Part shown: positions 1 through 32,459 of the stretch, one piece after another
Numbering within the stretch: position 1 is the first letter of the stretch
Layout of the letters: each line of letters begins with the position of its first letter
IMG/VR virus record: IMGVR_UViG_3300032288_001394
Location: 1 to 32,459 of that record
Strand: one strand, 5' to 3'
DNA: 32,459 nt
From: a virus
Program-made: the position numbers and the translations under genes
Notes under the pieces: model-generated
What the model was told of the DNA's origin: nothing
What the model saw: only the letters and a program-made list of their open reading frames with translations
Databases searched by the model: none

Positions 1-2
1 AT

Positions 3-1730
3 GCAAACAGATATATCTCAGAGTTCCGTGTTGACTACGCTGGAAACCTAAGAGCCAACAATGCTTATATTTCTGGAACTATTAACGCTACTGGCGGAAA
101 CTTTACCGGCTACATCACCGCTGGAACTCTACGACTAGGTGCAGATGTCAGTTCAACAAATGACGGAATTTGGATTGATGCCAACAACTACTGGTACGAC
201 ACAGGAGTTTTTAAGGTTGGTGGCAGCAGCGCCAACGTGGAGTGGGACGGCAGTGATTTCACCATTACTGGTTCGCTGGTCGCTGGTGTAACTACTGTTA
301 CAGGCTCTCTGACCACGCAAAATGCTGCCTCAGACGGTGGGAAGGTTGTTATCACACCATCAACAGAGTCAGCATCTGATATTAGAATCTACAATAACTA
401 TATTCCACTTTCTGGAGGAACATACTCGCGTACCTCTACTACCGCGAGGATCACAACCTCAACACCTCACTACCTCCCCAGCGGGGGATATGTACGGGTT
501 GTCGGCCTGACAGCACTGGACGACGGAGATCAGGTCTACTTAATCACAGTGCCCGGAAAAGTTGTCACTAATATTGCTCTCTCGTCTGGCACAACATACA
601 CACTTACTACCTCGTCTGCCCACAATTTCTTGACAAACGATTCAGTAACCCTCTCCAACTTTCCATCTCCATATGGTGAGTTCGACGGTACTTTCACAAT
701 CACTGCCGTGCCGACCACTACAACTTTTAGAATTAATCTTGGTGTGACTGGGGATACTGGTGCTGTTGATCCAATGTCTGAAGCGTATGCTCAACTACAG
801 CGGGTTTTTACATACACAACTTCGGCATCGGGTACTGTCGCAACAACAAGTGCCCCTACTGGATCATATGTGACAAGAGAGTATGGTTCTACCGGATACG
901 GTTTTATTGGCACCAGTTCTATTGATGAAAACGTCTATGGACCCCTGCCTGGGTATTATCCAAAATCTCCAACGACCGTCATTGCCTCCCCATCAACCTA
1001 CATAGGAACAACGTCCGCCGGATCGCGATCAAGAATCTACCTATACACAAACGGTTCCGACAGTGCTCTAACAGAAGTAGGCAGTGCTATCACTCTTGAT
1101 GCTAGGTACGTTGAGATTGGGAACTTCTCTTTTAGCAGAGGCTCAATTGTTTTAAATGGCTATGTTGTGTCAAATGATTCTTTTATGGCACTTGGTCCAT
1201 CGTCATTTGTGGGCAACGCCAGTTTTGGAACTGCAAGTTTTAGCACTATAAATGGAACTATTTCATTTACTGGAGATACCACCTTTAATGGTGATTTAAT
1301 CTCTGATAGTAGATTTAGGCTTCCAGCAATTTCCGCTGGTGTTACTGGATTACAAAATGGAGATCTTGCTTTTAATGGTACAACAAATACCATAGAAGTT
1401 GGAATTGGAAGTACTGTTGTTCGCTACCTTCAACCAGTAGTACGAGGAGTTGAATCTGTAAGTCCTAACGCTAGTGGTCTTGATGCAGTACCAACTTATT
1501 ACACAAGTACCGCAAATGGCGGACAGTTGACAAATGCTATTGCAATTACTGGAGCAGTGGTTGATCTATTGAACTCCGGCGGAGCGGTTCGTGCTCAGGT
1601 TCATAATCTGAATCTGGGTCAAGGTGGCGGCAGCCAGACTGGGTCAATTCAAGTCAGGCTAGTTAATACCACTACAGGGTCACCTGTCACAAGCGGTACA
1701 TACGATCTAATGTACGTTGCGTGGGTTTAA
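3..1730 (+). CDS. Phage tail fibre / tail protein, C-terminal part (5' truncated by window edge)
   Basis: The frame is open from base 3 to the TAA at 1728-1730, so about 575 residues of a longer protein are present; the first in-frame GTG (237) is only an internal codon. The first ~80 residues contain motifs such as NAYISGTINATGGNFTG and GIWIDANNYWYDTGVFKVGG, which are typical of the repeat modules of phage tail, central-fibre and host-specificity proteins. The rest is rich in Ser, Thr, Gly and Val with short alternating hydrophobic strands and no cysteine-rich or catalytic motif, as expected for a beta-structured fibre. It is the only structural gene on the plus strand here and probably ends a tail operon lying to the left. 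Its stop overlaps the stop of the convergent WhiB gene inside the palindrome TTTAAA. The exact tail role (baseplate, central fibre or side fibre) cannot be decided. Confidence 0.85.
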   Translation, partial: ANRYISEFRVDYAGNLRANNAYISGTINATGGNFTGYITAGTLRLGADVSSTNDGIWIDANNYWYDTGVFKVGGSSANVEWDGSDFTITGSLVAGVTTVTGSLTTQNAASDGGKVVITPSTESASDIRIYNNYIPLSGGTYSRTSTTARITTSTPHYLPSGGYVRVVGLTALDDGDQVYLITVPGKVVTNIALSSGTTYTLTTSSAHNFLTNDSVTLSNFPSPYGEFDGTFTITAVPTTTTFRINLGVTGDTGAVDPMSEAYAQLQRVFTYTTSASGTVATTSAPTGSYVTREYGSTGYGFIGTSSIDENVYGPLPGYYPKSPTTVIASPSTYIGTTSAGSRSRIYLYTNGSDSALTEVGSAITLDARYVEIGNFSFSRGSIVLNGYVVSNDSFMALGPSSFVGNASFGTASFSTINGTISFTGDTTFNGDLISDSRFRLPAISAGVTGLQNGDLAFNGTTNTIEVGIGSTVVRYLQPVVRGVESVSPNASGLDAVPTYYTSTANGGQLTNAIAITGAVVDLLNSGGAVRAQVHNLNLGQGGGSQTGSIQVRLVNTTTGSPVTSGTYDLMYVAWV

Positions 1731-2194
1731 ACTTCCTTTGCTCTTTGTCGTTCAGCAATGTACGCCAAGACCGCGTTTACACTCGTCCGGCTGCGCCACG
1801 CAAAACCGCACTCGGTGCAGGTCACGATCTTGGCTGTAGTCCAGCGGCCACCACCGGGAACCGGGGCCGTGTCAGTTTCTAACTTAGATGGTCTGGCTGT
1901 GCAGAACGGACAGTTTGGTGGGCGGCGACGCTTGGTCTCTTCGCCCTTGTAGGACACAGACAACGCTCGGCGGATGTCGATCTCGTCGCGACCTCCCCAA
2001 ACACCCCAGATCTGCCGATGCTCTAACGCCCACTGAAGGCACTGGCGGCGGACGGGGCAGCCGTGGCAAAGGTTCTTGGCTTTGTATTTCTCAGAGAAGT
2101 CGGACGAGAAGAACCAGTCTCTTGCCTCGGCATTCTCAGGACTGGCGCATGAGCCGTCCTTCTGCCAATTCAAGTTGTCGGCTGGCTTCCACAT
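1727..2194 (-). CDS. WhiB-type Fe-S transcriptional regulator with extra C-terminal zinc ribbon
   Basis: 155 aa. The N-terminal half is a WhiB/Wbl domain: four cysteines C16, C43, C46, C52 arranged C-x26-C-x2-C-x5-C that would hold a 4Fe-4S cluster, followed by the family signature GVWGG (residues 64-68) and a basic stretch (KRRR). Wbl proteins bind the primary sigma factor and redirect transcription in Actinobacteria; phage copies can repress host whiB genes. Unlike the usual 80-120 aa Wbl proteins, this one continues into a second cysteine set, CPFC (95-98) and CTEC (126-129), which looks like a zinc ribbon. It is the last gene of the minus-strand run. The start is ATG; there is no good Shine-Dalgarno, but TAAGAT lies 7 nt upstream, so a near-leaderless start is possible. 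Confidence 0.92.
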   Translation of the reverse strand: MWKPADNLNWQKDGSCASPENAEARDWFFSSDFSEKYKAKNLCHGCPVRRQCLQWALEHRQIWGVWGGRDEIDIRRALSVSYKGEETKRRRPPNCPFCTARPSKLETDTAPVPGGGRWTTAKIVTCTECGFAWRSRTSVNAVLAYIAERQRAKEV

Positions 2195-2232
2195 GCACTC
2201 TATCTTATCAAGAGAAAAGAAAGAATGCTCTG

Positions 2233-2574
2233 CTACTGAGAGATATAAACCACAGTTATTGCAAAGGGAAACTCAACCATTTCACCGTAGTATGTCTCAC
2301 CATCTGAGTAGCAGATAGTCAACTCTTGGTCGTCTTCTTCTGAAGATCCAGCCCAGACTTGCTCAATACGAACTCCATCAAGAAGTTTGAAGCCATCGGC
2401 TAATGAATCCGCAATCCCGTCTCGCTGCAAAGTGGAAGCCAGTGCTCGGCGGACCACCTCCTCATCGAGAGAGACGTGATCCATTGTGAAGTAGTGGATG
2501 ACTGAGTCTGAGGTCTCCATCCCCGACCCCTCCCACTCCAGCCACAACTGCTCACCACTTCTGGTGTCCTTCAT
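2233..2574 (-). CDS. Hypothetical acidic protein
   Basis: 113 aa, not recognised. The protein is acidic (several runs of Glu/Asp, for example SSEEDDQE) and has no cysteine, membrane segment or obvious motif. It is translationally coupled to the upstream gene by an ATGA overlap (2571-2574), which supports it being real, and it ends 38 nt before the zinc-ribbon WhiB gene. Its position between two WhiB genes and beside a zinc-site protein suggests an early accessory function, but nothing in the sequence names it. Confidence 0.75.
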   Translation of the reverse strand: MKDTRSGEQLWLEWEGSGMETSDSVIHYFTMDHVSLDEEVVRRALASTLQRDGIADSLADGFKLLDGVRIEQVWAGSSEEDDQELTICYSDGETYYGEMVEFPFAITVVYISQ

Positions 2575-2912
2575 CCACAGCCGCCCTCGAAGTCGTCGTC
2601 ATCATCGAATCCGCCAAACAACTCGTCATCGCTGTTGAGGCCAACCATAAAGCCAAAACGTTCCTCTTTCTCCTCTATAGGATACGGAACAATTTCAGGA
2701 TCTCTCAGCACATAGATGCCTACTACGGTCAGTTCTCCACACATGCAGCAGATTTCAACAGACTGAATGCCGACGCTATCTGGCATCCCAACTCCAGCCA
2801 GACGAAGCATGATCCGACCGTTTTCGTCCATGCTTTCAGGTTCCCAGCGGGTATTCTCCACAAGCCAGCACGACTCGCAGATCGCCATTGGCGAGAGAGG
2901 ACTGGCCGACAT
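2571..2912 (-). CDS. Small protein with two CxxC knuckles and an acidic tail
   Basis: 113 aa. Two cysteine pairs, CESC at 12-15 and CCMC at 55-58, could hold a zinc ion as a split ribbon; the intervening region carries a tryptophan-rich segment (W16, W23). The C-terminus is strongly acidic (FDDDDDF) with a Gly/Cys end. Small two-knuckle proteins of this kind are common in actinophage genomes but have no assigned function. The start is well supported: GGAGG sits 6 nt upstream of the ATG in the reverse strand. It is coupled to the following gene by ATGA. Confidence 0.8.
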   Translation of the reverse strand: MSASPLSPMAICESCWLVENTRWEPESMDENGRIMLRLAGVGMPDSVGIQSVEICCMCGELTVVGIYVLRDPEIVPYPIEEKEERFGFMVGLNSDDELFGGFDDDDDFEGGCG

Positions 2913-2930
2913 TCTAACCTCCGAAAGTTG

Positions 2931-3290
2931 TTACTTCATTTTATCGGAGTATTGAAAGGCAGACTGGGGAGTACTAATCACAATTCCTTTGTGCCTTCTG
3001 ATTTCTTTGCGTTGTCCCGGCGTTGTGCCGCCCCAGATCCCGTATGGTTCTCGATAAGTGGCCCAATTCAGGCACTCGGCTATGTGTGGGCAAGTCTTAC
3101 ACACCAAAACTGCTTGATAGTGGTTCTCATCATAGAACGATAATTCTCTCTCGTTCTTCTCATCTTCGGCTAGGTAGTAGAAGTCAATGCCTATCTCGGC
3201 GCATGTTGGAGTCTCAAACTCCCACGGACCTCGGACAGGATAGTCAACAGCGGCAGCGACCTGAGCCACGTCGATTCGAGGAATAATCAT
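2931..3290 (-). CDS. WhiB-type Fe-S transcriptional regulator
   Basis: 119 aa with a standard Wbl layout: C30, C64, C67 and C73 as the 4Fe-4S ligands (CKTC followed by x5-C) and the turn signature YGIWGG (83-88), followed by a basic patch (GQRKEIRRHK) that in the family contacts DNA or the sigma factor. The spacing between the first and second cysteine (33 residues) is a little longer than average. This is a second WhiB in the same transcript, about 0.75 kb upstream of the zinc-ribbon version, and the two share little beyond the core motif. The ATG at 3290 has only a weak ribosome-binding site and follows the preceding gene's stop by 8 nt. Role inferred from family: modulation of host or phage transcription. 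Confidence 0.93.
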   Translation of the reverse strand: MIIPRIDVAQVAAAVDYPVRGPWEFETPTCAEIGIDFYYLAEDEKNERELSFYDENHYQAVLVCKTCPHIAECLNWATYREPYGIWGGTTPGQRKEIRRHKGIVISTPQSAFQYSDKMK

Positions 3291-3298
3291 TAGTCAGA

Positions 3299-3670
3299 TC
3301 AGCCCTGAGCCGCCTTGTAGCCGACTTCGTAGCCGCATCCGGCATATCCAGCAATGTCGATCCATGTGTCTCGCTGGAAGCCGCCGTCACGATTCATGTA
3401 TCGCGCCATTTTGACCGCAATCATTGCCATCGCCACATCCTCGTGCGAGAACTCGTGACCGAAGAGCATCGTCCACAACTTGGCGATCCGATCAAAGTTC
3501 TCCTCAGGACCGCCGTACGACTTGTTGCGGTCACTGCTGATGATTGTGGCAGCCTCACGAAGAGCCTCGACTCGAAGTTCTACTGTCAGGTTCTCTTCTA
3601 CCTTTTTCCCTGACTGTGCTGGCAGAGTGGGAGAGCCGGAAGATTCTAGTGTTGGTGTGCTATCGGACAT
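3299..3670 (-). CDS. DUF6378-like phage protein
   Basis: 123 aa. After a low-complexity, Ser/Pro/Thr-rich N-terminus (about 35 residues) comes a conserved block with SSDRNKSYGGPEENF (about 46-60), IAKLW and the end segment DTWIDIAGYAGCGYEVG. This pattern (DR-x4-YG-xPE-xNF-x3-A-xLW ... D-x-W-xDxAGYA) matches the family I know as DUF6378, common in actinophages and some bacteria; no biochemical function is established. The helical make-up resembles MazG-like nucleotide-pyrophosphatase helices, but I see no complete MazG metal-binding motif. It overlaps the upstream gene by 11 nt. Confidence 0.85.
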   Translation of the reverse strand: MSDSTPTLESSGSPTLPAQSGKKVEENLTVELRVEALREAATIISSDRNKSYGGPEENFDRIAKLWTMLFGHEFSHEDVAMAMIAVKMARYMNRDGGFQRDTWIDIAGYAGCGYEVGYKAAQG

Positions 3671-3875
3671 TCTTCAACCTCGCTGTCATTTCGGCGGCAT
3701 AGGACATATCGCTGTTGATCGGTTCGTTCTCGGAGATATCAAGTTCAATGCTGACTCGATCTAACACCTGATCGGGATCAATATCAAGTAGCCGTGAGAT
3801 CAAGATCTTTGACTGCTCTAAAATTTCATCGTAGGAGTCTGCTTCAACGTGAAATCTGATCGTTGCGGTAACCAT
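3660..3875 (-). CDS. Hypothetical small protein
   Basis: 71 aa, unrecognised. The predicted pattern is a beta strand (TATIRFHVEA), a helix (YDEILEQSKILISRLL) and a second strand (DRVSIELDIS), resembling a small ferredoxin-like alpha/beta fold. There are no cysteines and no membrane segment. It starts with ATG overlapping the TGA of the upstream gene by one base (3875) and overlaps the DUF6378-like gene by 11 nt, so it sits within a coupled run. Function unknown. Confidence 0.75.
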   Translation of the reverse strand: MVTATIRFHVEADSYDEILEQSKILISRLLDIDPDQVLDRVSIELDISENEPINSDMSYAAEMTARLKNVR

Positions 3876-4159
3876 CAGACAGCCTTCTCAAGTTTGTAGT
3901 ATGGGTACCTTGATGCAGTTAACTTTGGCTTCCTATCATCAGTTGACTTCACAATGATGTCTCCGCCTGAAACCTCAATTACGACTCCCACCCTCCCGTT
4001 GTGCATAGCCTTCCCCGCTTCTGATAAGAAGGCATCTTCCAAAACTCGCACTGTATCTCCCTCAAATATCTGACCGGGATAGGCTGGAATCCAGCGAATG
4101 AAAGAGTTTTGTGGCATGAAGAAATCGTAGATCAATTTGATCTCCACTGCCTGTTCCAT
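3875..4159 (-). CDS. Hypothetical protein with SH3/KOW-like barrel pattern
   Basis: 94 aa. The middle of the protein reads GDTVRVLEDAF then NGRVGVVIEVSGGDIIVKS, the strand-turn-strand pattern of an SH3-like or KOW-type barrel, as seen in small phage and ribosome-associated proteins. No catalytic motif is visible. It follows a strong hairpin (4181-4204) that separates it from the ssDNA-binding protein gene, so its expression could be set by read-through. The first ATG (4159) is used here; the internal Met15 would remove the poorly conserved N-terminus. The fold assignment is an inference. Confidence 0.72.
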   Translation of the reverse strand: MEQAVEIKLIYDFFMPQNSFIRWIPAYPGQIFEGDTVRVLEDAFLSEAGKAMHNGRVGVVIEVSGGDIIVKSTDDRKPKLTASRYPYYKLEKAV

Positions 4160-4180
4160 GACTTTCTGGACTTACAGGAA

Positions 4181-4204
4181 CGCCGTCCAGAAAACTGGAC
4201 GGCG
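4181..4204 (-). terminator. Perfect 10-bp hairpin between SSB-like and downstream genes
   Basis: CGCCGTCCAG-AAAA-CTGGACGGCG forms a perfect 10-bp, GC-rich stem with a 4-nt loop in the 65-nt gap between two minus-strand genes. In the minus direction the stem is followed by TTCCTGTAAG, which lacks a proper U-run. It may therefore be a weak terminator, an attenuator or a transcript-processing or stability element rather than a full stop. Confidence 0.55.
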
Positions 4205-4224
4205 AACCTGCAAAACCAGCCTGT

Positions 4225-4776
4225 TTAGAACGGAGGCTGCGGAACTGGAGCGTCGGACCATGCACTGGCTGGAGCCGGTGCAGGAGCCGGTGCAGGGGCC
4301 GGTGCGGGAGCAGGAGCCGGTGCAGGGGCAGCCGCTGCCGGAGCCGGAGACGCGCCCGTAGCGCCCTGAAGCGGGTAGTAGTTCTTGATCTCGTTCCGCT
4401 TCTGACCCTGCCAAGTACGCGACCCGATCTGACCACGGAACGAGCGACCACGAAGAGCCTGCTCGATCTGTGCGTTAGAGGGCTGCTGGACGAAGAACTC
4501 TCGGGTAAGACCAAGAGCGGCCATCTTGCGGAAGAAGATGCTGAGTGCATTTGAGTTCTCGGGGGAGACAACGAGGTTGTCCCAAACCAGACGCTTCGCG
4601 TGTGGGCCGGACTGAACCTGCGCCTTCACCTTGAACATCGCCTTACCGGACTGCGACACAGTCGCTGTAGCCTCGGTAATGGTGAGGTCGTAGTCGCCGT
4701 CAGGAAGCGGCTCGTACGAGTTGTTTGCGGACTCTCCCGCGTCTTTGATTAGATCGTTCCAGTTGAGCGTACTCAT
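4225..4776 (-). CDS. ssDNA-binding protein-like (DUF669-type)
   Basis: 183 aa. Residues 1-135 look like the DUF669 / phage SSB-like OB fold: an LPDGDYDLTI entry strand, a long amphipathic section KAMFKVKAQV and a region with aromatic residues (FFRKMAALGL, REFFVQQ) and basic strands (RGRSFRGQIG). Residues 144-171 are an almost uninterrupted Pro-Ala repeat, then a short tail ending in PPF. In bacterial SSB a flexible linker ends in an acidic tip closing in PF; here the tip carries only one Asp, so the partner contact may differ. It is coupled to the Sak4-like ATPase upstream through a one-base TAATG overlap, and sits among replication and recombination genes, which supports a role in coating ssDNA. 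Confidence 0.8.
   Translation of the reverse strand: MSTLNWNDLIKDAGESANNSYEPLPDGDYDLTITEATATVSQSGKAMFKVKAQVQSGPHAKRLVWDNLVVSPENSNALSIFFRKMAALGLTREFFVQQPSNAQIEQALRGRSFRGQIGSRTWQGQKRNEIKNYYPLQGATGASPAPAAAAPAPAPAPAPAPAPAPAPAPASAWSDAPVPQPPF
4263..4345. repeat. Pro-Ala coding repeat in the SSB-like gene
   Basis: Tandem degenerate copies of GCCGGTGCAGGA and close variants (read on the plus strand) encode the Pro-Ala linker of the ssDNA-binding protein on the minus strand. The unit is 6 or 12 bp with third-base variation. The tract can slip, so its length may vary between related phages. Confidence 0.8.
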
Positions 4777-5609
4777 TAAAATACCTCTGCCTTCTTGGCT
4801 GGTTTCTTGTCATACGGTGCTTCGTTGTCACCAAGTACTGCTGGTGCTGCCTGCGTCGGCCCCGAAGAAGGACCGAAGATGATGTCAAGCATTCTCTCTA
4901 CGGAGAGATTCTGCTGCTCAACAATTGCTCCTAGCCGACCTTGAACACGTTCCCCTGCTTCGTACTTGTTGGTTCGCTCAACGTACATGCGTCGAACCCT
5001 GTAGGGGGGTTGCATTGGATCGGGGTTCGGTACTTCCTCCACGGCAACAGCACCGAGGATATCGTAGAAGTACGGAGCCTGAATCGCCAACTGACCCTGA
5101 AGGTACGGCTTGTAGATGCCGTCCTGCGTAGTCCTCGCCATTGCGGTGAGGACCACAGCCTCCAGCGGAGTTGTTGGGTGCATGGTGAGATCGCGAAGAT
5201 CGCGAAGTAGACCGCCCATGTGACGAAGAAGTTCGCCCCACTGCTGCATCTTCATCGCTTCTGAACCAGCGATCTGGTCCATGCACTTGACCTGCAACTC
5301 AGAGATCGAGTCGATGATTAGACTCTTGAACTGATGCCTACCAGTCTGTAGCCACTGGTATGCCTTCAGCACGGTGTCGTAGTCACGAACAGTAACTACG
5401 ACGGTATCCCATGTCCCATCGGCCACGGGCGGTTCCTCACGAAGTGGATCCCAATACTTGACGACGATGGGGAGGAAGCGGTGTCCGCCCTCCACATCGA
5501 GCATAAGTCGGGGATACGGTGCCGTGACAGCAAAGGTTGATTTACCAACCTTTGACTCTCCGTACACCATCACCGTGAGGGAGCGCTGAACTACATTGCT
5601 CATCGTCAC
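4776..5609 (-). CDS. Sak4-like RecA-fold ATPase (AAA_24 type)
   Basis: 277 aa. The P-loop GESKVGKST (17-25) with K23, the Walker B strand SLIIDS (96-101) with D100, and the DVEGG segment near residue 38 are the layout of the Sak4/AAA_24 family, a short single-core RecA relative used by phages for single-strand annealing and homologous recombination. The C-terminal ~30 residues are Pro/Ala/Lys-rich and probably disordered. The gene lies in an unbroken coupled chain: it overlaps the nuclease gene by ATGA (5606-5609) and the SSB-like gene by one base, the usual Sak4-SSB pairing. It likely acts with the SSB and the RecB-like nuclease in recombination-dependent replication. Confidence 0.87.
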   Translation of the reverse strand: MTMSNVVQRSLTVMVYGESKVGKSTFAVTAPYPRLMLDVEGGHRFLPIVVKYWDPLREEPPVADGTWDTVVVTVRDYDTVLKAYQWLQTGRHQFKSLIIDSISELQVKCMDQIAGSEAMKMQQWGELLRHMGGLLRDLRDLTMHPTTPLEAVVLTAMARTTQDGIYKPYLQGQLAIQAPYFYDILGAVAVEEVPNPDPMQPPYRVRRMYVERTNKYEAGERVQGRLGAIVEQQNLSVERMLDIIFGPSSGPTQAAPAVLGDNEAPYDKKPAKKAEVF

Positions 5610-6526
5610 TCACTTCCCTTTGCTTCTTTGTTGTAGTAGTCGTAGGGGTCTCCCTCTACGAACATATCGAAAAGAGCCTCTTCCGCCGCAGATCCATCAT
5701 CAAAGAGTTGACATACGGTAAAGAATTGGCACTTCCACTTGCAGTCCCGAGTCGGTCGTGGGTACGCCACAAAAGTGTGTGCTTCACCCTCGTCCAGAGA
5801 CTTTCGGACTCGCATCAGATCCGCAATGGTTCCGTGAATGCGATTCCAGAATGACCGCAGCGCGAACACGTTGTGCCGAACTGTGATCTGATCGTAGAAC
5901 GGTGGCTTGGCAGCCGCCGTCCTCCGAACCTTCTTGAGCATCGTGAAGATGCCACCCTCGACTCGTTCGCTCTCGTCTGACTTAGTCGATTCGAGAAGCA
6001 TATAGGTGAGGATCTGCTCGTTCATCGGTGCCAGATTGGCAAAGTCAGAAAGACTTCCACCAACCGTCTTGAAGTCGCGGAACAAGCGCACACCGTCGGC
6101 CTTCCGACGCACGCGCATGTCCAACTTGCCGGTGAGTTCCACCTCGCCATTGAACAGCGAGGCAGTGATCTGCTCTTCTGTAGAGATCATCTCAAGTTCG
6201 GCGTCAATACCATTCTCTTCAACCCACTCAAGGTAGCCCTCAAGCATGACGCGCCCAAGTTCTGCCTCTTTCTCAAGGTTCTCCATGCCGAACATCTGGT
6301 CTGCAACGTTCATGCGATCTACTTCGACCAGATCCGAATACGCCTTGAGTAGAGGAACTCCCGCTGAGTAATACTGGTCAAGAGCCTCGTGTACGCGAGA
6401 ACCAAGCGCCAACGCTCCGGTTGTCTCCTTGTACTTGGGCTGTAGACGACGGTAGTAGGTCAACCACCAGCGACGACGGCAGTCCTTGAACGTCTGGATC
6501 TCAGAGTTAGAGAGTCTGATTGTCAT
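5606..6526 (-). CDS. RecB/Cas4-like PD-(D/E)XK nuclease with Fe-S cluster
   Basis: 306 aa. The protein starts with LSNSEIQTFKDCRRRWWL, the entry helix with the first cluster cysteine (C16), then GSRVHEAL (42-49), the nuclease core GKLDMRV (D136), RDFKT (D151, K153) and the QxxxY motif (Q171, Y175). Three more cysteines, C262, C266 and C272, close a 4Fe-4S cluster in the Cas4/AddB pattern. Such proteins resect DNA ends 5'-3' to feed recombination. There are no CRISPR repeats or other cas genes nearby, so a role in phage recombination with the adjacent Sak4 and SSB-like proteins is far more likely than CRISPR adaptation. It is coupled by ATGA to the SNF2 helicase upstream. Confidence 0.92.
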   Translation of the reverse strand: MTIRLSNSEIQTFKDCRRRWWLTYYRRLQPKYKETTGALALGSRVHEALDQYYSAGVPLLKAYSDLVEVDRMNVADQMFGMENLEKEAELGRVMLEGYLEWVEENGIDAELEMISTEEQITASLFNGEVELTGKLDMRVRRKADGVRLFRDFKTVGGSLSDFANLAPMNEQILTYMLLESTKSDESERVEGGIFTMLKKVRRTAAAKPPFYDQITVRHNVFALRSFWNRIHGTIADLMRVRKSLDEGEAHTFVAYPRPTRDCKWKCQFFTVCQLFDDGSAAEEALFDMFVEGDPYDYYNKEAKGSE

Positions 6527-8331
6527 AGTCTTCCTGCCTTGTCGTCTTTGAGTAGGTCAAGCAACTTAGCACGGTCGCGGACAACTTGATCGAAGTTATC
6601 AGCCTTTGTGTCAAGTGCTTGAATGACGCGCTCCTCGATTGTTCCTTCTGTAACGTAGTCCGTGATGACAATGGAGTCATGGATTTCAGATCCAATGCGA
6701 TGAACACGGTCTAGCGCCTGCTTGTAGTCAACAAGTGACCACGGTCGTTGCAGCATAATCAGTCTACGGGCAGCCGTCAAGGTAACACCAACTCCACCTG
6801 CCTGTGCGGTGAAAAGAATCCACTTGGTGCGGCCAGACTGGAAGTCGTCAATCGCCTGCTGACGCTCGTCCTCATCCTGATCCCCCGTAATCAGACCGTG
6901 CTGGATTGATGCCTTGGTCATTGCCGCACTTAGAAGATTAATCAACTGCTTTGACACTGCACAGACCGCTACAGAGTCCTCCCCAAAGTCTCCACTCTTA
7001 ATGTCATCCATTAGAGCATCGACCTTACATGAAGGCTCCGCGAGCAGAATCTTCATCTCACCTGTCAACTCGTCAACGGTAGTCTCCGCGTAGGAGTTTG
7101 CCAACTGCACAAGTCGAGTTGTTTGTGTCAGGACGCTGGGCGCTACGACAACATCGCTGCCCGACTCCCCATCAAGTTCAGCGATCATAGAGTCACGCAT
7201 CTGCTCATACGCCTTCTTCTGCTTTGCAGACATTTCAACGTCTCGACGCTCAGTCAAGATTGGGGGAAGGAACGGCAGCACGCGAGCCTTGAGCATCCGA
7301 CGCATGTGAGGATTGACAGTGGAGTAAAACTCCTCCTGCATGTGTGTCTTGACCCCCAGCACAACCATGCCGCCAAAGGCGTTCATCATCGTGTCTACAA
7401 AGCGGTCAATCCACTTGCTCTTGGTCGGCCAGTTCTCTGGTGATACCCAATGGAGTATCGCCCACAGGTCTACGACGTTGTTCGCAATGGGAGTTCCAGT
7501 GAGCGCAAAACGAATGTCAGCGTCACCAGTCGCGGCCCACAGCGCACGGGACTGCTTGGACTTTGGGTCTTTCGAGCGGTGAATCTCGTCCGCAACTACG
7601 GCTTTGAATTCAATCTCGTTCAGTTCTCGGGGATGGACTTCGCAGCGAGTTAGTGTCACGCTGTCGTCAACGCCTCCGCATTCTTTGCACCTCTTGAGCC
7701 CAATCGAGCCGTATGGTGCCAAACGCGAGTGAGAGCGGAGTGACTCCCAGTTGATGACGAACACATCTGCGTCAGAGTCAAACTGCTTGCGCCGCTGAGT
7801 CGATGTTCCCTTGATTACCTGAACCTTGACTCCCGGCCACCACATGGCGAACTCGCGCATCCAGTTTTTCTTGACCGTATTAGGGCAGACAATCAGCGCT
7901 GGGAAGACTGATTCTCCGTTGTCGTGCAGTCGCTTGAGTCCTCGTATGGCTTGAGCAGTTTTTCCCAGACCGGGTTCGTCGGCAAGAAGTGCTCTCTTGG
8001 CGGTCGAGAGAAATGCGACGCCCGCTCTTTGATGAGGGAAAAGGTCTTCGTTATCGGGGTCATCAAGGTTCTCCACTTCTCGCAGATCCATGCTCGGATC
8101 AATTCTTGATACACGCTCATTTGCCGCCCACTCAGCCAAGGCCGGGGCTATCTCTAGGTCGCTTCGGAAAGTTGATCTCAGTGCAAGGCAGGACGACCAA
8201 CTTAGAGGTACTCGCCAGACATCGTCCTTCCACTTAGCACCGGGAAGGCTCTTGCATAGTTCCTTATAGCGCCACTCTGCATTGATGCGAATATGTTGGC
8301 CGTCAGGATCAAGATCCACTGTTACTGGCAT
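6523..8331 (-). CDS. SNF2-family DNA helicase/translocase
   Basis: 602 aa, full length for a compact phage SNF2 protein. Visible helicase motifs: FPHQRAGVAFL (Q-like, ~98), ADEPGLGKT (P-loop, 117-125), VADEIHRSKD (motif II, DEIH at 248-251), FALTGTPIANN (motif III, ~275), TAQAGGVGVTLTAA (motif V) and QALDRVHRIGS (motif VI). Residues 215-233 carry CKEC-x11-C-x2-H between motifs Ia and II, which looks like a small zinc-binding insert. The N-terminal ~85 residues resemble a HARP-like beta domain (AKWKDDVWRVPL), as in SMARCAL1-type annealing helicases. It probably remodels replication forks or recombination intermediates. A promoter candidate lies just upstream and GAGAGG precedes the ATG. Confidence 0.93.
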   Translation of the reverse strand: MPVTVDLDPDGQHIRINAEWRYKELCKSLPGAKWKDDVWRVPLSWSSCLALRSTFRSDLEIAPALAEWAANERVSRIDPSMDLREVENLDDPDNEDLFPHQRAGVAFLSTAKRALLADEPGLGKTAQAIRGLKRLHDNGESVFPALIVCPNTVKKNWMREFAMWWPGVKVQVIKGTSTQRRKQFDSDADVFVINWESLRSHSRLAPYGSIGLKRCKECGGVDDSVTLTRCEVHPRELNEIEFKAVVADEIHRSKDPKSKQSRALWAATGDADIRFALTGTPIANNVVDLWAILHWVSPENWPTKSKWIDRFVDTMMNAFGGMVVLGVKTHMQEEFYSTVNPHMRRMLKARVLPFLPPILTERRDVEMSAKQKKAYEQMRDSMIAELDGESGSDVVVAPSVLTQTTRLVQLANSYAETTVDELTGEMKILLAEPSCKVDALMDDIKSGDFGEDSVAVCAVSKQLINLLSAAMTKASIQHGLITGDQDEDERQQAIDDFQSGRTKWILFTAQAGGVGVTLTAARRLIMLQRPWSLVDYKQALDRVHRIGSEIHDSIVITDYVTEGTIEERVIQALDTKADNFDQVVRDRAKLLDLLKDDKAGRL

Positions 8332-8365
8332 CTGTACCTCTCGATATCGTCGTTTCGTCTTACCA

Positions 8366-8394
8366 AGGCTAGCACGGAAGTTTCATAAAATCAA
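8366..8394 (-). promoter_or_regulatory. Candidate promoter for the SNF2 helicase operon
   Basis: In the 69-nt gap upstream of the SNF2 gene the minus strand reads TTGATT (plus 8389-8394), a 17-nt spacer, then TAGCCT (8366-8371) preceded by TGC, i.e. an extended -10. It would allow the recombination genes to be expressed apart from the polymerase block. Read by eye only. Confidence 0.45.
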
Positions 8395-8400
8395 CGGCTG

Positions 8401-8877
8401 TCAACCCAGCAAACCTCGCGGTACCCAACCACTTTTCACGGCTCTAAGCAAGGCATGTCGAATTGCATCATTTGCGTGCCCCTCTCCTCCGCGATGCCAG
8501 TAGCCAAGCCGCTTGAGTTTTTCATTATTGAACATGTTCATAGCGTCTGCTGGAGCCTGCCATACGATTGACTCTTCTGGAATCCCGTGGTCCCGCATTG
8601 TCTGTTTGAGGATGCCGATCTGCTCAAGTGACCACGGGGCTTGACTATTGCGAACGGTCTGAGCGTTGATGGTAAATCTTTCGCAGACGATCTCCATCTT
8701 TACGGATTCGTCGGGAAGTCTCTGAGAGAACTGCTCTCGCAGGAACAACGCTAGTTCGTGAACTTCCCACTCATTCGAGGCAAGCATTGCTGGCTCAAGG
8801 CCAACCGGCATTTCTAGAACACAGGTTCCCGTCATCTTGCCGGGATCTACTGCAATGATGACTTTGCTCATGTCCAT
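8401..8877 (-). CDS. RuvC-like Holliday junction resolvase
   Basis: 158 aa, the usual RuvC length. It has the RNase H-fold first strand VIIAVDPGKMTG with D11, a second acidic strand MEIVCERF (E66) and the C-terminal GHANDAIRHAL with H134/D137, matching the DPG, E and H/D-x2-D metal ligands of RuvC-type resolvases. It would cut four-way junctions or branched concatemers before packaging. The ORF begins with Met-Asp-Met; either ATG is possible, the second being closer to the conserved strand. It overlaps the deaminase gene upstream by 10 nt. Confidence 0.9.
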   Translation of the reverse strand: MDMSKVIIAVDPGKMTGTCVLEMPVGLEPAMLASNEWEVHELALFLREQFSQRLPDESVKMEIVCERFTINAQTVRNSQAPWSLEQIGILKQTMRDHGIPEESIVWQAPADAMNMFNNEKLKRLGYWHRGGEGHANDAIRHALLRAVKSGWVPRGLLG

Positions 8878-9188
8878 ACCACCGATGCAACCTTGTACTT
8901 GTCGAGAACCCTTTCACACCTTCGACAGGGCTTTGACTCTACTGGCTGTCCTGTGGCACCAATTCGAGCAACGTACACGGTTGCTCCATATGCCCTGTCG
9001 CCAGCCGCAAGAAGTGCTGCATGTTCAGCGTGAACATGCGCTCTCCGCCAGCCCTCGTCTGGATTTCCAACTCTTTGGTTGGTTGCGGTGGCAACAATCT
9101 TTCCGCGAGATACGACTACGCATCCGTGCTTATGGCGGCACTTGCTACGCATAGCAATCTCAAGAGCATGCTCCAGATACTTGTTCAC
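8868..9188 (-). CDS. Cytidine/deoxycytidylate deaminase-like protein (short)
   Basis: 106 aa. A zinc deaminase core is present: HAEHA with H53 and the catalytic E55, then PCRRC with C88 and C91. The protein starts directly at the fold (HALEIAMRSKC) and lacks the extra zinc site and allosteric region of large dCMP deaminases, so it may act on a nucleoside, a nucleotide or a modified base. It is coupled to DNA polymerase upstream by an ATGA overlap (9185-9188). It is one of two deaminases in this window, and the two share only the active-site motifs. Confidence 0.88.
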   Translation of the reverse strand: MNKYLEHALEIAMRSKCRHKHGCVVVSRGKIVATATNQRVGNPDEGWRRAHVHAEHAALLAAGDRAYGATVYVARIGATGQPVESKPCRRCERVLDKYKVASVVWT

Positions 9189-11017
9189 AGGTACTTGTCA
9201 CCCCAAGTCTCGAAAGGTCCGTCTACGCCTGCTGTCAGAGGAACAGCCCATCCTTCTGATGTTGTCATGCACTGTCTTACTAATGGCATGATTTCGGCTG
9301 CATCCTGTCGAGGAACTTGAAGGACAATTTCGTCGTGTACCGGAACGATCATCATGTCTGTGAGATCCGCCTGATCCAACTTGATGAGATTCTGCTTGAA
9401 GATCTCGGCAGCACTGGACTGCACAAGATAGTTTGTCAGCGAGTAGACGCGGTCGTCGTCGCAGGGGAGTCGCCGTCCGGTGCGAGTGAGGACGTAGCCC
9501 TGACCTTCCGCGCGTAGGCGCTGCATTCCAATGTTCTCGATGTTCTTCTGGAGTCGCTTGACGCCGGGGTACGCCGTGTCGAACGCATCGACCACCGACT
9601 TCATCTGAGCCTCTGGGACTCCAGCGGTCAGCGCCATCTTTGACGGACCCGCTCCGTACAACTTGCCGTAGACGACGCCCTTGACCAACTTGCGTCGGGG
9701 GTCAGACTTCTGCGCGTTGGGGTCTTGGTAGATGTCGCGCATGATGCTGGTGAACGCATCGCCGCCTGTGCGGTCGGCTTCGATGAACAGCGCAATGAGG
9801 TCGGGATCTTCTGACAATGCAGCAGTGAGCCGGAACTCCACCTGATCGAGGTCGGAAGAGATGATGACATGGTCCTCGTCGCGGGGAACAAACGCACGAC
9901 GCACTGTCGCCTCCCCGGACGGGAGCGTCTGGAGCGCAGGATCTGTGATCGACATGCGACCAGTTCGAGCGCCAAGCGTGCGAACGGACGGATGCACGAA
10001 GCCGCTGATGGACTTCTCTAGGAAGTTCTGGAAGTAACTGCTCGCCAGTTTGTCAGCCTTGCGCTGCGCGAGGATTGTCTCGGCCAGATGCTTGACCTCT
10101 GGGTTGCCGTCAATGACGAATCGCTTGAGTTGATCCTTGGTCAGCGACTTCTGTCCAGAAGGCGTGTACTCGGTGATCTCTCCGCCGAGGCTCTCAAAGA
10201 GTCGAGCCAACTGAACGGTTGAAGTGATTGACACCCCGCCATATGTCTTCTTTGCCCACTGCTTCACGGACTCTGTGTAGGCAATTAGTTCGTCATACTT
10301 CTTGCGGGAGTAGTCAAGATCGACGCGAGCGCCATTCACTTCCATACTTGTGACGATGCGCCGGGTTGCCATTTCAAGTTCGTAGGCAAGGCTATACGGC
10401 TTACCGGGTCCACACTTTTCGTAGAACTGCTCCCACAGCCGCATTGTGAGGATTGTGTCAAGAGCGCCATACGACCAGTAGGGCTGGAAGTGCGTCGGCA
10501 CCGTGCCCCATGTCCAGCCGTTCGCGGACAACTGCTCGTCCAGAGTGGACTGCAACCGGACTGCCATTGGATCGACGTAGGCGGCAGCCAGTTGCTTGAG
10601 AGCGCCGGTTCCAAGGGGGTCGATGAGGTGAGCCATAATCATGGTGTCGTGAGCGTGATGCCAAGGAAACTTCCATCGTGATTGCACTGCGAACCACTTG
10701 GCTTCGAATGCAATGTTGTGGCAGACGATGTGCCCCTCGAACGGGACCATTCCTTGGTAGAAAACACCGGACCATTCCTGCCACGGAATTGACCATCCCT
10801 GCATTGCATCACCAACCTGCACAAGGCGGATCTGCCCATGCCAAGGAGAGAGTGCGTCCTCACGTCGGCCACCGACACGCTCGCCGGTTTCGATGTCTAC
10901 TCCGACAGCATCCTCGGGTCGGCGTTCGCTTAGCCAACGGAGAAACTCAGATGCCTTCTCAACGGAGTCAACGTAGTGCAGTTGAATTCCGTCAAGTCCT
11001 TCTCGTCGCTCGGTCAT
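9185..11017 (-). CDS. polA: Family A DNA polymerase with 3'-5' exonuclease
   Basis: 610 aa, the length of phage Pol I without the 5'-nuclease domain. Exonuclease motifs: Exo I VDIETGE (D41, E43), Exo II CHNIAFEAKW, where the usual Asp is Glu (E105), and Exo III YGALD (D187). Polymerase motifs: A SSDLDQVEFR (D389), B RRKLVKGVVYG (R442, K446, Y450-G451) and C VHDEIVLQV (H561, D562). All catalytic residues are in place, so it should be the replicative polymerase. In motif B the position filled by Phe or Tyr in Pol I is Tyr450, a residue that eases use of dideoxynucleotides in known relatives. It has no own promoter that I can see and follows a 58-aa gene. Confidence 0.96.
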   Translation of the reverse strand: MTERREGLDGIQLHYVDSVEKASEFLRWLSERRPEDAVGVDIETGERVGGRREDALSPWHGQIRLVQVGDAMQGWSIPWQEWSGVFYQGMVPFEGHIVCHNIAFEAKWFAVQSRWKFPWHHAHDTMIMAHLIDPLGTGALKQLAAAYVDPMAVRLQSTLDEQLSANGWTWGTVPTHFQPYWSYGALDTILTMRLWEQFYEKCGPGKPYSLAYELEMATRRIVTSMEVNGARVDLDYSRKKYDELIAYTESVKQWAKKTYGGVSITSTVQLARLFESLGGEITEYTPSGQKSLTKDQLKRFVIDGNPEVKHLAETILAQRKADKLASSYFQNFLEKSISGFVHPSVRTLGARTGRMSITDPALQTLPSGEATVRRAFVPRDEDHVIISSDLDQVEFRLTAALSEDPDLIALFIEADRTGGDAFTSIMRDIYQDPNAQKSDPRRKLVKGVVYGKLYGAGPSKMALTAGVPEAQMKSVVDAFDTAYPGVKRLQKNIENIGMQRLRAEGQGYVLTRTGRRLPCDDDRVYSLTNYLVQSSAAEIFKQNLIKLDQADLTDMMIVPVHDEIVLQVPRQDAAEIMPLVRQCMTTSEGWAVPLTAGVDGPFETWGDKYL

Positions 11018-11027
11018 TATCTACCCG

Positions 11028-11204
11028 TCAGTCGTTGCCGTTGTTGTCCTCGTCCATAGAGGCGGACATGGACAACACTAGAATTCGAGAGAGCAACTCT
11101 AACCCCTCACGGCGGGAAAATCCAGCCTGCTTGAGTTCGGAGTACAGTTCATGCGCCGAGATCGCTGCCTGCCTAAGCGGGCTGGCGTTGTTCATTTCGT
11201 CCAT
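11028..11204 (-). CDS. Small helical protein, 58 aa
   Basis: A short ORF in the gap between the polymerase and the upstream gene: ATG at 11202-11204, TGA at 11028-11030, 58 residues. The middle (about 10-48) is predicted helical with HELYSELKQAGFSRREGLELL, a pattern shared by many short actinophage proteins of unknown role; the tail is acidic (DEDNNGND). It fills the gap almost exactly, leaving 13 nt before and 10 nt after, in the same strand as its neighbours, which supports it being real. The ribosome-binding site is weak (GAGAGACAGAAG). Function unknown. Confidence 0.72.
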   Translation of the reverse strand: MDEMNNASPLRQAAISAHELYSELKQAGFSRREGLELLSRILVLSMSASMDEDNNGND

Positions 11205-11218
11205 TATCTTCTGTCTCT

Positions 11219-11689
11219 CTATGGGATGGTTTCAATTCGGTAGACGCGCTCGATGAGCGAATCTTTTGATGCTGCCTGCTCCAGCAGCCGGTGGGCAACG
11301 TTGGTCAGGTATCGGGTGCCGCCTTGGTCGTACTTGTAGAGAGCATCGAGAACTGCCTCCGGCTCTTCGCTCACCTGTGCCCATGTCCGATCCCGCTCTG
11401 GGAAAATTACTGGTAGGTCGAACGAAGGATGACACTCTTCGCACGGAATCGAGTCATCTTTTAGGTCAGTTGGTGGAGCCTCTACAAGACTGTATCTCTT
11501 TACAAGTGGACAGGCAGCGCCGTGAAAGACTCTGCTGACTCCAATCCTAGAGAGAATGTATGAACCGTTCTTAGTCTTGTAAAGTTGAAACTCAATCCAC
11601 CGATCAGAACCCTTGCGCCACGAGGTGGAAGAACCAAGAAGGTCTCCATCAAACTGTAAAGTGCGTGATCCATCTCGGACCTCGAACAT
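11219..11689 (-). CDS. Hypothetical protein with a possible zinc site
   Basis: 156 aa, family not named by me. The N-terminus is a beta-rich section (LQFDGDLLGSSTSW, RWIEFQLYKTKNGSYILSRIG) that resembles proteins seen repeatedly in actinophages. H56-x3-C60 and C83-x2-C86 could hold zinc. The C-terminal ~70 residues are helical. The start ATG at 11689 follows GAGAGGGAC; a second ATG 5 nt further upstream is in another frame and gives a shadow ORF. It sits between a coiled-coil gene and the 58-aa gene, upstream of DNA polymerase. Confidence 0.78.
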   Translation of the reverse strand: MFEVRDGSRTLQFDGDLLGSSTSWRKGSDRWIEFQLYKTKNGSYILSRIGVSRVFHGAACPLVKRYSLVEAPPTDLKDDSIPCEECHPSFDLPVIFPERDRTWAQVSEEPEAVLDALYKYDQGGTRYLTNVAHRLLEQAASKDSLIERVYRIETIP

Positions 11690-11713
11690 GCCATGTCCCT
11701 CTCGTCTATGCGT

Positions 11714-11739
11714 CTCTCTGGGCTGGCTAAACCAGAGAG
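11714..11739 (-). terminator. Hairpin downstream of the coiled-coil gene
   Basis: CTCTCTGG and CCAGAGAG pair over 8 bp with a 10-nt loop, in the 62-nt gap after the coiled-coil gene. There is no U-run on either side, so this is a structured element of unclear effect rather than a clear intrinsic terminator. Confidence 0.35.
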
Positions 11740-11751
11740 TCTGGGTTGCTC

Positions 11752-11937
11752 CTACTTGGACGCTTTGGTGGTTGTCTGAACGGCTTCGAGTTCAGCGATC
11801 TTCTCGTCACGGGCTGAGATTTCCTGAGTGGCTTGTGCCTTCAGGACTGCCATATTCGTCTCGTACTGTGAGGTGATCTGGCCGATCCGACTCTGGAGTT
11901 CCTGAACGACAAGTTCAAGAGTCTTTGCGTTATCCAT
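11752..11937 (-). CDS. Short coiled-coil protein
   Basis: 61 aa. Almost the whole length shows a heptad-like pattern of Leu, Ile, Val and Ala (LELVVQELQSRIGQI, then VLKAQATQEI, then KIAELEAV) and should form a long helix or coiled coil; the tail is Thr/Lys-rich. It lies directly downstream of the collagen-like fibre gene on the same strand, separated by 90 nt, so it could be a fibre-associated or trimerising peptide, or a small regulator. The start is ATG at 11937, with GAAAGTGAG as a possible ribosome-binding site. Confidence 0.75.
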   Translation of the reverse strand: MDNAKTLELVVQELQSRIGQITSQYETNMAVLKAQATQEISARDEKIAELEAVQTTTKASK

Positions 11938-11986
11938 TGTATATACTCACTTTCAGTCGATTTGTCTTGTCGGGCCTTGCGTATAG

Positions 11987-11996
11987 ATGCTACATG
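11987..11996 (-). promoter_or_regulatory. CATGTAGCAT motif upstream of the coiled-coil gene
   Basis: The minus strand carries CATGTAGCAT 50 nt upstream of the start codon. The same 10-mer lies 49 nt upstream of the double-HTH gene (25682-25691), and its GTAGCAT core lies 42 nt upstream of the dCMP deaminase gene. TAGCAT fits a -10 hexamer, so this may be a shared promoter. No good -35 is visible here. Confidence 0.4.
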
Positions 11997-12027
11997 TAAT
12001 TTTATTTAATTGCTTGATCGTTGTGGC

Positions 12028-15000
12028 TTAGCGGACTAGCCACTCTTCGACTCCGTCCATATCCTCTCGAATCTTGATCCACCTCGGATTGGCCGGAAGC
12101 CCAGTAAGAAGAGGTAGACGACCCATGATTCCGATGGTCACCCACTCGGGGCGCTCTGACCTCGGAATGTATTCATAGTCCGGGTCGTAGTCAGGGTTGA
12201 GCGTTCCCTGATTGTTTTCGTCAAGGATGATTCGACCAAACTTGTCCCGAAGGAACTTGCCATACCAGCGAGTCTCGCTTGAGTTGCCGATCACTACAGG
12301 ATTCGTGCTGACAATGCCAACAATGATAGTCGGGTCATCATCTGTCGTTGCTGGACGAACTTTGCCGTCTGGAGTAAATACAACGCTAATGCCTACTCGG
12401 TCTTCGGCATTTGGATTACCGTCTAGCCACTCAAAGTATTCGGCATAGTCAGCGCCTGTTCCTGTGTACGCAGCATCAGCAAAGGTAGCACCGTTGTTTT
12501 GTACATACCATTTTATATCTTTTGGAGCCGTAACGTCTGAAAAAACACCTAGCCTTCTTGTACCAGTTGTCGAACTTGCTCCATAAGTAGCGTAGACACC
12601 TGTTGAAGAGATTCTTCCACTTGAGCCGACGCCAGTAACCGGGTTAGTTCCGGTGTCTGTTGCAGTTGCTCCAATTAGAACAGAATCTCCGTTAAGTACA
12701 TAAAGAAGACCGCTAGAAATATTTACGTTTGAAGAAGCGCCTCCAACGTTTAACGTTGTTGCGGCTGCGCCAAAATTAATAGTTGTTGCTGTTGTGTTGA
12801 CAAGAGCAAAAGTGGTGCTACCAGTAAGAATGCTTGTTGTAAATGTAGGGCTAGTACCAAATACAAGAGCACCAGAGCCAGTTTCATCGGTTACAGCAGC
12901 CGCAAGATTCGCACTTGATGGAGTGCCGAGGAAAGTTGCTACACCAGTACCAAGGGACGACAGTCCAGTTCCGCCATTCGCAGCGGACAGCGGAGTGTCG
13001 AGAGTTACGCCAGTCGAATCAACTCGGAAACGCTCTGCTGCTGTGGTAGAACCGGGAGCAGCGGTGAGGATGTTGACGTATGAAGCAGAAGATGAGGCAG
13101 TGTGAGTTGCGCTCGCGTATGCGTTAATTTGAGCGCCTTGAACGTTTGCTGATCCGGTCCAGCCAAAAAATCTAATTACCCCGAGTCGGTCACCAGACTG
13201 AGTAATTCCTCCTGACGATCCTGAACTCCTTCTGAAATCTACGATTCCAGACGAAGAGGCAGTAGTGCTGGTTCCAGTCGCGGTGAGAGTAGGAATACTG
13301 CTACTCAGTGACAAGTTACCGAATGTTGGTGATGAGGATGTGCCGATGTCCTGAGGAGTTGAGAGAGTCACTGATCCGGTTGATGCAGAGGCAGTGATCT
13401 GATTGCTTGTTCCAGTAATACTTGTGACACCAGCGTTGGTAAGCGTCACCGAACTGCCGAGTGCGACCGCTCCACCGCCGCTCATCCCGGTGCCAGCCGT
13501 TACTGTCACAGAAGAGTTGACAAGAGCAGTATTCGGTACACCGCCAGTCTTGATGCTGACAGCGCCAGAAGTGACATCAAAGTTGGTAGCGGAGAAGGAT
13601 GCAATACCAAGAGTCGTCGTAGTCGCTTGGGCGGTGGCTACACCGGAAGTACCTTGGAGTCCTTGGAGTCCTTGGATGCCTTGAGTACCTTGGATTCCCT
13701 GTGCTCCAGTTGTTCCTGTCGCTCCTTGCGTTCCAGTTGTCCCCTGTAGTCCGGTCTCCCCTTGAATACCTTGTGTTCCGGTTTCTCCCTGAAGGCCAAC
13801 TGTGCCCTGAAGACCAGTGGTCCCCTGAGTACCCTGCGTTCCAGTATCTCCGGTCGTGCCCTGTATTCCTTGAATACCCTGAGTTCCTTGGGTTCCTGTA
13901 GAGCCTTGACTTCCGGTAGTACCCTGAGTTCCAACGAGTCCTTGAGTTCCTGTCTCTCCTTGGATTCCGGTCTGTCCCTGAAGACCAGTAAGTCCTTGGA
14001 TTCCAGTTTCTCCTTGTAGTCCTACAGTTCCCTGAAGGCCGGTAGTTCCCTGAACACCCTGTACTCCCTGCGCTCCGGTAGTGCCGGTTGATCCCTGCGC
14101 CCCATCCGTACCCTGTAGTCCAGTTGCTCCCTGTGCTCCAGTCTGACCTTGGATGCCGGAAGTGCCCTGCAATCCTTCTATGCCCTGTGTACCTGTCGAA
14201 CCTTGAGTACCAGTTGTTCCTTGAATTCCTTGTAGACCTTGCTCTCCTTGAATTCCTTGGATTCCTTGAACACCTTGAGTACCAGTTGTTCCTTGAATTC
14301 CAATCTCACCCTGAGCACCAGTGGTGCCCTGTGGTCCGGTCGTTCCTTGGAGTCCAGTTACTCCTTGCGCTCCGGTAACACCCTGTAGACCAGTTGTGCC
14401 TTGAGTTCCAGTAGTCCCCTGAGGACCAATTTGCCCTTGTGCTCCCGTCGTACCTTGTAGACCAGTTGCTCCTTGGACTCCAGTAATCCCCTGTGGGCCA
14501 AGTTGGGTGTACATAACCTGCATTGCGGTGACGATTGCTGAAGGAATACCCGGACCATAGGTTGACGTATTGTGCGCCATGACAATGTTGTTATTGTCTG
14601 TTGTCCACATAATCTGCAAGTAATCATTTGCAGTCAGGGAAAGCATGAAGTCCCATGCGGAAACAACGTATGGACTATTGGTATTTACGGTTACCCGAGT
14701 ATTCGAGTCTGGGACATCGGTTCCGTTCTTTCTAAGCCAAACCTCTACGGTTGTCCCGCCCCCGCCGCCGCCAGTATTGTGGAATTGAAATGAAAACTGA
14801 ATGTCGTATACGCCGGAGTAGTCGAATCGAATCTGTGAACCACTTTGGATACTTACACCATTATTCTCGGCGGTAGTTCCTAGTAGAACCGCTGTAGGGA
14901 CGCCTTCGTTTCCTACTCCAACGGTCTGGTCGGTAGTGTCGTAGAAAGAACCGTAATGACCTAGGGCACCACCAGCACCTTGGATTCCGGTGATGCCTTG

Positions 15001-17442
15001 AATACCTTGTAGTCCTTGAATGCCTTGAAGTTGGGCGTAGCCAAATCCCTGTATGCCCTGCAATCCTTGGGTTCCCTGAATACCTTGAGCACCTTCAATA
15101 CCGACAGCACCGGAGAGGTTGACTGACCATGACGAGTATGTTCCTGCTCCCAACTTACTTGTGTGGAGAAACGTCAGAGATCCAGTTGTATGGTCGTAAC
15201 TACTGACAGTTCCGTATTGAATGTTTGATACGTCGTGAGCAATGATAAGAGTCTGGCCGACTGAATAGTCAAGATTAGTTTCAACGGTGATGGTTGTAGT
15301 TCCACTGTTGCTGATTGTGAAGGAAGATGTGGACGAGGTGCTGTACTGATCTCCGGCTTCACCAACAAGTCCTTGGATGCCTTGAGTGCCTTGAGCACCC
15401 TGCAAGCCAGTAAGACCTTGGAGGCCAGTTGTTCCTTGAGTTCCTGTAGCGCCTTGAGTACCTACTGAACCTTGAGTGCCTGTTTCTCCCTGAATACCCT
15501 GAATCCCCTGAGCGCCCGTGGTTCCTTGAAGACCTGTCTGACCTGTTGCCCCTTGAGTTCCTGTAGCACCTTGCGTGCCAGTCGTGCCTTGTAGCCCAAC
15601 GCTACCCTGAACTCCTTGAAGTCCATCTGATCCTGTTGTTCCCTGAACTCCCTGAATACCCTGACTTCCGGCAGTTCCCTGAAGTCCTGTAGTTCCTTGG
15701 GTTCCGGTAGAACCTTGAAAACCAACTTCTCCCTGTAGACCAGTGGTGCCCTGAGAACCTGTTGCACCTGTAGTTCCTTGAGTGCCCTGTAGTCCGGTGG
15801 CTCCTTGAATTCCTGTTTGACCAGTTGTACCTTGTGAGCCAGTCGTACCTTGGGCACCAGTGGTGCCTTGTAGCCCGACGCTCCCCTGAGTTCCAGTAAA
15901 TCCTTGTAGACCGGAAGTTCCCTGAGAGCCTGTCGTGCCCTGAGAACCAGTAGTTCCTTGAGCACCAGTAAAGCCTTGCGTTCCTACAAGTCCCTGTGTT
16001 CCACTCTGTCCTTGAATACCGTTAGTTCCTTGAAAACCAAAACTTCCTTGAATGCCAACGTCCCCTTGAAGGCCAGTTGCACCCTGAGATCCTGTCGTCC
16101 CTTGAGTTCCCTGAGTTCCTTGAAGACCTGTTGCTCCCTGAGTTCCGGTTGCACCCTGCGAGCCAGTTGTACCCTGCACTCCTTGTAGACCCTGAAGACC
16201 TTGCACTCCTTGCAAACCTTGAGTGCCAGTTGCACCTTGTATGCCAGTTGTCCCCTGAATTCCCTGAAGACCTTGTTCTCCTTGAAGTCCTTGGATACCA
16301 GTCAGACCTTGAACTCCGATTAGCCCCTGAGTTCCTTGTACTCCCTGTGTTCCTTGCATTCCTTGCAAACCTTGAGTGCCCTGAACACCCTGAATTCCCT
16401 GCGTGCCTTGTACTCCCTGTGTTCCTTGCAGACCCTGAAGACCTTGAGTTCCTTGAGCCCCCTGAATCCCTGTTGTCCCCTGTACTCCTTGTACTCCCTG
16501 TACTCCTTGAAGACCTTGTAGACCTTGTAGACCTTGAGTGCCGGTTGCACCTTGTATTCCTGTTGTTCCTTGAGTTCCCTGTACTCCTTGGGTTCCCTGC
16601 ATTCCAGTAAGACCTTGAACACCCTGATCTCCAACAGGGCCAATGGGTCCACGAGTTGTTACCAGACCGGATAGACCAACCGGAGTATCCGTCCAACGAT
16701 CAAGTTGCGTGATATTTACTGAAGAACCATCTGCGTATGGAAGATAGATTCTAAACTCGTTAGGAGACGACCCGCTTGTCCGCGTACGAACTCTGTAGTA
16801 CCAGTTGAGAGGCTTAAGGTTGTAGTTGTCAGTGCATGGAAGGTCGATAGAAAACTCACCATTATCGTCAAGGGTAACGATTACGGCATTAGAGATAATG
16901 ACATTGTCATTGTCGTCGAGAATCTTCGACGAAGGCATAAACGTAATCGTGCCTGTAGATGGTCCGCCGTCTGAGTTTAGATACTGACCAAACACATTTC
17001 GTACAACAGTATCTGGGGCGTACGAGGCAACTTCCGGCAGAGAGAACAGAATGGGTGACTCACTTGGAGAAACTACACCTGTGAGTGAACTTGCTGTTCT
17101 AATAGGTGGTACGGCATCAGAGATGACTACAGGCTCTCCGATATCCGAGAAAGGAAGATGAAGCCTGCGCTCTGTTGTGGGGGCACCGCTGGTTCGAGTT
17201 CTGATTGTGTAGTACCAACCAACCGGAGCCAGTGATGGATTGTCTGTGCATGGTAGTTCAGCAGAGAAGTATCCATTTTCGTCCAGTTGAATAATGTTGG
17301 TCCCGGCAATGACAACCTGACCGCTCGGTCCAGTAATGGTGGACGAAGGTACAATGGTTACAGTGCCCTTTGCCGGTGATCCATCTGGTGACAGAAACTG
17401 GCCCACGACAAGGCGAGTTGTAATATCCGATCCATAGGACAT
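12028..17442 (-). CDS. Giant collagen-like tail fibre with C1q-like and Peptidase_G2-type chaperone domains
   Basis: 1804 aa. Order of parts: two copies of a ~115-residue beta domain (about 10-120 and 145-255; both contain GQ[FY]L..DG and WYY..RTRTSG); a first Gly-X-Y region (about 266-697); a short beta insert (about 698-775); a second short Gly-X-Y piece; a C1q/TNF-like beta domain (about 825-980, [11 protein letters not shown] to [10 protein letters not shown]); a second long Gly-X-Y region (about 980-1265); a Ser/Thr/Gly-rich beta region; and a C-terminal domain from [10 protein letters not shown] (about 1661) with [14 protein letters not shown] and [14 protein letters not shown], matching Peptidase_G2, the self-cleaving intramolecular chaperone of phage appendages. 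Triplets are mainly Gly-X-Gln or Gly-X-Thr with almost no proline. It probably forms a trimeric host-binding fibre trimmed by its own tail domain. GGAGAG precedes the ATG. Confidence 0.93.
13647..14505. repeat. Collagen-coding repeat tract 2
   Basis: A 9-bp-period degenerate repeat encoding Gly-X-Gln and Gly-X-Thr triplets on the minus strand. Third-base positions vary freely, so the repeat is kept by protein selection rather than recent copying. The other frames of this tract give long artefactual ORFs rich in Leu/Pro/Ser or Arg/Glu. Confidence 0.85.
15350..16647. repeat. Collagen-coding repeat tract 1
   Basis: About 1.3 kb of 9-bp-period degenerate repeats coding for Gly-X-Y triplets with Gln or Thr in the third place on the minus strand. 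Some segments repeat nearly exactly (blocks of GLQG and GVQG), which makes the tract prone to expansion and to assembly error. Confidence 0.85.
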
Positions 17443-17459
17443 CGCAGGCCGCTCTCCAG

Positions 17460-17488
17460 TATCTATAATGGACCCAGAATACTTCCAA
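17460..17488 (-). promoter_or_regulatory. Possible promoter of the collagen-like fibre gene
   Basis: The 62-nt gap upstream of the fibre gene carries TTGGAA (plus 17483-17488), a 17-nt spacer and TAGATA (17460-17465) within an AT-rich TTATAGATACT stretch on the minus strand. The match is imperfect; a separate promoter for a late structural gene inside an otherwise early-type run would make sense. Confidence 0.3.
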
Positions 17489-17504
17489 GTCTAATAATAC
17501 TTCA

Positions 17505-18731
17505 TCAGAGCACTGCTAAATCTGACCAAAAGCCCTTACTCGTGAGAAGACTGACCATTCCGGGCATAGAAACTTCTCCAGTTCGGTGCTCCCACCAGTC
17601 AGATTTTGACTCCATCGCCGGAACCTGAATCCAAGTACGCGGGCCGAGAGTCTTCATGGTCAGATGATGATGATGCCCGGTGATAATGAGGTGTGCATCG
17701 CCAACGGGAGACATGTTCTTCGCGTGCTCTGCGACCCACTTAGGGATGTCTCCGCGAGGTGCCTGATGTCCATGAGCAATGGCAACAACTGTTCCTGCTA
17801 GATCAAGGACAATCTCTCCTTGGTCAGGCTGCGGAAGATGAAACGCAACATGTCCATAAGCATCTGGGTTTGTAGTCAGCGCTTCGGCCACGGCCATCAC
17901 TGAATCAAGATCCCATGAGTCATCCATGCGAGTCGCCATCTTGCCTGCAACTCTGACGGTCTCTCCATGATTACCGGGAACTGCGGTGACCAATAGATTG
18001 TCTACTTCTTTAGACAGTTTGGTAACCATGTCCATAACAAGACGCCTATACAAACGCACTTGCTCAGTCATCGTCAGTCGAGTGCGCCAGATGTTTCCAC
18101 CGTTTTGTGAGAGAAAGCCTTCAACGCAATCTCCGGTCAGCGCGAGAGTGGCTGTGCTGGGGAATCGTTTAAGTCGCTTAAGTTCACGGATTCGATCTAC
18201 CGCTTTGTCCGTTCCGTCCAGAATGCGTGCAATTGTCCCTTCTGCACCATCCCCGTCCATCTTGCCTAACTGCCAGTCGCCAGTAGCGAGAAGCCAGTTC
18301 GCGGAGTTATCCACAGGAGAACTTTCAAACTTCTTGCGTTTGTGGCGAGAGATCACCGAGATGAGTTCATCCACCGAGACAGTCGAAGCCAAGTTCAATT
18401 GAATTTTAAACTTGTATCGCCAAGTAGGTCTGGTGACGGCATCTTCACCCTGTTCGTCGCGATGCCATGCGCCGGGATCGAATCGGGCTTCAACCGGAAC
18501 TACGGACCAACCTTGAGGCAGAGTAAGGCCCAAGGCTTCAACGGCTTCGCGCCATTGGTCTGTTGAAGTCATTTCAGTGGTGACATCGGTGGTCACCGTC
18601 ATCTCATTGTCGTTGTCCCAGCGAACTCCCGGCTCCCAACCTGTCGGATAAGCCGGACGCTGGCGATTGGCAGTCTGTCCGTTTGCCGGTGGATTTGAGA
18701 GAAGTTCTTCTATCTTCTCAGAGATACTCAT
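17505..18731 (-). CDS. Calcineurin-like metallophosphoesterase
   Basis: 408 aa. All motifs of the two-metal phosphoesterase fold are present: GDWQLGK (151-157, D152), GDCVEG (200-205), PGNHGE (252-257), HGHQ (320-323) and GHHHH (352-356). The first ~110 residues form a separate beta-rich domain (WSVVPVEARFDPGAWHRD, PTWRYKFKIQL) not found in standard phosphoesterases. Known relatives are nucleases of the SbcD/Mre11 type or phosphodiesterases; the fold alone does not decide. The gene overlaps the small HTH gene upstream by 4 nt, so the two are coupled, and it lies directly upstream of the fibre gene. Confidence 0.9.
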   Translation of the reverse strand: MSISEKIEELLSNPPANGQTANRQRPAYPTGWEPGVRWDNDNEMTVTTDVTTEMTSTDQWREAVEALGLTLPQGWSVVPVEARFDPGAWHRDEQGEDAVTRPTWRYKFKIQLNLASTVSVDELISVISRHKRKKFESSPVDNSANWLLATGDWQLGKMDGDGAEGTIARILDGTDKAVDRIRELKRLKRFPSTATLALTGDCVEGFLSQNGGNIWRTRLTMTEQVRLYRRLVMDMVTKLSKEVDNLLVTAVPGNHGETVRVAGKMATRMDDSWDLDSVMAVAEALTTNPDAYGHVAFHLPQPDQGEIVLDLAGTVVAIAHGHQAPRGDIPKWVAEHAKNMSPVGDAHLIITGHHHHLTMKTLGPRTWIQVPAMESKSDWWEHRTGEVSMPGMVSLLTSKGFWSDLAVL

Positions 18732-19003
18732 GCGCTATTCCCTGTCGGCTTACCTGTGAAGCACCTACACGCTCGGCGGCGGTGAAGGGAGATTGACGAG
18801 AATGAGGTGTCGTAGCCTTCCGAAAGAATAATGCTGTGGATCTTCCGGTTCGACAGTCGCTGCCGGTTACTAGCCGGAACCTCCATGATCTTGAGGAACG
18901 CGGCCCGCTCTTCGGCAGGTAGTTCCTTCAGAAGTTCAGCCACCCCGCAGGGCAGACCAAACTTGGTTGGCTGAGCGTCAAGAAACTTCTCGGCAAGAGC
19001 CAC
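18728..19003 (-). CDS. Small helix-turn-helix DNA-binding protein
   Basis: 91 aa. The segment RLSNRKIHSIILSEGYDTSFSS followed by ISLHRRRACRC has the layout L-x-N-x-x-I-x6-EG-x-x-[SV]-x4-[IV]-x-x-HRR of the short HTH proteins frequent in actinophages, with the recognition helix at the basic end. The start is GTG at 19003, with AAGGAG 9 nt upstream on the minus strand, a strong ribosome-binding site. It is coupled to the metallophosphoesterase gene by a 4-nt overlap. It may regulate this operon or guide the phosphoesterase to DNA; both ideas are inferences. Confidence 0.82.
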   Translation of the reverse strand: MALAEKFLDAQPTKFGLPCGVAELLKELPAEERAAFLKIMEVPASNRQRLSNRKIHSIILSEGYDTSFSSISLHRRRACRCFTGKPTGNSA

Positions 19004-19175
19004 TGGTATGTCTCCTTTAGATCAACGCAGAATCTCACTGCTGTAATTGGTCCAAAGAGTAACAGCAACTCGCGATTAATACTCGTCTCTAAGTCAATTC
19101 GTAATTTCTCGCGTCATGCGGCCTTTTTAGAAAGTGCTTCAAAAGCCTTAGGGCAATGCCCTCGTTGGAGGGCTT
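19004..19175. other. Intergenic gap, 172 nt, with hairpin
   Basis: No convincing gene on either strand. Just after the one-TM gene's stop lies GCCCTC-GTTG-GAGGGC (19158-19173), a perfect 6-bp stem, which can be enclosed by AAAGCC (19142-19147) pairing with GGCTTT (19171-19176) in an alternative fold. The minus strand continues into GGCTTTTGAAG, so a weak terminator for the membrane protein gene is possible. The right-hand part has a TTGACT near 19110 but no good -10 at the correct distance. Confidence 0.4.
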
Positions 19176-19484
19176 TCAGCCTTTTCCCCGGCCTTCCACT
19201 ATAGAGACCAAAAGGTCTCGGATCAGGCGAACCTCTACAGCGGTGTCGCGGCTACATGTTTCAATTTTGTCTACTTGGTCTGCTAATGACTCTCCCCCGT
19301 TGGGCCACAACTGATGTTCGACCCGAGCCATTCGCTCACTGAGGGTTCTGCCTTGGGCGTCCACACCAACGGAGCCTTCAACGCGCTTGGCGATCTTGTA
19401 GATCTTGTATCCAAGGGCTGAGGCTCCGGTGATGACACCAAGAATCAACAGAACAAAGGCGAGAACCTCTGTAGTAGCAGACAC
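19176..19484 (-). CDS. One-TM membrane protein, holin-like candidate
   Basis: 102 aa. One strong transmembrane segment at about residues 7-30 (EVLAFVLLILGVITGASALG), then a basic stretch (KIYKIAKR) and a soluble, helical domain (LSERMARVEHQLWPNGGESL, LADQVDKIE). This one-TM plus coiled-coil layout is common in small membrane proteins near lysis or tail genes in actinophages, similar to DUF2746-type proteins. It could be a holin accessory, but no endolysin adjoins it. The GTG start (19484) follows AGGAG at a good distance. It is the first gene of the long minus-strand run, starting at the divergent region. Confidence 0.75.
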   Translation of the reverse strand: MSATTEVLAFVLLILGVITGASALGYKIYKIAKRVEGSVGVDAQGRTLSERMARVEHQLWPNGGESLADQVDKIETCSRDTAVEVRLIRDLLVSIVEGRGKG

Positions 19485-19664
19485 GAGATGGGCTCCTGAG
19501 AAATAGACATACTCATTGTGTGACTATTGTAGACGACCATCAATACGGCTTTACGGGACTCGATCAAGTGTCAACTAAATTTTAACTAAATCAACCAAAA
19601 AATGCATACTCTTCATGCTTAGCAAATCCTTCAAACTCTGGTACCGTGGTCCGTCTACGAAAGG
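19485..19664. promoter_or_regulatory. Divergent control region / candidate origin with 11-bp-spaced repeats
   Basis: 180 nt separating divergent transcripts. Plus strand: TTAACT (19582-19587), 17-nt spacer, CATACT (19605-19610) as a promoter for the HTH-primase operon. Two exact AACTAAAT copies (19573-19580 and 19584-19591) lie 11 bp apart, one helical turn, overlapping the -35, a typical operator or iteron layout. Minus strand: TACAAT near 19530 could serve as -10 for the membrane protein gene. The stretch 19570-19615 is markedly AT-rich next to the primase-helicase, so it could also hold the replication origin. Confidence 0.5.
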
Positions 19665-19673
19665 ATGCCTGAC

Positions 19674-19898
19674 ATGCAATCAGCGAAGAGACTGAGTATC
19701 AGGGCTGTCGCTATCCGGTACGGTTTGCCACCAGCGGTAGTGTCCCGTGCAGTGGCTTCTGGTGACTTGCCCGCCGTGCTCGTCACAACGACGACAGGAC
19801 GCGAGCGGGCCTACATCTCCCCCGAGGACGCCGAGCACTGGCTTAACGAACGCCTTTCTATTAGTGCTAGTAATTCATCGGTCGGCGGTTCTGTATGA
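19674..19898 (+). CDS. Excisionase-like HTH (MerR-type) DNA-binding protein
   Basis: About 74 aa. The segment RAVAIRYGLPPAVVSRAVASGDLPAVLVTTTTG then RAYISPEDAEHWLNER is the winged HTH_17/excisionase layout: helix-turn-helix, a GDLPA turn, a beta wing and a closing helix beginning after the [IV]SPEDAE motif. An ATG at 19665 would add three residues, but GAAAGG touches it directly; the ATG at 19674 has the same GAAAGG at about 9 nt and is preferred. The stop overlaps the primase start as ATGA (19895-19898), so both are made from one transcript. There is no integrase here, so a role as regulator or origin-binding partner of the primase is more likely than excision. Confidence 0.87.
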   Translation: MQSAKRLSIRAVAIRYGLPPAVVSRAVASGDLPAVLVTTTTGRERAYISPEDAEHWLNERLSISASNSSVGGSV

Positions 19899-22507
19899 GT
19901 GATTGGGATGAAACAACCGAACGCCTTGCTTCCGCTGCGGACTACTACGCGGATCAAGGCTGGCAGGTGCTGCCATGTCATGGCATCCGTGAAGATAGCC
20001 GCTGTACATGCGGTCAACCACACAGTGAGCCGAAAGACGTAGGCAAGCACCCTCGTATCTCGGGGTGGAACAGCGAGGCAACGTCTGAACTGGCAACTGT
20101 TGATCGTTGGTGGCGCGAACTTCCAGATGGAAACATCGGAGTCTTCTGTAAGCCGTCTGGATTTTTTGTCATTGATATTGACCCGCGTTCAGGTGGGCCA
20201 GACTCGTTCGAGAAGTTCGAGCAACTGGTCGATGGTGCTCTGCCGCCGACTGTTGAGGCGATCACAGGTGAGTACAACGTCGGCGGTCGAATCCAGCGCG
20301 GACGGCACCTGTTCTACAAGTGCGCTTCAGATGAGGCTTTTGTTGGCAACCTCCAGAAGTCTGGGCTCAAAGGTATTGACATTAAGCACAACGGGTATGT
20401 GCTCGTTGCTCCATCGCGTCACTTTTCTGGTGTCACCTATGAGTGGGCACCGGGTAAGGCACCGTGGCAGATCGAGATGGCCGAGGCTCCTGAGGAGTTG
20501 TTGGTTGCTCTCCGTAAGAAGCCGCGCCGCGCGGGTGGTGCAAGTCTTGGCGAAGCCGACTGGAGTTGGCTTGATGGTCTTGACTTTGGTGGAGAGCGCG
20601 TCGATATCGAGCGGATGCTTGAGGATGGTATCGACGAGGGTTCGCGTGCTGTTGACATCTACAAAATGGCCTGTGCTCTGGCAAACAAGTTCCCTGTGAG
20701 CACCGAAGCCGGACGCATGGCTGTCGAGACGATGATGATCCGGTTCAATGCTGAGAAGGTTCGTCCTCCGTTGGAGTTGGAGGGACCGGGCGGTTTGCTC
20801 ATGCACGTTCGCCGCGCGATTGACTTCGTCATTGATAATCCACGGACTGAAAAGATCTGGCCGGGACTCCAAGAGTGGTCGAATAAATCTCAAGAAGAAG
20901 CCCGCGCTTCAACTGGTGAGAAGAAAAAGAGTAAGCCCGCTTCTACTAACGAATACTCTTTTGGTCTTCCCGGTTCTCTTGGTGGTCAGATCTCAGCGGC
21001 TCTGTACGACGGAGACTCTTTTGAAGAGGCTTCATCTCTGTCAAACATTGACGTTCCTAAAGATCCTGACGCCCTCCGCGAAGAAGACGGCGGCGAACCG
21101 GGTAAGCGCACTCTGTCAGATACCGGAAACGGTCGTCGTCTTATCGACACGTTCGGTCCTGCTGTTCGCTACACGCCGGGTCTTGGGTGGTTTCACTGGA
21201 ACCACGGATACTGGAAGCCGGACTCAGAGTCGCTTGAGATTATGGAACTGGCAAAAAAGTTGGCTCCAATCATTGCGTCCGAGGTTGTGAAGTACGACGA
21301 CGCAGACAAGCAAAACGAGGTCATCAAGTGGGCGCAGCAGTCAAAGTCAAACTCGCGACTCCGCGCTGCAATCGAGAACGCCAACTCTGATCCTCGCATT
21401 ATTGTCGGCGTCGAGAACTGGGACTGCGACGAGAACCTGCTGGGTGTTGCCAACGGAGTCATCGACCTCCGTACCGGAGAACTTCTGCGAGGCCGTCCTG
21501 ATCTCTACATCACCCGACGCGCTCCTGTTGCGTACAACCCCGGTATTCGCAATGTGCGCTGGGATCAGTTCCTTGAATTTGCAACAGGCGGAGATAAGGA
21601 ACTTCAGGACTGGATTCAACGTGCAGCGGGCTACTCGCTCACCGGCTCCAGTAAGTACGACCTGATGTTTCTCGTCTACGGTCCTCCCGGCTCCGGCAAG
21701 AACACGCTTGTCGAGGCGCTTGTGAAGTGTCTTGGCACGCAACAGTACGCATGGCCGATGGACTCATCCATCCTCGCGCAGGGCGACGGTCACGCGAACA
21801 GCACGGACCTGTACCACTGGGCAGAGTTGCGTGGTCGTCGTCTGGTGTGGGTGGACGAGTTGCCCGACAACGAGCGGCTCAAGGAGAACTCGGTCAAGAA
21901 GTTGACCGGCTCTTCTGAGATCTCTGCTCGTTCACCGGGCGAGAAGCCGTTCACGTTCCAGTCGCAGGCGAAGTTGTGGGTCACCACGAACCACCGACCG
22001 ATCATCACCGACGATGCAATGTGGCGACGTATCCGACCGATCCCGCTCACTCGCGTGCCGGAGAACCCGGACCCGGACCTCAAGGAGTACCTGTTCGATC
22101 CTGAGGGCGGTCTACCTGCGGTGCTTGCGTGGGCCGTTGAGGGTGCGATCAAGGTTATGGGCTCTGCTAATCGTGACGGTCTTGGCTGGTGCAAGGCTGT
22201 AGCAGAGGCTTCCGACATGTATCGAAAGAATGAAGATCGTATTGGTCTGTTCCTTAGCGAAGAGACCAAGGAGTCAGAAGGTGCTGAGACTCAGGTGAAG
22301 GCTTTGTACATGCTCTATCGAGTTTGGTCTGAAGAGCGTGGTGAGCGTCCAATGACTCAGATCGCATTCCATAGGAAGTTGGTTGAGCGCAATCTTCCTG
22401 TTGATGGAACAGGTGCTCATGCTGTCATCAGGAACCGGACATTGATGCCGCGCGTAGTCCCAAGCAGTGAGATCGACTGGGGTATGGCTGCACGCCTTGC
22501 GCGTTAG
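19895..22507 (+). CDS. Bifunctional prim-pol primase / SF3 (D5-like) helicase
   Basis: 870 aa. N-terminal prim-pol domain: GKHPRISGWNSEAT (50-63), a W-rich helix, NIGVFCKPSGF, the catalytic VIDIDPRSGG (D94, D96) and GRHLFY (H138), as in the archaeo-eukaryotic primase family used by plasmids and phages. Cysteines C28, C37 and C39 form a small extra cluster. A linker of ~150 residues, some of it Lys/Ser-rich, follows (about 340-385). The C-terminal half is a P4/D5-type SF3 helicase: P-loop VYGPPGSGKNT (~595), LVWVDELPDN (~650), TGSSEISAR and LWVTTNHRP with the arginine-rich WRRIRPI. It should prime and unwind phage DNA for the family A polymerase. Its stop overlaps the stop of the convergent terminase gene by 3 nt. 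Confidence 0.93.
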   Translation: MSDWDETTERLASAADYYADQGWQVLPCHGIREDSRCTCGQPHSEPKDVGKHPRISGWNSEATSELATVDRWWRELPDGNIGVFCKPSGFFVIDIDPRSGGPDSFEKFEQLVDGALPPTVEAITGEYNVGGRIQRGRHLFYKCASDEAFVGNLQKSGLKGIDIKHNGYVLVAPSRHFSGVTYEWAPGKAPWQIEMAEAPEELLVALRKKPRRAGGASLGEADWSWLDGLDFGGERVDIERMLEDGIDEGSRAVDIYKMACALANKFPVSTEAGRMAVETMMIRFNAEKVRPPLELEGPGGLLMHVRRAIDFVIDNPRTEKIWPGLQEWSNKSQEEARASTGEKKKSKPASTNEYSFGLPGSLGGQISAALYDGDSFEEASSLSNIDVPKDPDALREEDGGEPGKRTLSDTGNGRRLIDTFGPAVRYTPGLGWFHWNHGYWKPDSESLEIMELAKKLAPIIASEVVKYDDADKQNEVIKWAQQSKSNSRLRAAIENANSDPRIIVGVENWDCDENLLGVANGVIDLRTGELLRGRPDLYITRRAPVAYNPGIRNVRWDQFLEFATGGDKELQDWIQRAAGYSLTGSSKYDLMFLVYGPPGSGKNTLVEALVKCLGTQQYAWPMDSSILAQGDGHANSTDLYHWAELRGRRLVWVDELPDNERLKENSVKKLTGSSEISARSPGEKPFTFQSQAKLWVTTNHRPIITDDAMWRRIRPIPLTRVPENPDPDLKEYLFDPEGGLPAVLAWAVEGAIKVMGSANRDGLGWCKAVAEASDMYRKNEDRIGLFLSEETKESEGAETQVKALYMLYRVWSEERGERPMTQIAFHRKLVERNLPVDGTGAHAVIRNRTLMPRVVPSSEIDWGMAARLAR

Positions 22508-25020
22508 CGAACTCTGAAAGTAGATCCCCCGCCACCGCTGAACTTTCGACCAACGTCGATACGGCGGGCGGCGGGGGATTTTGCTTGTAGTCGTCCGCCA
22601 ACGAATCCTGCCGGTGGCTTGATGAGCAGAGCAGTTAGCGCGTGTACAAGTGCGTCAACTCGGTCTGGTGACTTTCCTTCACCCGGAATCCACTGAGTCA
22701 TCTGAGTTTCAAGATCTGCATGGATGCCAATGTGGTGAACGCGGCGCTGCTCATACGACAAGACAACCGGCTCAGCGCGTAGTGCCTTACCGTGCTTCGA
22801 GTGAACCTCAAGAACTTTGACATTCGGGTCGATGGCATTGATGGCATTGCGTACTAGAGCGCCACCTTGGTTGACTTCGGCAATCACTGGGCAGCCGTAC
22901 TTACGAGCCATATCTACAACTTTGTTGGCCCATACTTCTGGAGATCCGTGGATTGTTGCATCTTCCAGAACCCATGCCTTGCGCTTGTAAAGATCTCGCT
23001 CTCCCGTGCTCGCGCAGACAACGATTCCGCATTCGTCTCTAGGATTCTCGGCAACAGATGGATCTACTCCAATACAGCGAAGAGCGACTCCTGTCGGGGC
23101 TATGCCTTCGCGACATTCATCAATCATCTCCAGAGTCCACAGTGCGCCTTCGACATCGCTAAGCATCTCGCCATAAAGTTCCTGTTGTGCTAGACGAGTT
23201 CCGGCGTAAACGCCGGTAATGGCTTCGAGATACGCACCTGAAAGATTTCCTGCGTTATCAAGTGTCGAGCCTTTAGTAATTACAACTTTGCCAGTGCGCT
23301 TGGCTTCGTCCAGCAAGTCATAAAGAACTTTCACACGCTTTGGAGTTGTTGTTGCCAGAATCTGTGGGTTCATCCCAAGACGAGTTGCAACACGAAGGTT
23401 GTCCCATGAAGTCATACCCGCTGCGTCTGGAGTCTGTCGCCAAGCGGCCAACTCATCGGCCCATGCGTAGTGCGCCTGAATACCTCGGAGCGAGTCTGGT
23501 TCGTCTGCCGTGAAGCAGGTTGCCATGTTGCCGTTCGGCCAAGTTAGTCGGCGCTTTGACGGCTCATAGAGCGGCTTCTCACTTGGAGGTGAAACGTTAA
23601 TGATGCCAGACTCACCTTCTACGATGACATCGCGTACATCGGCGGCGGTACGAGCAACAAGTGCGAATCGGAGTTGGCCGTACTTGGTCTCTTTGGCTTT
23701 GTCACGAATCCACTCGGCTGCGGAGCGTGTGTTGTGTGTTGGGATCATGGCCTCGCCAGCGAGGTACATTGAGTTGGAGGAGTTCACTGTTAGGCATCGA
23801 GATAATTCAGCATCCACCTCGATCACCGATGTAATCATGCGATGACGTTGGCGCAGCGCCTGTGCGGCTAGAGAAGAGATCTTTTCGGCTTTGCGAGGAA
23901 GAAGGAAGGGGTTGTGTGTAGTCGGTCGCCACGTCACCCGGTACTTGGGACCACAATCTTTTCCATAAAGCGTGGCTCTGCTCTCGCTAAGGACGGGGCG
24001 TTCAGACAAAGAGCGAGACAATTCCAAAACTGCGATAGCGAGTTGCTTGTTGGTGTTGCAGAACTCGACGGTATTGCGACGGATGTCTGCGTACCCATCC
24101 GAGTCCATCAGTCCTCGCAGCAGCGCAAGACGCTGCTCTTCGGAAGCACGCAGATAGATAGCGGGGACATGCTTGTTGTGACGAACTCCCAACTTCCTTA
24201 ATTCAGCGCTGAGACCAGTAGTGCCGATGACGATGTCCCGAGAGTTATTCCACTTCGATGGTCGGTACCCAGCCGCCGAAAGTATCGGGAGCAGAAATGG
24301 TTGATCCTCTACTCCGCAGCAGATGGAGCCATCACGCTTGCTGCCATCGCCCAGCCATACCCCGAAGATGTATGGGTCGATAGGAAGGTCGGCGGTGGGT
24401 AGAGCCAGCGGTCGAGCGAGAGGAATGCAGTGGTTGCGGTCACCGCGAATGCCGATTGTTTGCGTCTTGTAGATCTCATCCGTAAGTCTGATCTCCGGGC
24501 CGATCTCGTCAACGACATTGTGGTGCGAGTCAAGTAGCGTGATTCGGTGATTTACCCAGTCCACAGGAAAATCGGTGACCGGCTCTTCGGTGTACCTCTG
24601 GAACTGCTTCCGGTCTCGATGCGTCCATGTTACCCACTGGTGGTCACCATCGGCATAGATAAAGACTCCATCCGAAAACTCGATCCGATACATGCGCTCG
24701 GGGATATAGGGGTCATGCGCCTCTGTAACGACACAGATATTGCCCTGCTCATCGAAGACTTGGTCCCCGGCCACAATGTCACCGATCTGCTTCCACCCAC
24801 TCGGGGTTGGAATAGGTGTGTCTATTCTCAGCGCCTTCCCTGCGCCTCGGCCAGCGAGGAAAAGAAAGATGTTCCATGAGTCATTGGGAGGTGGCAACTG
24901 CTCTGGACGCGCCCACAACTTCCAATCCCAAAGAAGTGACTCGGGGTCAATCTCGCGCAGGACGGCTTCGCGCTCTGCCTCGGGCATGAGCGCAAGTTGC
25001 TCCATGATGCTTTTTCCCAC
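22504..25020 (-). CDS. terL: Terminase large subunit interrupted by an intein
   Basis: 838 aa, of which about 470 are terminase. Packaging ATPase: Walker A is split as GRGAGK (57-62) | TRSAAEW (431-), restored to a perfect GRGAGKTR after splicing; Walker B is YAWADELAAW with the catalytic Glu; an ATTTPK motif III follows. The nuclease domain shows the RNase H-like acids: CIGVDPSVAE, VIAEVNQGG and SPDRVDALVHA. Start: GTG at 25020 with no Shine-Dalgarno, but a -10-like TATACT ends exactly 6 nt upstream, so the message may be leaderless; the in-frame ATG at 25005 is the alternative. A strong terminator lies just upstream, isolating it from the double-HTH gene. Confidence 0.96.
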   Translation of the reverse strand: MGKSIMEQLALMPEAEREAVLREIDPESLLWDWKLWARPEQLPPPNDSWNIFLFLAGRGAGKALRIDTPIPTPSGWKQIGDIVAGDQVFDEQGNICVVTEAHDPYIPERMYRIEFSDGVFIYADGDHQWVTWTHRDRKQFQRYTEEPVTDFPVDWVNHRITLLDSHHNVVDEIGPEIRLTDEIYKTQTIGIRGDRNHCIPLARPLALPTADLPIDPYIFGVWLGDGSKRDGSICCGVEDQPFLLPILSAAGYRPSKWNNSRDIVIGTTGLSAELRKLGVRHNKHVPAIYLRASEEQRLALLRGLMDSDGYADIRRNTVEFCNTNKQLAIAVLELSRSLSERPVLSESRATLYGKDCGPKYRVTWRPTTHNPFLLPRKAEKISSLAAQALRQRHRMITSVIEVDAELSRCLTVNSSNSMYLAGEAMIPTHNTRSAAEWIRDKAKETKYGQLRFALVARTAADVRDVIVEGESGIINVSPPSEKPLYEPSKRRLTWPNGNMATCFTADEPDSLRGIQAHYAWADELAAWRQTPDAAGMTSWDNLRVATRLGMNPQILATTTPKRVKVLYDLLDEAKRTGKVVITKGSTLDNAGNLSGAYLEAITGVYAGTRLAQQELYGEMLSDVEGALWTLEMIDECREGIAPTGVALRCIGVDPSVAENPRDECGIVVCASTGERDLYKRKAWVLEDATIHGSPEVWANKVVDMARKYGCPVIAEVNQGGALVRNAINAIDPNVKVLEVHSKHGKALRAEPVVLSYEQRRVHHIGIHADLETQMTQWIPGEGKSPDRVDALVHALTALLIKPPAGFVGGRLQAKSPAARRIDVGRKFSGGGGSTFRVR
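22524..22582 (+). terminator. Three-part hairpin in the terL 3' end, likely primase terminator
   Basis: ATCCCCCGCC (22524-22533) pairs with GGCGGGGGAT (22570-22579) over 10 bp, extended inside by CCGCTG/CGGCGG (35-40 with 62-67, one wobble) and TCGAC/GTCGA (46-50 with 55-59), and is followed by TTTT on the plus strand. It starts 17 nt after the primase stop, inside the last codons of the convergent terminase gene (Gly-rich end). It would stop plus-strand transcription while being coding for the other strand. Confidence 0.6.
23731..24834 (-). mobile_element. Class 3 intein with LAGLIDADG endonuclease, in TerL P-loop
   Basis: Residues 63-430 of the terminase ORF (368 aa). It starts with Ala (ALRIDTPIPTPSGW) instead of Cys or Ser and ends in PTHN before a +1 Thr. 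The class 3 triplet is all present: W129 in block B (GDHQWVT, with the usual H127), C409 in block F (RCLTVNSS) and T428 in block G (IPTHN). These replace the first-residue nucleophile with the block F cysteine. Two LAGLIDADG helices, IFGVWLGDG (219-227) and LRGLMDSDG (301-309), mark a homing endonuclease that may still be active. Known class 3 inteins are mostly phage-borne. The insertion point is between K62 and T431 of the Walker A motif. Confidence 0.93.
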
Positions 25021-25026
25021 AGGTAA

Positions 25027-25032
25027 AGTATA
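25027..25032 (-). promoter_or_regulatory. -10 box for a leaderless terL transcript (candidate)
   Basis: The minus strand reads TATACT-TTACCT-GTG: the hexamer ends 6 nt before the G of the GTG start, the spacing expected if transcription starts at the start codon itself. There is no Shine-Dalgarno in this gap. No clear -35 is visible; the region upstream is the terminator. Confidence 0.4.
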
Positions 25033-25044
25033 TCGCTATAACGC

Positions 25045-25069
25045 AAAAAGACCGGGCCGAAGCCCGGTC
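25045..25069 (-). terminator. Strong rho-independent terminator upstream of terL
   Basis: Minus strand: GACCGGGC-TTCG-GCCCGGTC followed by TTTTT. A perfect 8-bp GC-rich stem with a stable TTCG tetraloop and a five-T tail, 15 nt after the double-HTH gene's stop (25085). It should end that transcript and forces terL to have its own start. Confidence 0.92.
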
Positions 25070-25084
25070 TCTCTGCGCTTGACT

Positions 25085-25633
25085 TTAGTCGTTGATTGTT
25101 TCCTCTGCGGAAAAAATCTCTGTGAGAGTCGCCGGAGAGGATGCCTCGGTTGCCAGCGGATCAATGATGCCGTGGCGCTGGAGACTGCGCTGCACTCCGT
25201 AGTAGAGAGGTGCAGATGAGTAGAGACCAAGTTCGCGGGCGATACCCGCAAGGCTGATGCCAGCGCGGTACTCGCGAGCAAGTTGATCGTGGTAGGCATC
25301 AACACCGACGCTCTTCGCTGCAAGGATTCGAGCGACGGCCTCCTGAACGCCTTCCATGCTGCCTCGCGGCTTTGGGCGGACGGACGAGACGTTGACGTTT
25401 CGCATGACAACTCGGCGGCGTAGTCCGGCGTAAGCAACTCCCAGTGACTTCGCAAGTTCAGAGAGCGAGCCGCCCTGCTCATGGAACTCCACAAGAAGGT
25501 GCGTGTACTCCCTGCTTGCTTCATGCGCCGGAGTGCTCTGCTTGCGTGAGCCGTAGGCTCGCTTGGCAAGCGGAAGGAGTGGGCGGATCTTGGCCGCGTA
25601 CTGCTCAGTCAGTTCTGTGCTGGTGGTATTCAT
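25085..25633 (-). CDS. Double helix-turn-helix DNA-binding protein (small terminase candidate)
   Basis: 182 aa. Two HTH-like repeats: LSELAKSLGVAYAGLRRRV (about 57-75) and LAGIARELGLYSSAPLYYGV (about 129-148), each with the helix-turn-helix pattern A-x3-G, and separated by a basic linker (RPKPRGSM). It is adjacent to and upstream of terL in the same strand, the usual place of a small terminase subunit, though a strong terminator between them argues for separate expression. A transcription regulator is the alternative. GGAGAAAG lies about 7 nt before the ATG, and a promoter with TTGCAT-N17-TAGCAT lies 49 nt upstream. Confidence 0.82.
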   Translation of the reverse strand: MNTTSTELTEQYAAKIRPLLPLAKRAYGSRKQSTPAHEASREYTHLLVEFHEQGGSLSELAKSLGVAYAGLRRRVVMRNVNVSSVRPKPRGSMEGVQEAVARILAAKSVGVDAYHDQLAREYRAGISLAGIARELGLYSSAPLYYGVQRSLQRHGIIDPLATEASSPATLTEIFSAEETIND

Positions 25634-25681
25634 TGTCGTCTTTCTCCATCTCTTGGTCGTAGTGCCTGCGTCGATGTCTTT

Positions 25682-25710
25682 ATGCTACATGCTAGATCTT
25701 GCTAATGCAA
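25682..25710 (-). promoter_or_regulatory. Candidate promoter of the double-HTH gene
   Basis: Minus strand: TTGCAT (plus 25705-25710), 17-nt spacer, TAGCAT (25682-25687) within the 10-mer CATGTAGCAT that recurs upstream of the coiled-coil gene. Distance to the start codon is 49 nt. A TTGACT further upstream (about 25732) lies in the end of the propeller gene and has no paired -10. Confidence 0.5.
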
Positions 25711-25725
25711 CTCTGGATATGTTAT

Positions 25726-26706
25726 TTAGTCAAGCGGCTGAAGAAGGCTAATGATGTCTTTCTTTGGAGCGCGGGCCGCGTGAGCCGAGACATCAGAACG
25801 GCCAAATGTAAGGACAAGATCGTCTCCAATTTCTACAATTCCAGCACAGAACTCGATTCCGCGAGCAATGAACTGGAAAACCCTTGACATTTCAACTAAA
25901 CGCCCAAAACGGTCAAAACGGACAAAATAGTGCCCGTAGTTTTTATCGTGCCCGTTGACGTACGCGAGCCTTGTGGGGATGTAGTGCCGGGTCTCCTTGG
26001 TCCACAACTTATGCATTACTGCTAGATACGTTCCATCAGGCTGCTCTAACAGGTTTGTGTTTCCTCGTAGTCCTGACAAACGGCTGTCGTTCATAACCGT
26101 GAAGATCACCTGACCATCTTTGACAATTGAATTTGGGCCGTAGATGAAGTCAAAGTTGGGATTAGGTTCGAGGATAGGAAGCATCCAGTTTTTCTCTGGC
26201 TTCTTTGCGTCAGTGCCTTGAAAGATTTCAACATCAGTCACTTCTGACTTTTTCTCGTCAAGAACGCAGACGCAGAGCCTTGCTACCGGAGTATGAGTCT
26301 CAAGCATGACGGCAGTGAAGTGCCACTTGCCTTCTCGCCAGAAAAGTTTTGAATCTTCTAATCCTCGCCACGTTGTGACGATCTCGCTAGGAACTTTGAT
26401 ACGTCGCAGATTCTTGATCGTGAGATCTTCGTCTGTCTCGGTGAACCAAACTTGATTGCGAATCTTTGCACCCTGCGTAACATGAAGTTCGCCAGTCTCA
26501 AGGATGACGTAGTTAGACGAGCGAAACGTCATTGCGTAACCCTTGTTTGGAGCATAGGCAATCGACGGATTGAACGCCGACCACTCTTTCTTCGGCGGTT
26601 CTATGAGACGACGGATCTGCTGCACTTCGCCGGGGAACTTTGGAAGACGTTCTGGATTTTCCGGGGTTCGCACCCTATACATAGATCGCTGCCGGGAATC
26701 TGTCAT
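25726..26706 (-). CDS. GH130-like beta-propeller protein (glycosidase/phosphorylase-like), copy 1
   Basis: 326 aa. Signature elements of the GH130/GH43-type five-bladed propeller: FNPSIAY (45-51), WRGLEDSKLF (113-122, compare G-x-EDPR of GH130), EKNWMLPIL (171-179), MHK (231-233) and IEFCAGIVEIGDDLVLTFG (284-302), then SDVSAHAAR (304-312). The Pro of EDPR is replaced by Ser. The same series is present in order in the plus-strand protein at 29424-30431, so the two are paralogues. Related EKNW proteins are found near glycosyltransferases and FkbM methyltransferases. Possible activity: cleaving, phosphorolysing or binding a glycan; substrate unknown. It overlaps the methyltransferase gene by 32 nt; a start at Met9 (26682) would cut this to 8 nt. 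Confidence 0.8.
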   Translation of the reverse strand: MTDSRQRSMYRVRTPENPERLPKFPGEVQQIRRLIEPPKKEWSAFNPSIAYAPNKGYAMTFRSSNYVILETGELHVTQGAKIRNQVWFTETDEDLTIKNLRRIKVPSEIVTTWRGLEDSKLFWREGKWHFTAVMLETHTPVARLCVCVLDEKKSEVTDVEIFQGTDAKKPEKNWMLPILEPNPNFDFIYGPNSIVKDGQVIFTVMNDSRLSGLRGNTNLLEQPDGTYLAVMHKLWTKETRHYIPTRLAYVNGHDKNYGHYFVRFDRFGRLVEMSRVFQFIARGIEFCAGIVEIGDDLVLTFGRSDVSAHAARAPKKDIISLLQPLD

Positions 26707-27454
26707 TTACGGGACCAAACTTATAGCAAAGCGCAAAGATGTTGTCGCCAGTGTGCTGAATGTCGAAGCCCGCATTGACAAGGCGTCGCATAGTGGAAGG
26801 ACGACCATCCTCAAAGGTGTCTTCAGTCCAGATCAGTCCGTGAAAGCCTGACGCTTTGAGTACCTGATAAAGAGAATGAACGGTGTATTCGTAGTTGTGT
26901 CTGTGGTACTCACGGGTCTTGTGATACTGCATGAAAAGATACGGTTCCAGTCCAAGAAGCATCTTGTGGATTCCAGTAGAACTTGCAACGTTTGGGGTCG
27001 TTAACAGCAAGACCGCTTCCGGCTTCAAGACGCGATTGATCTCAGACATCATAAACATAGGATCAATTTCCATGTGCTCCAATACTTCACAGCACATGAC
27101 CCAATCAAACGACTCGTCCTTAAACGGCAGCGGGTCGTTCTCCAGATCGACGCGCACTGCTGCATGCTCATTACCAAGTCGGTCAAGGACAGTATGGTGC
27201 AGCGGCTCATCCATATCAAAGTTTGTGACATCAACCTTGAGATCTGAAGCAAGACGACTCAGGGCAGCCGGAAATACGCCACTGGTCCCAATCTCAAGAA
27301 GCCGACCTTTTGGACGCTTCTCCATAAGAACTTGGAGTGTGCGAGCAAACCGGCGACGGTGCGTGACGTGATAACTGTCATCAGCAGGGATAAGTTCTTG
27401 GAGCACCTCCCGAATGTCCTCGGGGATGCCCGCGAAAGGGCTGGAGAAGACCAT
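26675..27454 (-). CDS. SAM-dependent class I methyltransferase
   Basis: 259 aa. Methyltransferase_11-like Rossmann fold: LLEIGTSG (52-59), an acidic end of strand 2 (NFDMDEPLHH, 78-87), and FDWVMCCEVLEHM (116-128), followed by the helix RVLKPEAVLLLTTPN. No DNA-methyltransferase motif (such as DPPY) is seen, so a small molecule, sugar or lipid substrate is more probable than DNA. AGGGGAAG lies about 6 nt before the ATG. It is read between the 51-aa basic gene and the propeller gene and is probably part of the same cassette. Confidence 0.88.
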   Translation of the reverse strand: MVFSSPFAGIPEDIREVLQELIPADDSYHVTHRRRFARTLQVLMEKRPKGRLLEIGTSGVFPAALSRLASDLKVDVTNFDMDEPLHHTVLDRLGNEHAAVRVDLENDPLPFKDESFDWVMCCEVLEHMEIDPMFMMSEINRVLKPEAVLLLTTPNVASSTGIHKMLLGLEPYLFMQYHKTREYHRHNYEYTVHSLYQVLKASGFHGLIWTEDTFEDGRPSTMRRLVNAGFDIQHTGDNIFALCYKFGPVNDRFPAAIYV

Positions 27455-27457
27455 GAA

Positions 27458-27613
27458 TTACTTCCCCTTTGCTCTGATTCCCATGTAGCCAGTCTTGCGC
27501 TTGTTCTGGCTACCGGGCTTCTTGTACGCCTTTCCGCTGCCAGACTTGTCCTGAGGCATGGTGGCAATTCGCTTCTCTAAAGCCGCTTGAATCTTGTCGT
27601 GATGCTTACCCAT
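27458..27613 (-). CDS. Small basic protein, 51 aa
   Basis: A short gene between the methyltransferase and the dCMP deaminase: ATG at 27611-27613, TAA at 27458-27460. About a quarter of the residues are Lys or Arg, mostly in the second half (KAYKKPGSQNKRKTGY). AGGAG lies 5 nt before the start codon and the gene sits 2 nt after the deaminase stop and 3 nt before the next start, all strong signs of a real gene. A nucleic acid binding role is possible from the charge, nothing more. Confidence 0.85.
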   Translation of the reverse strand: MGKHHDKIQAALEKRIATMPQDKSGSGKAYKKPGSQNKRKTGYMGIRAKGK

Positions 27614-27615
27614 CA

Positions 27616-28131
27616 CTACTCCTTTGCTTCTGGAAAAACAACTCTTGTTATGCCCGACGATACAATCAACTTGCTACAGCCGGGGCATGGCTTACCCGTG
27701 ATGTAGAGCGTTGCTCCGCGTAAATCATCCCATGAAGCACGCAATAATGCGTTTGACTCAGCGTGCGTTGCCCAACACAAGTCATAGTTTCCTACAGCGT
27801 GTTGAGATGTCGGGTCTAGTGCGCGAGGGCACTGTCCGGTAGCACCGCATGATCTGGGGTCTCCAGAGGGGGTTCCGTTGTATCCAGTTGAGACAATTTT
27901 GTGGTCCTTGACCACAACTGCTCCATGTTTTGCTCGAACACAGTCTCCTCTAGCGGAAACTGCAACAGCAATTGTTAAGTAGTACTCATCCCACGACGGC
28001 CTTTTGCCTGATGAGAGGGCATGTCCAGAGTCTTTGCTGGATGTATCGAGGTGCTGGTCAGAGGCACTATTTGGGAAGACCAAGTTGACATTTCTAGAAT
28101 ACAAGTGTATTGTTGAATCGTCATTATTCAT
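27616..28131 (-). CDS. Deoxycytidylate (dCMP) deaminase, ComEB-like
   Basis: 171 aa. Typical dCMP deaminase features: RPSWDEYYLTIAVAVSARGDC (44-64 region), the substrate loop GYNGTPSG (83-90), HAESNALL with H123 and the catalytic E125, and GKPCPGC with C149 and C152 as zinc ligands; an additional cysteine cluster (C95, C101, C119) fits the second zinc site of this enzyme family. It converts dCMP to dUMP for thymidylate supply. The first ~43 residues are unlike the family and may be an N-terminal extension or an upstream misread start. It is the first gene of this minus-strand transcript, starting 92 nt from a divergent plus gene. Confidence 0.93.
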   Translation of the reverse strand: MNNDDSTIHLYSRNVNLVFPNSASDQHLDTSSKDSGHALSSGKRPSWDEYYLTIAVAVSARGDCVRAKHGAVVVKDHKIVSTGYNGTPSGDPRSCGATGQCPRALDPTSQHAVGNYDLCWATHAESNALLRASWDDLRGATLYITGKPCPGCSKLIVSSGITRVVFPEAKE

Positions 28132-28153
28132 TAGATGGAAGTCTCTCTAGTAG

Positions 28154-28182
28154 TTGATGCCTCTTTCGGTGGATGCTACTCT
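28154..28182 (+). promoter_or_regulatory. Extended -10 promoter for the plus-strand gene block
   Basis: TTGATG (28154-28159), 17-nt spacer, TACTCT (28177-28182) preceded by TGC, a good sigma-70-type extended -10 promoter 42 nt before the GTG at 28224. The overlapping minus strand carries GTAGCAT (28173-28179), 42 nt upstream of the dCMP deaminase start, so the two divergent promoters may overlap. Confidence 0.6.
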
Positions 28183-28223
28183 AGAGTTTCCGTTTCTGAT
28201 CCGAGGAAGGGAGGCTGAGTCAA

Positions 28224-28514
28224 GTGGGTAGAAAAAAGAAGCAAGAGTCCACGCTGGCAACTGCCCACCCCGACTGGGTTGTCTCCCATGAGATGACCAT
28301 TAACGGGCGGACGGTGGAGATTGGCACAGAGTTGTCAATCAAAGGGGAGTCGGGGCGGTTCCGGTTCCTAAAGCACATCAAGACTCCGACTTCGGAGTGG
28401 ATTGATGTGATTGGCGGCAAAGAGCGGTACCAGCGATTTCGGTCGTTCCGCGTCGATGCCGTCAGAACAGTCCACCGTCTAAACCGGGTCAGACCGACGA
28501 AAGGAACGTCGTGA
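28224..28514 (+). CDS. Hypothetical beta-rich protein, 96 aa
   Basis: GTG start with AGGGAGG 9 nt upstream, a very strong ribosome-binding site. A basic N-terminus (GRKKKQ) is followed by MTINGRTVEIGTELSIKGE and GRFRFLKHI, a strand-rich section that reads like a small SH3-like or barrel fold, and EWIDVIGGKE. Its sequence pattern is one I associate with conserved actinophage proteins, but I do not know a function. Its stop overlaps the next start as GTGA (28511-28514). Confidence 0.8.
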   Translation: MGRKKKQESTLATAHPDWVVSHEMTINGRTVEIGTELSIKGESGRFRFLKHIKTPTSEWIDVIGGKERYQRFRSFRVDAVRTVHRLNRVRPTKGTS

Positions 28515-29155
28515 GGTTTGATGCGAATAAGTTCAGGCTCCTATCCGTCGTCGCTGTTACTGCTGCCGCAGCCGCAGCGCTACTAGGGGTAGACCTAGCA
28601 ACTGGGGCTACCGAGCCGTCCTCAGGAGCGGCAACACCGACAACTACACAAGTGACGCAAGGACCAATCGCACGGCAGCCCTCCAAAGTGGATGTGGCGG
28701 TGGACATGCAATCCCTACGAGAACAGCGCAATAAAATTGCGCGGAAGTCTGGTCGCTCATTGTCCTGCCGGAATGATCTGGCGAGGACGCTTTATGGCGC
28801 TGGGTTCCGTGGAGAAGATCTCCGCGAAGCATGGGCTATTGCTATGCGTGAATCCAATGGCCTAAATCTCGGTCCCGGTGATTCTCAGTTTAATGGTGAG
28901 GATTGGGGCATTGTTCAATTCAACAAGCCAACATGGGGCGACGAGCCGTGGTGGGATGACGAGAAGATTCTGAATCCTGACTACAGCGCCCGAATCATGT
29001 ATCGCATGTCAAAGGGTGGTACTAATTGGCAAATGTGGGGGTTGACCGCTGATGGTCAACTTGACACCTCGATGTATCGGGGCTGGTCTTCGAGACAGCA
29101 CTGGGCATGGATTATTGAGCCATACCAGCGATGGTATCGCCAGTACCCCTGCTAA
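28511..29155 (+). CDS. Secreted lysozyme/transglycosylase-like protein
   Basis: 214 aa. A signal peptide or anchor lies at about residues 9-30 (LLSVVAVTAAAAAALLGV), then a Thr/Pro/Ser-rich stalk (about 31-60), a helix, and a lysozyme-like domain: AWAIAMRESNGLNLG with E114 as the likely catalytic glutamate, followed by DWGIVQFNKPTW (131-142) and an aromatic-rich end. The order E-S-x-G ... G-I-x-Q-F matches SLT and lysozyme-type folds that cut peptidoglycan. C86 and C214 (the last residue) could form a disulfide after export. It may help entry or lysis; the phage endolysin is not otherwise visible here. No lipobox cysteine. GTG start with AAAGGA. Confidence 0.82.
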   Translation: MRFDANKFRLLSVVAVTAAAAAALLGVDLATGATEPSSGAATPTTTQVTQGPIARQPSKVDVAVDMQSLREQRNKIARKSGRSLSCRNDLARTLYGAGFRGEDLREAWAIAMRESNGLNLGPGDSQFNGEDWGIVQFNKPTWGDEPWWDDEKILNPDYSARIMYRMSKGGTNWQMWGLTADGQLDTSMYRGWSSRQHWAWIIEPYQRWYRQYPC

Positions 29156-29164
29156 CTACCTTCG

Positions 29165-29209
29165 AGAACGGGTGGCGTGAGATAGTCTTACGCCACCCGT
29201 TCTTTATTT
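29165..29209 (+). terminator. Strong rho-independent terminator after the lysozyme-like gene
   Basis: AGAACGGGTGGCGT (29165-29178) pairs with ACGCCACCCGTTCT (29190-29203) over 14 perfect base pairs and is followed by TTATTT. It starts 10 nt after the stop. The inner bases GA/TT add a wobble and a pair, leaving a 7-nt loop. Confidence 0.92.
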
Positions 29210-29224
29210 GGAGGACAAGAAACT

Positions 29225-29437
29225 GTGGGAAAAAGAGTCGTCAACAGTCTTGCCCTAGACGAGATCTTGGGTACACCAGCATCCATAACTTTAAAGCAGA
29301 TAGAAGACGCTACGGCGACTGTGTATCGTCATGCAAAAGACGAAGAGGACGCAAAGTTTCTTATTTCTATCCTTGGGCTTGACCAGAGTGAGAAGATGAT
29401 CTCGCCTAGCAAGGAGCAGTTGAGTGTTGCTGAATGA
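29225..29437 (+). CDS. Hypothetical protein, 70 aa
   Basis: GTG start with GGAGGA about 9 nt upstream. The sequence is mainly helical (TLKQIEDATATVYRHAKDEED, then AKFLISILGLD) with no cysteine and no membrane segment. Its stop overlaps the second propeller gene by 14 nt, so it belongs to that transcript. Not recognised. Confidence 0.75.
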   Translation: MGKRVVNSLALDEILGTPASITLKQIEDATATVYRHAKDEEDAKFLISILGLDQSEKMISPSKEQLSVAE

Positions 29438-30431
29438 TGTCCTAAACGCTGGCGGATCTATAAGTCCTCTAGTGATTCCGGCATCCAGCAGCGGAGGCAC
29501 AGGGCTAATGAATCCATCGCCTCTTGTGTGGCGCGGTCGTCTCATTATGAATCTTCGGCAGACTAACTACATCCTGTATCACACAGAGGGTGCCAAGACT
29601 TTCAATAATCGTTGGGGTCCGCTGACGTACCTGCACCCCGAGGATGACCTGACTCTTCGCACTAAAAACTTCATGTGTGAGTTGGACCCCGAGACACTGA
29701 CCGTCTCGCGCTATACAGAAGTTGACAGCACGATGTTTGATAAGGCTCCCCTGTGGACGTTCGTCGGCCTAGAGGATGCGCGACTGATGGAGTGGGACGG
29801 CGTTCTTGGAATGTGCGGTGTCCGACGAGATACAACCGGACACGGAGAAGGTCGCATGGAGTTCTCCACCATCGAGATTGATGAAGAGAACTGGGTCGTG
29901 CGCGAGGTGGACCGCTGGCGCATCCCGGCTCCCGGTGCGAATGACTCGTACTGCGAAAAGAACTGGATGCCGATTCTTGACATGCCGTGGCACTGGGTGA
30001 AGTGGACAAATCCCACCGAGATTGTTCGTGCTAACCGTTCGACTCTTGGCTGTGAGCAGGTGTTGCACAAGGTTCATCGCTATGTAAGTCAATCTGACAT
30101 GCGTGGCGGATCGCAGGTAGTGCGCTGGAGTGACTATCGCATCGCTGTGATCCACGAGGTCAACCTGTGGAAGAACTACTTAGAGCAGAAAGATGGTGCT
30201 TACGCGCACCGACTTGTCGTGTGGGACCAAGACTGGAACCTTGTTGGCGTATCACCGGAACGATGGTCCTTCATGTCCGGTGACATCGAGTTCTGCTCTG
30301 GTGCTGTGGTTTGGGAGAACGATCTTCTACTGACTTTTGGATTCCAAGACAACAGCGCACATCTGCTTCGAGTCCCTGCTGATGTGGTTGACAAGATGGT
30401 CGCGGAGGCGGTGGCTCATGTTTCAGCATGA
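29424..30431 (+). CDS. GH130-like beta-propeller protein (glycosidase/phosphorylase-like), copy 2
   Basis: 335 aa. The same ordered motifs as the minus-strand copy: MNPSPLVW (29-36), FVGLEDARLM (113-122), CEKNWMPIL (177-185), VIHEVNLW (242-249) and IEFCSGAVVWENDLLLTFG (288-306), then DNSAHLLR (309-316). GLEDAR is close to the G-x-EDPR signature of GH130. Only the segments around these motifs align well, so the duplication is old. The start is GTG at 29424 with AAGGAG 7 nt upstream. It overlaps the TPR-FkbM gene by 14 nt, a coupling that supports a joint task. Activity and substrate are unknown; a catalytic acid cannot be fixed from the sequence alone. Confidence 0.82.
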   Translation: MLLNDVLNAGGSISPLVIPASSSGGTGLMNPSPLVWRGRLIMNLRQTNYILYHTEGAKTFNNRWGPLTYLHPEDDLTLRTKNFMCELDPETLTVSRYTEVDSTMFDKAPLWTFVGLEDARLMEWDGVLGMCGVRRDTTGHGEGRMEFSTIEIDEENWVVREVDRWRIPAPGANDSYCEKNWMPILDMPWHWVKWTNPTEIVRANRSTLGCEQVLHKVHRYVSQSDMRGGSQVVRWSDYRIAVIHEVNLWKNYLEQKDGAYAHRLVVWDQDWNLVGVSPERWSFMSGDIEFCSGAVVWENDLLLTFGFQDNSAHLLRVPADVVDKMVAEAVAHVSA

Positions 30432-31707
30432 CAAATACCAAGAATGGATTAGGCGCTATGCCGAAGCACCGTTTGATCCTGAGGTCAACTTTGTCATGGG
30501 CCTCATCTACGAGGACTGCGGGCAGAACGCTGGTGCTGCATCGTTCTATATTCGCACCGCTGAGTTTGGGTACAGGACACACCAACTGCTTGCGTATGAG
30601 GCACTACTGAGACTGTCCGGCGTCATCGACAGGCAGTCTCACCGATTCTTCAGCGCACGAGGTGCTCTGCTTCGAGCCATTGCTCTTGAGCCAAAGCGTC
30701 CCGAGGGATACTTTCTTCTATCGCGGATGTACGAGCGAGTGCCTGAGTATGAGGACGCTTACTTCATTGCGTCGATGGGACTTGCTAATGCTGACTTCAC
30801 GGTTGGACCGCTGCGCTCATTCATTGACTACCCCGGCGTACACGCGCTGGTATTCGAGAAGGCAGTTGCAGGTTGGTGGGTCGGGCACAAGCAAGAGTCG
30901 CTTGAATTGTTTTTGACTCTCAACAAGTTGGAGATGGACCCGACGCATCGTCAGGCTGTGAATGCCAACCTTCGCAATCTTGGATACGCGCACGAGATTC
31001 TTGAAGGTAGCGATGTTCCCAGAGGAGATCTCTGCTTTGATATCGGAGCAAACCGTGGAGAAGCAACTGCTGTGGCTCTCAACTATGGATACAAAACGGT
31101 AGTCGCTTTAGAGCCTGCTCCGCGTATCTACAACACGCTTGCTAGTAACTACGAAAACGACGACAGGGTTGTCTGCCTTGATCTTGCGGTGTCAGACACT
31201 GACTGGGATACCGTCAGGTTTTACGAGGCCGAAGAAGATGGACTCTCGACCTTGAACATTGACTGGCTGACCGCCGACGATGCTCGCTATAAGGGAAAGC
31301 CGTTCCATGAGGTCGAGGCTCAGACAATCACGATGGACACGCTCATCGAAGAGTACGGTCTACCGGAACTGGTCAAGATTGACGTAGAGGGCGCTGAGGA
31401 CTGGGTACTTCGAGGGCTGACCAAGAAGCCGGGAAATTTGGCGTTTGAGTGGCATGTAGAGGAACTTCCCAAGGTCTTTGAGATGCTGTGCCGACTACGA
31501 GATGTCAACGGCTATACCGAATACGGACTTCAATATATTACGCACCATCTTCACGCTCCCCGCGAGTACAGGCCGCTGGAGAACTTGACTCTGGAAGAAC
31601 TCCTGTCTTGGCACGAAGAGGCCAAGGGTCCGTGGGAGTCTGGTGGCTGGATCGACGGAGGACGACTGAGGGCAACTGCCGATGCCGGAATGATGTGGGT
31701 CAGGTAG
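30418..31707 (+). CDS. TPR domain - FkbM-type methyltransferase fusion
   Basis: 429 aa from the chosen ATG at 30418, where GGAGG lies 9 nt upstream; the frame is open further left to an ATG at 30337, but that would overlap the propeller gene by 95 nt. Residues 1-195 hold helical TPR-like repeats (ALLRAIALEPKRPEGYFLLS, YFIASMGLANADF). Residues 203-420 are an FkbM methyltransferase: LCFDIGANRGE (205-215), VVALEPAPRIYNTL (228-241), TITMDTLIEEY and VKIDVEGAEDWVL (319-331). FkbM enzymes O-methylate sugars in polysaccharides and glycans, and TPR-FkbM fusions occur beside glycosyltransferase genes. Together with the propeller protein just upstream this suggests action on a glycan. Confidence 0.9.
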   Translation: MFQHDKYQEWIRRYAEAPFDPEVNFVMGLIYEDCGQNAGAASFYIRTAEFGYRTHQLLAYEALLRLSGVIDRQSHRFFSARGALLRAIALEPKRPEGYFLLSRMYERVPEYEDAYFIASMGLANADFTVGPLRSFIDYPGVHALVFEKAVAGWWVGHKQESLELFLTLNKLEMDPTHRQAVNANLRNLGYAHEILEGSDVPRGDLCFDIGANRGEATAVALNYGYKTVVALEPAPRIYNTLASNYENDDRVVCLDLAVSDTDWDTVRFYEAEEDGLSTLNIDWLTADDARYKGKPFHEVEAQTITMDTLIEEYGLPELVKIDVEGAEDWVLRGLTKKPGNLAFEWHVEELPKVFEMLCRLRDVNGYTEYGLQYITHHLHAPREYRPLENLTLEELLSWHEEAKGPWESGGWIDGGRLRATADAGMMWVR

Positions 31708-31812
31708 TTCAGAGTTTTATTGTAAAGATCTCTACGTTATCTAGTTGAGACTTTGCGCCCTTTCCTTATGGGTTTGGCGGATGTATGATTGGGGCCACCA
31801 TAGGAGGATGAA
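31708..31812. other. Intergenic gap, 105 nt, possible promoter
   Basis: No gene. AAAGATCTC and GAGACTTT can pair with one bulge (about 31725-31763), a weak hairpin without a U-run. TATGAT at 31784-31789 is a good -10 candidate for the small genes that follow; no clear -35. Confidence 0.35.
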
Positions 31813-31962
31813 ATGACAAATTCCAGAGGCGAAGTCGCCGCATGGGTCAACCATGAAGACACGGCGTTCGTGTCTATTCTTGCTGAGGTGATTATGGAGA
31901 ACAAGGGTCTTTACGCATTTGATGTCAGGGAAGATGTGCTTTGTGTGGTGAGGCTTCCATGA
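31813..31962 (+). CDS. Hypothetical protein, 49 aa
   Basis: A short gene with AGGAGG 5-6 nt before its ATG. It encodes 49 residues of mixed helix and strand (SILAEVIMENKGL, then DVLCVVRLP). Its stop overlaps the start of the next gene as ATGA (31959-31962), which supports translation coupling. Function unknown. Confidence 0.75.
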   Translation: MTNSRGEVAAWVNHEDTAFVSILAEVIMENKGLYAFDVREDVLCVVRLP

Positions 31963-32369
31963 ACGGTGGAATGGGGTGGACCTGCCCTAAGTGCAGCCGT
32001 GTGTATGCGCCATCAGTGCAGTCCTGCACGTCATGCCCGCCTACCTCGGTCTGGTCGTACGTTGTGTCTACTGGATCAGACAGTAAAGCAACAGCGTCTT
32101 TGGACCTCTTGAAGAGTCTTGCAGAGGATAAGAATGAGACCCTTCCAAAGAGCACCTTTGTAAGCGGATCTGAAAAACTCGTTGCTTTCTTCTCGTTCGG
32201 TAGCACAGCGCCAGAAGCAATTAGGTCTATGGCCGATGGTCTGGAGGAGGCTGGAATTGAGTTTGTCGATGGGCTTTCTATCTCGTACGAGTATGATATT
32301 TCTGAAGAACATGAGTACGTTGTGACAGCCTATGTCTATCCCTACAGAGCATCAAAGGAGACGCTGTGA
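31959..32369 (+). CDS. Zinc-ribbon protein, 136 aa
   Basis: The ATG at 31959 is preferred because it gives the ATGA coupling and starts just before the ribbon; an earlier ATG at 31941 would add six residues. CPKC (9-12) and CTSC (23-26) form a compact zinc ribbon after GWT. The rest splits into a helical part (ATASLDLLKSLAEDK, EAIRSMADGLEEAG) and a strand-rich end (VVTAYVYPYR). Not recognised beyond the ribbon. It ends with a GTGA overlap into the next gene. Confidence 0.8.
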   Translation: MNGGMGWTCPKCSRVYAPSVQSCTSCPPTSVWSYVVSTGSDSKATASLDLLKSLAEDKNETLPKSTFVSGSEKLVAFFSFGSTAPEAIRSMADGLEEAGIEFVDGLSISYEYDISEEHEYVVTAYVYPYRASKETL

Positions 32370-32459
32370 AGATTCTTTCTGTCTTGTTCTCAGTAGTAGG
32401 TTTTCTAGCGCTTGTTCTTGGATTCGCGTCGGCTGTGTCAGCCGTGTGGTCCGAGGACA
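32366..32459 (+). CDS. Membrane or exported protein, N-terminal fragment
   Basis: The GTG at 32366 has AAGGAG 5 nt upstream and overlaps the previous stop. Only 31 residues are in the window: a basic start (MKI) and a hydrophobic stretch of ~22 residues (LSVLFSVVGFLALVLGFASA), i.e. a signal peptide or membrane anchor. The rest is cut off. Confidence 0.65.
   Translation, partial: MKILSVLFSVVGFLALVLGFASAVSAVWSED

Follow-up and report, generated by a model that had tools for sequence, protein, structure and literature searches.

A class 3 intein bearing a LAGLIDADG homing endonuclease domain in the Walker A motif of a Terminase_6-type phage large terminase

Class 3 inteins are defined by a Trp at block B:12, a Cys at block F:4 and a Thr at block G:5, together with the absence of a nucleophile at position 1 (PMC5222942, PMC5050341, PMC6195587), and both their mechanism and their signature have been described (PMC5222942, PMC6195587, PMC7664689). 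Class 3 inteins at the K|T site of phage terminases are already known. In particular, Kelley et al. (2016, PMC5050341) described TerL1-a, a "classic" P-loop position in the terminases of mycobacteriophages that separates Lys from Thr. It belongs to TerL of the Terminase_1 type, and the TerL6 inteins of the same study occupy another site, the C-motif. Open-licence papers yielded nothing on class 3 TerL inteins from actinophages or metagenomes that bears on the present case; subscription papers may exist. The mycobacterial DnaB-b/DnaBi1 mini-inteins (6bs8, 6rix, 6riy) share with the intein described here the P-loop insertion, Ala1, the Trp-Cys-Thr (WCT) triplet, the DxxH block B and the splicing-domain fold, but they are without an endonuclease.

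The window analyzed here is the entire IMG/VR record IMGVR_UViG_3300032288_001394 (32,459 nt). Its terL gene almost certainly harbors a class 3 intein of full length that includes a LAGLIDADG homing endonuclease domain and splits the TerL Walker A motif between Lys and Thr (GRGAGK|T). The gene and its parts are as follows.

22504 to 25020, minus strand: terL precursor ORF of 838 aa with a GTG start, made up of Terminase_6N and Terminase_6C exteins and the intein (ORF translation and Pfam).
24835 to 25020, minus strand: TerL N-extein of 62 aa, ending in ...LAGRGAGK, the first half of the Walker A loop (translation and intein-free relatives).
23731 to 24834, minus strand: class 3 intein of 368 aa, from A1 to H367-N368, precursor A63-N430 (translation, alignments and AlphaFold model).
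24634 to 24636, minus strand: Trp67 codon (precursor W129), block B:12 of the WCT triplet, with H65 two residues earlier (numbering and alignment).
24331 to 24375, minus strand: first LAGLIDADG motif, block C, residues 154-168, PYIFGVWLGDGSKRD, with the acidic residue D163 (alignments).
24091 to 24132, minus strand: second LAGLIDADG motif, block E, residues 235-248, RLALLRGLMDSDGY, with D244 and D246 (Pfam and alignments).
23794 to 23796, minus strand: Cys347 codon (precursor C409), block F:4, predicted initiating nucleophile (translation and alignment).
23731 to 23739, minus strand: Thr366-His367-Asn368, block G:5 to G:7, Thr366 being precursor T428 (translation and alignment).
22504 to 23730, minus strand: TerL C-extein of 408 aa plus the stop codon, beginning with TRSAAEW, which supplies T+1 of Walker A (translation and relatives).

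The terL frame is open from end to end. Pfam matched the exteins to Terminase_6N (56 bits) and Terminase_6C (30 bits) and listed no Terminase_1 match to them. The intein begins with ALRIDTPIPTPSGW and ends with IPTHN, after which the extein resumes with TRSAAEW; the boundaries and residue numbers given in a first-pass annotation of this DNA agreed exactly with the translation. Joining the exteins computationally gave ...LAGRGAGK|TRSAAEW..., a TerL of 470 aa and 51.6 kDa, in line with the ~52 kDa proposed earlier for the spliced product. That annotation had also proposed that removal of the intein restores GRGAGKTR in the P-loop and that intein-free homologs should reveal an empty site, and both points were confirmed by five intein-free TerLs with 75-86% identity to the joined window protein, namely those of IMG/VR loci L001-L004 and of the lake phage DSL-LC01 (81% identity), all of which have an uninterrupted GRGAGKTR. 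A chance insertion or assembly artefact is ruled out, because the alignment of the joined exteins to these five relatives runs through the junction, and because inteins match the insert from end to end.

Comparison with known structures placed the splicing residues precisely. The three best phmmer matches in the PDB were the mycobacterial class 3 DnaB inteins 6bs8, 6rix and 6riy (E 1e-16 to 1e-17), headed by the Mycobacterium smegmatis DnaB intein 6bs8 (E 1e-17, query residues 1-69 and 334-368). In the alignment with 6bs8, residues A1, H65, W67, C347, T366, H367 and N368 each stand opposite the corresponding class 3 residue; W67 faces W67, A1 faces Ala1, and C347 lies in RCLTV opposite RCVEV. 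Residues W67, C347, T366, H367 and N368 were invariant in all 15 rows of an alignment comprising the window intein and 14 relatives from viral contigs (IMG/VR), and C347 was also invariant in the 18 rows of a second alignment. Position 1 was occupied by A, M, D, Q or L across the 15 rows, and never by C, S or T. The window intein thus combines Ala1, in place of a nucleophilic Cys, Ser or Thr, with Trp B:12, Cys F:4, Thr G:5, the penultimate His, the terminal Asn and T+1. With the class and the residue numbering resting on homology, the phmmer matches, the WCT triplet and the modeled fold bear out the earlier proposals of an Ala start, of W129, C409 and T428 at blocks B, F and G (intein residues 67, 347 and 366), and of a class 3 assignment; the agreement in residues, boundaries and relatives is far beyond chance. 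A class 1 intein is ruled out by Ala1 and the block F Cys. The class 1 intein gp41-1 has a related block A and a Thr at G:5, but it differs from the window intein in its Cys1 nucleophile and in being without a block F Cys and an endonuclease domain. Features of class 1 and of class 3 occur together in an AAA-protein intein of Lactococcus phage AM5 (L038, 1498-2559), which has Cys1, a block F Cys and THN, with Ile for the block B Trp.

The AlphaFold model of the intein (mean pLDDT 92.8, pTM 0.91) has the HINT splicing fold of class 3 inteins. It matched the class 3 DnaB intein 6bs8_C with a Z of 19.6 (1.3 Å, 125/125 residues, 38% identity) and, over nearly its full length, the PI-SceI intein/LAGLIDADG endonuclease with a Z of 27 (328 residues). 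Within the model, intein residues 148-321 matched I-DmoI (Z 14), and the insert scored 25 bits against Pfam LAGLIDADG_3 (cut-off 22.5). The two LAGLIDADG motifs, which the first reading had already described as apparently complete, retain all three conserved acids (D163, D244 and D246).

The same K|T junction carries an intein in related TerLs of at least five uncultivated phages (L008, L009, L010, L011 and L014, IMG/VR), which also have the WCT triplet; they share 37-50% identity with the window over the aligned part of the exteins and 47-52% in the intein. Unlike the window intein, those of L011 and L014 have Met and Asp at position 1, respectively, and L014 has Asn for the block C acid. L012 appears, from its sequence, to carry a sixth same-site intein with an N-terminal extension after GRGWGK and Ser at +1. 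In this TerL P-loop intein (L012, 3900-5095, GRGWGK|...|S), a seemingly extra Cys-containing stretch of ~20 residues, LVEAGEPVLTACRCKANVPC, precedes the usual start of block A. In the intein tree, the same-site TerL inteins together with L012 and L013 formed one group with moderate support (88/96); most inner branches were weak, so that the tree is compatible with strict vertical descent as well as with repeated homing. The window intein was at most 52% identical to any intein found. No closer donor was found in bacterial genomes, where matches reached only 24-44% (Gordonia, Williamsia, Mycolicibacter and one MAG), and no further intein copy was present in the whole 32,459-nt record. A tblastn search turned up related sequences in 718 phage records; for 495 of these, the match covered at least 80% of the query. 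The count also takes in genes for other inteins and for endonucleases and should not be read as a tally of class 3 TerL inteins. Related inteins are commoner in phage terminases than the rarity implied by the first-pass annotation.

Cultivated phages offered further comparisons. Mycobacterium phage JeTaime gp10 (L027) has an Ala1/WCT intein at ARKNGK|T that also resembles the window intein in THN|T and in the retained LAGLIDADG acids; judging from this junction, JeTaime probably belongs to the TerL1-a set of Kelley et al. However, the two inteins share only 39-42% identity and come from different phage lineages, and the window TerL, which has its insertion at the Lys|Thr position of TerL1-a, has exteins of the Terminase_6 type rather than the Terminase_1 type of the published site. 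The TerLs of Microbacterium phages Zooman (L055, 1779-4079) and A3Wally (L056, 858-3149) are related to the joined window protein (62-66% extein identity) and contain class 3-type inteins with Ala1, W, C, T and HN, but these lie at VIVEGE|SGI and leave the P-loop uninterrupted; they are about 268 aa long, and no LAGLIDADG motif could be recognized in them by eye. The window TerL is empty at VIVEGE|SGI. The P-loop intein in the window and the VIVEGE|SGI intein in Zooman and A3Wally indicate that this TerL family has been invaded at two sites.

Inteins commonly decay, and loss of splicing or of endonuclease activity would be in keeping with the Asn that replaces D163 in the relatives L012 and L014. 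In the window, however, the frame is open and all catalytic splicing residues and the three LAGLIDADG acids are retained, and TerL is essential, so that splicing must presumably work if the phage is viable; a decaying intein is therefore very unlikely. A class 2 intein, in which the +1 residue would attack directly and the block F Cys would be incidental, is likewise very unlikely. Ala1 also occurs in class 2 inteins and the class 2 route is compatible with the sequence alone (PMC5222942), but the full WCT triplet is invariant across relatives, the best splicing-domain matches are class 3 structures, and replacement of Cys F:4 with Ala stopped splicing in all three of the inteins with a class 3 signature that were tested (PMC5222942).

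Another reading, which takes up the gate on packaging proposed in the first-pass annotation, keeps the class 3 assignment and adds conditional, for example redox-sensitive, splicing as a regulatory gate on DNA packaging. Because the intein splits the P-loop, it is reasonable to infer that the unspliced precursor lacks productive P-loop ATP binding, and the insertion should block ATP use before splicing, as in the RadA precedent cited in PMC6195587. In addition, H2O2 inhibits the class 3 intein in the P-loop of M. smegmatis DnaB (PMC6195587), and the window intein contains further cysteines at positions 34, 136, 172, 173, 259 and 294. Against this, Cys48, the redox-switch residue of M. smegmatis DnaBi1 (PMC6195587), is Met48 in the window intein in the alignment with 6bs8, and a DnaBi1-like redox switch is ruled out with this partner absent. 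Moreover, splicing was efficient when five terminase and terminase-like inteins (TerL1-b, -c, -e, TerL6-f and Pham3880-g) were placed in a reporter, with ligated exteins as the main product (PMC5050341), and no sequence sign of slow or conditional splicing was observed in the window intein. We thus regard a regulatory gate as unlikely, and the more specific proposal, that a conditionally spliced K|T class 3 intein times the start of packaging in an actinobacterial-type phage with a Terminase_6 TerL, as a rather slim prospect.

As judged from its sequence, the window intein is most likely a mobile and splicing-competent class 3 intein. On the pathway established for other class 3 inteins, splicing would begin with an attack of Cys347 on the bond between Lys(-1) and Ala1, which would generate the branched intermediate at block F. 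Transfer of the N-extein to Thr+1 would come next, followed by cyclization of Asn368, aided by His367, and the joined exteins would make up a TerL of 470 residues in which GRGAGKTR is intact. In terL alleles free of the intein, the predicted endonuclease may cut at the conserved codons of the P-loop, and such cleavage would allow the intein to spread by homing. Around the insertion point, 33 of 40 bases match in L001, the nearest empty allele, and thus the putative recognition site is broadly conserved; as only these 33 match, homing into those phages stays a prediction.

The nearest TerLs to that of the window belong to actinobacterial phages, which suggests an actinobacterial host. A prim-pol/D5 primase-helicase gene (19895-22507, plus strand) converges on terL with a 4-base overlap, and this neighborhood is partly kept in L001-L004. 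The rest of the record is rich in replication genes, including those for a DNA polymerase, a Snf2-type helicase, exonucleases and a Sak4-like protein. Positions 12028-17442 (minus strand) encode an 1804-residue protein, many stretches of which match several tail fiber and collagen-like families.

Taken together, the window intein is an ordinary further member of the class 3 inteins at the K|T site of phage terminases, and its additions are modest: the Terminase_6 context, an intein identity of no more than 52% and clear empty-site relatives. It nonetheless adds a well-bounded class 3 intein carrying an endonuclease domain, and it indicates that use of the K|T position in the P-loop extends from Terminase_1 TerL, for which it was described, to the Terminase_6 TerL of uncultivated phages. 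The general picture of inteins is unchanged, and the value of this case lies in tracing the spread of inteins and in widening the range of class 3 inteins to draw on.

Follow-up and report, generated by a model that had tools for sequence, protein, structure and literature searches.

The window analysed here, the whole 32,459-nucleotide stretch of the IMG/VR virus record IMGVR_UViG_3300032288_001394, contains two genes for propeller-like proteins, which lie on opposite strands with 2718 nt between them and are each coupled to a methyltransferase gene. Copy 1 (P0001, 25726..26706, minus strand) belongs to an actinophage-type family, the second of the two described below. Directly upstream of it, and overlapping it by 32 nt, or by 8 nt (ATGTATAG) if a downstream ATG is taken as the start, is the gene for a class I SAM methyltransferase, MTase1 (P0002, 26675..27454, minus strand). 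This assignment is clear from PF13489 (Methyltransf_23; 6.4e-16, 59 bits against a cut-off of 27) and PF08241 (Methyltransf_11; 2e-13, 51 against 21.2), and MTase1 also weakly matches the D-glucose O-methyltransferase 6uv6 (E 0.003). Copy 2 (P0003, 29424..30431, plus strand) starts with GTG, preceded about 7 nt upstream by AAGGAG, and its ORF shares 14 nt with that of a TPR-FkbM fusion (P0004, 30418..31707, plus strand). The C-terminal half of P0004 (about residues 200-340) is a clear FkbM methyltransferase (PF05050 2.8e-13, 50.8 bits against 22.7; TIGR01444 3.5e-25, 89.1 against 37.7). Its TPR-like N-terminal part (about residues 1-190) is weak when taken alone (TPR_17 0.0011, under cut-off), but TPR models match 22 of 25 long relatives. 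All four proteins appear soluble, with no membrane segment (maximum KD19 1.3), membrane anchor or secretion signal found in any of them. Further away, on the minus strand, the window encodes a collagen-like fibre protein of 1804 aa (12028..17442; PF01391 2.5e-116) with a C-terminal Peptidase_G2 autoproteolytic domain (PF11962 5.6e-25).

The initial annotation had read the two propellers as GH130-like paralogues with five shared motifs, and this has held. The motifs are present in both ORFs in the same order (NPSI, GLEDSKL, PEKNWM, GIEFCAG and VSAH in copy 1; NPSP, GLEDARL, CEKNWM, DIEFCSG and NSAH in copy 2), and the resemblance of the two proteins is not due to chance (28% identity, BLASTP E 2e-18; profile-profile E 5e-33). 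Sequence searches of the PDB with P0003, A1 and A7 pointed to no single family and matched no chain of the Leishmania mannosyltransferase-phosphorylases (MPTs), so fold comparison was used. The AlphaFold models are propeller-like for both copy 2 (pLDDT 92.2, pTM 0.91) and copy 1 (pLDDT 75, pTM 0.77), and GH130 and GT108 enzymes head both Foldseek lists against the PDB. For copy 2 the top match is 6q50, the GT108 enzyme MPT-4 of Leishmania (2.2e-9), with GH130s from 3e-9; further matches include GH130 phosphorylases, a mannoside synthase and GDP-Man-dependent MPT-2 (D94N, 7.4e-8). For copy 1, GH130-type phosphorylases lead (7fip, 2.9e-8) and MPT-1 follows at 1.1e-4. Alignment to GH130 by hhalign gave E 1.2e-7 for copy 2 (joint profile) and 4.6e-7 for copy 1. 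Judged from these models, the two copies share a GH130-like propeller fold and are true paralogues.

The predicted active site is strongly conserved, and the set in copy 1 matches that in copy 2. Residues N30, R45, E117-D118, K179, R227, H244, Y260, E289 and D309 are invariant in 62 of 62 diverse sequences from both families. In wider alignments the core comprises N30, R45, N48, Y49, GxED, EKNW, RG, H244, Y260, E289, G293, G306 and D309, and conservation is lost for the C of IEFC and for the SAH motif. Comparison with the GH130 active site, which the initial annotation had proposed as a check, places N30, R45, E117, D118 and D309 on the GH130 NP, R, ED and C-terminal D columns in profile and motif alignments. 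These are the same kinds of residue as N74, R89, E141, D142 and D363, shown to be important in BT3780 (PMC4599007), and the GH130 beta-1,2-mannan phosphorylases 7fip and 9fj8 likewise have an E before the catalytic D. However, the viral families differ from GH130 in having their own EKNW and RGG motifs and in staying below the PF04041 threshold: P0001 and P0003 have no match at Pfam gathering, and 23 of 62 relatives match sub-threshold (best 0.0012). Indeed, none of the PHROG, Pfam and NCBIfam models matches either propeller, and PF12141 (BMT) finds neither P0001 and P0003 nor any of the 62 relatives. Sequence alone cannot tell a transferase, a phosphorylase and a hydrolase apart here; a hydrolase-type base is possible through the invariant Glu residues E178 and E289.

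The four genes had been described as one split cassette, which the relatives contradict. Copy 1 and copy 2 fall in separate clades (support 99/98), each methyltransferase or TPR linkage is retained without the other pair, and both copies occur together, besides the window, at only two of the other loci retrieved and on one further contig. These are therefore two independently distributed pairs. The pairing within each is real and recurs: an MTase1-type gene lies upstream on the same strand in 45 of 85 copy-1 family members from actinophages (on the opposite strand in one more), and all 45 overlap the copy-1 gene or lie within 10 nt of it. Similarly, a TPR gene, often with FkbM, follows the copy-2 propeller at 87 of 88 loci, and in 81 of these 87 cases the two genes overlap (median -13 nt). 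Thus, in the close clades, the homologues have propeller-like models and are not scattered without methyltransferase neighbours. The repeated linkages in relatives rule out mis-assembly or chance pairing, and because each copy is nested in its own clade, an origin by local duplication is rejected as well.

Relatives of copy 2 are found on at least 595 viral contigs and are very rare in cells. A scan found them on six contigs from metagenome-assembled genomes, of which at least some are probably phage DNA in bins, judging by the collagen-like or T4-type tail genes next to them in regions L217 and L219. Giant viruses encode structural relatives (TM 0.72-0.77), including large proteins named fucosyltransferase and LicD/FKTN, and in the tree the viral propellers are separate from the cellular GH130s tested. 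Among 50,697 catalogued phage records, a tblastn search with copy 2 reached only three, including one distant member of the copy-1 family, and two phage records annotate family members as beta-mannosyltransferase. With these counts, and nothing matching among the PHROG, Pfam and NCBIfam models, the propellers are a widespread trait of uncultured aquatic phages that still lacks a name. As had been supposed, no described phage unit combining propeller, TPR and FkbM was found in the literature searched, in which coverage of subscription papers was slight.

The genes around relatives of copy 2 suggest a target. A collagen-like gene lies within 2 kb at 35 of 50 copy-2 loci, compared to 8 of 62 loci of the copy-1 family, which served as control, and within 4 kb at 29 of 34 versus 13 of 54; in none of 2000 resamplings were random genes as near to collagen-like genes as the copy-2 relatives. 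The gene order in Synechococcus phage DSL-LC02 is tail fibre, collagen-like, propeller, FkbM, FkbM, tail fibre, and the propeller of S-SCSM2R adjoins a baseplate/tail-pin gene. The genes of interest in S-SCSM2R, for which Synechococcus WH7803 is the listed host, are SSCSM2R_194 and _195. This adjacency is a feature of the relatives and not of the locus analysed, as the window has its collagen-like gene 12 kb away from copy 2 and on the opposite strand. The GXY composition of its product (Thr at X 0.30, Gln at Y 0.60) resembles that of the collagens in copy-2 loci and differs from that in copy-1-only loci. The initial annotation had offered the host surface, virions or DNA as the site of action; because of this proximity, virion fibres are favoured among them for copy 2, while nothing specific supports trimming at the host surface.

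The neighbourhoods could be read differently. Other FkbM enzymes cap glycans of bacterial surfaces, and propeller transferases and methyltransferases might together remodel a glycan of the host envelope during infection, for receptor masking or superinfection exclusion. Copy-2 genes do sit with tail-fibre genes in islands of the host-recognition type, copy 1 has VanY-type peptidase and lysozyme-like genes in its neighbourhood, and for phage glycosyltransferases in such islands a role in altering the host surface has been suggested (PMC7029224). Envelope remodelling is nevertheless unlikely: the proteins have neither anchor nor secretion signal, no flippase, polymerase or lipid-carrier transferase was seen, the adjacency is to collagen-like fibre genes rather than envelope genes, and the structural relatives in giant viruses have no bacterial envelope to act on.

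From the apparent lack of a glycosyltransferase, it had been concluded that the locus would act on an existing glycan. This is probably wrong, as the propeller itself is probably the glycosyltransferase. Its nearest folds include GDP-mannose-dependent mannosyltransferases, and its nearest cellular relative, the cyanobacterial L215 (sister to copy 2 in the tree, support 98/89), is a GT2-TPR-BMT fusion that retains NPSI, R..NY, GxED, KNWMP, RGGSQ, HEV and the C-terminal D. L215 exceeds the PF12141 cut-off (30.7 against 28.3 bits), and the gene beside it has a weak collagen match; a search of 244 genomes of the cyanobacterial phylum sample for the BMT family gave no match, although the controls were silent too. 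Further, viral relatives are fused with or adjoin FkbM, GT25, GT2, GT11, radical SAM/SPASM and ATP-grasp domains, and their company also includes a cytidylyltransferase plus mannose-phosphate isomerase protein. A specificity for mannose would be an extrapolation from distant relatives. The opposite direction, in which GH130-like phosphorylases or hydrolases cleave an existing beta-mannoside, draws on the GH130 phosphorylases that are the best PDB matches of copy 1, on the retained catalytic Asp and sugar-site residues, and on the GT108 enzymes, which themselves work in both ways, as transferases and as phosphorylases (PMC8950772). Trimming is quite unlikely, however, given that the fusions and neighbours, L215 included, belong to glycan synthesis, and that transporter, secretion signal and any other mannan-degradation gene are absent.

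For copy 1, a role apart from copy 2 has to be weighed, namely that with MTase1 it produces a glycosylated or methylated base in phage DNA as an anti-restriction measure. At 11 of 68 loci a Mom DNA-modification gene is no more than 2.5 kb from the copy-1 relative, and Mom was found in 12 of the 50 records searched, with no copy-2-only record among these 12. Copy-1 neighbours include ribonucleotide reductase, an Fpg-type DNA glycosylase, Thy1 and a deoxynucleotide monophosphate kinase-like gene, and both the window and one related locus (L004) have a dCMP-deaminase-like gene ahead of MTase1. Yet Mom is absent from the window, thymidylate synthase/hydroxymethylase-type genes (PF00303) are limited to 4 of 50 records, where most are fragments and none was identified as a hydroxymethylase, and about 23 of 68 copy-1 loci adjoin a short gene group, often with a collagen-like stub, which leaves DNA modification improbable. 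Propellers often serve as binding scaffolds, but that these are non-catalytic, lectin-like adaptors presenting glycans to the methyltransferases is very improbable, as binding alone does not require GH130-type residues, catalytic Asp included, to be invariant in 62 of 62 sequences from two families.

Drawing on the computed fold, active-site conservation, coupling, distribution and neighbourhood, we infer a transferase direction, a mannose donor sugar, a fibre acceptor and a methyl cap, and give an even chance to the following: copy 2 and TPR-FkbM form a unit that builds a methylated glycan on collagen-like virion fibres, with copy 1 and MTase1 as a second, independent pair. The copy 2 protein, a five-bladed propeller of the GH130/GT108/GT91 clan, would be an inverting glycosyltransferase and would add a beta-mannosyl-type sugar, the TPR domain would dock the acceptor or keep the enzymes together, and FkbM would cap the added sugar by O-methylation. 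A collagen-like tail fibre is likely as the acceptor, perhaps the candidate at 12028-17442 or one encoded outside the window, and its modification would take place in the cytosol, ahead of assembly. Copy 1 and MTase1 may carry out the same kind of chemistry independently.

The GT108 enzymes of Leishmania mexicana (MPT/MTP), known members of which transfer beta-mannosyl groups by inversion (PMC8950772), have the five-bladed propeller in common with the window proteins and supply the best PDB match of copy 2. In contrast, the window propellers are viral, coupled to TPR and methyltransferases, have no storage-mannan context and gave no significant sequence match in the PDB searches. With respect to GH130, the viral propellers share the fold and the NP, R, G-x-E-D and terminal D columns but form a separate clade and have neighbours of glycan synthesis rather than degradation; with respect to GT91/BMT, the nearest cellular relative passes the PF12141 cut-off whereas the window proteins are unmatched. 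P0004 differs from other FkbM proteins in its N-terminal TPR fusion and its coupling to a propeller. In mycobacteriophages, virion glycosylation affects capsid and tail-tube C-termini (Freeman et al. 2023, as cited in PMC12619734), whereas collagen-like fibres are proposed here; the citing text names no propeller-TPR-FkbM unit.

More broadly, and more tentatively, the propellers may represent an undescribed virus-wide transferase family of the GH130/GT108/GT91 clan, very rare in cells, whose fold tailed phages have in common with giant viruses. Together with the coupled TPR protein it would form a constant core, and an exchange of the methyltransferases, radical-SAM enzymes and further glycosyltransferases joined to this core would yield variable methylated glycans on collagen-like viral fibres. 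If the fibre reading is true, collagen-like fibres are glycosylated by the phages that carry them, through enzymes that are related in fold to the mannogen enzymes of Leishmania and to bacterial mannoside phosphorylases and that share this fold with giant viruses. The propellers would then be new candidate beta-mannosyl transferases, for linkages whose synthesis is described as still a major challenge (PMC10619541), and the decoration of collagen-like phage fibres would become a testable question.

All four open reading frames listed by the initial annotation are present as described. Copy 1, the first GH130-like propeller (25726-26706, minus strand, an ORF call), overlaps MTase1, a class I methyltransferase gene (26675-27454, minus strand), while copy 2 (29424-30431, plus strand, likewise an ORF call) overlaps the TPR-FkbM gene (30418-31707, plus strand) by the 14 nt claimed. 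The partner genes encode clear SAM methyltransferases, matching Methyltransf_23/11 and FkbM, respectively. Five proposed shared motifs occur in order in each propeller, and the paralogy is borne out by BLASTP (2e-18) and profile comparison (5e-33). Neither propeller is named by Pfam, PHROGs or NCBIfam models, and no membrane segments were found in any of the four proteins. A dCMP-deaminase-like gene (27616-28131, minus strand) adjoins MTase1, as it does in locus L004. Elsewhere in the window, the large terminase subunit (22504-25020, minus strand) carries an in-frame insertion with LAGLIDADG_3 in its Walker A region (GAGK...HN|T), which looks like an intein.

Structure prediction upheld the GH130-like assignment, the models of both copies matching GH130-type or GT108 (Leishmania mannosyltransferase-phosphorylase) enzymes, which have a five-bladed propeller and an inverting mechanism in common (PMC8950772). 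For copy 1 (pLDDT 75, pTM 0.77, seven-row alignment), each of the best 26 PDB matches was an established or putative GH130-type mannoside enzyme (7fip, 2.9e-8); GT108 MPT-1 ranked lower (1.1e-4). For copy 2 (pLDDT 92.2, pTM 0.91, 62-row alignment), the Leishmania GT108 enzyme MPT-4 came top (2.2e-9), followed by GH130 phosphorylases, a mannoside synthase and the GDP-mannose-dependent MPT-2. In agreement with these fold matches, cellular GH130 matched the joint profile (E 1.2e-7) and the copy 1 profile (4.6e-7).

Both propellers look like working enzymes, judging by their residues. N30, R45, N48, Y49, G115, E117, D118, E178, K179, N180 and W181 are invariant across both families, as are R227, G228, H244, Y260, E289, G293, G306 and D309, and the columns holding NP, R, G-x-E-D and the C-terminal D coincide with those of GH130. 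In the GH130 enzyme BT3780, mutation of R89, E141, D142, K199 or D363 abolished nearly all activity and that of N74 most of it (PMC4599007); K179 and H244 are candidate equivalents of the lysine and the phosphate-side residues. The window propellers probably work like the GH130/GT108/GT91 clan, GT91 being the PF12141 beta-mannosyltransferases (BMT), and are not filed under any of the three because they failed the respective sequence thresholds. Sequence by itself does not tell transferase from phosphorylase or hydrolase here.

The four genes had been read as one split cassette; they are instead two pairs from separate clades (support 99/98 each, with a long-branch warning where the families meet GH130 and the cyanobacterial-phylum locus L215), mostly found apart. 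MTase1 directly precedes copy 1 in 45 of 85 family members, always overlapping or within 10 nt, and a TPR gene directly follows copy 2 in 87 of 88, with overlap in 81. Both copies occur together elsewhere only in L059 and L074 among the fetched loci, and on the contig behind L075 and L103. Viral scans returned 129 copy-1-type and at least 595 copy-2-type relatives. The family is rare in cells: the genome-wide cellular scan gave six contigs from genome bins, and 3 of 291 genomes in the cyanobacterial-phylum sample had members, one being a PF04041-type GH130. WhiB genes, an actinobacterial marker (PMC10202952), are frequent on copy-1 contigs; two small Cys-rich window ORFs that cluster together (1727-2194 and 2931-3290, both minus strand) are WhiB-like by eye, which fits an actinophage. 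In L028, L034, L036, L039, L043, L079, L087 and L025, the MTase1-copy 1 pair has a gene of the DNA-modification family Mom no more than 2.5 kb away.

The propellers probably serve synthesis rather than the trimming initially suggested, which is disfavoured because the partners found in the L215 fusion, in copy-2 fusions and neighbours and in giant-virus proteins are those of synthesis. At L215:6119-8308 (genome G325, a single 4.4 Mb contig from the cyanobacterial-phylum sample), one protein combines GT2 and TPR with a propeller scoring above the PF12141 cut-off (30.7 against 28.3 bits). The tree places this protein as the sister of copy 2 (support 98/89, under the same long-branch warning), and the adjoining gene contains RTX repeats and matches collagen weakly. 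This GT2, TPR and BMT fusion may be a cellular version of the phage unit. Copy-2 genes, or the genes around them, encode FkbM, Methyltransf_24, radical SAM with SPASM, GT25, GT2, GT11, ATP-grasp and DUF6445. In L219, from a bacterial bin that also contains T4-type tail genes, propeller-TPR is directly followed by a gene (10561-11349) that fuses a cytidylyltransferase-like domain with a mannose-phosphate-isomerase cupin; genes of like size occupy this place in L218 and L220. Three copy-2 propellers are fused to radical SAM/SPASM (L001:7968-10583, L104:6443-8281, L133:7248-9779), two also with FkbM, which is unusual for a sugar enzyme. Pithovirus LCPAC proteins in BFVD match copy 2 (E about 1e-20 to 1e-16, TM 0.72-0.77), and larger matching proteins are named fucosyltransferase or LicD/FKTN. 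The giant-virus proteins among these BFVD matches, A0A481Z9G3, A0A3G5AFP7, A0A1V0SDN7 and others, share the propeller fold, which in some of them is part of a large protein bearing the name fucosyltransferase, pyruvyltransferase or LicD.

As for the acceptor, DNA modification by copy 1 with MTase1 is kept as an improbable rival reading, for copy 1 only. Mom stands beside copy 1 in 11 of 68 loci, and ribonucleotide reductase, an Fpg-type glycosylase, Thy1 or a deoxynucleotide kinase in others, whereas a short gene group, often with a collagen-like stub, does so in about 23 of the 68. For copy 2, fibres are the likeliest acceptor, on the basis of collagen proximity. Counting genes with at least eight GXY (collagen) triplets, and including near-identical contigs, a collagen-like gene lies within 2 kb in 35/50 copy-2 versus 8/62 copy-1 loci, and within 4 kb in 29/34 versus 13/54. 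Copy 2 stands 2.8 genes from the collagen gene, against 4.5 for random genes of the same loci (0/2000 resamplings). Synechococcus phage DSL-LC02 has the order tail fibre, collagen-like, propeller, FkbM, FkbM, tail fibre, and in S-SCSM2R the propeller starts 15 nt after a baseplate/tail-pin gene. The window encodes a collagen-like protein of 1804 aa (12028-17442, minus strand; 258 GXY triplets) with a C-terminal Peptidase_G2 autoproteolytic cleavage domain, and its triplets are rich in Thr and Gln, as those in copy-2 loci typically are; because its gene lies 12 kb from copy 2, we can only infer the acceptor in this phage.

Among 50,697 phage records, three hold members, two annotated as beta-mannosyltransferase and one as 'MGP protein'; no published study of these three was found, nor any description of the propeller-TPR-FkbM unit in the papers searched. 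The fold is already known, as is virion glycosylation as an idea; the apparent novelty lies in the viral families, in the partners fixed to them and in the tie to fibres.
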